This document shows, piece by piece, positions 1-64,000 of a stretch of DNA of 64,000 bases; positions within the stretch are counted from its first letter, which is position 1, and each line of letters begins with the position of its first letter. This DNA comes from Luzula sylvatica (taxonomy: Eukaryota > Streptophyta > Magnoliopsida > Poales > Juncaceae). The notes beneath the pieces are model-generated. The model was given only the letters and a program-made list of their open reading frames with translations. It made no database searches and was not told where the DNA came from. Made by a program: the position numbers and the translations under genes. The DNA is taken from positions 51,218,784-51,282,783 of the forward strand of contig OX326959.1 in NCBI GenBank assembly GCA_946800325.1, written 5' to 3'.

Positions 1-2916
1 TAAAGTCTAACCCCTTCAAAAAAAGTCAATTATCATATTTTCATAAAAATGTGAAAATTGAAGTGTAACACGGATAAAATACTCAATTTTTATGTTCTCT
101 TGAAAATAATCCGTAATAGAAGACTAACACACCCAAATTTCAAAATTTTCAGAAAAATTCTTGAAAATGCAAAAAGTGAAGTCTAACACCTTCAAAAATA
201 GTCAATTATCATATTTTCTTAAAAAAAATTTAATTGTTGTGTAACACGAGCCAAATACTAAATTTTTTATATTTTCATGAAAATACTCTGGAATAGAAGA
301 CTAACACACACAAAGTGAAGTCTAACTCCTTAAAAAAAGTGAATTATTATTTTTTCTTCAAAATGTCTTAATTGAAGTGTAACACGAGCAAAATACTCAA
401 TTTTTATGTTGTCTTGAAAATACCTCGTAATAGAAGACTAACACACACCAATTTCAATTTTTTATAAAATTTGTTGTAAATGCAAAAATTGAAGTCTAAC
501 ACCTTAAAAAAAAATCAATTATCATAATTTCGTAAAAATGTTAAAATTGAAGTGTAAGACGGATGAAATACTCAATTTTTATGTTGTCTTGAAAATACTC
601 CGTAATAGAAGACTAACATACAAAATTTTCAAAATTTTCAGAAAAATTCTTGAAAATGCAAAAAGTGAAGTCTAACACCTTAAAAAAAATTCAATTATCA
701 TATATTCATAAAAAATTTAGAATTGTAGTGTAACACGAGCTAAATACTGAATTGTTTATGTTTTCGTGAAAATACTCCGTAATAGAAGACTAACACACAC
801 AAATTTCAAAAATTTCAAAAAATTTCTTGAAAATGCCAAAAGTGAAGTTTAACACCTGAAAAAAAAGTGAATTATTATTTTTTCTTCAAAATGTCTTAAT
901 TGAAGTATAACACGAGCAAAATACTCAATTTTCATGTTGTCTTGAAAATACTCCGTAATAGAAGACTAACACACACCAATTTCAATTTTTTAAAAAAATT
1001 GTCGAAAATGCAAAAATTGAAGTCTAACCGATTCAAAAAAAGTCAATTATCATATTTTCGTAAAAATGTTAAAATTGAAGTGTAACACGGATAATATACT
1101 CAATTTTTATGTTGTCTTGAAAATACTCCGTAATAGAAGACTAACACACACAAATTTCAAAATTTTCATAAAATTTTTTGAAAATGCAAAAAGTGAAGTC
1201 TAACACCTTAAAAAAAAAGTCAATTATCATATACTCTTAAAAAAATTTTAATTGTTGTGTAACACGAGCTAAATACTCAATTTTTTATGTTTTTTTGTGA
1301 AAATAATCCGTAATAGGAGACTAACACACACAAATTTCAAAAATTTGAAGAAATTTCATGAAAATGCCAAAAGTGAAGTCTAACACCTTAAAAAAAAGTG
1401 AATTATTATTTTTTCTTCAAAATGTCTTAATTGAAGTATAACACGAGCAAAATACTCAATTTTTATGTTGTCTTGAAAATACTCCGTAATAGAAGACTAA
1501 CACACACCAATTTCAATTTTTAAAAAAATTTGTCGAAAATGCAAAAATTGAAGTCTAACCCCTTCAAAAAAAGTCTATTATCATATTTTCGTAAAAATGT
1601 TAAAATTGAAGTGTAACACGGATAAAATACTCAATTTTTATGTTGTCTTGAAAATACTTCGTAATATAAGACTAACACACACAAATTGCAAAATTTTAAG
1701 AAAAATTCATGAAAATGCAAAAAGTGAAGTCTAACACCTTAAAAAAAAGTTAATTGTTATTTTTTCCTAAAATGTCTTAATTGAAGTGTAACACGAGCAA
1801 AATACTCAATTTTTATGTTGTCATGAAAATACTCCGTAATAGAAGACTAACACACACCGTTTTCAATTTTTTTAAAAATTTGTCGAAAATGCAAAAATTG
1901 AAGTCTAACACCTTAAAAAAAGTGGTGTAACACGGATAAAATACTCAATTTTTATGTTGTCTTGAAAATACTCCATAATAGAAGATTAACACACACAAAT
2001 TTCAAAATTTTAAGAAAAATTCTTCAAGATGCAAAATGTGAAGTCTAACACCTTCAAAAATAGTCAATTATCATATTTTCTTAAAAAATTTTGAATGGTT
2101 GTGTAACACGAGCTAAATACTAAATTTTTTATGTTTTCGTGAAAATACTCCGTAATAGAAGACACACACACACAAATTTCAAAAAATTACAAAAATTTCT
2201 TGAAAATGCCAAAAGTGAAGTCTCACCTTAAAAAAAGTGAATTGTTATTTTTTCTTCAAAATGTCTTAATTGAAGTATAACACGAGAAAAATACTCAATT
2301 TTTATGTTGTCTTGAAAATACTACGTAATAGAAGACTAACACACACCAATTACAATTTTTTAAAAAATTTGTTGAAAATTCAAAAATTGAAGTCTGACCC
2401 GTTCAAAAAAAGTCAATTATCATAATTTTGTAAAAATGTTAAAATTGAAGTGTAACACGGATAAAATACTCAATTTGTATGTTGTCTTGAAAATACTCCG
2501 TAATAGAAGACTAACACACACAAATTTCAAAATTTTAAGAACAATTCTTGAAAATGCAAAATGTGATGTCAAACACCTTCAAAAAATGTCAATAATCATA
2601 TTTTCTAAAAAAAAATTTAATTGTCGTGTAACACGAGCTAAATGCTAAATTTTTTATGTTTTCGTGAAAATACTCCGTAATAGAAGACTAACACACACGA
2701 ATTTCAAAAAATTTACAAACTTTCTTGAAAATGTCAAAAGTGAAGTCTAACACCTTAAAAATATGTGAATTATTATTTTTTTCTTCAAAATGTCTTAATT
2801 GAAGTGTAACACGAGCAAAATACTCAATTTTTCTGTTGTTTTGAAAATACTACGTAATAGAAGACTAACACACACCAATTTCAATTTTTTAAAAAATTTG
2901 TTGAAAGTGCAAAAAT
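1..2916. repeat. HOR copy 1 (17 monomers)
   Basis: The sequence at position 1 recurs at 2917, 5835, 8749, 9590, 12493, 15409, 16463 and 19380. This copy is 2,916 bp and has 17 monomers. The C monomer at 241 has lost 38 bp after its ACACACACAAA. The A monomer at 1788 has lost about 36 bp before the next GTGTAACACGG. A C monomer is missing between 1613 and 1788. Confidence 0.93.
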
Positions 2917-5834
2917 TAAAGTCTAACCCCTTCAAAAAAAGTCAATTATCATATTTTCATAAAAATGTGAAAATTGAAGTGTAACACGGATAAAATACTC
3001 AATTTTTATGTTCTCTTGAAAATAATCCGTAATAGAAGACTAACACACCCAAATTTCAAAATTTTCAGAAAAATTCTTGAAAATGCAAAAAGTGAAGTCT
3101 AACACCTTCAAAAATAGTCAATTATCATATTTTCTTAAAAAAAATTTAATTGTTGTGTAACACGAGCCAAATACTAAATTTTTTATATTTTCATGAAAAT
3201 ACTCTGGAATAGAAGACTAACACACACAAAGTGAAGTCTAACTCCTTAAAAAAAGTGGATTATTATTTTTTCTTCAAAATGTCTTAATTGAAGTGTAACA
3301 CGAGCAAAATACTCAATTTTTATGTTGTCTTGAAAATACCTCGTAATAGAAGACTAACACACACCAATTTCAATTTTTTATAAAATTTGTTGTAAATGCA
3401 AAAATTGAAGTCTAACACCTTAAAAAAAAATCAATTATCATAATTTCGTAAAAATGTTAAAATTGAAGTGTAAGACGGATGAAATACTCAATTTTTATGT
3501 TGTCTTGAAAATACTCCGTAATAGAAGACTAACATACAAAATTTTCAAAATTTTCAGAAAAATTCTTGAAAATGCAAAAAGTGAAGTCTAACACCTTAAA
3601 AAAAATTCAATTATCATATATTCATAAAAAATTTAGAATTGTAGTGTAACACGAGCTAAATACTCAATTGTTTATGTTTTCGTGAAAATACTCCGTAATA
3701 GAAGACTAACACACACAAATTTCAAAAATTTCAAAAAATTTCTTGAAAATGCCAAAAGTGAAGTTTAACACCTGAAAAAAAAGTGAATTATTATTTTTTC
3801 TTCAAAATGTCTTAATTGAAGTATAACACGAGCAAAATACTCAATTTTCATGTTGTCTTGAAAATACTCCGTAATAGAAGACTAACACACACCAATTTCA
3901 ATTTTTTAAAAAAATTGTCGAAAATGCAAAAATTGAAGTCTAACCGATTCAAAAAAAGTCAATTATCATATTTTCGTAAAAATGTTAAAATTGAAGTGTA
4001 ACACGGATAATATACTCAATTTTTATGTTGTCTTGAAAATACTCCGTAATAGAAGACTAACACACACAAATTTCAAAATTTTCATAAAAATTTTTGAAAA
4101 TGCAAAAAGTGAAGTCTAACACCTTAAAAAAAAAGTCAATTATCATATACTCTTAAAAAAAATTTTATTGTTGTGTAACACTAGCTAAATACTCAATTTT
4201 TTATGTTTTTTTGTGAAAATAATCCGTAATAGGAGACTAACACACACAAATTTCAAAAATTTGAAGAAATTTCATGAAAATGCCAAAAGTGAAGTCTAAC
4301 ACCTTAAAAAAAAGTGAATTATTATTTTTTCTTCAAAATGTCTTAATTGAAGTATAACACGAGCAAAATACTCAATTTTTATGTTGTCTTGAAAATACTC
4401 CGTAATAGAAGACTAACACACACCAATTTCAATTTTTAAAAAAATTTGTCGAAAATGCTAAAATTGAAGTCTAACCCCTTCAAAAAAAAGTCTATTATCA
4501 TATTTTCGTAAAAATGTTAAAATTGAAGTGTAACACGGATAAAATACTCAATTTTTATGTTGTCTTGAAAATACTCCGTAATATAAGACTAACACACACA
4601 AATTGCAAAATTTTAAGAAAAATTCTTGAAAATGCAAAAAGTGAAGTCTAACACATTAAAAAAAAGTTAATTGTTATTTTTTCTTCAAAATGTCTTAATT
4701 GAAGTGTAACACGAGCAAAATACTCAATTTTTATGTTGTCATGAAAATACTCCGTAATAGAAGACTAACACACACCGTTTTCAATTTTTTAAAAAATTTG
4801 TCGAAAATGCAAAAATTGAAGTCTAACACCTTAAAAAAAGTGGTGTAACACGGATAAAATACTCAATTTTTATGTTGTCTTGAAAATACTCCATAATAGA
4901 AGATTAACACACACAAATTTCAAAATTTTAAGAAAAATTCTTGAAAATGCAAAATGTGAAGTCTAACACCTTCAAAAAAAGTCAATTATCATATTTTCTT
5001 AAAAAATTTTGAATTGTTGTGTAACACGAGCTAAATACTAAATTTTTTATGTTTTCGTGAAAATACTCCGTAATAGAAGACACACACACACAAATTTCAA
5101 AAAATTTCAAAAATTTCTTGGAAATGCCAAAAGTGAAGTCTCACCTTAAAAAAAGTGAATTGTTATTTTTTCTTCAAAATGTCTTAATTGAAGTATAACA
5201 CGAGAAAAATACTCAATTTTTATGTTGTCTTGAAAATACTACGTAATAGAAGACTAACACACACCAATTACAATTTTTTAAAAAATTTGTTGAAAATGCA
5301 AAAATTGAAGTCTGACCCGTTCAAAAAAAGTCAATTATCATAATTTTGTAAAAATGTTAAAATTGAAGTGTAACACGGATTAAATACTCAATTTGTATGT
5401 TGTCTTGAAAATACTCCGTAATAGAAGACTAACACACAGAAATTTCAAAATTTTAAGAACAATTCTTGAAAATGCAAAATGTGATGTCAAACACCTTCAA
5501 AAAATGTCAATAATCATATTTTCTAAAAAAAATTTTAATTGTCGTGTAACACGAGCTAAATGCTAAATTTTTTATGTTTTCGTGAAAATACTCCGTAATA
5601 GAAGACTAACACACACGAATTTCAAAAAATTTAAAAACTTTCTTGAAAATGCCAAAAGTGAAGTCTAACACCTTAAAAATATGTGAATTATTATTTTTTT
5701 CTTCAAAATGTCTTAATTGAAGTGTAACACGAGCAAAATACTCAATTTTTCTGTTGTTTTGAAAATACTACGTAATAGAAGACTAACACACACCAATTTC
5801 AATTTTTTAAAAAATTTGTTGAAAATGCAAAAAT
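2917..5834. repeat. HOR copy 2
   Basis: This copy is 2,918 bp. It matches copy 1 along its length with scattered substitutions and 1-2 bp homopolymer changes. The same two shortened monomers and the same missing C are present. Confidence 0.93.
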
Positions 5835-8748
5835 TAAAGTCTAACCCCTTCAAAAAAAGTCAATTATCATATTTTCATAAAAATGTGAAAATTGAAGTGT
5901 AACACGGATAAAATACTCAATTTTTATGTTCTCTTGAAAATAATCCGTAATAGAAGACTAACACACCGAAATTTCAAAATTTTCAGAAAAATTCTTGAAA
6001 ATGCAAAAAGTGAAGTCTAACACCTTCAAAAATAGTCAATTATCATATTTTCTTAAAAAAAATTTAATTGTTGTGTAACACGAGCCAAATACTAAATTTT
6101 TTATATTTTCGTGAAAATACTCCGGAGTAGAAGACTAACACACACAAAGTGAAGTCTAACTCCTTAAAAAAAGTGAATTATTATTTTTTCTTCAAAATGT
6201 CTTAATTGAAGTGTAACACGAGCAAAATACTCAATTTTTATGTTGTCTTGAAAATACCTCGTAATAGAAGACTAACACACACCAATTTCAATTTTTTATA
6301 AAATTTGTTGTAAATGCAAAAATTGAAGTCTAACACCTTCAAAAAAAATCAATTATCATAATTTCGTAAAAATGTGAAAATTGAAGTGTAAGACGAATGA
6401 AATACTCAATTTTTATGTTGTCTTCAAAATACTCCGTAATAGAAGACTAACACACAAAATTTTCAAAATTTTCAGAAAAATTCTTGAAAATGCAAAAAGT
6501 CAAGTCTAACACCTTAAAAAAAGGTCAATTATCATATATTCATAAAAAATTTAGAATTGTAGTGTAACACGAGCTAAATACTCAATTGTTTATGTTTTCG
6601 TGAAAATACTCCGTAATAGAAGACTAACACACACAAATTTCAAAAATTTCAAAAAATTTCTTGAAAATGCCAAAAGTGAAGTTTAACACCTTAAAAAAAA
6701 GTGAATTATTATTTTTTCTTCAAAATGTCTTAATTGAAGTATAACACGAGCAAAATACTCAATTTTCATGTTGTCTTGAAAATACTCCGTAATAGAAGAC
6801 TAACACACACCAATTTCAATTTTTTAAAAAAATTGTCGAAAATGCAAAAATTGAAGTCTAACCGATTCAAAAAAAGTCAATTATCATATTTTCATAAAAA
6901 TGTTAAAATTGAAGTGTAACACGGATAATATACTCAATTTTTATGTTGTCTTGAAAATACTCCGTAATAGAAGACTAACACACACAAATTTCAAAATTTT
7001 CATAAAAATTTTTGAAAATGCAAAAAGTGAAGTCTAACACCTTCAAAAAAAAGTCAATTATCATATAATCTTAAAAAAGTTTTAATTGTTGTGTAACACG
7101 AGCTAAATACTCAATTTTTTATGTTTTTTGTGAAAATAATCCGTAATAGGAGACTAACACACACAAATTTCAAAAATTTCAAGAAATTTCATGAAAATGC
7201 CAAAAGTGAAGTCTAACACCTTAAAAAAAGTGAATTATTATTTTTTCTTCAAAATGTCTTAATTGAAGTATAACACGAGCAAAATACTCAATTTTTATGT
7301 TGTCTTGAAAATACTCCGTAATAGAAGACTAACACACACCAATTTCAATTTTTAAAAAAATTTGTCGAAAATGCAAAAATTGAAGTCTAACCCTTTCAAA
7401 AAAAGTCTATTATCATATTTTCGTAAAAATGTTAAAATTGAAGTGTAACATGGATAAAATACTCAATTTTTATGTTGTCTTGAAAATACTCCGTAATATA
7501 AGACTAACACACACAAATTGCAAAATTTTAAGAAAAATTCTTGAAAATGCAAAAAGTGAAGTCTAACACCTTAAAAAAAGTTAATTGTTATTTTTTCTTC
7601 AAAATGTCTTAATTGAAGTGTAACACGAGCAAAATACTCAATTTTTATGTTGTCATGAAAATACTCCGTAATAGAAGACTAACACACAACGTTTTCAATT
7701 TTTTAAAAAATTTGTCGAAAATGCAAAAATTGAAGTCTAACACCTTAAAAAAAGTGGTGTAACACGGATAAAATACTCAATTTTTATGTTGTCTTGAAAA
7801 TACTCCGTAATAGAAGATTAACACACACAAATTTCAAAATTTTAAGAAAAATTCTTGAAAATGCAAAATGTGAAGTCTAACACCTTCAAAAATAGTCAAT
7901 TATCATATTTTCTTAAAAAATTTTGAATGGTTGTGTAACACGAGCTAAATAACAAATTTTTTATGTTTTCGTGAAAATACTCCGTAATAGAAGACACACA
8001 CACACAAATTTCAAAAAATTTCAAAAATTTCTTGGAAATGCCAAAAGTGAAGTCTCACCTTAAAAAAAGTGAATTGTTATGTTTTCTTCAAAATGTCTTA
8101 ATTGAAGTATAACACGAGAAAAATACTCCATTTTTATGTTGTCTTGAAAATACTACGTAATAGAAGACTAACACACACCAATTACAATTTTTTAAAAAAT
8201 TAGTTGAAAATGCAAAAATTGAAGTCTCACCGGTTCAAAAAAAGTCAATTATCATAATTTTGTAAAAATATTAAAATTGAAGTGTAACACGGATAAAATA
8301 CTCAATTTGTATGTTGTCTTGAAAATACTCCGTAATAGAAGACTAACACAAACAAATTTCAAAATTTTAAGAACAATTCTTGAAAATGCAAAAAGTGATG
8401 TCAAACACCTTCAAAAAATGTCAATAATCATATTTTCTAAAAAAAATTTTAATTGTCGTGTAACACGAGCTAAATGCTAAATTTTTTATGTTTTCGTGAA
8501 AATACTCCGTAATAGAAGACTAACACACACGAATTTCAAAAAATTTAAAAACTTTCTTGAAAATGCCAAATGTGAAGTCTAACACCTTAAAAATTTGTGA
8601 ATTATTATTTTTTTCTTCAAAATGTCTTAATTGAAGTGTAACACGAGCAAAATACTCAATTTTTCTGTTGTTTTGAAAATACTACGTAATAGAAGACTAA
8701 CACACACCAATTTCAATTTTTTAAAAAATTTGTTGAAAATGCAAAAAT
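5835..8748. repeat. HOR copy 3
   Basis: This copy is 2,914 bp and has the same monomer order as copies 1 and 2. It shares small variants with copies 4 and 5, for example ACACACCGAAATTTC near 5964, 8877 and 9718, and CCGGAGTAGAAG near 6122, 9037 and 9878. The right-hand copies are therefore closer relatives of each other. Confidence 0.92.
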
Positions 8749-9589
8749 TAAAGTCTAACCCCTTCAAAAAAAGTCAATTATCATATTTTCATAAAAATGT
8801 GAAAATTGAAGTGTAACACGGATAAAATACTCAATTTTTATGTTCTCTTGAAAATAATCCGTAATAGAAGACTAACACACCGAAATTTCAAAATTTTCAG
8901 AAAAATTCTTGAAAATGCAAAAAGTGAAGTCTAACACCTTCAAAAATAGTCAATTATCATATTTTCTTAAAAAAAATTTAATTGTTGTGTAACACGAGCC
9001 AAATACTAAATTTTTTATATTTTCGTGAAAATACTCCGGAGTAGAAGACTAACACACACAAAGTGAAGTCTAACTCCTTAAAAAAAGTGAATTATTATTT
9101 TTTCTTCAAAATGTCTTAATTGAAGTGTAACACGAGCAAAATACTCAATTTTTATGTTGTCTTGAAAATACCTCGTAATAGAAGACTAACACACACCAAT
9201 TTCAATTTTTTATAAAATTTGTTGTAAATGCAAAAATTGAAGTCTAACACCTTCAAAAAAAATCAATTATCATAATTTCGTAAAAATGTGAAAATTGAAG
9301 TGTAAGACGGATGAAATACTCAATTTTTATGTTTTCGTGAAAATACTCCGTAATAGAAGACTAACACACACGAATTTCAAAAAATTTAAAAACTTTCTTG
9401 AAAATGCCAAAAGTGAAGTCTAACACCTTAAAAATATGTGAATTATTATTTTTTTCTTCAAAATGTCTTAATTGAAGTGTAACACGAGCAAAATACTCAA
9501 TTTTTCTGTTGTTTTGAAAATACTACGTAATAGAAGACTAACACACACCAATTTCAATTTTTTAAAAAATTTGTTGAAAATGCAAAAAT
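8749..9589. repeat. HOR copy 4, internally deleted (841 bp)
   Basis: The copy follows the normal order to the B monomer with GTAAGACGGATGAAATAC (about 9302). At about 9325-9340 it then jumps to the late C monomer, recognised by GTTTTCGTGAAAATACTCC followed by ACACACGAATTTC. About 2.07 kb, or roughly 12 monomers, are missing. Because the join is in register inside homologous monomers, unequal exchange between non-equivalent monomers explains it well. Confidence 0.88.
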
Positions 9590-12492
9590 TAAAGTCTAAC
9601 CCCTTCAAAAAAAGTCAATTATCATATTTTCATAAAAATGTGAAAATTGAAGTGTAACACGGATAAAATACTCAATTTTTATATTCTCTTGAAAATAATC
9701 CGTAATAGAAGACTAACACACCGAAATTTCAAAATTTTCAGAAAAATTCTTGAAAATGCAAAAAGTGAAGTCTAACACCTTCAAAAATAGTCAATTATCA
9801 TATTTTCTTAAAAAAAATTTAATTGTTGTGTAACACGAGCCAAATACTAAATTTTTTATATTTTCGTGAAAATACTCCGGAGTAGAAGACTAACACACAC
9901 AAAGTGAAGTCTAACTCCTTAAAAAAAGTGAATTATTATTTTTTCTTCAAAATGTCTTAATTGAAGTGTAACACGAGCAAAATACTCAATTTTTATGTTG
10001 TCTTGAAAATACCTCGTAATAGAAGACTAACACACACCAATTTCAATTTTTTATAAAATTTGTTGTAAATGCAAAAATTGAAGTCTAACACCTTCAAAAA
10101 AAATCAATTATCATAATTTCGTAAAAATGTGAAAATTGAAGTGTAAGACGGATGAAATACTCAATTTTTATGTTGTCTTGAAAATACTCCGTAATAGAAG
10201 ACTAACACACAAAATTTTCAAAATTTTCAGAAAAATTCTTGAAAATGCAAAAAGTCAAGTCTAACACCTTAAAAAAAGGTCAATTATCATATATTCATAA
10301 AAAATTTAGAATTGTAGTGTAACACGAGCTAAATACTCAATTGTTTATGTTTTCGTGAAAATACTCCGTAATAGAAGACTAACACACACAAATTTCAAAA
10401 ATTTCAAAAAATTTCTTGAAAATGCCAAAAGTGAAGTTTAACACCTTAAAAAAAAGTGAATTATTATTTTTTCTTCAAAATGTCTTAATTGAAGTATAAC
10501 ACGAGCAAAATACTCAATTTTCATGTTGTCTTGAAAATACTCCGTAATAGAAGACTAACACACACCAATTTCAATTTTTTAAAAAAATTGTCGAAAATGC
10601 AAAAATTGAAGTCTAACCGATTCAAAAAAAGTCAATTATCATATTTTCATAAAAATGTTAAAATTGAAGTGTAACACGGATAATATACTCAATTTTTATG
10701 TTGTCTTGAAAATACTCCGTAATAGAAGACTAACACACACAAATTTCAAAATTTTCATAAAAATTTTTGAAAATGCAAAAAGTGAAGTCTAACACCTTCA
10801 AAAAAAAGTCAATTATCATATAATCTTAAAAAAGTTTTAATTGTTGTGTAACACGAGCTAAATACTCAATTTTTTATGTTTTTTGTGAAAATAGTCCGTA
10901 ATAGGAGACTAACACACACAAATTTCAAAAATTTCAAGAAATTTCATGAAAATGCCAAAAGTGAAGTCTAACACCTTAAAAAAAGTGAATTATTATTTTT
11001 TCTTCAAAATGTCTTAATTGAAGTATAACACGAGCAAAATACTCAATTTTTATGTTGTCTTGAAAATACTCCGTAATAGAAGACTAACACACACCAATTT
11101 CAATTTTTAAAAAAATTTGTCGAAAATTGAAAAATTGAAGTCTAACCCTTTCAAAAAAAGTCTATTATCATATTTTCGTAAAAATGTTAAAATTGAAGTG
11201 TAACATGGATAAAATACTCAATTTTTATGTTGTCTTGAAAATACTCCATAATATAAGACTAACACACACAAATTGCAAAATTTTAAGAAAAATTCTTGAA
11301 AATGCAAAAAGTGAAGTCTAACACCTTAAAAAAAGTTAATTGTTATTTTTTCTTCAAAATGTCTTAATTGAAGTGTAACACGAGCAAAATACTCAATTTT
11401 TATGTTGTCATGAAAATACTCCGTAATAGAAGACTAACACACACCGTTTTCAATTTTTTAAAAAATTTGTCGAAAATGCAAAAATTGAAGTCTAACACCT
11501 TAAAAAAAGTGGTGTAACACGGATAAAATACTCAATTTTTATGTTGTCTTGAAAATACTCCGTAATAGAAGATTAACACACACAAATTTCAAAATTTTAA
11601 GAAAAATTCTTGAAAATGCAAAATGTGAAGTCTAACACCTTCAAAAATAGTCAATTATCATATTTTCTTAAAAAATTTTGAATGGTTGTGTAACACGAGC
11701 TAAATAACAAATTTTTTATGTTTTCGTGAAAATACTCCGTAATAGAAGACACACACACACAAATTTCAAAAATTTCTTGGAAATGCCAAAAGTGAAGTCT
11801 CACCTTAAAAAAAGTGAATTGTTATTTTTTCTTCAAAATGTCTTAATTGAAGTATAACACGAGAAAAATACTCCATTTTTATGTTGTCTTGAAAATACTA
11901 CGTAATAGAAGACTAACACACACCAATTACAATTTTTTAAAAAATTAGTTGAAAATGCAAAAATTGAAGTCTAACCCGTTCAAAAAAAGTCAATTATCAT
12001 AATTTTGTAAAAATGTTAAAATTGAAGTGTAACACGGATAAAATACTCAATTTGTATGTTGTCTTGAAAATACTCCGTAATAGAAGACTAACACAAACAA
12101 ATTTCAAAATTTTAAGAACAATTCTTGAAAATGCAAAAAGTGATGTCAAACACCTTCAAAAAATGTCAATAATCATATTTTCTAAAAAACATTTTAATTG
12201 TCGTGTAACACGAGCTAAATGCTAAATTTTTTATGTTTTCGTGAAAATACTCCGTAATAGAAGACTAACACACACGAATTTCAAAAAATTTAAAAACTTT
12301 CTTGAAAATGCCAAAAGTGAAGTCTAACACCTTAAAAATATGTGAATTATTATTTTTTCTTCAAAATGTCTTAATTGAAGTGTAACACGAGCAAAATACT
12401 CAATTTTTCTGTTGTTTTGAAAATACTACGTAATAGAAGACTAACACACACCAATTTCAATTTTTTAAAAAATTTGTTGAAAATGCAAAAAT
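9590..12492. repeat. HOR copy 5
   Basis: This copy is 2,903 bp with the standard monomer order. It is slightly shorter than the others because of small deletions, for example near 11761, where the AAATTTCAAAAAATTTC stretch of a C monomer is shortened. Confidence 0.92.
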
Positions 12493-15408
12493 TAAAGTCT
12501 AACCCCTTCAAAAAAAGTCAATTATCATATTTTCATAAAAATGTGAAAATTGAAGTGTAACACGGATAAAATACTCAATTTTTATGTTCTCTTGAAAATA
12601 ATCCGTAATAGAAGACTAACACACACAAATTTCAAAATTTTCAGAAAAATTCTTGAAAATTCAAAAAGTGAAGTCTAACACCTTCAAAAATAGTCAATTA
12701 TCATATTTTCTTAAAAAAAATTTAATTGTTGTGTAACACGAGCCAAATACTAAACTTTTTATATTTTCGTGAAAATACTCCGGAATAGAAGACTAACACA
12801 CACAAAGTGAAGTCTAACTCCTTAAAAAAAGTGAATTATTATTTTTTCTTCAAAATGTCTTAATTGAAGTGTAACACGAGCAAAATACTCAATTTTTATG
12901 TTGTCTTGAAAATACCTCGTAATAGAAGACTAACACACACCAATTTCAATTTTTTATAAAATTTGTTGTAAATGCAAAAATTGAAGTCTAACACCTTCAA
13001 AAAAAATCAATTATCATAATTTCGTAAAAATGTTAAAATTGAAGTGTAAGACGGATGAAATACTCAATTTTTATGTTGTCTTGAAAATACTCCGTAATAG
13101 AAGACTAACACACAAAATTTTCAAAATTTTCAGAAAAATTCTTGAAAATGCAAAAAGTGAAGTCTAACACCTTAAAAAAAAGTCAATTATCATATATTCA
13201 TAAAAAATTTAGAATTGTAGTGTAACACGAGCTAAATACTCAATTGTTTATGTTTTCGTGAAAATACTCCGTAATAGAAGACTAACACACACAAATTTCA
13301 AAAATTTCAAAAAATTTCTTGAAAATGCCAAAAGTGAAGTTTAACACCTTAAAAAAAAGTGAATTATTATTTTTTCTTCAAAATGTCTTAATTGAAGTAT
13401 AACACGAGCAAAATACTCAATTTTCATGTTGTCTTGAAAATACTCCGTAATAGAAGACTAACACACACCAATTTCAATTTTTTAAAAAAATTGTCGAAAA
13501 TGCAAAAATTGAAGTCTAACCGATTCAAAAAAAGTCAATTATCATATTTTCGTAAAAATGTTAAAATTGAAGTGTAACACGGATAATATACTCAATTTTT
13601 ATGTTGTCTTGAAAATACTCCGTAATAGAAGACTAACACACACAAATTTCAAAATTTTCATAAAAATTTTTGAAAATGCAAAGAGTGAAGTCTAACACCT
13701 TCAAAAAAAAGTCAATTATCATATACTCTTAAAAAAGTTTTAATTGTTGTGTAACACGAGCTAAATACTCAATTTTTTATGTTTTTTGTGAAAATAATCC
13801 GTAATAGGAGACTAACACACACAAATTTCAAAAATTTCAAGAAATTTCATGAAAATGCCAAAAGTGAAGTCTAACACCTTAAAAAAAAGTGAATTATTAT
13901 TTTTTCTTCAAAATGTCTTAATTGAAGTATAACACGAGCAAAATACTCAATTTTTATGTTGTCTCGAAAATACTCCGTAATAGAAGACTAACACACACCA
14001 ATTTCAATTTTTAAAAAAATTTGTCGAAAATGCAAAAATTGAAGTCTAACCCCTTCAAAAAAAGTCTATTATCATATTTTCGTAAAAATGTTAAAATTGA
14101 AGTGTAACACGGATAAAATACTCAATTTTTATGTTGTCTTGAAAATACTCCGTAATATAAGACTAACACACACAAATTGCAAAATTTGAAGAAAAATTCT
14201 TGAAAATGCAAAAAGTGAAGTCTAACACCTTAAAAAAAAGTTAATTGTTATTTTTTCTTCAAAATGTCTTAATTGAAGTGTAACACGAGCAAAATACTCA
14301 ATTTTTATGTTGTCATGAAAATACTCCGTAATAGAAGACTAACACACACCGTTTTCAATTTTTTAAAAAATTTGTCGAAAATGCAAAAATTGAAGTCTAA
14401 CACCTTAAAAAAAGTGGTGTAACACGGATAAAATACTCAATTTTTATGTTGTCTTGAAAATACTCCATAATAGAAGATTAACACACACAAATTTCAAAAT
14501 TTTAAGAAAAATTCTTGAAAATGCAAAATGTGAAGTCTAACACCTTCAAAAATAGTCAATTATCATATTTTCTTAAAAAATTTTGAATTGTTGTGTAACA
14601 CGAGCTAAATACTAAATTTTTTATGTTTTCGTGAAAATACTCCGTAATAGAAGACACACACACACAAATTTCAAAAAATTTCAAAAATTTCTTGGAAATG
14701 CCAAAAGTGAAGTCTCACCTTAAAAAAAGTGAATTGTTATTTTTTCTTCAAAATGTCTTAATTGAAGTATAACACGAGAAAAATACTCAATTTTTATGTT
14801 GTCTTGAAAATACTACGTAATAGAAGACTAACACACACCAATTACAATTTTTTAAAAAATTTGTTGAAAATGCAAAAATTGAAGTCTGACCCGTTCAAAA
14901 AAAGTCAATTATCATAATTTTGTAAAAATGTTAAAATTGAAGTGTAACACGGATTAAATACTCAATTTGTATGTTGTCTTGAAAATACTCCGTAATAGAA
15001 GACTAACACACACAAATTTCAAAATTTTAAGAACAATTCTTGAAAATGCAAAATGTGATGTCAAACACCTTCAAAAAATGTCAATAATCATATTTTCTAA
15101 AAAAAATTTTAATTGTCGTGTAACACGAGCTAAATGCTAAATTTTTTATGTTTTCGTGAAAATACTCCGTAATAGAAGACTAACACACACGAATTTCAAA
15201 AAATTTAAAAACTTTCTTGAAAATGCCAAAAGTGAAGTCTAACACCTTAAAAATATGTGAATTATTATTTTTTTCTTCAAAATGTCTTAATTGAAGTGTA
15301 ACACGAGCAAAATACTCAATTTTTCTGTTGTTTTGAAAATACTACGTAATAGAAGACTAACACACACCAATTTCAATTTTTTAAAAAATTTGTTGAAAAT
15401 GCAATAAT
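12493..15408. repeat. HOR copy 6
   Basis: This copy is 2,916 bp with the standard order. It is the last copy to carry the derived AAAGTGGTGTAAC form of the shortened A/B junction (14408-14425). Copies further right carry AAAGTGAAGTGTAAC. Confidence 0.92.
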
Positions 15409-16462
15409 TAAAGTCTAACCCCTTCAAAAAAAGTCAATTATCATATTTTCATAAAAATGTGAAAATTGAAGTGTAACACGGATAAAATACTCAATTTTTA
15501 TGTTCTCTTGAAAATAATCCGTAATAGAAGACTAACACACCGAAATTTCAAAATTTTCAGAAAAATTCTTGAAAATGCAAAAAGTGAAGTCTAACACCTT
15601 CAAAAATAGTCAATTATCATATTTTCTTAAAAAAATTTGAATGGTTGTGTAACACGAGCTAAATACTAAATTTTTTATGTTTTCGTGAAAATACTCCGTA
15701 ATAGAAGACACACACACACAAATTTCAAAAAATTTCAAAAATTTCTTGGAAATGCCAAAAGTGAAGCCTCACCTTAAAAAAAGTGAATTGTTATTTTTTC
15801 TTCAAAATGTCTTAATTGAAGTATAACACGAGAAAAATACTCAATTTTTATATTGTCTTGAAAATACTACGTAATAGAAGACTAACACACACCAATTACA
15901 ATTTTTTAAAAAATTTGTTGAAAATGCAAAAATTGAAGTCTAACCCGTTCAAAAAAAGTCAATTATCATAATTTTGTAAAAATGTTAAAATTGAAGTGTA
16001 ACACGGATAAAATACTCAATTTGTATATTGTCTTGAAAATACTCCGTAATAGAAGACTAACACACACAAATTTCAAAATTTTAAGAACAATTCTTGAAAA
16101 TGCAAAAAGTGATGTCAAACACCTTCAAAAAATGTCAATAATCATATTTTCTAAAAAAAATTTTAATTGTCGTGTAACACGAGCTAAATGCTAAATTTTT
16201 TATGTTTTCGTGAAAATACTCCGTAATAGAAGACTAACACACACGAATTTCAAAAAATTTAAAAACTTTCTTGAAAATACCAAAAGTGAAGTCTAACACC
16301 TTAAAAATATGTGAATTATTATTTTTTTCTTCAAAATGTCTTAATTGAAGTGTAACACGAGCAAAATACTCAATTTTTCTGTTGTTTTGAAAATACTACG
16401 TAATAGAAGACTAACACACACCAATTTCAATTTTTTAAAAAATTTGTTGAAAATGCAAAAAT
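15409..16462. repeat. HOR copy 7, internally deleted (1,054 bp)
   Basis: The first B monomer passes at about 15630-15645 directly into the late C monomer recognised by GAATGGTTGTGTAACACGAGCT. About 1.86 kb is missing. The join again falls inside a homologous stretch (TTTTCTTAAAAAA), in register, as expected for unequal recombination. Confidence 0.88.
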
Positions 16463-19379
16463 TAAAGTCTAACCCCTTCAAAAAAAGTCAATTATCATAT
16501 TTTCATAAAAATGTGAAAATTGAAGTGTAACACGGATAAAATACTCAATTTTTATGTTCTCTTGAAAATAATCCGTAATAGAAGACTAAGACACACAAAT
16601 TTCAAAATTTTCAGAAAAATTCTTGAAAATGCAAAAAGTGAAGTCTAACACCTTCAAAAATAGTCAATTATCATATTTTCTTAAAAAAAATTTAATTGTT
16701 GTGTAACACGAGCCAAATACTAAATTTTTTATATTTTCGTGAAAATACTCCGGAATAGAAGACTAACACACACAAAGTAAAGTCTAACTCCTTAAAAAAA
16801 GTGAATTATTATTTTTTCTTCAAAATGTCTTGATTGAAGTGTAACACGAGCAAAATACTCAATTTTTATGTTGTCTTGAAAATACCTCGTAATAGAAGAC
16901 TAACACACACCAATTTCAATTTTTTATAAAATTTGTTGTAAATGCAAAAATTGAAGTCTAACACCTTCAAAAAAAGTCAATTATCATAATTTCGTAAAAA
17001 TGTTAAAATTGAAGTGTAAGACGGATGAAATACTCATTTTTTATGTTGTCTTGAAAATACTCCGTAATAGAAGACTAACACACAAAATTTTCAAAATTTT
17101 CAGAAAAATTCTTGAAAATGCAAAAAGTGAAGTCTAACACCTTAAAAAAAAGTCAATTATCATATATTCTTAAAAAATTTAGAATTGTAGTGTAACACGA
17201 GCTAAATACTCAATTGTTTATGTTTTCGTGAAAACACTCCGTAATAGAAGACTAATACACACAAAATTCAAAAATTTCAAAAAATTTCTTGAAAATGCCA
17301 AAAGTGAAGTTTAACACCTTAAAAAAAAGTGAATTATTATTTTTTCTTCAAAATGTATTAATTGAAGTATAACACGAGCAAAATACTCAATTTTCATGTT
17401 GTCTTGAAAATACTCCGTAATAGAAGACTAACACACACCAATTTCAATTTTTTTAAAAATTTGTCGAAAATGCAAAAATTGAAGTCTAACCGATTCAAAA
17501 AGAGTCAATTATCATATTTTCGTAAAAATGTTAAAATTGAAGTGTAACACGGATACTATAATAAATTTTTATGTTGTCTTGAAAATACTCCGTAATAGAA
17601 GACTAACACACACAAATTTCAAAATTTTCATAAAAATTCTTGAAAATGCAAAAAGTGAAGTCTAACACCTTCAAAAAAAAGTCAATTATCATATACTCTT
17701 AAAAAAATTTTAATTGTTGTGTAACACGAGCTAAATACTCAATTTTTTATGTTTTTTGTGAAAATACTCCGTAATAGGAGACTAACACACACAAATTTCA
17801 AAAATTTCATGAAATTTCATGAAAATGCCAAAAGTGAAGTCTAACACCTTAAAAAAAAGTGAATTATTATTTTTTCTTCAAAATGTCTTAATTGAAGTAT
17901 AACACGAGCAAAATACTCAATTTTTATGTTGTCTTGAAAATACTCCGTAATAGAAGACTAACACACACCAATTTCAATTTTTTAAAAAATTTGTCGAAAA
18001 TGCAAAAATTGAAGTCTAACCCCTTCAAAAAAAGTGTATTATCATATTTTCGTAAAAATGTTAAAATTGAAGTGTAACACGGATAAAATACTCAATTTTT
18101 ATGTTGTCTTGAAAATACTCCGTAATATAAGACTAACACACACAAATTGCAAAATTTTAAGAAAAATTCTTGAAAATGCAAAAAGTGAAGTCTAACACCT
18201 TAAAAAAAAGTTAATTGTTATTTTTTCTTCAAAATGTCTTAATTGAAGTGTAACACGAGCAAAATACTCAATTTTTAAGTTGTCATGAAAATACTCCGTA
18301 ATAGAAGACTAACACACACCGATTTCAATTTTTTAAAAAAAATTTCGAAAATGCAAAAATTGAAGTCTAACACCTTAAAAAAAGTGAAGTGTAACACGGT
18401 TAAAATACTCAATTTTTATGTTGTCTTGAAAATACTCCGTAATAGAAGACTAACACACACTAATTTCAAAATTTTAAGAAAAATTCTTGAAAATGCAAAA
18501 AGTGAAGTCTAACACCTTCAAAAATAGTCAATTATCATATATTCTTAAAAAATTTTGAATGGTTGTGTAACACGAGCTAAATACTAAATTTTTTATGTTT
18601 TCGTGAAAATACTCCTTAATAGAAGACACACACACACAAATTTCAAAAAATTTCAAAAATTTCTAGGAAATGCCAAAAGTGAAGTCTCACCTTAAAAAAA
18701 GTGAATTGTTATTTTTTCTTCAAAATGTTTTAATTGAAGTATAACACGAGAAAAATACTCAATTTTTATGTTGTCTTGAAAATACTACGTAATAGAAGAC
18801 TAACACACACCAATTACAATTTTTTTAAAAATTTGTTGAAAATGCAAAAATTGAAGTCTAACCCGTTCAAAAAAAGTCAATTATCATAATTTTGTAAAAA
18901 TGTTAAAATTGAAGTGTAACACGGATAAAGTACTCAATTTGTATGTTGTCTTGAAAATACTCCGTAATAGAAGACTAACACACACAAATTTCAAAATTTT
19001 AAGAACAATTCTTGAAAATGCAAAAAGTGATGTCAAACACCTTCAAAAAATGTCAATAATCATATTTTCTAAAAAAAAATTTAATTGTCGTGTAACACGA
19101 GCTAAATGCTAAATTTTTTATGTTTTCGTGAAAATACTCCGTAATAGAAGACTAACACACACGAATTTCAAAAAATTTAAAAACTTTCTTGAAAATGCCA
19201 AAAGTGAAGTCTAACACATTAAAAATAAGTGAATTATTATTTTTTCTTCAAAATGTCTTAATTGAAGTGTAACACGTGCAAAATACTCAATTTTTATGTT
19301 GTCTTGAAAATACTACGTAATAGAAGACTAACACACACCAATTTCAATTTTTTAAAAAATTTGTTGAAATTGCAAAAAT
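16463..19379. repeat. HOR copy 8
   Basis: This copy is 2,917 bp with the standard order but more private substitutions than copies 1-6. At 18376-18400 it carries AAAGTGAAGTGTAACACGG, two bases longer than copies 1, 2, 3, 5 and 6. Confidence 0.9.
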
Positions 19380-20870
19380 TAAAGTCTAACCCCTTCAAAA
19401 AAAAGTCAATTATCATATTTTCATAAAAATGTGAAAATTGAGGTGTAACACGGATAAAATACTCAATTTTTATGTTCTCTTGAAAATAATCCGTAATAGA
19501 AGACTAACACACACAAATTTCAAAATTTTCAGAAAAATTCTTGAAAATGCAAAAAGTGAAGTCTAACACCTTCAAAAATAGTCAATTATCATATTTTCTT
19601 AAAAAAAATTTAATTGTTGTGTAACACGAGCCAAATACTAAATTTTTTATATTTTCGTGAAAATACTCCGGAATAGAAGACTAACACACACAAAGTGAAG
19701 TCTAACTCCTTAAAAAAAGTGAATTATTATTTTTTTTCTTCAAAATGTCTTAATTGAAGTGAAACACGAGCAAAATACTCAATTTTTATGTTGTCTTGAA
19801 AATACCTCATAATAGAAGACTAACACACACCAATTTCAATTTTTTATAAAATTTGTTGTAAATGCAAAAATTGAAGTCTAACACCTTCAAAAAAAGTCAA
19901 TTATCATAATTTCGTAAAAATGTTAAAATTGAAGTGTAAGACGGATGAAATACTCAATTTTTATGTTGTCTTGAAAATACTCCGTAATGGAAGACTAACA
20001 CACAAAATTTTCAAAATTTTCAGAAAAATTCTTGAAAATGCAAAAAGTGAAGTCTAACACCTTAAAAAAAAGTCAATTATCATATATTCTTAAAAAATTT
20101 AGAATTGTAGTGTAACACGAGCTAAATACTCAATTGTTTATGTTTTCGTGAAAATACTCCGTAATAGAAGACTAACACACACAAATTTCAAAAATTTCAA
20201 AAAATATCTTGAAAATACCAAAAGTGAAGTTTAACACCTTAAAAAAAAGTGAATTATTATTTTTTCTTCAAAATGTCTTAATTGAAGTATAACACGAGCA
20301 AAATACTCAATTTTCATGTTGTCTTGAAAATACTCCGTAATAGAAGACTAGCACACACCAATTTCAATTTTTAAAAAAATTTGTCGAAAATGCAAAAATT
20401 GAAGTCTAACCCCTTAAAAAAAAGTCAATTATCATATTTTCGTAAAAATGTTAAAATTGAAGTGTAACACGGATAAAATACTCAATTTTTATGTTGTCTT
20501 GAAAATACTCCGTAATATAAGACTAACACACACAAATTGCAAAATTTTAAGAAAAATTCTTGAAAATGCAAAAAGTGAAGTCTAACACCTTAAAAAAAAG
20601 TTAATTGTTATTTTTTCTTCAAAATGTCTTAATTGAAGTGTAACACGAGCAAAAGACTCAATTTTTATGTTGTCATGAAAATACTCCGTAATAGAAGACT
20701 AACACACACCGATTTCAAATTTTTAAAAAATTTGTAGAAAATGCAAAAATTGAAGTCTAACACCTTAAAAAAAGTGAAGTGTAACACGGATAAAATACTC
20801 AATTTTTATGTTGTCTTGAAAATACTCCATAATAGAAGACAAACACACACAAATTTCAAAATGTTCAGAA
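19380..20870. repeat. HOR copy 9, lacking one B-C-A trimer, leading into the array edge
   Basis: This copy follows the HOR order to the A monomer with CTCAATTTTCATG (about 20307). It then joins directly to the B monomer with CCGTAATATAAGAC (about 20514). The B, C and A monomers found in between in other copies, about 530 bp or one trimer, are missing. The boundary with the edge region is approximate. Confidence 0.8.
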
Positions 20871-23800
20871 AAATTCTTGAAAATGCAAAAGTTGAAGTCT
20901 AACACCTTCAAAAAAAGTCAATTATCATATTTTCTTAAAAAAAATTGAATTGTTGTGTAACACGAGCTAAATACTCAATTTTTTTATGTTTTTTGTGAAA
21001 ATACTCCGTAATAGAAGACTAACACACACAAATTTCAAAAAATTCAAAAAATTTCTTCAAAATGCTAAAAGTGAAGTCTAACGACTTAAAAAAGAGTTAA
21101 TTGTTATTTTTTCTTCAGAATGTCTTAATTGAAGTGTAACACGAGCAAAATACTCAATTTTTATGTTGTCTTGAAAATACTCCGTAAAAGAAGACTAACA
21201 CACACCAATTTCAATTTTTTTTAAAATTTGTCAAAAATGCAAAAATTGAAGTCTAATCCCTTCAAAAAAAGTCAATTATCATATTTTCGTAAAAATGTTA
21301 AAATTGAAGTGTAACACGGATAAAATACTCAATTTTTATGTTGTCTTGAAAATACTCCGTAATATAAGACTAACACACACAAATTGCCAAATTTTCAGAA
21401 AAATTCTTGAAAATGCAAAAAGTGAAGTCTAACACCTTAAAAAAAAGGCAATTGTTATTTTTTCTTCAAAATGTCTTAATTGAAGTGTAACACGAGCAAA
21501 ATACTCAATTTTTATGTTGTCATGAAAATACTCCGTAATAGAACGCTAACACACACCGATTTCAAATTTTTAAAAAATTTGTCGGAAATGCAAAAATTGA
21601 AGTCTAACCTTAAAAAAAGTGAAGTGTAACACGGATAAAATACTCAATTTTTATGTTGTCTTGAAAATACTCCGTAATAGAAGACAAATGCACACTAATT
21701 TCAAAATGTTCGGAAAAATTCTTGAAAATGCAAAAATTGAAGTCTACCTTCAAAAAAAGTCAATTATCATATTTTCTTAAAAATAATTGAATTGTTGTGT
21801 AACACGAGCTAAATACTCAATTTTTTTATGTTTTTTGTGAAAATACTCCGTAATAGAAGACTAACACACACAAATTTCAAAAAATTCAAAACTTTTCTTC
21901 AAAATGCCAAATGTAAAGTCTAACAACTTAAAAAAAAGTTAATTGTTATTTTTTCTTCAGAATGTCTTAATTGAAGTGTAACACGAGCAAAATACTCAAT
22001 TTTTATGTTGTCTTGAAAATACTCCGTAATAGAAGACTAACACACACCAATTTTAATTTTATTGAAAATTTCACGAAAATGCAAAAATTGAAGTCTAACA
22101 CCTTAAAAAAAAGTAAATTATCATATTTTCATAAAAATGCTAAAATTGAAGTGTAACACGGATAAAATACTCAATTTTTATGTTGTCTTGAAAATACTCC
22201 GTAATAGAAGACTAACACACACAAATTTCAAAGTTTTCAGAAAAATTCTTGAAAATGCAAAAAATGAAGTCTAACACCTTCAAAAATAGTCAATTATCAT
22301 ATTTTCTTAAAAAAATTTGACTTGTTGTGTAACACGAGCTAAATACTAATTTTTTTATGTTTTCGTGAAAATACTCCGTAATAGAAGACTAACACACACA
22401 AATTTAAAAAAATTTAAAAACTTTCTTGAAAATGCCAAAAGTGAAGTCTAACACCTTAAAAAAAGTGAATTATTATTTTTTCTTCAAAATGTCTTAATTG
22501 AAGTGTAACACGAGCAAAATACTCACTTTTTATGTTGTTTTGAAAATATTCCGAAATAGAAGACTAACACACACCAATTTCAATTTTTTAAAAAATTTGT
22601 TGTAAATGCAAAAGTTGAAGTCTAACACCTTCAAAAAAAGTCAATGATCATAATTTCGTAAAAATGTTAAAATTGAAGTGTAGCACGGATAAAATACTCA
22701 ATTTTTATGTTGGCTTGAAAATACTCCGTAATAGAAGACTAACACACAAAATTTTCAAAATTTTCAGAAAAAATCTTCAAAATGCAAAAAGTGAAGTCTA
22801 ACACCTTCAAAAAAAGTCAATTATCATATATTCTTAAAAAATTTAGAATTGTAGTGTAACACGAGCTAAATACTCAATTGTTTATGTTTTCGTGAAAATA
22901 CTCCGTAATAGAAGACTAACTCAAACAAATTTCAAAAATTTCAAAAACTTTCTTGAAAATGCCAAATGTGAAGTCTAACACCTTAAAAAAAGTGAATTAT
23001 TATTTTTTCTTCAAAATGTCTTAATTGAAGTATAACACGAGCAAACTACTCAATTTTCATGTTGTCTTGAAAATACTCCGTAATAGAAGACTAACACACA
23101 CCAATTTAAATTTTTTCGAAAATTTGTCGAAAATGCAAAAATTGAAGTCTAACCCATTCAAAAAACGTCAATTATCATATTTTGGTAAAAATGTTAAAAT
23201 TGAAGTGTAACACGGACAATATACTCAATTTTTATGTTGTCTTGAAAATACTCCGTGATAGAAGACATGCACACACAAATTTCAAAATTTTTAGTAAAAA
23301 TTCTTGAAAATGCAAAAAGTGAAGTCTCACCTTCAAAAAAAGTCAATTATCATATTTTCTTAAAAAAATTTGAATTGTTGTGTAACACGAGCTAAATACT
23401 CAATTTTTTATGTTTTTTGTGAAAATACTCCGTAATTGAAAACTAACACACACAAATTTTAAAAAATTCAAAAAATTTCATCAAAATGCCAAAAGTGAAG
23501 TCTAACACCTTAAAAAAAAGTGAATTATTATTTTTTCTTCAAAATGTCTTAATTGAAGTGTAACACGAGAAAAATACTCAATTTTTATGTTGTCTTGAAA
23601 ATACTCCGTAATAGAAGACTAACACACACCAATTTAAATTTTTTCGAAAATTTCTCGAAAATGCAAAAATTGAAGTCTAACACCTTAAAAAAAAGTCAAT
23701 TATCATATTTTCATAAAAATGTTAAAATTGAAGTGTAACACGGATAAAATACTCAATTTTTATGTTGACTTGAAATTACTCCGTAATAGAAGGCCAACAC

Positions 23801-24385
23801 ACACAAATTTCAATGTTTCCAGAAAAATTCTTGAAAATGCAAAAAGTGAAGTCTAACACCTTAAAAAATAGTTAATTATCATATTTTCATACAAAATTTT
23901 GAATTGTTGTGTGACATGAGCTAAATACTAATTTTTTTATGTTTTCGTGAAAATACTCCGTAATAGAAGGCTAACACACACAAATTTCAAAAAATTTCAA
24001 AACTTTCTTGAAAATGCCAAAAGTGAAGTCTAACACCTTAAAAAAAAGTGAATTATTATTTTTTCTACGAAATGTCTTAATTGAAGTGTAACACGAGCAA
24101 AATACTCAATTTTTATGTTGTCTTCAAAATACTCCGTAATAGAAGACTAACATACACCAATTTCATTTTTTTTTTCAATTTGTTGAAAATGCAAAAATTG
24201 AAGTCTAACACCTTCAAAAAAAGTCAATTATCATAATTTCGTAAAAATGTTAAAATTGAAGTGTAAGACGGATAAAATACTCAATTTTTATGTTGTCTTG
24301 AAAATACTCCGTAATAGAAGACTAACACATACAAATTTCAAAATTTTCAGAAAAATTCTTGAAAATGCAAAAAGTGAAGTCTAAC
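20871..24385. repeat. Diverged trimeric satellite at the array edge
   Basis: Monomers of types A, B and C still alternate. The 17-mer order fades, and point differences and small indels rise towards 24385, for example AGAACGCTAAC near 21541, GACATGAGC near 23911 and AGAAGGCCAAC near 23790. A second B-A-shortened B block (about 21311-21630) shows that HOR pieces were also reshuffled here. This is the usual look of an array margin outside the zone of homogenisation. Confidence 0.85.
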
Positions 24386-24396
24386 TATTTCTTTCA
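24386..24396 (-). mobile_element. 11-bp LTR tip remnant at the satellite/retroelement junction
   Basis: Satellite sequence stops after GAAGTCTAAC. The bases TATTTCTTTCA that follow equal the terminal bases of the LTR copies ending at 29510 and 44428. The sequence from 24397 on equals that from 29511. The array therefore ends inside a minus-strand copia LTR of which only the tip remains. Confidence 0.75.
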
Positions 24397-24887
24397 CTTG
24401 CTCCAACCTTTGGAGAATGATGCACTTTGTCGTCTTTGCCTAATAAATAAGTATCGCGTTTAACCAATTGAATCTAATTCGATTGATTCTAGTAATCCAA
24501 CATATGGAATCTAGATACGCGTATCTCGTTTATATGGCCATGACGGCAACGCCAAAAGAAGCAATCAACTTCTAGGTTTAATCCTCCTCGGATTTCACCA
24601 TTCTTTGAGTCATTAGTTTGGACAACTCCTTGTTCGAACTTTCTGTTTGGAAAACATTTTCCCAAAATACCCTTAGACATACATTTCTTTCGATCCCTCA
24701 TTTGAATTACAAGGACATCCACGCATCTATATATATTGGATTCCTCGGATACTCCGAGCATCTCCAATTCAATTTTAAATCGCATCTCATGCAATTCAGG
24801 GATCGACTTATCTATTGAATGCATATGATATTCGGTCACGAAGATCAAATCTCGTACCAACAACACACGAGTGTTAATCAAAGACAC
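24397..24887 (-). pseudogene. Copia gag-pre-integrase remnant, deletion derivative (left copy)
   Basis: Minus-strand translation shows a decayed pre-integrase domain. The stretch WRCRHGHINEIRVSRF (positions ~24495-24550) corresponds to WHCRLGHINEKRISKL in the copia pol at 61565-64000. Further on, LLGKTTK in the TAATAAATAAG region near 24440 corresponds to LLGKMTK there. The reading is broken by stops (TAG after MLDY) and a frameshift. The coding remnant then runs straight into the LTR tip at 24396, so integrase, RT and RNase H are absent. The same pol/LTR junction recurs at 29510/29511. The family is Ty1-copia and looks closest to the Angela/Tork-like pol at the right edge. Confidence 0.7.
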
Positions 24888-25968
24888 ATAAGGCGTATCA
24901 AAATTAACCTACTCTTTGAGCCGCATTGAAGCATTCAACGCGCTCTAGCTCTTGAAACTAATTCATGAGCGTTGTGTTTTATTTTCATATACACCCGAAT
25001 TCTCTAAACAATTTTGAGAAATTTGCGTCTACACATGCCACCACAAGGCATGTAATATTGTTCGATTCCTTCTTAAAGTGTATCAAACCCGGCTTTCTCT
25101 AAAGCCAAAGCCTCGAGTCCCGAATCTACCGTTTCCGTGTCCAACACGTTCCTTCAAGTCTAAGAACTATTCTTTGACTATCAAGGTTAATTACAGTAAT
25201 TCCGACCCAAAAGCCATCTGTCATATCGATCTCATCGATATATATTTAGTGTTTGCTTGAAAACATAATTCTAAATGGATGATGAAGATTAAGCTCCTAA
25301 CCGTGCGTACTTAATCTATATGCTTATATGATAATTATATGATAGTGTTATTTTATCGAATCGATAACCCTCATACCGATACGGGACTCCAAGTCCATAA
25401 CACTCAAGATCCATATTTTACGATCCTCCCATAAGTGACTATGGCCGACAAATGAGATCTCGATATTTTAGGTAGGATTAAATCCAATCGTATCCAATAC
25501 GACTCTCGTTCCTTTATTGAATTTCGGTGACGAATCGTATCCAATACAATCCATGTTCCGTGTGTGCATTCTATCTATGCCCCGAACTCCAATCGGGTTG
25601 GCTTGGACGGTTAAGTCACAACCATATCCAACGTATCGTTCAATCGAACTACTCACGTGCCCGACTATGGCCTGAAACCACGTGAGTCCCCAATTAACGC
25701 TTACCACCCGCACCAATATATACAATAGTACGTGCCCGACTATGGCCTGAAACCACGCACTATGTCATATCAATCTCGATGGTTGTGGACATGGAAAGCA
25801 TTTCCACGACTTAAATATTATGAGGGATCATGACATTCATGTTTAATAATTCGTGACATAATCATATTATATCACTATCAAAAGATTTTCAAAATGCATA
25901 TGATTTATTTAGGGAGACTAATTATTCTAAATAATTAATTATCTAATATGCTAGTATGATTGAATTAA
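24888..25968 (-). mobile_element. Degenerate internal region of the copia derivative (left copy)
   Basis: This stretch is collinear with about 29980-31045 and differs from it by many substitutions and indels. No intact ORF on either strand resembles gag. Given its place between the leader and the pre-integrase remnant, I infer a decayed gag/protease region. The match to the right copy stops at about 25968, next to the AATTATCTAATATGCTAG stretch. Confidence 0.6.
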
Positions 25969-27385
25969 TTGATTAGAGACAAAGATAGGCTTAAAGATAT
26001 GTATATCTCATATACACATTTTCAAACAGAAAACTGCATACACCCTTTCAATAATCTATCAGAACGAAAATGGTAAATTACTCTGACAGAAAATCAACTG
26101 ACACGAAAGTTGTAGATAATCTTATTATCTTTCCAACCCAATTTGTCCCAGCCTAATTGGAGTTCGGACCCGAAAGTTACGGCCGTTTTACTGACTATAT
26201 GTCAAACTGTCGCACCCTTTCGGTATTTCATTAGAACGACACTGATACTTCGCTCAAATAAAATATATTACAACATGAAAGTTCAAGATAATCTCATTAT
26301 CTAACTAACCCAATTTGAACCATTCAAATCGGAGTTTCCTATGTTGGAACATTATTCCAACATTGGACTTATATGTAAAATATTATGTGTTGTAATACTG
26401 TCATTTAAATGCTTATAACATAGTGATCAAGTTTAGATATAAAATTAAGCATTAAATGTGTCAATTAAGTTGTGGGGCTTTTGATGTGTAGAATATTGTG
26501 GGTGGTGCTTCTATTTTCTATGATGGGCTGAATTAGAAAATCCACATTAGGGAGCCCAAAATGTACGTCCTTGTGAAAAGATGTCTTGTGGCTATAAAAG
26601 CAAATTGGTCCCAAGCACATATGAGATTCTGCCATTCTCTTGTCCATCCCATTAAGAAAAGAGAGAGATCCATAGGAGAAAAGAAACCGAAGGATTCTCC
26701 AAATTGGAAATCATAAAGTGCTTGGAATTCCAAATCTTTGCGACTAAGGCTTCGTGGACGCAACGACGATGATGGCGCGACATCAATTCGGACGGATTCC
26801 ATACGCTTCCGCATACGGTTAAGGTACGGTTTTATTTTGAGATAATTCGGTTCAATTCACATAGTTAGTACGGTCCGTTTGTACGGGAAAAATTAATTTA
26901 TTATTTTATTTGCGGAACGGTGCCGGATCGTTGCCGCCCCAACAATTGGTAATAATTTTATTCACGGGCGGTGCCGGATCGTCGCCGCCCTAACATCCTA
27001 CTGAAAGTTATACCAGGTTTAGTAAAATACGGACAAACGAAAAGGTAAGTATATCCAATAGACACCTTTTCAACCAGAAAACTACAGACACCTTTTCAGT
27101 ATTCTGTTGAAACGAAAATATTAAATTAATCCAACCGACTTTAAACATGAACGAAAGTTCTAGATAATCTTATTATATAACTAACCCAATTGTATTGGAC
27201 TCAATTGGAGTTTCGATACGACATATACGGACGTTTTAGTCTCTGTATGTCAAACAGTCTCACCCTTTCAGTATTCCATAAAAACGACACTGATAATTCG
27301 TTCAAATGAACAAACTTTCTGTATCAAAGTCATAGATAATCTCATTATCTAACTATGCCAATTTGATCCAATCAATTTGGAGTTT
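25969..27385 (-). mobile_element. LTR-derived sub-repeat blocks interrupted by a solo LTR
   Basis: Excluding 26342-27000, this region is two imperfect copies of a ~390-bp block (about 25990-27025 and 27030-27385). Each holds an ATGTATATCC-like start, AGATAATCTTATTATCT, CAATTTGAACC and TTGGAGTTTCC. The same block forms the right halves of the LTRs at 27657-28733, 28793-29510, 42299-44428 and 43048-44124. It is LTR (probably U3) material of the same family, duplicated within the decayed element. Confidence 0.6.
26342..26995 (+). mobile_element. Solo LTR, 654 bp, TSD TCCTA
   Basis: The LTR starts TGTTGGAACATT and ends CCGCCCTAACA, so it has TG...CA ends. It is flanked by perfect 5-bp repeats TCCTA (26337-26341 and 26996-27000). 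The flanks join to give GGAGTTTCC followed by TACTGAAAGTTAT, matching the uninterrupted family sequence near 29388-29410. A TATA-like TATAAAAGC lies at about 26595, giving plus orientation. A 31-bp unit with GGTGCCGGATCGT is tandemly repeated near its 3' end. No internal region remains. Short ORFs inside are not genes. The family is not identified. Confidence 0.88.
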
Positions 27386-27643
27386 CCCACTGAAAATTTT
27401 CTGCAGATTTTGCCGTTTCTTCCGTTTTCGCTCGTTTCTGAAACGATAAATCATGAAACCTTTTCACGATAATTCCTAGATACTCTCAATCAACTTTTGA
27501 TTGATCTCTAGTGAATTCTACTTGTAATTTTTAACGAAATTGGAATCTCTATATCTATCATCATGCAAACGGGTACGAACTTTGATAACCCGTGCGTATA
27601 TCCAATATACGACAATGATTCGACCCTCGAATCGATGGCGATC
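27386..27643 (-). mobile_element. Leader region of the left copia derivative
   Basis: This sequence lies between the primer-binding site and the decayed internal region on the minus strand. The part with TTTTCTGCAGATTTT to CTCTAGTGA (27395-27513) recurs at 31321-31439. The part with CATGCAAACGGGTAC (27561 on) recurs at 42204 on. No coding capacity is evident. Confidence 0.6.
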
Positions 27644-27655
27644 GCTCTGATACCA
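27644..27655 (-). promoter_or_regulatory. Primer-binding site (initiator tRNA-Met type)
   Basis: The minus strand reads TGGTATCAGAGC, the usual plant initiator-Met primer-binding site. It sits one base downstream of the LTR end (…CCCTACA). It fixes the element as minus-strand, with its 5' LTR at 27657-28733. Confidence 0.9.
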
Positions 27656-27656
27656 A

Positions 27657-28733
27657 TGTAGGGAATTCGCCCAATCCCGGGCCCGCGCAGAGGATATGAA
27701 GGCCCGGTCCGGTTCCCTAAATCCAAGGTCACGCCATGACTTCGAGGGTACGATGCAAAGTAGGATAGACGATTACCAGCGTGAAATTGATCACGCACGA
27801 CGGGTTGATCGCTCGCATCCTTCTCTTCCTTCGGTGTCACGTTGGTGACTAGCCCGTACATCCCATACCGCACGTCTCCCACCGTCTTGACATGCCTCGG
27901 ATTGTCTTCGTGCGTTCCATGCCCGCATGCTTCCACAGCCCGTTACTCGATTCGCTCGTTTCCATCTCCGACAGAATTCGTTCCTCCGAATCGATCACAA
28001 CCGAAAGAGCCCCAGATGTTGCTCCTCTACGTGTATCCACCTTGACTCGTAAGATGTCGGTCACGGGTGCAACTGCCTAGATGAAGCACCGACGAACTTG
28101 CTCGATCGATTGATTCTCTTCTCCGAGAAAAACAGTTTTTCTCGGTTTTCTCTCTTTTCGCACTCTTTCATTCAATAGAAAGATGTCTCTCAATATTTCT
28201 GGAATATTCTAAATATTCTGAATGAATTCACATCTGGATTGACCAGAGAGGGAGAGAGAAACATCCTATTTATATCACATAGGATTAGGATTGGCCAAAA
28301 GACATGTATATCCAATATACACTCTTTCACACATAAAGTTGCACGAATCTGTCCAGTATTCTGTCCATACGAAATTGGTAAATTCCTCTGACAGATAATC
28401 AACCAACATGAAAGTTGTAGATAATCTTATTATCTACACGATCCAATTTGGCCTGTCCCAATTGGAGTTCGTATGCAAAAGTTATGACTGTGTTACTAAC
28501 TGTATGTCATACTGTTGCATCCTTTCGGTATTTCATAGAAACGACACTGATACTTTGTTCATATGAAACATATTTCTACATGAAGGTTGTAGATAATCTT
28601 ATTATCTATCTAACATAATTTGAACCATTCAAATTGGATTTTCCTACTGAAAGATATGACCACGAATGTACGCTTACATTCGTTTATCCTTGTGTACACT
28701 TTTACGGTTGATCCTGAAACTGTATTTCCTTCA
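27657..28733 (-). mobile_element. Copia LTR A1, 1,077 bp
   Basis: In plus orientation it runs TGTAGGGAATTCGCCC … GTATTTCCTTCA, exactly the length of the solo LTR at 43048-44124 and very similar to it. A primer-binding site lies on its left and a polypurine tract on its right, so it served as 5' LTR of one element and 3' LTR of another. ORFs predicted across it on both strands are incidental. Confidence 0.88.
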
Positions 28734-28744
28734 GTCTCCCACTC
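28734..28744 (-). promoter_or_regulatory. Polypurine tract beside LTR A1
   Basis: The minus strand reads GAGTGGGAGAC immediately before the LTR start TGAAGG. A purine-rich tract touching the LTR is the plus-strand primer site of LTR retrotransposons. About 48 bp of internal sequence remain beyond it before the next LTR piece. Confidence 0.65.
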
Positions 28745-28792
28745 AATTTCAGATCTACCTAAAAGGTACTTATGCATATCCAACGGTTTATC

Positions 28793-29510
28793 CTCTATGT
28801 GTATCCACCTTGAGTCGGAAGACGTCGGTCAAGGGTGGAATTTCCTCGACGAAGCACCGACGAACTTTCTCGATTAGATTGATTCTCTATACCGAGAAAA
28901 ACTCCTTTTCTCAGTTTTTCTCTCTTCGCACGCTTTCGCTCTATGAAAGGTGGCTTTCAATATTCTGGATAATTCTCTTAATTAGAATGGATTTAACTGA
29001 TTAGAGGAGTGAGAAATATCCTATTTATATCACATAGGATTAGGATGGGCCAAAAGGCATGTATATCCAATATACACCCTTTCACACAGAAAACTACATA
29101 CACCCTTTCAGTATTATGTTGAAACGAAAATATTAAATGGTTCCAATCGACTTTAAACCTTCACAAAAGTTGTTGATAATCTTATTATATTTTCAACCCA
29201 ATTTGGCCTGGCCCAATTAGAGTTCGGATGCGAAAGTTACGGACGTTTTACTAATTGTATGTCAAACTGTCGCACCCTTTCGGTATTCCATTAAAACGAC
29301 ACTGATACTTCATTCAAATGAAAAATATTTCTACATGAAAGTTCTAGATAATCTCATTATATATCTAACCCAATTTGAACCATTCAAATTGGAGTTTTCA
29401 CTGAAAGTTATGCCAGTTTTACTAAAACTGTTTCTTAATGCCTACGAACGCGTACATTCGTTTATCCTTGTGTACACTTTTACGGTTGATCCGAAACTGT
29501 ATTTCTTTCA
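28793..29510 (-). mobile_element. Copia LTR A2, truncated (~718 bp)
   Basis: From TCTATGTGTATCCACC on, this repeats LTR A1 from about 28023 to its end (GTATTTCTTTCA), but is more diverged. The first ~370 bp of the LTR are missing. Its right end passes directly into the pre-integrase remnant at 29511. Confidence 0.75.
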
Positions 29511-29985
29511 CTTGCTCCAACCTTTGGAGAATGATGCCCTTTGTCATCTTGCCTAATAAATAAGTATCGCATTAATCAATCGAATCTAATTCGAATGATT
29601 CTAGCAATCCATCATATGGAATCTAGATACGCGTATCTCATTCATATGGCCAAGATGGCAATGCCAAAAGAAATAATCAACTTCTAGGTTTAATCCTTCT
29701 CGGATTTCACCATTCTTTGAGTCATTAGTTTGAACAACTCCTTGTCCGAACTTTCTGTTTGGAAAATCATTTTCCCAAAATACCCTTAGACATTTATTTC
29801 TTTCGATCCCGCCTTTGAATTACAAGGACATCCACGCATATGTATGCATTGGATTCCTCGGATGCTAAATTTAAATCGCATCTCATGCAATTTCCGGATC
29901 GACTTATCTATCGAATGCATATGATATTCTATCACGGAGATCAAATCTCGTACCATCAACACACGAGTGTTAATCAAAGACCCAT
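29511..29985 (-). pseudogene. Copia gag-pre-integrase remnant (right copy)
   Basis: This is the counterpart of 24397-24887, with the same start CTTGCTCCAACCTTTGGAG at the LTR boundary. The HGHINE-type motif has decayed to HMNEIR (near 29638). Frameshifts and stops prevent a continuous reading. Sharing the exact pol/LTR join with the left copy shows that the deletion happened before the copies separated. Confidence 0.65.
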
Positions 29986-31440
29986 AAGGCGTCTCAAAAT
30001 TAACCTACTCTTTGAGCTGCATTGAACCATTCAACGCGCTCTAGCTCTTGAAACTATTTCATGAGCGTTGTGTTTTACTTTCGTATGCACCCGAATTCTC
30101 AAAACATTTTTGAAAATATGCGTCTATACATGTCACCACAAGGCACGTAATATCGTTCGATTCCTTCGTAAGTTTATCGAACCCGGCTTTCTCTAAAGCC
30201 AAAGCCTCGAGACCCGAATCTACCATTTTCCGTGTCCAATATGTTCCTTTAATCTAAGAACTATTCTTTATCTATCAAGATTAATCATGGAAATTCCGGC
30301 CCAAAAGCCATCTATCATATCGATCTCATCGATATATTTAGTGTTGCTAGAAAACATAATTCTAAGCGCATGATGAAGATTAAGCTCCTAACCGTGCGTA
30401 CTTAATCTATATGCTTATATGATGATTATATGGCAGTGCTATTTTATCGAATCGATAACCCTCATACCGATATGGGACTCCAAGTCCATAACACCCAAGA
30501 TCCATATTTCGCAATCCTCCCACAAGTGTCGAATGCCTATCGAGTGGGATCTCGCTTATTTAGGTAGGATATAATCCAATCGCATCATATGCGACTCTCA
30601 ACTTTTATAGAATTTCGGTGATGGATCGTATCATATACAATCCCATTTCCGTGTGTGCATTCTAACTATGCCCCGAACTCCAATCGGATTGGCTTGGACG
30701 GTTAAGTCATAACCATATCAAACGTATCGTTCAAGTGAACTACTCACGTGCATGACGAAGGCCTAACAACACGTGAGTCCCCATTTAACGCTTGCCACCC
30801 ATTGATACCAACAACATGTGTGCATGACGAAGTTCTAACAACACACACATTGTGATACCAATTTTGATGGTTGTTGACATGGAAGGCATTTCCACGACTT
30901 AAGTATTATGAGGATCATGAATTTCATGTTTCATATTTTGTGACATAATCATATTATATTACAATCACAAGATTTTCAAATGCATATGTACTAACTAGGA
31001 AGACTAATTATTCTAAATAATTACTTATTTATATGCTAGTATGAGTGATACCGATTCTATCGATATAAAGAACTCAAAATTTCGAGCTTCGTAGCCAAAG
31101 TTATTGCGAAAACAAAAAACAGCATCAAGGGGCCATACAGAATGGTCCAGGGGCGTGGAAAAATGACCCTGGGAGCGTGACTGTCAAGCCCCACACGCAC
31201 CCCCGCACCACCGCATCCCTTGGGGACCCCTATGCACCCCTTCACTCCCCTGGGGACGACGAGAAGCGAGAAAACCCTCCCCGGGGCGCCAGAAACTGCC
31301 CCCGTGGCCACAAAAGTGCTGATTTTCTGCAGATTTTACCGTTTCTTCCGTTCTCGCTCGTTTTCAAAACGATAGATCATGAAATTTTTCACGATCATTC
31401 CTAGATACTCTCAATCAACTTTTGATTGATATCTAGTGAC
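29986..31440 (-). mobile_element. Degenerate internal and leader region of the right copia derivative
   Basis: To about 31045 this aligns with 24888-25968. From 31321 to 31439 it aligns with the leader at 27395-27513. Between them (31046-31320) lies a GC-rich segment with CCCCTGGGGACGACG that I cannot place. The family match stops at CTAGTGA (31439), which marks the edge of the retroelement cluster. No intact gene is seen. Confidence 0.6.
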
Positions 31441-31531
31441 AGATCCCCTCCAAGCATTTGGAAACATTGTTTTCTTGAGGTCCAAGCATGAGTAAAAAGC
31501 TAATTGCTTCTCTCTTAAATTATTCAATTTT

Positions 31532-31640
31532 TTATAGAAGTTATCCGTAAGATTTTGGCTATTCGATTTCTTATAGAAGTTATCCACAAGATTTTGGCTA
31601 TTCGATTTCTTATATATGTTATCCATAAGATTTTGGCGCG
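31532..31640. repeat. 39-bp minisatellite, ~2.8 copies
   Basis: Units start with TTATAGAAGTTATCC at 31532 and 31571, and with TTATATATGTTATCC at 31610, exactly 39 bp apart. Since 39 is a multiple of three, the minus-strand ORF across it shows a 13-residue repeat (NSQNLxDNFYKK). I do not regard that short ORF as a gene. The repeat lies ~270 bp downstream of the DUF4220 gene. Confidence 0.8.
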
Positions 31641-31907
31641 AGCTAATTTACGAAGGAATCTTTGTTATAGGATCAAATAATTTGTGATACGAATAATTAA
31701 CACAAAAATATACCTATATAAAGAACATGAAATTTCTTGATACAATATAAATATTCTCTCATAACGAGACAATAGTTTCTTACATGATACACATCCATAC
31801 AAAAACATACAAATAAAACTACGGTTATTAACATACAAATTAAATTAAATACATTCATGATCACAACATTTGAAATATTTTTCATTTTTGTTTTGTTTGG
31901 GAGGGCC

Positions 31908-33834
31908 TCATTCAGTATTGATAGATTGAGGTGGCATATGATGATTAATCAAAAACCAAACAAGCATGGTCAGATTTCCTTCGTTTCTCAACCATATCTT
32001 TTCCAATTTAATGGCATTGACCCGGTTGACCAGTAAATCCACCCATATCATACATATCATCCGCCACCTCAATCCAACATCCATCGTATTCAATCTCCTT
32101 GCGATGGAGGATGCCTCTGAGAATACACAATTTGTATTTCCCAGTGGAATGTTAAATAGTCGATGGCATGCTTCGACTTCGGTAATAGATTGCCCCTCTA
32201 ATACTTCTTTTAATCTCACAAAAACTGATTGTTTGAATCTTGTAATAGATTGCCTCTGAATGTAGTTCGATACCATTGAATCCTTGCCAAACCAATTCAT
32301 CATGTAGTTCGATAAGTGATATCCAATCAATTTGAATCTATTCTCATACTCTCTTTCATCCTCCCGTTCACCGGCATTTGTCACGTTGTAGCATAATTCT
32401 GTGACAATATGCCATTTAATCAACCTTTCCGTGGAATCCATTCCCGTGGAAACCCAGGGAAGATTATAATAGATATCTTGAAAGTTGAGCCACTGTGATT
32501 CCGATATAGGGTGTTCTGGTTTGTAGATTGTGTATAGCTTGTGTTTCAAATAATCAGGTTCACGCTTATCGGCACCTATCCGAAGGGATTGTATTATCAA
32601 GTCTTTCATTCCTGCTTCTATTTCAACATGGTCGACGTACCAAAATCTGTCCCAGTCATCTTCCAAGCTGAAATAGCGTAGGAGCCTTCTTAAAATGGGA
32701 CGCCTATGAAGCAATTTGATAAATACACGTATCTGGTTATATTGTTCAATTTGGTTTGTCCATCGAGGCTTTGGTCTTCCAAGTCCAAAAGCACATTGAA
32801 CAACATTACAAATTGCCCTTGCCAATTTTTTGTGACCTTTCCTCTCCAGGAAAGCGATTGTCCAGTCCGAAACAATCATGGTAAGGACAGAAATCACCTC
32901 AAGGAGAACACCCATACAAACCAATATGTAGGTAATAATAACGTTGATCTTCTTGTAACCTTGTTTCTCGCACAAATGAAATAACAAGAATGCATTCATA
33001 ACCATCACGAGCGTCCCGCAACGCCATGCAACGCCATGCAAGGCACGTAAACAACTTGCTTTTGTGTGGAGGATGTCATGCAAAAAGGATGCCTCGATCT
33101 CAACCACGTGAAATGCTTCTTCACCATCACATTTTTGATTGAAGGGCAACAAGAATGCGTCGACCTCAAAGGGTTTTGTACCGAATACTGAGTTGATTTG
33201 ACTTACAAAAAAAGTGAAGGCCATAGATATAATTACGGGTTCCGTGGGGTGCACATCCGAAAAGTCGGAATGTGCCTGCATTGGAATAGAGAGAAAGGTT
33301 TCCTCGAGAGATTTATTACTAGCCAAACAGAGGGCGCGTATTCTTTCAGCAAATTTGATAAATCCAGCCAAAAATACGAGCAAAGTGCCTGCGAGGAGCA
33401 AACGGCTCGAAAATGAGGAATATAGAAGTACCAAGAAAACAATAGAAACCTGGAGAGCTAGGCCCAGGAAATGTCTGAACCAGAGTTCATTGTCCTCTAC
33501 AGAATATGACGTGATTGTATCTGGTCCCCCTAGGTGGAGGAGCAAGAATGGGGCCCAAAAGGCTAGCAGCTCGGCGTCTAAGCTGGCCGATTGAGTGATA
33601 TACTCAAAAGTGATTTGACCACTAAGAATGTTACCTAGAGCAAAAGTGGCCATGTAATCGGCTGCTAGATAGAATGACCACAGAGCGTAAGCCAGCAATT
33701 TGCTCCCCACGCGCTTTCGTAGAGGTGCTAGAAAGATAAGAAGAATTTGAAGCAAAAGACTGGCCATCACCGCTATTCTTATTTCCTCTTCGTTCCATAT
33801 AGTCCTCACTTTATCAGGCACAACATGGATCGCC

Positions 33835-33836
<2 letters not shown>
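31908..33836 (-). CDS. DUF4220 / DUF594 domain membrane protein
   Basis: This is an intact single-exon ORF of 642 codons. Hydrophobic segments lie at about residues 21-38, 47-71, 89-103, 123-142, 144-163, 273-288 and 296-323. The stretch LLLHLGGPDTITSYSVEDNELWFRH (98-122) is the hallmark of the DUF4220 family, and the end (571-642, with WRMICMIWVDLL and LTMLVWFLINHH) is a DUF594-type C-terminus. Such plant proteins are usually about 650-750 residues, form large tandem families and have no established biochemical role. The ATG in AAATATGGC is preceded after four bases by a (GA)20 tract, consistent with a 5'UTR, and no upstream in-frame extension is needed. No stop, frameshift or repeat insertion breaks it, so it may be functional. 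It is isolated, with retroelements on one side and AT-rich DNA on the other. Function is unknown. Confidence 0.9.

Positions 33837-33840
<4 letters not shown>

Positions 33841-33880
<40 letters not shown>
33841..33880. repeat. (CT)20 microsatellite, (GA)20 in the gene's sense
   Basis: Forty bases of perfect CT repeat lie directly upstream of the DUF4220 start codon on its sense strand as GA. GA/CT tracts near plant transcription starts are often bound by BBR/BPC proteins. A regulatory role here is an inference. Confidence 0.95.
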
Positions 33881-33882
<2 letters not shown>

Positions 33883-34131
33883 AAAATGACTAACTAGGGC
33901 TTTCCACGGATCCCGTTTATTTGAGTTGTTAGTTCTTGGGATCACTTCCATACCAAGTAATGTGACATTAATGGAAAGAATTTTTTTTTAACTTTAGCCC
34001 CACATTTCAGCAACAATTCATCTATTAATAATTACCATAAGTAATTAACATCTCATAAATAATTAATTAACATGTGTCGCATAATTGATATGTAAACGAT
34101 TTAAACATATGTTAATCATTATAATTTATAG
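33881..34131. other. AT-rich 5' flank of the DUF4220 gene
   Basis: The promoter should lie here on the minus strand. I see no convincing TATA box within 100 bp of the GA tract and no other gene. Confidence 0.4.
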
Positions 34132-34800
34132 AGTGATGATATACATTTCCTTTAAAATCCACTAGGATTGTTGATATTTTGACATCGAATTAAATGTTAG
34201 TGTTAAACTAAGATTATTTAATTGTTGTCATCCTATATAATAAAAGGAATAAAAAATGATCCACTGTTTCACACATCATTAACTTATTTAATATTTTTTA
34301 AAATTTTATTTATCACCATCTGTAATTAATCAAATTTAAATCTATAAATTTAGAAAAGAAGTTATTTGAATGAATTAATATACCATTTAACATGTGTTAA
34401 ACGGATACACAAGAAAAAACTATCATAAAAAATAAAAAATATATAATAATGGAAAAAAAATCGCTAAAATAAACAAAATGAAAAAGAAAATATTTTGCTT
34501 TTAAAAAAGATTGAAAATAAAATAATAAAAATTTGTTGAAATAAATATGACTTATCATGTGTTAAATTAGATATAAATAAAAATATTAAATAAATCAAAT
34601 CATTTTTTAATTTTTTGGTTTACCCCCTAATCAATGTGGTTTACCACATAATAATACGGTTTGCCATCTAATTAATACGGTCTGTCACATATTATGATTT
34701 ATTATATAAAATAACTCAACATTTAAATCATTTATTATATATTGTCAATACATCAATATATTGAGGGGATATTAGAGGGGACAAGTATACTTCTTCTAAT
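34132..34800. mobile_element. Possible AT-rich foldback element
   Basis: The left end (GTGATGATATACATTTCC … GTTGATATTTTGACA) and the inverted right end (34741-34800) match imperfectly over ~50 bp. The interior is very AT-rich and has no ORF. The ends resemble those of the MITE at 38282-38522. No clear target duplication was found. Confidence 0.35.
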
Positions 34801-34970
34801 TCATATATTAATTGTGTCATGTGTGTTAATTAATATGTTAATTAGTCATGTTTATTAGTGAATAGAGGATGTTTTGGTGATATGTGGGGACAACGTTAAT
34901 GACCTCTTAAAAAGTGCAAATTACCACTATCTATATAATTAATTTAACTAACAACAACTAATTGGCCGCA

Positions 34971-35828
34971 CCACCACCAGCACGTTAGTGCAAATGGATG
35001 GTACTCTTGTCTGCTCAAGTGAAGACTCGGGCTCTCGATTCTGGAAGAGGAATGGTGATAAGGAGATTTTTCATCACCTTTTAAGTACACAAAATATAAA
35101 ATTTAAATACTTCATGATTAAAGTGTTAGAAATATTCATAATTCCAATTTATTGAGATAAAATACTTTAATATGTGTTTTTGTGTTAATGTGAGGTAAAA
35201 AGTGCAAAATCTCGTAAAACCAAAATTGTAGATGGATCCGTCTCGCTTTCCCGGTCGATTTGATATATCATATGATGATATTTGACGAAAGCATGAGAGA
35301 GAAATCGAGCTTTTACCTCAAACGGGTCAAAAGTGACTCGTTTCATGAAGAAACCCATACCTCCGGGATCTTCTGTGGCATCCAGAATCGTATAAATTGT
35401 GAATCTTTGTGCCAAATTTGAGATCTTGTTTTGCGATCTATATTTTTCTGGAATTTAATTAGTGCCTTAATTACCCTTGTGATCGAGCATCTTTATAAAT
35501 TCGGAACTTGTGTGTTTGAATGTGAAATTTTGACCAGAGCTTTGTGAAGTTTAAATCTTGATTGTGACAAAATATTATAGTCTCTGGATCAGTAGAAATA
35601 ATTTTAGAATTGAAAATTCGATTATACGCAAAATTTCCTTGGAACGAACCTATACTTTGCACTATACTTAGTATTTGTTATAAATTATTTTGATTAACTC
35701 GTGAAATTGAATTTGCACATTTGAACGACCCTTTTTACGTGTTATCAAATGGGACAAACCAGAATAGATTAATGTAATAGGTGTGGGTTTCCTACCGGCT
35801 ATAAAGTCAAAAAAAAAAAAAAAAAAAA
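34971..35828 (+). mobile_element. Retroposon-like insertion with tRNA-like head and poly-A tail
   Basis: The insertion is absent from copy 2 of the surrounding duplication. It ends in 20 A residues (35809-35828) and is bracketed by ATTGGCCGCA at 34961-34970 and 35829-35838, with two of the next three bases also equal (CCA versus TCA). The head contains TAGTGCAAATG, fitting a pol III box A, and 47 bp later a weaker box-B-like CTCTCGATTCTGG. A tRNA-derived SINE head, poly-A tail and 10-13 bp target duplication point to LINE-driven retroposition. At ~860 bp it is long for a plant SINE, so a composite or a SINE with internal insertion is possible. ORFs in it (35185-35662, minus) are unconvincing. 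Confidence 0.6.
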
Positions 35829-36036
35829 ATTGGCCGCATCATAAATATACCCAATTGGGAAACAAAATTCATTTCATACATATAGCAGGGTAAGTGGAGC
35901 TAAATAAACTCGCTCAACATATTTTTTGGGGGAAACAATTCAAACAATTATAGAATTAACAACTTATTGTTTCAATTTAAATAGTGCACGATAATTAATA
36001 AATTTTCTGTACGAGGGATATTACTTCATACCTCTT

Positions 36037-36486
36037 AGCTATGTTGCACGGATACGGATACGAGTATCGTATCGTATCCGATACGATGCGGATACGACGA
36101 TACGTCAATTTTCAAAAAAAATCTAAAACACGATACTTTTAATATATATTAATTTATATTATTTTAATAAAAATATTAATTATTTAAATAAATTATAAAA
36201 AAAGTTCAAGATGATTAGCAGTTTATATGGGTGTTTAATGAGAAATAAGACATGAATATGAAATATAAAAAATAATAGGTGTTCAAATTATTAGGTACTT
36301 TTTTGTTGGGCTAAATACAAATTAATGGATTAGATGTATCGATCCGTATCTAGCCGCATTGAATCTGTATTATAACCGTATCGGGTCATATGCATATAAA
36401 ATTTTATTATAAAATAATTCGATACGCCACGTGACTTATCTGATACGGATACGGGTCATTTTTTGAAGTATTTACGCAACATAGCT
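36037..36486. mobile_element. TIR element rich in GATACG motifs (copy 1)
   Basis: The ends are AGCTATGTTGC and its inverse GCAACATAGCT. Just inside are repeated GGATACGGATACG / GTATCGTATCC motifs at both ends. The interior is AT-rich and non-coding, ~450 bp in all. This looks like a MITE-type non-autonomous DNA transposon. The superfamily is not determined because no clean target duplication is visible. Confidence 0.6.
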
Positions 36487-37485
36487 TTTTAGTTGATCAA
36501 TTTTATGGTTGGGCATGGTACGTTCAGTAGAATTGTTTTGTCCGTTGAATGAAAGATGTAACTACCTAAAAATTCTTTGTCCAAGTATGTTTTCTTTTTG
36601 CATCAAAACTTTGCTCTATCAGGTGGCAAAGAACTTCTCTGCTCCAAAGAATGGCTCTTCTTTACGAAAGGAATGATATATTGTTGGCATACAAAACATC
36701 AAACATGTAATATAAATACAAAAAATTAAAAACATTAAGCAAGATATTTAAACTAGCCTGCTTCAAATCCAAAGTACCAAAACTAAATCTCTCCCTAAAT
36801 TAGTTTTATTTGGGACTTTCAAATCTCGTCACTTAAAAAAAATGAGGGATATTCGAATCGTGTCAAAACTTAAGTCCACTGATCTCCTTAATTACTTAAT
36901 TCCTATAGGAGATATTGAAAATAAAAGTTTGGTAGATAGAGTTTTTTGGAGTTTCCCAGAAAATAAGAAATTTTTACAATATAAAAAAAATTCAGTTTTT
37001 TTTTAATTTCCCTTAATATAATAAATTAAAACAGTCATTTGGTCAAAATATTCTTTGTCGTATTCTGGGTTTATTGCGAACGAGTAATTTTGTACTTAGC
37101 CGTCAATTTTAGCTTCATTTGTGAATTAATCATGTTTATTAGTAAATAGATGATGTTTTGGTGAAATGTGGGTACACCGTAAATGACCTATTAAAAAGTT
37201 TGAAAATTATCACAATCCATATAATTAATGCAACCGACAACAACTCAATTATCATTTACTATGTTATGTGATGATAGAAAATTAGCCGCATCATGAATAG
37301 TCTCAATTGGAAAACCAAATTCATTTCATACATATAGCATGGTAAGTGGAGCTAAATAAACTCGCCAAAGATACTTTCGGGGAAACAATTCAAACAATTA
37401 TGGAATCAACAACTTATTGTTTGAATCTAATAGTGCATGATAATTAATAAATTTTCGTTACGAGGGGTATTACTTTATACTGCTT

Positions 37486-37912
37486 AGCTATGTTGCACGG
37501 ATACGCATATGAGTATCATATCCGATACGATGCGGATACGACGGTACGTTAATTTTCAAAAAAATACGGATACGATACGTTTAATATATATTAATTTATA
37601 TTATTTTAATAAAAATATTAATTATTTAAATAAATTATAAAAAAATAATAGGTATTAAAGTTACATGGGTGTTTAACGAGAAATGATAAGATATGAATAT
37701 GAAATATAAAAAAGAATAGGTATTAAAGTTAGAAGGTACTTTTTTGTTGGGCTAAATAAAAAATAATGGATTAGCTGTATCGGATCCGTATCTAGCCACA
37801 TCGAATCCGTATCATAGCCGTAATTTTGTTATAAAATAATTTAATACGTCACGTGACATATCGGATACGTATCGGTACCATATGGGTGTCATATCGGATA
37901 CGCAACATGTCT
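37486..37912. mobile_element. TIR element rich in GATACG motifs (copy 2)
   Basis: This is the counterpart of 36037-36486. The left end AGCTATGTTGC is intact. The right end has decayed to GCAACATGTCT. It is ~427 bp and has no coding capacity. Confidence 0.55.
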
Positions 37913-38281
37913 TTTTAATCGATCAATTTTATGGTAAGGCATGGCACGTTCAGTATAATTGTTTTGTCCGTTGAGTGCAAGAGGTAACTACCTAAATATT
38001 CCTTGTCCAAGTATGTTTTCTTTTTGCATCAACACTTTGCTCTATTATGTGGCAAAGAACTTCTCCGCTTCAAAGAATGGCTCTTGCTTGCGAAATGAAT
38101 GATATATTCTTGGCATACAAAACATCAAACATGTAATATAAATACGAAAAATTAAAAGCATTGAGCAAGATATTTAAACTAGCCTACTACAAATCGAAAA
38201 TACCAAAAATAAATCTCTTTAAATTAATTCAAAATTAGTTTTATTTGGGGGTTTCAAATCTCGTCATTTAAAACAAAGAGT

Positions 38282-38522
38282 AGTGATGTACATCCCCTCG
38301 TACTCTCCCCGAGAGCATTGATGACATGAATATGATTTAACATCTTAAAAACTAACACATAAATACATTGTTTAACATCTTAATTTATGACTTAATTATC
38401 TTAATTTATGATTGAACATTCAATTAAGATGTCAAATCATGATTAATGTGTTAATTCTTAATATGTTAAATCATATTCACGTCATCGAAACTTTTGAGGA
38501 GAAGTGGGAGTATGTCCAACAT
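38282..38522. mobile_element. Foldback MITE, ~240 bp
   Basis: The sequence from GATGTACATCCCC through GATGACATGAATATGATTT matches the inverse of 38440-38522 (GTTAAATCATATTCACGTC … GAGTATGTCCAAC). Copy 1 of the duplication gives the empty site near 36832-36845. Exact ends and target duplication are uncertain. Confidence 0.6.
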
Positions 38523-38600
38523 TTTTCAAAAAAATGAGGGATATTTGAATTGCGTCAAAACCTTAGGCCCACTAACCTCCCTAATTATTTAACTCTAGAC

Positions 38601-39696
38601 CGGAATACCCGTCTGTTACAAAATAAAATAACGCAATCTCAAATCATGTCTCATTAATTAAGAAAATATATATTGATAGGTCTCATTTCTTTAGGCAATT
38701 AAATCAAAAAATATTTTGGACCCGTTGCTCGATTGTAGGCCGTTGTTTGCTAAGTATACATTTTTCAGAATTACATTTAGTTTTGTATGGGTTTCGTTAG
38801 GCTTTCGTATCCGGTGCTAGATTATTTTCTTCACTCTACATCCAAAATCACAAAAAAAATATTGGAAGATATTTTTTGAATTTTCCAATTAAGCCCATAA
38901 AAAGAAATAATGGAATGGTGCACTATTTTTAGTCAAGTCCTTTCGTTAGGTTTTCGTGCGGTCTGGTGACTTCGTTAGGATTTTTAGCGGCTTCTCGGAA
39001 TCGATTTTTGTTTTTTTTCTTTCTCTCTCTTTCTAACCTATTTTCTGGATATGTGTGATTGAGTGTACATGGCACATCGATTATCATCGAGAAAAATGTT
39101 ATGGTACCTATCACTTCCGAGTACGTACCTATCATTTCTGAGTACTTCGTGGACCATCATCAATCATCATAAATTCATGAATATATAATTTTCTCTCTGT
39201 AGTAAATCATTTATATATATATCTATATTTAGGACTGGTAAAAAAACACGAAGATCGACATTCGTTCGAACTTGTCTAGAAAATAGCTCGAAAACTGGCT
39301 GGAACGAACTCGAACCGAGCCGAGCCGGCTTGAGCCAATATCATTCACCATTACACCTCTGCATTAGCCTATATCATTCAGAGAGTCGGAGTTCGCACTC
39401 TCAATATCCCTGAGTTTCGTTCTTGGGAGAAGTTATAGTAAGATTTGAAATCGGTAAATGCACCTTCATTGATTATTAATGACATACATCAAGTATATAT
39501 TCTCGTACTGTGATTGATTAAATACATGGTCCTCAACATGTATCTAGGTTTCAAATTTTAATTAGTATAATGCTACTGGTCATGCTGCTTACACAATCAT
39601 CCACGTCATCAGATGGTTTTGGATCTTCCGATCAACATTGATCAGGATCGGACGGTCCTGATTGGATTGAACTTGGCTTTCATGGACTAATGTAAA
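38601..39696. other. Intergenic stretch without recognisable genes
   Basis: This is AT-rich sequence with a T/CT-rich tract near 39008-39035 and a short GAGCCGAGCCGG-containing stretch near 39318 of the kind seen in dispersed plant repeats. The short minus-strand ORF at 38929-39135 has no recognisable domain and I do not call it. Confidence 0.5.
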
Positions 39697-40492
39697 TGTT
39701 TGTACCATTTGGTGAAAAGTTTTGTAGTAAAAGATTCAAAACGAACGATCTCAAAAACACGTTATTTGGTGAAAAGTTTTGGAGCAAAAGAATCGATACA
39801 AATGATCTCAAAACATGTTATTTGGACTCTTATTGGCCAAAATAGATTGTTTGAATCGTCTGTTGCGAAAAACGGAGTTTCGTATTGTTTGTCCAAACGG
39901 GGGATAAGTTTTTTATTAAAGGATTCAAAACAAACAATCTAAAAAATACGTTATTTGGACTCGCCTTAGACCAAAACAGATTGTTTAAATCGTCTATAAT
40001 GTAAAACAAAGTTCCATAGTATTTGTACAATTTGGTGAAGATATATTTATAATGAAAAATTGTATCCAAACGATCTTAAAAACAAACTTTAGTAGTATTT
40101 GTATAATTTGGTGAAATTTTTTTGAGTAAAAGAATCGATAAAAAAGATCTCAAATCATGATATTTTGGACTCTCCTTGGCCTGAGTAGATTGTATAAATC
40201 GTGTATTGCGTAACACCAAATTTGGTACTATTTGTACAATTTGGTGAAATTTTTTGTGGTAAAACATTCAAAGCAAACGATCTCAAAAACTCGTTATTTG
40301 GACTCCCTAAGACCTAAACAGATTGTTTAAATCGTCTATAACGTAAAACAAAATTCCATAGTGTTTGTACAATTTGGTGAAATTATTTAAAATGAAAAAT
40401 TTGATCCAAACGATCTTAAAAGCAAACTTTCGTAGTATTTGTACAATTGGGCGAAAAAGTTTTGGAGTAAAAGAATCGATACAAATGATCTC
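39697..40492. repeat. ~340-bp tandem repeat, about 2.3 imperfect copies
   Basis: Landmarks TTTGTACAATTTGGTGAA (40020, 40364), ACGATCTTAAAAnCAAACTTT (~40069, ~40411) and CAGATTGTTTAAATCGTC (39976, 40319) recur ~340 bp apart. Within the unit a ~70-80-bp sub-motif (TTTGTACAATTTGGTGAA to GATCTCAAA) is itself repeated. The left end (39697-39950) holds shortened units. The short ORFs of both strands follow the repeat and are not genes. Confidence 0.75.
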
Positions 40493-40989
40493 TAAATGAA
40501 AACTCATATTTTAAGCGTCGTTTATTTTCTTAAATTGAGTAATTCAACAATATTTAATTTTTCCTAAACCGAGCAAAATGGTAAGTTAAGGATATCCCCA
40601 TCGGTTCACAGGGAGATTACGGTAATTCTAGAATTTATTGTTTAAATGCAACTTTAATTACTCCAAAAATTCTCTTAATTTTCGAACCACCATATTCAAC
40701 AGTGAGAGAGACTATGTTCCAGTTTTCATCACTTTTTATCAGTCCATTTAATATTTAAAATTCCTCAAACAAAGAGTGTTCAAAAACCAGATCACAGAAA
40801 AGTATCAACTCTTAACAATTTTTATAGCGCAATTCACGACTCCAAATTATTTGTAAATTTAGTCACAGATCAATAATCAGGCAAGAAATACATGGTATTT
40901 TTTATAGATTTTTATATGCAAAAATGAGTTAACTAAAAATTAGAAACTAAACACTGGACAGAGATAGAAGAGAGGTAAAGATTGGATCT
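40493..40989. other. AT-rich intergenic stretch
   Basis: I see no gene, RNA or clear element here. Confidence 0.4.
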
Positions 40990-41660
40990 TAAAAAAATAG
41001 GAACATTAATGCAAATTATTACGTATTTAATGAAACTAAAATATATTTTTACGTATTTTTTCTGGAAATAAAAGTATTTTATTTGTATTTCATAAAAAGA
41101 CAGTCAGGAATTCAGATCTAAGATTTTGAAATTCAATAACAATTTGGAAAATGGATGAAATGACATGAACCAAAATTCTACAGAAACTAGACCCTATCAA
41201 GATTCAGGAAAATATTTTTTTGAGATTTATTTAAATGTTAAACTATTTTATTTGTATTTTCCAAATATATCAGAACAGAAATTCAGATATTCTAATGACT
41301 CAAATTCAAAAATTCAAAACAATTAGAAAACTAAATGAAATGAGATGGATCAAAGTCCTAAATAAACAAGATGAGATGCAGATTCAGAAACATATTTTTA
41401 TGGATTTTTATCGGATATAAAAGTATTTTTTAATCAATTATCAAAATTCAACAGACAGAAAAGAAGAAATTAAATGGTTCAACTTTGAAAATGCAGATCA
41501 ATTAGGAAAATGCATGAAATTAGGTGAACTAAATTCCTACATGAACTAGTTGTTACATAGATCCAGAAACATATTTTTATTGGTTTTTATCATATCCAAA
41601 ACTATTTTTAATCCAGTTAACAATACTGGTCAGACAGTGGACAGATTCAAATCAAACTTT
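40990..41660. repeat. Degenerate ~180-bp tandem repeat
   Basis: AAAnTATTTTATTTGTATTT-like starts recur at about 41063, 41245, 41420 and 41602. Each is followed by CAGAnATTCAGAT, AAATGnATGAAAT and CAGAAACATATTTTTAT-like stretches. Copies are strongly diverged. Such diverged tandem stretches occur in non-coding parts of plant LTR elements, but I cannot assign this one. Confidence 0.5.
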
Positions 41661-42171
41661 ACTTAAACTATTCATAAAATTCAAAACAACAAGCAATCAA
41701 ACAAGTAAAAGGGGGTTTTAAAGATTGAAACAAGATCCAAATAAACAAGCATTAATACCAGATTCAAATTACAAGATTCAAAACATGAAAATATCAAAAA
41801 TATCCTAACAAGAGAGATAATACCAAATCTGAGAATGGAGGTTGGAGATGAAGATGGAGATGATCTGGCTAGCTCCTATGGTCTGTTATCACCCCAATGA
41901 AGCTGTCAGGAGGGAGAGGAGAAGCTTGGAGGTCGTCAATGGCGATGTCGATTCTGTCACGAAGCCAAAACATGGAAAGTTCGAATCTTGGGCTTGAATC
42001 GATGCAATTGAGTGTCTAGGAAGCTTCAGTGGGTGGGTAAGAGTGTGTAGAGTGAGTGAATTGGATTGGAGATGAACTGAGATGGAGGATTGAGGTCAGG
42101 GCTTGGCTGGATTGGGGTGCTGGAGAGAAAGCTCGAAGCTTTGCTCAAACCAGCAATGGTGGAGGTGAAAG
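41661..42171. other. Unassigned stretch before the second copia LTR
   Basis: The stretch is A-rich to about 41820, then has more balanced composition with several GGAGATGA-like repeats. No ORF of note and no recognisable family. Confidence 0.4.
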
Positions 42172-42297
42172 TTAACGAAATTGACGTTCTAAATATCTAG
42201 CATCATGCAAACGGGTACAAACTTTGATAACCCGTGCGTATATCGAATATACGACTATGATTCGACCCTCGAATCGATGGCGTTCTCTCTGATACCA
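42172..42297 (-). mobile_element. Leader and primer-binding site of copia copy B
   Basis: From GTTAACGAAATT this matches the leader near 27530-27655, including CATGCAAACGGGTAC and TTCGACCCTCGAATCGATGG. On the minus strand it ends in TGGTATCAGAGA (42286-42297), a primer-binding site with one change from TGGTATCAGAGC. The rest of the internal region is lost to the left of 42172. Confidence 0.75.
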
Positions 42298-42298
42298 T

Positions 42299-44428
42299 TG
42301 GAGGGAAATATCCCGTCCCCGGGCCCGCACAGCGGATATGAAGGCCCGGTCCGGTTCCCAAAACCCGAGATCACGCCTCGACTTCGAGAGTACGATGCAA
42401 AGTAGGATAGACGATTACCAGCGTGAAATTGATCACGCACCATGGGTTGATCGCTCGCATCCTTTCCTTCTCCGGTGTCACATTGGTGACTAGCCCGTGC
42501 GTCCCATGCCACACGTCTCCCATCGTCTTGACACATCTCCGGTTGTTTTCATGCGTCCCATGCCCACACGCTTCCACAGCCTATTACTCGTTTACTTCTT
42601 CGGTTTGATCACAACAAAGAGCAACAAGTGTCGCTCCTCTACCCGTATCCACCTGGAGTCATAGCACCTCGGTCGCGGATGCACTGCCTAGACGATGCAC
42701 CGGCGAACTTGCATGATTGAATTGATTCTCTAAATCGAGAAAAACTATTTTTCTCGTTTCTCTCTTTTCGCATCCTTTCACTCTCAGGAAAGACATCTCT
42801 CTATTTCTGGATTAATTAGTCTTAATTGACTGGATTGAACCGATTAGAGAGAGAGAGAAATATCATATTCATACATCATAGGATAAGAATGGGCCAAAAT
42901 GTATGTATATCTACTATGCACCTCTTCAAACAGAAAACTGCACACATCCTTTCAGTATTCTGTTGAAACGAAAATATTGAATCGTTTCAACCAACTTCAA
43001 ACCTTCACAAAAGTTGTCGATAATCTTATTGTCTTTCCAACCCAATTTGTTGGGAATTCGCCCGATCCCGGGCCCGCACAGTGGATATGAAGGTCCGGTC
43101 CGGTTCCCTAAATCCAAGATCACGTCATGACTTCGAGGGTACGATGCAAAGTAGGATAGACGATTACCAGCGTGAAATTGATCACGCACGATGGGTTGAT
43201 CGCTCGCATCCTTCTCTTCCTTCGGTGTCACGTTGGTGACTAGCCCGTACGTCCCATACCGCACGTCTCCCACCGTCTTGACACGCCTCAGATTGTCTTC
43301 GTTCGTTCCAAGCCCGCATGCTTCCACAGCCCGTTACTCGATTCGCTCGTTTCCATCTCCGACAGAATTCGTTCCTCCGAATCGATCACAACCGAAAGAG
43401 CCCCAGATGTTGCTCCTCTACGTGTATCCACCTTGACTCGTAAGATGTCGGTCACGGGTGCAACTGCCTAGACGAAGCACCGGCGAACTTGCTCGATCGA
43501 TTGATTCTCTTCTCCGAGAAAAACAGTTTTTCTCGGTTTTCTCTCTTTTCGCACTCTTTCATTCAATTGAAAGATGTCTCTCAATATTTCTGGAAGATTC
43601 TAAATATTCTGAATGAATTCACATCTGGATTGACCAGAGAGAGAGAGAGAAACATCCTATTTATATCACATAGGATTAGGATTGGCCAAAAGACATGTAT
43701 ATCCAATATACACTCTTTAACACAGAAAGTTGTATGAATCTGTCCAGTATTCTGTCCATACGAAATTGGTAAATTCCTCTGACAGAATATCAACCAACAC
43801 GAAAGTTGTAGATAATATTATTATCTACACGATCCAATTTGGCCTGGCTCAATTGGAGTTCGTATGCAAAAGTTATGACTGTTTTACTAACTGTATGTCA
43901 TATTGTTGCATCCTTTCGGTATTTCATAGAAACAACACTGATACTTCGTTCATATGAAATATATTTCTACATGAAGGTTGTAGATAATCTTATTATCTAT
44001 CTAACCCAATTTGAACCATTCAAATTGGATTTTCCTACTGAAATATATGACCACGAATGTACGCTTACATTTGTTTATCCTTGTGTACACTTTTACGGTT
44101 GATCATGAAACTGTATTTCCTTCACAATTTGGCCTGGACCAATTGGAGTTCGGATGCGAAAGTTACGACGGTTTTACTAAATGTATGTCAAACTGTCGCA
44201 CCCTTTCGGTATTTCATTAAAATGATACTGATACTTCGTTCAAATGAAATATATTTCTACATGAAAGTTCTAGATTATCTATCTAACCCTATTTGAACCA
44301 TTCAAATTGGAGTTTCCCACTGAAAGGTATGCCAGTTTTACTAAAACTGTTTCTTATGCCTACGAACGCGTACGTTCGTTTATCATTGTGTACACTTTTA
44401 CGGTTGATCTGAAACTGTATTTCTTTCA
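42299..44428 (-). mobile_element. Copia LTR B (interrupted by solo LTR C)
   Basis: It starts TGGAGGGAAATATCCC next to the primer-binding site and ends CTGTATTTCTTTCA. It is split at 43047 by the nested LTR and resumes at 44130. Removing the nested LTR and one target repeat leaves ~1,048 bp, in line with the 1,077-bp copies. No polypurine tract follows, so the element to its right is gone or unrelated. Confidence 0.82.
43048..44124 (-). mobile_element. Solo LTR C, 1,077 bp, TSD CAATT
   Basis: It starts TGTTGGGAATTCGCCC and ends GTATTTCCTTCA. Perfect CAATT repeats lie at 43043-43047 and 44125-44129, within LTR B. It is the same family and length as LTR A1 and is more similar to A1 than to its host LTR. 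It is a younger insertion later reduced to one LTR. ORFs predicted across it are incidental. Confidence 0.9.
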
Positions 44429-44653
44429 TTGGAAAGGATTGATAAGAATATTGAAATTTGATAATTGATAAATCCTCTTGACCCCTTGCTGCTCGATGAT
44501 GATATCCTTATCAGAGGGCAAAATTGTCACATTTTCACTTATACCCTTCCTCGAAGCATATGTGACTGTATTTGAAGGCTTTTCTGGAGTTGTGTTTTTA
44601 TTGCTTTCCTTGCTTTTAATTCTCCAGAAAGAAATTATTTTCTTTGCCAGATT
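44429..44653. other. Unassigned stretch downstream of the zinc-knuckle ORF
   Basis: This probably continues the 3' part of the decayed minus-strand gene above it. No ORF is seen. Confidence 0.3.
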
Positions 44654-45488
44654 TTAGTTATTTTTCAAATTATTTTTTGCATTATTTTTACTTCTTATTG
44701 ACACTCTTTCTTCTTGACTTAATGATCTATTTTCATTTTGTGTTTCTGTGTTTTTATGTTTAAACTTGTTTTCTCCCTCTCTTATATCTGGCTGTGTGAT
44801 GTTGTGTGATGTTTCCTGATGGCTTAGATATGGTATTTGAAGAACTTGGGACATTAATTACCTCCTTAATAGGTAAAATAGTTATATCATCATCATCAAT
44901 TATCTTAATTGTATTTGGAATGAAAGTATTAATCTTGCTATTAATTGACACTTTAATCTCATGAATGATTTTTGTTGGAATGTAGGAACCAACAGATATA
45001 AGGGTACCAATGGGCTCAGTAATTTTTGTTAGATCAATTGGATTACAGTACTTATCATGTAATTTTCCTACTAATATTTCCTTGGTAATTAGTAATGACT
45101 TTACTGGATTTTTTGACAAATTTACTGTAATTTGAAGTGACTCAATATCTTTCCCTTTTTCAAAAACCTCTTTCCCTCTGATATTTAAATTGAGATGAGT
45201 TAAATTTTTAGGTTTAGTACTTTTAATATTGTTAAAGTTTTGAGTCAAATTAGTTTAACAAAATTTCTGGACATGACCTAACTTAAAGCATCTTAGACAT
45301 CTAATTGGTTCTCTACACTCTTTCCTAATATGAGTGTTAGACAAACATCTAAAACACTTCATTTCACTAAAATCATTTTTTGAATCATTTCTAGTACTAG
45401 ATATAGAATGCTTTTTGTGTGTTACTAATGTCCATGGCTTATTTGTATGATTTTTTAGGGTTTGAAGGTAAGTTTGATTGGAATTCAT
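44654..45488 (-). pseudogene. Zinc-knuckle (gag/ORF1-like) gene remnant
   Basis: Reading from 45488 on the minus strand, the first ORF (78 codons) holds two CCHC knuckles, CFRCLSNTHIRKEC and CLRCFKLGHVQKFC. A TAA (45255-45257) stops it directly after the second knuckle. The same frame stays open for 162 more codons (45248-44760), rich in N, K, I and T, with a shorter ORF (44854-44654) overlapping in another frame. Paired knuckles in this setting are typical of plant LINE ORF1 and related gag-like proteins, which normally also have an N-terminal RNA-binding domain that is missing here. The pattern fits a decayed LINE-type ORF1 with an in-frame stop. A short cellular zinc-knuckle protein is the alternative. 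A GA/CT tract lies just upstream. Confidence 0.55.
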
Positions 45489-45501
45489 GGTTATGAAAGT
45501 A

Positions 45502-45519
45502 AAGAGAGAGAGAGAGAGA
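45502..45519. repeat. (AG)9 microsatellite
   Basis: A short GA repeat 14 bp upstream of the start of the zinc-knuckle ORF, CT-rich in that gene's sense. Confidence 0.8.
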
Positions 45520-45539
45520 AGAGGAAACTTAGCAGGAAA

Positions 45540-45985
45540 AGAAGAGCATTGCCATCTCCAGTCCTAGCTTGGCTTCTTGGTGTTATCAAGCTCCTTGCAC
45601 AGCTTCTCCCGGCTTGAGCACTCCAGATCTGAACCTCCCTTACTCTTAATACTCAGTATTCTTGTCTAGTAATTACTCAATCTCGTATCTTGCAATTTCA
45701 ATGTTTCTATCTTAGTTTTCTCTGCTTTAATGGTTTTGTATAAATGGCCTTTGGAATATTTTGTGAGTTTTTGAATGAGCGTGGAAATGGGTTGAAAGAT
45801 TGGAATTTTGCCGATTTTAAAGAAGGCAGTCCAGTCTTCCTTTCCGTTCAATATTTTCAATCTCGTATCTTGCAATTTCTTGAACTCAATCTCCTCCCCC
45901 ACTTAATCACCTCGTCCCTTGACACACAGAACTACCCAAGCAGAATGAAGGGCTTAGCCCCTCTCAACGAGTCGGCCTCTATACC
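45540..45985. other. Stretch without a recognised gene, with a 23-bp direct repeat
   Basis: The same 23 bases (…CTCGTATCTTGCAATTTC) occur at 45677-45699 and 45857-45879, exactly 180 bp apart. Overlapping short ORFs on both strands have no recognisable domain. This is the left flank of the copia insertion at 45991. Confidence 0.5.
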
Positions 45986-45990
45986 CTTTT

Positions 45991-46173
45991 TGTTAAGACT
46001 AATGGAGCATCCGTTAAGCTAATGGATGATCCATTTAGATTTGTGTTATTATTCATTTTAGTCCTTGCGTATTTGGTTTTTTGTGTATTAGTTTGAGAGA
46101 GTATAAAAACAAAAACACGGTACTGTTCAATACTATTCACGAAAATTATTTTCTCTCTTCAATTTCTCTTACA
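45991..46173 (+). repeat. 5' LTR of the intact copia element
   Basis: Ends are TGTTAAGACT … TCTCTTACA. A TATA-like GTATAAAAAC lies at 46100-46109, ~70 bp before the LTR end, a normal place for the element's promoter. Confidence 0.93.
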
Positions 46174-46187
46174 TGGTATCACGAGCC
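46174..46187 (+). promoter_or_regulatory. Primer-binding site
   Basis: TGGTATCACGAGCC directly follows the LTR. It is the initiator-Met type site with one extra base relative to TGGTATCAGAGCC. Confidence 0.85.
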
Positions 46188-46235
46188 GCCTAACGAAATC
46201 CGGCGAATTTTTTTTCTTCTTCCTCGCGGCAAATC

Positions 46236-49200
46236 ATGGCGCAGAACTCCTCTACATCGCCTCCTTCTCCTCCTATGGCGACCTTCGACGAAACCCTAGC
46301 CGTCATCTTCATGGCCGCCGAGCAAACCCTAGGCGAGCAAACCCTAGCCGCCGTGCAGCCGCCGCCGCTGCACACAGCCCCTGGCCGCCCACACCCCCTG
46401 GCCGTGCCCATCCCCTGCCCACAGCCCCTATGCGCCCAGTCCCAGGCCGCACACACCCCCTGGCCAGCCCCTATCCCCTGCCCACAGCCCCTGTGCGCCC
46501 AGTCCCACGCCCACACTGCCCCTGGCCACACCCCCCCCCCCCCCCCCCCACACCTTCTCGGGCCACACCCCTCACAGTCCCTCGGCCTTCTCGGCCATCA
46601 ATCTCTCGTCCGGAATCTTCTCGGCCAGCACCCCTACAGTCCCTTTGGCCAAACCTACTCGCCCACTTCGCCGCGAGCCTCTCCCTCTTTTCCGCCCGGG
46701 TTTCCCGCTCCACAAAACATCCATCAAGCTTCCGCCTCTATTTTTCCACCGGCCGCAACCTCCTCCTTTGCGCCCCAACCACTCTACTCCTCTCCTCTTG
46801 CTCCGGCCGGATCGTTTGGTTCTCAATTTGCGCCCCCGCTTGGCACATACGGTCCGCAAATATCTCATCCAACTCCGCCGATTAGTGCCAACCTCTCTTA
46901 TTCGGGTGATTCACCTCCCTCTCGCTCACCGATTACCTTCAATCATCCGCTCTCGATCAAATTGACTCGCGAAAACTTTCTTCTTTGGAAATCGCAAGTC
47001 ATTCCGGTTCTAACCGGTTACGGACTCATGCATTTTGTTGACGGTTCTCAACTCTCGCCTCCCTCGCATCTTACCATACAAGAAGGCGACTCATTTTCGT
47101 TTGCCGTCAATCCGCAACATGACTTGTGGAAACGTCAAGATGCACTCCTTCTTGCATGGCTTTTCTCCTCCCTCTCCGAGACGGTCCTTGTCCAATTTGT
47201 GAATTGCGGCACATCATTTGACTTATGGCGTGTTATCCATCAATTGTACGCAAATCCGGCGATGTCCTCTCTTCTCGAAATCAAGCAACTTCTTCACTCG
47301 ACTAAAAAGGACACCCTCTCTTGCTCGGATTACGTACAAAAGATGCAAACTCTTGCGGATCGCCTTGCTTCCTTGGGGTCTCCAATTTCGGAGATGGATC
47401 TTGTTCTTCACATCCTCAACGGACTTGGCCGCGAGTACGACGCCTTTGTCATGAACGTTTCCATGCGTCCGAATCCGTTACCTCTCATGGAGCTTCTCGG
47501 CCATCTTCGGTGCCTCGAGCGACGCCTCGACTCTCATGACGCTATGCCTCCGATTGCCCAAATTGCCGCAGCTCCATCCAAGGTTCCGAACTCTTTTGCA
47601 GGTTTGCTTCCGACACCGGGTCACAACACCTTTACCGCACCTCCCCGGTTTCCGAGGCCTCCTTTCACGAATCGTGGCCGCGGCAATGGTGGACGTGGTG
47701 GTCGCAATGGTCGTGGGGGACGTGGATCCAAAGACGTGTGCCAAATTTGCGACAAGCCGGGCCATGTCACGTTGCGTTGTTGGAGCCGTTTCGACACAAC
47801 TCTTCAACCGATGCCGACTAATTTGCCTCAAGCCCAAACCGCGCAAGCCATCTCCACCGAGGCTCCCCCCAACTCCGCCGTTCCCACCGAGTGGTTTCTC
47901 GATACGGGTGCCACGCATCATGTGACGGCCGACCTCAACAATCTCTCGACACACTCCATGTATCTCGGCCATGATCAATTACGTGTCGGCAACGGCGAAG
48001 GTTTAAAAATTCTTAATCTTGGGTCTTCTCGTATTTCATCTCCATCTAAATCTTTTCTTTTAAAAGATATTCTTCATGTTCCATCCATCACTCAAAATCT
48101 TTTAAGTATCTCTCGTTTTACTCGTGATAATAATGTTTATCTTGAATTCTACTCTTCTCTTTGTTTTGTCAAGGATCGAGCAACGCACAAGGTGCTTCTT
48201 CAAGCCACTCTTGTTGATGGTCTTTACAAGCTTTCTCCTTCCGTAGTAGTGTCTTCGCCTCTAGCTTTTTTGACGAGTCGAGTTTCCGCTGATACGTGGC
48301 ATCGTCGGTTTTGTCATGCGTCCTCTTCCACCACCGCCCATCTTTTAAAGAAGTTTTCTCTTCCGTTTTCGTCTCAAACTATTTCTTTTTGTAACGATTG
48401 TGCTAAAGCGAAAGCACACAAATTACCGTTTTCTCGTTCTAATTTTCGTGCTAAGTTTCCTCTTGATGTTGTTCATTCGGATTTGTGGGGTCCGTCTCCG
48501 GTTGTATCGAATTCGGGTTATAAGTACTATGTCATTTTTGTCGATGAATTTTCTCGTTTCACTTGGTTATATTTTCTTTCTTCCAAGTCTCAAGTGTCGG
48601 TTATGTTTGAAATATTTAAGAATGTTGTTGAAAACTTGTTTGCTCGATCCATAAAGGTTCTTCAAACCGATGGCGGTACCGAATACAAGCCGATTTTTCG
48701 ACTTCATCCCGAAATCACGCCTCAACTATCATGCCCTCACACCCCCGAGCAAAACGGTGTTGCCGAGCGCAAACATCGCCATACCCTCGAGCTCGCCCTT
48801 TCGTGCATCTCCTCGGCTTCCATCCCTCTCGAATATTGGGATGAGGTATTTTTAAGCGTTATTTTCATTATCAATCGCTTACCTATATCCTCTCAAAAAT
48901 CCCCCTTCGAGTGCCTTTTTCAACAAGAGCCGAATTATGCATTCTTACGAGTCCTTCGATGCGCATGTTTTCCGAATTTGCGACCATACAATAAGAACAA
49001 GCTCGAATTTTGCTCACTCCCGTGTGTCTTTATGGGGTATTCCTCGAGCCATAAAGGATACAAATGCCTTCATCTTGAGACGAATCGAGTGTACATTAGC
49101 CGTGATATCACTTTTGACGAACATACATTTCCGTTTGCCGCGCGACATGACCCGCTTTCCTCTCGGACTATTGATACGTTTTACTCTCCTCTAACGGTTT

Positions 49201-51332
49201 TGCCATTTTTTAGGGACACTCGGGAGGACATTGCTCGGCATGCGACGTCGACGTCCGTCCCTCATACTCGCGGTACGGACTTGCGTGGTGGCCACTCTCA
49301 TGTTGAGGCAATTCGGCCGGTTCCTTCGCGCACCACCGGTACCACCGAGACCGTACCACATACCCCTCCTAGTCCGCCGAGACCGGCGTGCCCTACTGAG
49401 TCCGCCGAGCATACCTCGGTCTTACCCCCCGACGTGCCAAACCGAGAACCTCCTAGTCCGCCGAGACCGCTGACCACCACCGACCTCGCCGAGAATACCT
49501 CGGTCTTACCCCCCGACGTGCCCCTACCTTCTTCCTCGTCTACGTCGGCACTCGTCGTTCCCGCTTCTCGACACCCAATGGTCACTCGTCAACGTGCCAA
49601 CACACGTCGCCTCAAAGACCTCTCCGATTACCACCTCTATACGGCCACGAAGCATCCCTTGGCATTCTCCGTATCCGTGGATGATGACGAACCGACGTGC
49701 TTCTCGAATGCCAACAAGCATCTTCCTTGGCGTCAAGCCATGGCCCATGAACTCGATGCGCTCGTTCAAAACAAGACGTGGATTCTCGTACCACCACCCT
49801 CCAACCAAAACGTCGTGGGATGCAAATGGGTGTACAAGCTCAAACGGCGCTCGGATGGGTCGATTGAACGTCACAAGGCGCGGTTGGTCGCCAAAGGTTA
49901 TAACCAAACCGAAGGTGTTGATTATACGGAGACATTTAGTCCGGTTGTCAAACCGGTTACAATTCGGGTGGTGCTCTCAATCGCAATTTCCCGCGGTTGG
50001 ACCCTACGACAACTTGATGTCAACAATGCCTTTCTTCACGGGGATCTTCATGAGACGGTATACATGTCTCAACCTCCCGGTTTTATTAACTCGGAATTTC
50101 CCAACCATGTGTGTTTGTTGAAAAAGGCACTCTACGGTATCAAACAAGCGCCACGTGCGTGGTTTCATAAACTTCGCTCGGCCCTCCTTAGTCTCGGCTT
50201 CATCGTGTCTTCATCGGATTCATCTCTATTCATCCGTACCCGCGATGACCATACGGTATTTCTTCTTGTGTATGTTGATGATATCATTATTTCGGGTAGT
50301 GATGAGTCCATCGTCGACACCCTCATTCGCGAACTTGGTGCTCAATTCTCGTTGAAGGATCTCGGTGTCCTCTCGTACTTTCTCGGAATCCATGCCGTTC
50401 AAACCCCCAACGGCATTCACCTCAACCAAGCTCGCTATATCTCCTCGCTTCTCGGGAAAACCAAAATGGATGGAGCCAAGCCGATTTCTTCTCCTCTTCC
50501 ATCGGGCTCGGTTCTCTCCAAGTACGAAGGTAAACCTCTCGACGATCCTTTTGAATATCGGAGTGTTGTAGGTGCACTTCAATATGCCACTATTACCCGA
50601 CCGGACATTTCCTTTGCGGTCAATCGGCTCTCGCAATTCATGCATTGTCCCACCGATCACCATTGGATCGCGGTGAAACGGGTCCTTCGCTATTTAAAAG
50701 GATCCCTTACTCACGGCTTGCACCTCTCCAACCTTGATGCTCCGACCCTTCATGCGTATTCCGATGCCGATTGGGCGAGTTGTCCCGATGATCGCCGCTT
50801 CACGACGGGGTTTTGCATCTACCTCGGACCGAATCTCGTTTCTTGGAGCTCAAAGAAGCAACATACCGTTGCTCGGTCAAGTACCGAATCGGAATACCGG
50901 AGTCTCGCCATGGCCACCGCCGAGGTAATTTGGCTCCAATCTCTTCTTCGTGAGCTCAATTTTCCTCTTTTATCCTCGCCGGTACTTTGGTGCGATAACT
51001 TGGGTGCAACCTTCCTTGCGTCCAACCCCGTCTTCCATGCTCGAACGAAGCACATCGAGATTGATTTTCACTTCATCCGTGATCGCATTGATTCTAAGCA
51101 ATTACAAGTGAAATTCATTTGCTCCTCCGATCAAGTCGCCGATGCCCTCACCAAAGCTCTCCGCGTTTCAGTGCTCTTCGTTCCAAACTCACCGTTGATG
51201 CCTCCCCGGTTTCGTTTGAGGGGGGATGTTAAGACTAATGGAGCATCCGTTAAGCTAATGGATGATCCATTTAGATTTGTGTTATTATTCATTTTAGTCC
51301 TTGCGTATTTGGTTTTTTGTGTATTAGTTTGA
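46236..51332 (+). CDS. Ty1-copia Gag-Pol polyprotein (intact)
   Basis: This 1,698-codon ORF starts at the first ATG after the primer-binding site. In order it has a proline-rich N-terminus (residues ~35-160), a Gag domain (~240-440), a CCHC knuckle [14 protein letters not shown] (~501-514), an aspartic protease with DTGATHH (Asp556), a pre-integrase HHCC region (~685-730), an integrase with catalytic Asp749, Asp812 and Glu844, an RT with YVDD (1346-1349), and an RNase H with SDADWAS (Asp1510) and SSTESEY. The polyprotein is cut by its own protease and performs reverse transcription and integration in cytoplasmic particles and the nucleus. Asp812 and Glu844 are separated by 31 residues, against 35 in the copia pol at 61565-64000. 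The frame does not stop before the 3' LTR: about 35 codons of LTR are read before TGA-type termination at 51332. A 19-C run (46531-46549) and two copies of a ~62-bp unit (about 46381-46505) lie in the N-terminal part. Confidence 0.95.
51214..51226 (+). promoter_or_regulatory. Polypurine tract of the intact copia element
   Basis: The run TTGAGGGGGGA touches the start of the 3' LTR (TGTTAAG), as required for plus-strand priming. Confidence 0.85.
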
Positions 51333-51411
51333 GAGAGTATAAAAACAAAAACACGGTACTGTTCATTACTATTCACGAAAATTATTTTCTCTCTCTTCAA
51401 TTTCTCTTACA
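51227..51411 (+). repeat. 3' LTR of the intact copia element
   Basis: 185 bp, the same as the 5' LTR except for one base and one extra CT. It contains the stop codon of the gag-pol ORF (51330-51332). Confidence 0.93.
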
Positions 51412-51416
51412 CTTTT

Positions 51417-53257
51417 CCTCTGCTTAGGTTATGTGAGTTCGTTGTCCTAACAACCAACGAACAGAGAAACCACGTCAAGAGCAATTATCTTGAAGATCTC
51501 TCCCGCAGAATCGCTCCAAGAATCGCTCTCGCTCACGAAATAATTATTTTTATTGCATTTCAACTAATTTTAATAAGTATATTATTATTAAAATTTAACT
51601 ACTTGATATAGGGGCAGTTTCAGGGAATCGTAGAGTTTAACTCAGGGACTATCCATTTATCTAGATGGAGGGCTGTGATTTATCTGGAAAAATCGCTGCC
51701 CCACAATCTTTTGTCCCTGCCCGTATTCCTTCTCCTTCTCGCACAAGCCTCCTCCGGATATCGCCAGGCTAGATATCCTCTTTTGCACGAACAAACACAA
51801 GTATCCTCGGCATCCCTCTTTCTCTCTATCTTTCGAGGCAAGACCTCCTCCACTTTACAAAGAAAGAAAGACTGCAAAATGGACCGGCTGGGACGACTGG
51901 AAAGGTAGGCCGATTCTCCACATCCCGTCCCGCTCGCCCGACCGCTACCAACAGCAACTGGTACGAATATGTCACAACACTCGGATCAATTACACAAAAA
52001 CTCAATTAATCTGGATAATTGGGGAAAAACGCCTCGGACCGTTCAGTCGACGAACCAACGAAGGAGAAATTTCATTAAACACAATGTTCAATCTTACAAA
52101 ATAACATATCAAAAAACATCAAAAATACTACTTATACTCTCTTAAATTACTACTTATGAAAACAGTAACTAAGAACAGTAAAAACTGAAAGCAATAACGA
52201 TAAACTGATCCGGTCCATCATTAAATGCTTACTCCCACCAATCATTTAACACATAACGGTCCCGGTTCATACATCTAATCCAGGGTCGCTAGATGAAGGC
52301 TCGGCTCGCCATTAAACCCTGCTCTCACCAATCATTATCTATATAATTCCTCCAGCTCATCCAATCCTGTCCATCATTAAATGCTTCCCCCTCCTATCTA
52401 CTATTTACAAAAATGTCCTGTTGGACTTGAACCCTAGCAGAATAGTACCAGTATGGTTTTGGGATGTACGTAATTAATCTCTTTTTCTTCTAAATTTGTT
52501 TTGTTTTCATTTGGTGCACGATTGGAGATAAAGCAAGAAGTTTAAAATTAGTACTCTCTGCATTAATAATGCTATTTTTGTAGTAGTTGAAGTGAGCCTA
52601 ATTTGCATCCTTACTGGATTATTAGAATTATTGGGTTATTAGAGATTGATATTTGATACTAAGAATTTCTGTACGAGTCCAGGGAAATTTTATGATTTAA
52701 TCTAAGACTTGAGCATTTTAATTTAACGTGTCCTTAACCAAGAGTTCCAAGATAACAAATTGTCCCCTATAACAGAATCATACCAGTCACATTTGGTACA
52801 TTCTAATTATTCAAATTTTTTGAGTTTCACTATTTTTTAAATTTTCTTTTGCAGTGCCAATGACAAGCATCTAATTAGGAAAGAATATGTATGTTCAATT
52901 TTGTTTTCTTTTTCCTTAATTAGTACTAATTCCACTTTTCAGAGGCTGTTTCGGTAAAATGCCTAGGATGGGTGCAAGCATGATGTGGTTTCATACGACA
53001 TACTTCTGCATGGAATTTTATGCATGAGAGAGAGATAGGAGTGAAATAAGATCGACAATTGGACGCTTATTTTATTCAGTTCAAGATTTGTAAGACATGA
53101 TCCCAAATAGTTGGAATTCTGAAATTGTTTATTTCGGCAGACAACATTGACCAGTGCCTGAACTGGTGTAATTGTGTACCTACATTGACTGATGCCAGTA
53201 TGATTTGAATGACAATACTATAACAGTGTATTGAATGCAGTTAGGTCAGGATAGTTA
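51417..53257. other. Intergenic or gene-remnant stretch
   Basis: No ORF with a recognisable domain. 51660-51905 is GC-richer, has an open frame ending CKMDRLGRLER and is followed by a donor-like AAAGGTAGGC. Near 52840-52890 a T-rich tract ending TTTTGCAG precedes ~35 bases and a donor-like GTATGT. This could be an untranslated or decayed spliced gene. Three CCATCATTAAATGCTT-like copies lie at about 52217-52400. Confidence 0.3.
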
Positions 53258-53266
53258 TAAATTGAA

Positions 53267-53981
53267 GGAGCATTTCTGCATATAACCTCTTTTAGAATAA
53301 AAATTCAAAAACTAACCTCATTTTCGAAAATATTCCAAAAATAACTCCTTTCAGGTTTTTAAATCTCGCCGCTACAGTGTTTCGGGTTTTTAAATCTCGT
53401 CACTACAGTGTTTTGGAAAAAAAAAATTATTCTCCTTCAAAATGTACCCACCGAATTCTCCATTATTTAACTATTACATTTAATTAACGTGATAATTACA
53501 ACATATCATTAAATATTAATTAACTAATATTTATTCCAATTTATTATAATTTATGAATTCAAATAAATATTAATTATGTATTAAGTTAATAACTAACAGC
53601 ACAATTAATATTTCAATAATAGAGAATTTAGTGGGTACATTTGAATTCATAAATATTAATTTTATTGTTAGCTATTAACTTAATACATAATTAATATTTA
53701 TTCGAATTCATGAATTGGAATAAATATTAGTTAATATTTAATGATATGTTGTAATTATCACGTTAATTAAATGTAATAGTTAAATAATGGAGAATTCGGT
53801 GGGTACATTTTGAAGGAGAATAAATCTTTTTTTCAAAACACTGTAGCGCGCGGGATTTAAAAACCCGAAAGGGGTTATTTTTGGAATATTTGCGAAAAGG
53901 AGGTTATTTTTGGAATATTTTCGAAAAGGGGGTTAGTTTTTGAATTTTTATTCTAAAAGGGGCTACATGCAGAAATGCTCC
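53267..53981. mobile_element. Foldback Mutator-like element, 715 bp, 9-bp TSD
   Basis: Both ends read GGAGCATTTCTGCAT inwards, with inverted arms of ~320 bp (53267-~53600 and ~53660-53981) around a ~60-bp loop. The 9-bp repeat TAAATTGAA flanks it (53258-53266 and 53982-53990). Long terminal inverted repeats with a 9-bp target duplication are the signature of Mutator-like elements. No transposase is present, so it is non-autonomous. The left arm has a tandem duplication (TTTTTAAATCTCG … CTACAGTGTTT twice) that the right arm lacks. Confidence 0.88.
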
Positions 53982-54086
53982 TAAATTGAATTAGGCTTAA
54001 GATTATGAAATTCTTAGGAGAATACTCGGGATGTGCTGCGAGGATGTTAATTATGTGAATTAGGCTTAAAATTATGAAAGTACATA

Positions 54087-55250
54087 CACTACTACAAAAA
54101 ATGCAGTTAGGGACAAACGTGTTTAGTCCCTAAAACACGGTTTGGAGTCGCTGTAGATCTTTAGGGACTACATTTAGTCCCTAAGATTTTGTCCTAACAG
54201 CCCCGACGCAGCAAATCAGGACGACAAAAGTTTTTTTGATTTTGGTCCCTGATAACGGCATTTCTTGCGACAAGACTAATTTCTGATTTTTTCCCTCATT
54301 TTCTTAGGTAGTCCCTGAAAATGAATTTTCTGTGACAAGTTATTGTCGTGGAAAATATGCTTAATGTGACTAACTTCCGTCCCCAACTATGATCGTTCTA
54401 TGACTAGATTTTGTCTCTGAATACTCCATTTATGTGACAAATTTTAGTATCTGAATATATACTATATTTGACTCAGTTTTGTCCCTGACTATATTTTTTT
54501 GTGACTAGTTCTTGTCTCTAAATATTTTTTTTATGTGACAAACTTTATTCTGTAAATATACTATTTATGTGAATGATATTAGTGTCTAAATATATCTTTA
54601 TGGAACTAATTTTTGTCTCAAAACTAACTTTAGCCACAACATCATAATTATATTAATAAAATAAGAATAATATTTTCGCCATTTAAATAAAACAAAAAGA
54701 TCTCTACAAACAAATTATCGTTTAATGTTACGACACTAACTCGAGTACTACAAAAAGAACATACACCAAAATGTCAAAGAAACCAAAAAAAAACAAAATC
54801 TTCAACATTGCAATAGATGACATGCTTCTTTTGCTGCCCTTTAATCCCAACTCCTCCGGCTGCATTGCAACCGATTCAAGATTTTATTGGTTGACGAATT
54901 TGAATAAGAAAAATGGATTAAGAAACATCATGAATATTATTAGCAAGAAAATAGAAAAACGAGTGATGAAAAAAAAAATAATAAAAAAAAAATAAGAATG
55001 AATTTAGGAAATTACCTCGAGCAACCACTTGAGATTCCCATAATAACCAGGATCAACTGCCTCGATATCATTATAAGTAACTTTTAAATAACGTCTTTCC
55101 AACCTAAAAATTGAAATAAAGAAACCAAATTATTTCTAAAAATATATAACAAACAAATAAATTCACTTACCACTCTGCCAACAAACTTGAAATAAGACAT
55201 TTTTCAAGAGAATACTTACAAATCTGAAAAAAATATAGGGCTATTGTTGT
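54087..55250 (+). mobile_element. CACTA (En/Spm-like) element fragment
   Basis: It starts CACTACTACAAAAAATGCAG, the typical CACTA terminus. Subterminal copies of TTAGGGAC and TTTAGTCCCTAA follow in both orientations to about 54200, then many diverged TTTTGTCnCTGA-like copies to 54620. No transposase ORF and no matching right terminus were found in the window. The right boundary is a guess and the fragment may be cut by the LTR-like segment that follows. The small ORF at 54771 is not supported as a gene. Confidence 0.6.
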
Positions 55251-55318
55251 AATTATTCACAAAAATAAAGGGGTCCTATGAAATTTTGCATATTATGTAG
55301 GGTTATACACATGAATTA

Positions 55319-55930
55319 GAGATGTGCAGCGGAATTATTTACACATGTATAACCTAATTCTACCGGGATCACATTCGAAAAACCACGAAAAAGGAAGAGT
55401 TATTCAGAATTTTACCTCGTACAAGTTAGTACGTGAAGCCTACTTATCCAGATTTCGTGAACCTTCTCCAAGGATTGCTCTTGCACTCCCTCTACTCTTG
55501 TCCACCGTGATTTCGTCTGATCGAAATCGCCAACACCGTTCTAGCCGATGTCACGATTATTTCTCAAGGTTTCTGCTCAAAATCTCTCTCTAAAACTCAC
55601 CAGATCTCTTTTCGTATTGTGGGAAAAAGAGAAAAAATCGGCGGCCGAATTAGGTCAGAAAATGAGAGAGCGAAGAAGGAGAAAAATGAAATTCTGAATA
55701 TATATATAGGCAATTTTAGGTTAAATCCGAAATTAGGTTAAGAAACCCTAATTTCAGAATTATAAGCCCAAAACTAATTAAAATCAGAATAAGCCCAAAT
55801 TCAGATTAAAATCTAATTATTAGAAATTAGATTAAAACCCTAAATTCTGAGTGGGCCCAGATTATGAACTGGCCCAATTCTAATTGCATATTTGCCTATT
55901 TATATAAATTCTTCCAAGTTAATTCTTAAG
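55319..55930 (-). mobile_element. LTR-like segment, partial
   Basis: Read on the minus strand it has the composition order of a plant LTR: AATTAG/GGGCC-rich upstream part, a TATA-like CCTATATATATATT at about 55703-55716, a CT-rich transcribed part, and an end near ATTCCGCTGCACATCTC. No partner LTR, primer site or target duplication is seen. It abuts the truncated Sirevirus pol. Confidence 0.4.
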
Positions 55931-55936
55931 CCATAT

Positions 55937-57469
55937 TTTCTTTCAAAATCCTTCAAGGAAGCCAATCTAGACGAAGATTGGATTATCGCAATGCAAGAAG
56001 AATTGGAACAATTTGAAAGAAATCAAGTTTGGATGTTGGTTCCAAAACCCATGAATCGTTCGATCATTGGGACTCGATGGATCTTTCGAAATAAACTTGA
56101 TGAACATGGAAACGTGGTACGAAACAAGGCGAGACTCGTCGCTCAAGGATTTAAACAACGAGAAGGGATCGATTTCGAAGAAACCTTTGCTCCAGTGGCT
56201 CGTCTAGAAGCGATACAACTCCTCCTAGCTTACGCCGCTATTGAGGGGTTTACACTATTTCAAATGGACGTCAAGAGTGCATTTCTCAATGGTGAAATCG
56301 AAGAAGAAGTCTACGTTGAGCAACCACCGGGATTTAAGGATCCTAAATTCCCCGATTACGTGTGCAAACTCTCAAAAGCCCTATACGGATTGAAACAAGC
56401 CCCACGAGCATGGTACGATCGACTATCCTCATTTCTCACCTCAAATGGTTTCGTGAGAGGTATAATCGACACCACCCTCTTCACACGTAAAAAGGGAGTA
56501 TCCATTTTACTTGTTCAAATTTACGTAGATGATATTATTTTTGGATCAAGTGATGCGGCTCTTGCCGAAGAATTCTCTATTCTTATGCACAGTGAATTTG
56601 CCATGAGTATGATGGGAGAGTTAAAATTCTTCTTGGGTCTTCGAGTCGCACAATCAAGTGAAGGAATTTTCGTCAACCAATCAAAGTACACTCGCGAATT
56701 ATTAAAGAGATTCGAGTTGGACCAAAATAAAACGAGTGACACTCCAATGGCAAAGGAATCAAAATTGGATGCGGATGAAGAGGGCGAATCGTTCGACATT
56801 ACGTCCTATAGAGGAATGATCGGGAGCCTTCTTTATCTAACGGCGAGTCGTCCCGACATCATGTTCGCCGTATGCTTGTGCGCTCGATTTCAAGCTAACC
56901 CCAAGGTATCACATTACACGGCCGTAAAACGCATATTTCGTTATTTAAAAGGTACAATTGAACTTGGGATATGGTACGGGCATAGTGGGAACCTAAACCT
57001 AGTAGGATACACTGATGCGGATTTTGCCGGATCCCGAGTTGATCGAAAAAGCACGAGCGGTACATGCCAATTTTTGGGAGGTTTACTTGTATCATGGTCA
57101 AGTCGTAAACAACACTCGGTAGCCTTATCGACGGCCGAAGCCGAGTATGTAGCCGCAGGAAGCTGCTGTGCTCAATTACTGTGGTTGAACCAAACCCTCG
57201 GAGACTACGGTTTGAACTTCCGTAAAATCCCCATATTGTGCGACGACAATAGCGCAATATGCATCTCGAAAAACCCTGTCCACCATTCACGAACCAAGCA
57301 TATCGACATACGTCACCACTTCATTCGGGATCACGTGGAAAAAGGCGATGTCAAACTCGAATGGATAGAGACTCAAAATCAAATTGCCGACATCTTCACA
57401 AAACCGTTACCATTTGCTCCTTTCTCCGATCTACGACTAAAGCTAGGTATGTTATCTCTCAAGAATTAA
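55937..57469 (+). pseudogene. Sirevirus-type copia pol, C-terminal part (RT-RNase H)
   Basis: The frame is open to a TAA at 57467-57469. The coding match begins near [13 protein letters not shown] (~55943). The upstream codons come from the adjoining repeat, so there is no true start. RT motifs are [50 protein letters not shown] and [10 protein letters not shown] (YVDD at ~56522-56533). RNase H follows with [27 protein letters not shown] and the [13 protein letters not shown] end. The sequence reads like Sirevirus RT (the SIRE1/Maximus group). Gag, protease, integrase and the start of RT are missing, so this is a 5'-truncated, non-functional copy, though what remains has no stop or frameshift. 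Confidence 0.9.
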
Positions 57470-58124
57470 AATTCAGCATATTGGGTCTAGTCTCATGTAG
57501 TTGCATCATAACTGTATAATCATAAGTACAAATAGAGTTGTTGAACTAGGGTCAGTGTTTTGGGTCAATAAATCCGGGTCTCAGCTCAGCATCTAGTCCG
57601 TTCGAACGAACAAAAGAGTGCGTTCGGAACGGACAAATGAAGTCAACAAATACCATCCTTCCAGACTCAAGTCCGTTCGAACGAACAAAAGAGTGCGTTC
57701 GGAACGGACAAATGAAGTTAACAAATGCCCTCCTTCCAGACTCAAGTCCGTTCAAACGAACAAACAGTGCGTTCTGAACGGACAGATGAAATGTATGATT
57801 ATGACGGCTTTTCATATTATGGCGCCTTTCCCAACAGTTGCAAGTGCGTTCGAACGAACTCAAAGACCTCTCACCTGCAACTCAAACCCAAACAATGGCG
57901 CCTTTTACCCAGAAGCGTGTACGTTCGAACGCACATGAATGTCCGTTCAAACAGACTCGTCGTATTTACTCTCCATCTGCATGCAACCGACCCTCATCAA
58001 TGGACACTATGGTTCATCTTCTCGTACGAAGAGACTTAAAGGGACACGATTTACATTCTTCAAACCCTTGCCCTTATCTTCTCTTTCAAAAACTCCTTCT
58101 CTTCTCTCTCAAAAGCTTGATTTC
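57470..58124 (+). other. Spacer between Sirevirus pol and downstream ORF, with palindrome cluster 1
   Basis: CpG-rich palindromic motifs occur in pairs: 57596-57611 and 57618-57634, 57671-57686 and 57693-57709, 57746-57761 and 57767-57783, then single copies at 57844-57859, 57919-57934 and 57941-57956. Typical forms are GTCCGTTCGAACGAAC and GTGCGTTCGGAACGGAC. The first two pairs lie in tandem 75-bp units. ORFs reading through them are incidental. Confidence 0.85.
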
Positions 58125-59600
58125 ATGGATGCCAATCGAAGCCTCATATCAAAAGGGAAATCCAAGGAAAAGAAGAGAACAGGAGAAAGCTCGAAAGCTC
58201 AAGAAATACCACCGCCTCCATCGATTGTCCGCATGAAGAGGGGCACGCCAGCCAACAGGCCTAATCACAGCGAACGAATGCAAGCAGATTACGATTTCAC
58301 CAATCCGAATAACGATTATCTCTTTCGAAATCCGGAAGCCGGACTCCTCTTCAATATCGTTGTGGTAAGGAGACCCCTCTCAAAATCTTACTATTACGAG
58401 TTTCCACGAAATTGTTCTATTCTTTCCGACAAGATCGAGGAAATCGAGCGAAAATGGGGATTTACAAACCTTGCGCGTCTCAACGAGAGGTCGTATGAGA
58501 TCATCACTCGGCTATTCTATGCAAACGCCAATTTCGATCATGCCCAAGATAAGATAACCTCTTTTATTCTCGGTGAGGAAGTCGTAATCTCGGTGCAGAA
58601 TTTGTGCGACTTGTTCGGGCTCAAAGATGATGGAGAGAAGGTGTACAACGACCGCTGGGGGAAAATTGAAACCGAAGGGTTCGAAACCATGAAGAAAGTG
58701 GTCACGAATAGATACGCATCACAATCAGCAGTGTCACACTTGGCCGCTCCTGAAAAATTCGTCTGGATAATTGGTAATAACATTCTCGCTCCTGTTGCAA
58801 AATTGAGAGCAAACCTCGAAGATCGAAATATCTTATTTTTATATCGCATGTGGTACGAGGACCAACTACCCGTCCATGTGCCTCATCTCATATTAAGCCA
58901 CATGGAAAGCGCCATGAACCTAAGGAATGCATCGTTACCCTACGGAACGTTGATCGCTCGAATGTTGAACCTCCAAGGAGTCTCGATCCCGGTGGAAGAT
59001 TGGGATTTCCGACCTGAACCACCGATCAACCTCGCGTCAAAATTGAACCTTCTGCGTCAAAGGTTTCGGTATTCGGCACAAGCTCATGAATGGATTATCG
59101 ATCACCCAGATGAAGAGGGAGCGTTCCACCTTCCTCCAAATCCTACCCGTTGGTTGGAGCGTGACGCTCCATCCGACCAGGGCAGTGAAAACCAGGCTCG
59201 AACACGTGAGAGGAGGGAAAGTGTAAGAAGTTCGAACGTCCCGATGGAAAGGGACGAAAGGCGGTTCGCTCACATAACGTCGTTGTTAGAGGAAATGAAT
59301 AAGCGTATGGAGCGACATGAACGAGGGATTCGAAATGAAATTCGAGAGGGCATGCAAGTTTCCGAGACAAGGATGCTCGAGAGAGTAGAACGTCAATTTT
59401 CCGACCTTTACGGTCATCTTGAAAACCGTTTCGGGGCCTACCCGGAACCTCGAGAACAAGACAATCCTCCTCCTCCATCTCATCCCACCGCGAATCCGTC
59501 GAAGTCCCATTCGGGAACATTCAACGTCGACGACTTCTTTGCGTCCGGTCCAAGCTATCATCCCGACCCGAACCCTTACCCCGGTCCCAACGAGATGTAA
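58125..59600 (+). CDS. Additional ORF of the Sirevirus element (env-like position; plant transposon protein type)
   Basis: The ORF has 491 codons from the ATG in TTTCATGGATGCC. An in-frame ATG at 57939 would add 62 codons, but these overlap a palindromic motif, so I prefer the later start. The N-terminus is basic and low-complexity (SKGKSKEKK). The central part (~residues 100-250), with RSYEIITRLFYANANF, ITSFILGEEVVISVQNLCDLFGL and DQLPVHVPHLILSHMESA, resembles the 'putative plant transposon protein' domain common in repeat-derived plant proteins. Residues ~374-438 (LLEEMNKRMERHERGIRNEIREGM … RMLERVERQFSDLYGHLENRFG) should form a coiled coil, followed by a proline-rich tail. Sireviruses often carry an env-like ORF here, between RNase H and the 3' LTR. 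No signal peptide or clear membrane segment is seen, so 'env' rests on position only. It is intact, but its element is truncated. Confidence 0.75.
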   Translation: MDANRSLISKGKSKEKKRTGESSKAQEIPPPPSIVRMKRGTPANRPNHSERMQADYDFTNPNNDYLFRNPEAGLLFNIVVVRRPLSKSYYYEFPRNCSILSDKIEEIERKWGFTNLARLNERSYEIITRLFYANANFDHAQDKITSFILGEEVVISVQNLCDLFGLKDDGEKVYNDRWGKIETEGFETMKKVVTNRYASQSAVSHLAAPEKFVWIIGNNILAPVAKLRANLEDRNILFLYRMWYEDQLPVHVPHLILSHMESAMNLRNASLPYGTLIARMLNLQGVSIPVEDWDFRPEPPINLASKLNLLRQRFRYSAQAHEWIIDHPDEEGAFHLPPNPTRWLERDAPSDQGSENQARTRERRESVRSSNVPMERDERRFAHITSLLEEMNKRMERHERGIRNEIREGMQVSETRMLERVERQFSDLYGHLENRFGAYPEPREQDNPPPPSHPTANPSKSHSGTFNVDDFFASGPSYHPDPNPYPGPNEM

Positions 59601-59837
59601 TCACTGGCGGTGTCATAAGTGTGTTGTGTTGTCGTGTTTGTTTTTATATGACGTGCATGTGTGTGAGAAATTGCGTTTGTTGTGTTTGTAGTACTGAACA
59701 GCGTATGTTATGTGTGTGTTTGTATCGGCATGTGTCGTGCCTTGAACTGAATACATTTGCTTTAGTGTCAGTCTGAGTATTATCAACTGTTGCATCTATT
59801 TTGATTTTTTTTATATAACCTATCAGTCCAGATGCAA

Positions 59838-59876
59838 GTGCGTTCGAACGCACCACTTTTTCCGTTCGAAACGCAC
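59838..59876 (+). repeat. Palindrome pair downstream of the additional ORF
   Basis: GTGCGTTCGAACGCAC (59838-59853), a perfect palindrome, is followed by TCCGTTCGAAACGCAC (59861-59876). It is the same family as the clusters at 57596 and 60493. Confidence 0.85.
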
Positions 59877-59996
59877 ACAAACACAAAAATTGTTTTATTT
59901 TCCTTAAATCTGCTAAATTTGAAAAGATTGCCATCAGTCAAAACAAAAGAATTTCATCATCTTTACGAGCTCATACATTCATCAATTCATTCTTTG

Positions 59997-60158
59997 AGGG
60001 GGAGCTCGCATTTAGGGGGAGCCTTCCGTTGATGAAGTCTCCTTGGCCCTTTTGATCTCTTTCAAAATGGGGGAGAAACGATCGTACGGAAAGTTCTCAA
60101 CTAAATGGTGAAACTCTCCAAACCGACAGTGTTTTGAAATTAATCAAAAGGGGGAGTT
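59997..60158 (+). promoter_or_regulatory. Multiple polypurine tracts of the Sirevirus element
   Basis: Purine runs GAGGGGGAG (59997-60005), AGGGGGAG (60014-60021), ATGGGGGAGA (60067-60076) and AAAAGGGGGAGTT (60146-60158) precede the LTR, and the last touches it. Multiplied polypurine tracts before the 3' LTR are a known Sirevirus feature. Confidence 0.8.
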
Positions 60159-60492
60159 TGTTGGTTCAAATTTCCTGATAGTTTGATTATTTCAAAACAC
60201 TGTCATTACTAATGTATACATCCAGAAAAGTGCAGGATAACATAGGTACGATACAAAGATGAAGGAGGACTTGTGAAGGAGGACTTCATTGGATTACATC
60301 AAGAATCAGGACATGAAGTCTCAAGATAAACAAGAAAAGAAGAACACGAGGAAGGCCATTGGAATACATCAAGAATCAAGATGTTGAAGCCTTCCGTGAG
60401 TGGGATACGCCACAAATAAACCGTAGGTACAAACCTAGTAGAACTCAAGTAAAATCATGTTCAAAATAACAAAGAGTTCAGTCAAGCAGGAA

Positions 60493-60955
60493 GTGCGTTC
60501 TGAACGAACTCAAAGTCCGTTCAGAACGGACTTGTCACATATCAAAACTTTAAACCTTGATTAGAACCAAACGTGTCACAGGGATGTGTGCGTTCGAACG
60601 AACAATCATGTCCGTTCGAACGGATAATTAGAATCCGTTCACCCACCTTCTGAGTGCGTTGAACGGACAATCCTTCCTGTGAACGGAAAACGTCACAGGG
60701 ATGTGTGCGTTCGAACGAACCCACATGTGCGTTCGAACGGACAACCTGGAATCCGTTCACCCACTTTTCAGTGCGTTGAACGGACTCTTGTTCTTGTGAA
60801 CGCAAAATGCTATGTATAATTGAGTCCGTTACGAACGGACATTGTCCGTTCGAACGGACCCAAGATGTACTTGCACGTTATTTTGAAACGGCTAGTGCAA
60901 ACTACAAGTGTGTTCTGAACGGACTTTATGCGTTCGAACGCACTTCAAGTTTTCT
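60493..60955 (+). repeat. Palindrome cluster 2 in the LTR U3 region
   Basis: At least ten CpG-rich palindromes and half-palindromes occur here. Examples are GTGCGTTCTGAACGAAC (60493), GTCCGTTCAGAACGGAC (60515), GTGCGTTCGAACGAAC (60588 and ~60705), GTCCGTTCGAACGGAT (60610), GTGCGTTGAACGGAC (~60655), GTGCGTTCGAACGGAC (~60728), GTCCGTTACGAACGGAC (~60824) and GTCCGTTCGAACGGAC (~60844). Most come in pairs 5-8 bp apart. A ~117-bp unit (GTCACAGGGATGTGTGCG …) is tandemly duplicated at about 60575-60800. Confidence 0.88.
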
Positions 60956-60974
60956 GAAGGATTTTTATAGAGAG

Positions 60975-60982
60975 TATAAATA
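60975..60982 (+). promoter_or_regulatory. TATA box of the Sirevirus LTR
   Basis: TATAAATA, ~20 bp after the last palindrome and followed by a CT-rich leader (TCTCTCTCTCCCAC). This is the expected layout of an LTR promoter. Confidence 0.75.
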
Positions 60983-61564
60983 GAATCCTTCATGGGTCTC
61001 TCTCTCCCACTTCTTCACTTTCAAACATTCAAACCTAAAAAGAGAGAAACCCTAAGCTGTGATTATCTATATCCATTGATAGCTTGAGAAACCTCTTTAG
61101 ATCATTGATCTACTTTCGATATTCTCCACTAATCGTATCCCACTCACGTGACCGATCACGTTGTAGCTCGATTAGTGAAAAAGTGTAATAGGCTAGTGCA
61201 ACAAATTGTAAAGAGGCTAAGCTATAGATCGATAGAAGCGTGTAAATCGATCTAGGCAAATCCTTGTAATCGAGTTGAGTTGGAATTCAATCGAAAGCCA
61301 AAAAGAGGCACAAGGCATTCCCGGAGACGTAGGTACTTGCAAATAATTGAGTCGGTCAATTAAGCGAGTAAAGGGTGAGTTAAAGCTACAAAGCAACCAC
61401 CTACTGAACTTCGTAAACAAACATCTTGTGTCAAAGTGTTTGTACGGTATCATCTTTATCATCTAAATTATTATTTATTCCGCACCGTAAATTAGGTTTA
61501 AATCTAAACTAAGTGTAAGTTATATTGCCAAATTTACCCCCCTCTAGGTTAGAATTATACAACA

Positions 61565-64000
61565 CGCTTAATGCATACGATATGTCAGGTCTTGTACAGA
61601 TCATGGCATACATGATAGATCCAACCGCCGAAGCATATGGAACCTTATCCATGTTACTTTTCTCTTCGCTCGATGTCGGACATTGAGCTTTTGAAAAATT
61701 TATACCACTCGACATGGGAAGAAACCCTTTCTTAGAGTTTTGCATGAAAAATCTTTTCAGCACCTTGTCGATGTACGTACTCTGACTTAGGCCGAGGAGT
61801 CTCTTGGATCTATCTCTATAGATCCTCACGCCTAAAATATAGGCGGCCTCTCCTAAATCTTTCATAGCGAAACGAGTATTCAAATACTTCTTAACATCCG
61901 ATAACATCGAAATGTCGTTTCCTATGATCAATATATCGTCCACATAAAGAACAAGAAATGCTACGCGGCTCCCACTAACCTTCTTATATACACAAGGTTC
62001 TTCTTCGTTCTTGATAAAATCATACTCGCGTATGACTTCATCAAAACGAATATTCCAACTCCGAGAAGCTTGTTTCAGCCCATAAATGGACCTTTGAAGC
62101 TTGCATACTTTCTTAGGATTCTTTGGATCGATAAAACCTTCGGGTTGTGTCATGTACACATCCTCCGATAAGTTTCCGTTGAGGAAAGCGGTTTTAACAT
62201 CCATTTGCCATATCTCATAGTCATAATATGCATCTATGGCAAGGATAATCCTTATAGATTTAAGCATGGCTACCGGCGAAAACGTTTCATCATTGTCTAC
62301 ACCATGAATTTGCTTGAAACCTTTCGCAACTAACCGTGCTTTGTAAGTATGCACTTTCCCATCCATGTCGATTTTCTTCTTGAAAACCCATTTACACCCG
62401 ACGGGTTTAACCAAGGGTGGTGGATCAATCAAGTTCCAAACTTGATTATCGTACATGGATTGGATCTCGGACTTCATAGCATCATGCCATTTGTCGGAAT
62501 CTTCGCTCAACATAGCATCTCTGTAGGTTGTCGGCTCATCATCTATGAGTTCGACGTTGCCTTCATCAGTCACGATAAATCCATATCGTACTGGTTCCAG
62601 CCGGGTCCTACTAGACCTACGAGGAGCACCTTGTGCTATTTGCTCGACATCCTCAACTATTGATGGATTCGGGTCAACATCCATCGGTTCAATGTTTATT
62701 TCTGATTCTCGAACCTCTTCGAGATCAATCTTACTCCCACTAGCTCATTGAGATATAAAGTCCTCCTCCAAGAAGGTACCTCTTCGAGCTACGAAAACCT
62801 TGTTTTCCTCGGGATTGTAGAAATAATATCATTTAGTTTCCTTAGGACATCCTACAAATAAACATTTTTCAGATTTGGGTTCGAGTTTATCCGAAAACAT
62901 TTTCCGGACGTAAACATCGCATCCCCAAATTCTGATAAAAGATAACACCGGAGGTTGTCCGGTCCATATCTCATATGGTGTCTTTTGAACCGATTTAGAA
63001 GGTAAGCGGTTTATTAGAAAAGCCGCTGTCTCAAGGGCATATCCCCAAAATGATTTTGGGAGACTAGTTTGACTCATCATCGATCGAACCATATTCAATA
63101 AGGTCTGATTCCTCCTCTCGGACACGCCATTCCATTGAGGCGTTCCAGGTGGAGTCAATTGTGAAACGATTCCACAATCTTTGAGATGATCCTCAAACTC
63201 ATAGCTCAAATACTCGCCTCCTCGATCTGATCGAAGTGCTTTGATTGTCTTGCCAAGTTGATTTTGAACTTCATTCTGAAATTCTTTGAACTTTTCAAAA
63301 GATTCAGACTTGTTACGCATTAAGTAGATATACCCATATCTACTAAAATCATCCGTAAACGTTATGAAATATCGATAACCTCCTCTTGCCTCGGTACTCA
63401 TTGGACCACATACATCACAATGTATAAGTTCCAATAGTTCCTTGGACCTTTCTCCAACTTTTGAGAATGGTGCCTTTGTCATCTTGCCAAGTAAACAAGA
63501 TTCGCATTGTCCATATGAATCAAATTCAAATGAATCCAAAAGTCCATCCTTATGGAGTTTTGATATGCGCTTCTCGTTTATATGGCCAAGTCGACAGTGC
63601 CAAAAGTAAGTTTTACTATCAACTTTAGGTTTAATCCGATTCGTGTTTATATTATAGATTGATTTATCATTTGTGTAATTCATATCTAAAATGTAAAGAC
63701 CATTTTCTAATAGAACATTTCCATAGAATAAATTATCCTTACAAATAGAAAATTCATTATTCTTAATAATAAATTCATAACCCTCATTAGCTAGTCTAGA
63801 CACACTAATAATGTTCTTACACAAACTTGGAACAAAATAACAATTATTCAGTTCTAAAATAAATCCACTCGGTAAAGTAATAAAAATATCTCCGACGGCC
63901 AATGCAGCAACGCTTGCTCCATTCCCTACTCGAAAATCCACTTCACCGCGTGTTAACTTCCTCCTATTTTGAAGAACCTGCATATTTCGACAAATATGAG
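61565..64000 (-). pseudogene. Copia Pol (Angela/Tork-like), 3'-truncated, two in-frame stops, open at right edge
   Basis: One minus-strand frame runs from the window edge (…HIC before MQVLQNRRKLT). It encodes a pre-integrase domain (FWHCRLGHINEKRI … CESCLLGKMTKAPF, ~63455-63615), integrase with HCDVCGP, RSDRGGEY and NGVSERRNQ (catalytic D, D and E with 35 residues between the last two), then RT with WKxxFK-type start, QMDVKTAFLNGN, GLKQASRSWN and YVDDILIIGND (YVDD near 61935-61946). TGA codons interrupt the frame near 62828 (after CPKETK) and near 62745 (after FISQ). The RT breaks off at RPDISYALS (61565), exactly at the end of the Sirevirus LTR, and RNase H is absent. The motif set is that of the BARE/Angela-Tork group of plant copia elements. 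It is non-functional as it stands. Confidence 0.9.

What the first reader, a model, noticed from the sequence alone, without database searches (positions are those of the whole stretch)
1..24385. Four-level nested satellite: 59 bp, 176 bp, 528 bp and 2,917 bp
The 176-bp monomer is itself three ~59-bp sub-repeats with a shared head GAAGnnTAACAC (60, 119, 178, 236). Three monomer types A, B and C form a 528-bp trimer. Seventeen monomers (BCA BCA BCA BA BCA BCA) form a 2,917-bp HOR. Each level is roughly a tripling of the one below, followed by a larger irregular unit. Plant HORs with this much readable internal history are uncommon, and the monomer length is nucleosomal.
Basis: seen in the sequence. 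Interest (0 to 1): 0.85.

Follow-up and report, generated by a model that had tools for sequence, protein, structure and literature searches.

The report
Nested satellite DNA in a rush-family plant
A stretch of plant DNA, probably from the rush family, is built of repeats inside repeats inside repeats (59, 176, 528 and about 2,916 bases); it is a well-preserved example of a known kind of satellite DNA, and it may, though this is untested, belong to a centromere.

Summary
Window 1-24,385 is a head-to-tail satellite array of 141 complete monomers. Autocorrelation near 59, 176, 528 and 2,917 exceeds all 100 simulations. Monomers form three types (50/50/41) in the stated cyclic order, with six complete 17-mers of 2,903-2,918 bp at 97.6-99.5% identity. 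Additions: the HOR "A" beside the missing C is a C/A hybrid monomer (8 of 8 copies), so the "BA" step looks like a scar of an unequal exchange; two monomers are truncated; HOR deletion/duplication variants occur; the edge holds a diverged relic of HOR positions 0-8 without truncation or hybrid (22,201-23,782; 0 of 2000 permutations). The plant looks like a cyperid, probably Juncaceae, a family whose genus Luzula is holocentric with 174/175-bp Lusy2 arrays (PMC11538461). Lusy2 membership and CENH3 binding could not be tested, and the own genome could not be searched. HORs with truncated monomers are known in plants (PMC4053949): a new, unusually readable member of a known kind.

The parts
1..24385 (+). 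Satellite array, all monomers in one orientation; open at the left end of the window
   Evidence: TRF and anchor decomposition; nhmmer on 24001-64000, both strands, E<=10, gave 3 hits, all ending by 24387
113..3028 (+). HOR copy 1, 2,916 bp, 17 monomers (C a* B C A B C A B [C/A] b* C A B C A B; a*, b* truncated)
3029..5946 (+). HOR copy 2, 2,918 bp, 99.1% to copy 1
5947..8860 (+). HOR copy 3, 2,914 bp
8861..9701 (+). 841-bp deletion variant of the HOR: positions 0,1,2 joined to 15,16; its third monomer (9175) ends in two C-type states, suggesting a B2/C14 junction
9702..12604 (+). HOR copy 4, 2,903 bp, 99.5% to copy 3
12605..15520 (+). HOR copy 5, 2,916 bp
15521..16574 (+). 1,054-bp extra block: six monomers, the last five matching HOR positions 12-16, the first ambiguous
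16575..19492 (+). HOR copy 6, 2,918 bp, most diverged (97.6-98.1% to the others)
19493..20828 (+). Incomplete HOR: positions 0,1,2,3,4 joined to 8,9,10 (5-7 absent)
20829..21673 (+). Diverged pentamer C A B [C/A] b*; several of its monomers are 95-97% to monomers five places away on one side or the other
21674..24385 (+). Edge layer: five CAB trimers of full-length monomers plus a partial monomer; best-neighbour identity about 95%
22201..23782 (+). Within the edge layer: nine monomers that follow HOR positions 0-8 in order at 91-98% to the position consensus; the second is full length and closest to position 15, not to truncated position 1
   Evidence: 0 of 2000 permutations reach the observed diagonal score
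290..426 (+). Truncated A monomer (a*, 137 bp), first copy; HOR position 1
1661..1835 (+). C/A hybrid monomer, HOR position 9 (also at 4578, 7493, 11248, 14152, 18122, 20512, 21359)
1836..1974 (+). Truncated B monomer (b*, 139 bp), first copy; HOR position 10
24386..25963 (.). Flank at the abrupt array edge: a repeat 87% to 29500-31048, both copies starting at the same base

Best explanation
It is the right-hand end of an AT-rich, nucleosome-length satellite array of a cyperid plant, most likely Juncaceae. Shown from sequence: a monomer of three related ~59-bp thirds; three monomer types repeating in order; a 17-mer with two truncated monomers and one C/A hybrid monomer present in six near-identical copies and several variants; and a diverged edge that keeps the type order and a relic of the first nine HOR positions. 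Inferred: amplification and homogenisation by unequal crossing-over or gene conversion in monomer register. One C x A exchange, one monomer out of register, removed a monomer and left the C/A hybrid, which the larger unit then carried along. The array interior turns over fastest and the edge keeps older material. The most likely role is structural, as a substrate for phased nucleosomes (heterochromatin or a CENH3 unit); which of the two cannot be decided from sequence.
For: Levels of identity: same HOR position 98.5%, same type at another position 91.5%, other type 82.8%, thirds 56-68%. Hybrid: each of the 8 position-9 monomers improves by 5 mismatches (13-15 to 8-10) when modelled as C then A, while the other 133 of 141 gain at most 2 (type consensus made without these 8). 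Left of the switch they are 94.7-96.1% to C and 88.2-89.5% to A, right of it 93.8-95.8% to A and 82.5-83.5% to C (switch columns chosen after the painting). HOR variants are simple deletions or duplications of HOR positions. Mean best-neighbour identity is 98.9-99.8% up to 17.2 kb, 97.9-98.8% to 20.7 kb, 95-96% beyond. Edge relic of positions 0-8. AA/TT/TA power at 9.6-10.9 bp in the consensus trimer is 0.109, against means of 0.027 (p=0.002) and 0.033 (p=0.016) for two column-shuffle nulls of 500 each. Taxon: the DUF4220 protein groups with two Juncus effusus proteins at 100/100 in a tree of 25 rows; most organism-named hits in the first 50 rows for the Copia protein are Rhynchospora.
Against: Only one array of one genome was seen; the rest of the genome could not be searched. 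The B2/C14 junction in the 841-bp variant rests on two sites. The 9.8-bp signal coincides with a harmonic of the 59-bp unit. Crossing-over and gene conversion were not told apart. No CENP-B-box excess (7 sites with 2 mismatches and 72 with 3, against 11.0 and 121.4 expected from 5 simulations; none with 0-1), and no clear dyad-symmetry excess (78 against 55-78 in 5 simulations and 80 in a flank stretch). The taxon rests on one host gene and retroelements; the best-scoring Copia hit is an unnamed metagenome protein, and Tanacetum and Centaurea also appear in the first 50 rows.
Confidence: 0.82

Rival explanations
1. It is a CENH3-carrying centromere unit (a holocentromere unit if the plant is a Luzula), of the Lusy2 kind, and the HOR reflects homogenisation tied to kinetochore function.
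For: Juncaceae affinity; 175-177 bp monomers against Lusy2 174/175 bp and a 178-bp Luzula repeat 87% similar to Lusy2; functional Lusy2 arrays are more alike than nonfunctional ones (89.6 versus 85.1%) (PMC11538461); nucleosomal length and ~10-bp periodicity.
Against: No sequence comparison with Lusy2 was possible; in L. sylvatica 107 of 952 Lusy2 arrays hold CENH3 domains and nonfunctional arrays average 20 kb; Lusy2's two variants share 62%, A/B/C here 83%; the genus is not established.
Confidence: 0.28
2. It is a non-centromeric heterochromatic or subtelomeric satellite of the same genome, amplified without centromere function.
For: The array end lies next to transposable elements and a DUF4220 gene about 7.5 kb away; most Lusy2 arrays lack CENH3, and other L. 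sylvatica satellites sit near telomeres or irregularly.
Against: The homogeneous HOR (97.6-99.5%) suggests recent turnover, which is common at, though not exclusive to, centromeres (general knowledge).
Confidence: 0.55
3. The HOR is an assembly artefact (duplicated or misjoined reads).
For: Near-identical tandem units are error-prone in assembly (general knowledge).
Against: The six copies differ by 0.5-2.4% and there are distinct structural variants; divergence rises toward the edge.
Confidence: 0.04

Closest known systems
Human alpha-satellite HOR arrays
   Same: ~171-bp monomers in HORs of many monomers; solitary (one per HOR) hybrid monomers are mentioned for SF2 HORs (PMC4496801, passages); homogeneous core with older layers at the edge (recalled)
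   Different: No CENP-B box excess here; a three-type base order; plant; no sequence relation tested or claimed
Switchgrass centromere HORs (175-bp B1 repeat; 792 and 1,131 bp)
   Same: ~175-bp monomers and HORs that include truncated monomers (PMC4053949, passages)
   Different: Five or seven units per HOR against 17 here; no hybrid monomer or layered edge mentioned in the passages read
Lusy2 / 178-bp repeat of Luzula
   Same: Monomer length; probably the same plant family; many arrays of tens of kb (PMC11538461, passages and Discussion)
   Different: Sequence could not be compared; the main text has no occurrence of 'higher-order'
Tyba of Rhynchospora
   Same: 172-bp satellite in ~20-kb domains along the chromosomes of a cyperid (PMC11538461; PMC10264360)
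   Different: The window's DUF4220 protein is closer to Juncus than to Rhynchospora; satellite sequence not compared

Membership tests
Higher-order-repeat satellite array | Multi-monomer unit repeated in tandem with identity between units well above identity between monomers | tested here: met
   98.5% same position versus 91.5% same type and 82.8% other type; six full copies
Higher-order-repeat satellite array | Head-to-tail single orientation | tested here: met
   142 + strand anchors spaced 137-180 bp without a larger gap
Centromeric satellite | CENH3 nucleosomes on the array | not testable with these tools
   needs ChIP-seq
Centromeric satellite with CENP-B box | CENP-B box motif (consensus recalled, not from a call) | tested here: not met
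   no site with 0-1 mismatches, no excess at 2-3
Lusy2 / 178-bp Luzula satellite | Sequence similarity to the published consensus | not testable with these tools
   the paper points to its supplement; 0 supplement look-ups allowed; no repeat sequence in the passages read
Lusy2 / 178-bp Luzula satellite | Monomer of 174/175 (178) bp | tested here: inconclusive
   111 of 141 monomers are 175-177 bp: near, not equal, and length alone is weak
Juncaceae origin | Host genes group with Juncaceae | tested here: met
   one gene only: window DUF4220 + two J. effusus proteins 100/100 among 25 chosen rows; no other Juncaceae or Thurniaceae species was in the tree
Genus Luzula | Genes closer to Luzula than to other genera | not tested
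   no Luzula protein among the 120 listed hits or the 120

The most novel reading that the evidence does not exclude
In a holocentric Luzula-like plant, individual tens-of-kb satellite arrays behave like miniature human centromeres: each has its own recently amplified multi-monomer HOR in the interior, hybrid-monomer scars and older, diverged HOR ancestors at the edge, so that array-by-array homogenisation, not one chromosome-wide process, maintains the holocentromere units.
Probability: 0.17. Interest if true: 0.62.

Novelty: new member of a known kind. Interest (0 to 1): 0.4.

Why it matters
The array keeps several steps of satellite evolution readable in one 24-kb stretch: related thirds, three monomer types, a hybrid-forming exchange, two fixed truncations, amplification of a 17-mer, later HOR deletions and duplications, and an edge that still shows a diverged ancestor of half the HOR. 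If the plant is a Luzula, it would let one ask whether holocentromere units are homogenised one by one, as monocentric alpha-satellite arrays are thought to be.

Tried and rejected
CENP-B box and dyad symmetry: no excess. Mosaic origin of A, B and C from shuffled thirds: each pair of types shares one closer third, but the runs test gave p=0.087, so this was dropped. My own first reading that the edge holds no trace of the HOR was wrong: the best-position labels and the test show positions 0-8 in order at 22,201-23,782. My first reading that the hybrid is shown to be older than the 17-mer was also weakened: of the 8 copies, 6 lie in complete HORs, one (20512) in the incomplete HOR and only one (21359) in a diverged pentamer that could be an ancestor or a decayed derivative. 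An LTR-pair reading of 24386-25963 and 29500-31048 was not adopted: the copies (87%) share a left end, no convincing terminal motif was seen, and 24397-24584 resembles DNA at 63448-63637 inside a Copia ORF. The 57939-59600 ORF: none of 7,988 scored candidates reached E<=0.001. Literature probes with three window-derived words and their reverse complements (13-15 bases) found 0 papers. Exact 22-base pattern: 0 matches in genome contigs (prokaryotes) and viral contigs; one HOR copy had no megablast match in plasmids; these say little about a plant satellite. No claim is made that HORs in Luzula are absent from print; what was looked at is the main text of one paper by word ('higher-order' 0 times; 'hor' 2 times, not shown) and the search listings.

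Limits of the counts: the anchor threshold was 5 or fewer mismatches; partial monomers at both array ends are outside the 141; truncated monomers, and the position-9 monomers, were left out of the type consensus.

Full report
What is there. Window 1-24,385 is a head-to-tail, AT-rich (25.3% GC against 38.6% in the flank) satellite array, open at the window's left end and ending abruptly at 24,385. An anchor scan gave 142 anchors and 141 complete monomers; 111 of 141 are 175-177 bp. A monomer profile run on 24,001-64,000 found 3 hits, all ending by 24,387.

The four levels. Autocorrelation at lags 58/59, 117/118, 175/176, 352, 528 and 2,916/2,918 is 0.406-0.493, against a mean of about 0.317 and a highest value of 0.327 in 100 first-order Markov sequences. 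The thirds of the monomer are related: 56-68% identity against 46-53% for shuffles; in 8 of 9 comparisons 0-1 of 1000 shuffles reach the score, in one 32 of 1000. The quoted head is exact at 60, 119 and 178 but reads GTTG at 236. Six complete 17-mers measure 2,903-2,918 bp and share 97.6-99.5%.

(1) The A at HOR position 9, which follows B without C between them, is a hybrid: C-like on the left (94.7-96.1% to C, 88.2-89.5% to A) and A-like on the right (93.8-95.8% to A, 82.5-83.5% to C), in 8 of 8 copies; each gains 5 mismatches from a two-type mosaic and no other monomer of the 133 gains more than 2. The 'BA dimer' is therefore best read as the product of an exchange one monomer out of register. 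(2) Two monomers are truncated and recur at fixed places: position 1 (A, 137 bp) and position 10 (B, 139 bp). By eye the breakpoints show short shared words (AAA; AAGTG), which is a reading and the consensus, not a test. (3) Variants of the HOR: 841 bp (positions 0-2 joined to 15-16), 1,054 bp (an extra six monomers), and one unit lacking positions 5-7. The junction monomer of the 841-bp block carries two C-type states at its end. (4) Layers: no complete 17-mer lies beyond 19,492. A diverged pentamer with the hybrid and a truncated B stands at 20,829-21,673, and five CAB trimers of full-length monomers follow to the edge. Mean best-neighbour identity falls from about 99% in the interior to 95-96%. 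Within those trimers, nine monomers at 22,201-23,782 follow HOR positions 0-8 in order (seven of them, positions 2-8, as best match within type), which none of 2000 permutations reached; their second monomer is full length and closest to position 15, and no hybrid follows the ninth. A simple history that fits is: thirds, three types, an ancestral nine-monomer block, then hybrid and truncations, amplification of the 17-mer, and local HOR changes. This order is inference; the hybrid's age relative to the 17-mer rests on one copy outside HOR-related blocks (21,359).

Where it comes from. The clearest gene, a DUF4220 protein at 31,908-33,836 minus, has Juncus effusus as best hit (43% over 98%), and in a tree of 25 rows chosen from the hits it groups with two J. 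effusus proteins at 100/100, outside both. For the Copia polyprotein, most organism-named hits among the first 50 rows are Rhynchospora, with one Juncus, one Tanacetum and one Centaurea; the top row is an unnamed metagenome protein. So the plant is a cyperid, probably Juncaceae. The genus is not shown. Luzula is a guess because it is a Juncaceae genus with ~175-bp satellites.

How it works. The sequence shows amplification and homogenisation in monomer register; unequal crossing-over explains hybrid and variants most simply, and gene conversion cannot be excluded. A 9.8-bp AA/TT/TA rhythm, stronger than in column-shuffled controls (p=0.002 and 0.016, 500 each), and the 176-bp length would suit phased nucleosomes. 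Whether those carry CENH3 is open. In L. sylvatica, CENH3 lies mainly on Lusy1 and partly on Lusy2; 107 of 952 Lusy2 arrays contain CENH3 domains, with mean sizes of 94 kb (functional) and 20 kb (nonfunctional) (PMC11538461: outline, passages and the Discussion read). An array of at least 24 kb cannot be placed by size. CENP-B boxes and dyad symmetries are not in excess.

Known or new. HORs are widespread: 76 of 171 species with Sanger data, and switchgrass HORs contain truncated monomers (PMC4053949, passages). Solitary hybrid monomers in HORs are mentioned for human alpha satellite (PMC4496801, passages). A HOR cluster is named in the holocentric Chionographis (PMC10264360, passages). The main text of the Luzula paper has no occurrence of 'higher-order'. 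Juncus repeats of 155, 181 and 364 bases with higher- and lower-order repeats are reported (PMC9526063, passages). The array is thus a new member of a known kind, with an unusually legible history.

Change after checking. The count of monomers of 173-180 bp was corrected to 124 of 141, the edge relic was added, and the claim that the hybrid predates the 17-mer was weakened.

Noticed in passing
window 46236-51332 (+), repeats 45991-46173 and 51227-51411: Uninterrupted 1,698-aa Copia polyprotein ORF flanked by ~185-bp direct repeats at 98.4%, which look like short LTRs of a recent insertion.
   Followed up: partly
window 24386-25963 and 29500-31048: 87% direct repeat whose two copies begin at the same base, one of them exactly at the satellite edge; 24397-24584 resembles DNA at 63448-63637, inside a Copia ORF.
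   Followed up: partly
window 27657-28733 and 43048-44124: 96.5% duplicated block about 15 kb apart, part of a family of related repeats in 25984-29510 and 42172-44428.
   Followed up: no
window 57595-57790 and 60575-60859: Small tandem arrays (75-bp and 117-bp units) rich in GTTCGAAC-like palindromes.
   Followed up: no
window 57939-59600 (+): 553-aa ORF with a sub-threshold Pfam match to a putative plant transposon protein (37.8 bits, cut-off 45) and no homologue at E<=0.001 among 7,988 scored candidates.
   Followed up: partly
window 31908-33836 (-): DUF4220 gene in one uninterrupted ORF, sister to two Juncus effusus proteins, with a TC run (33840-33880) directly before its start.
   Followed up: yes
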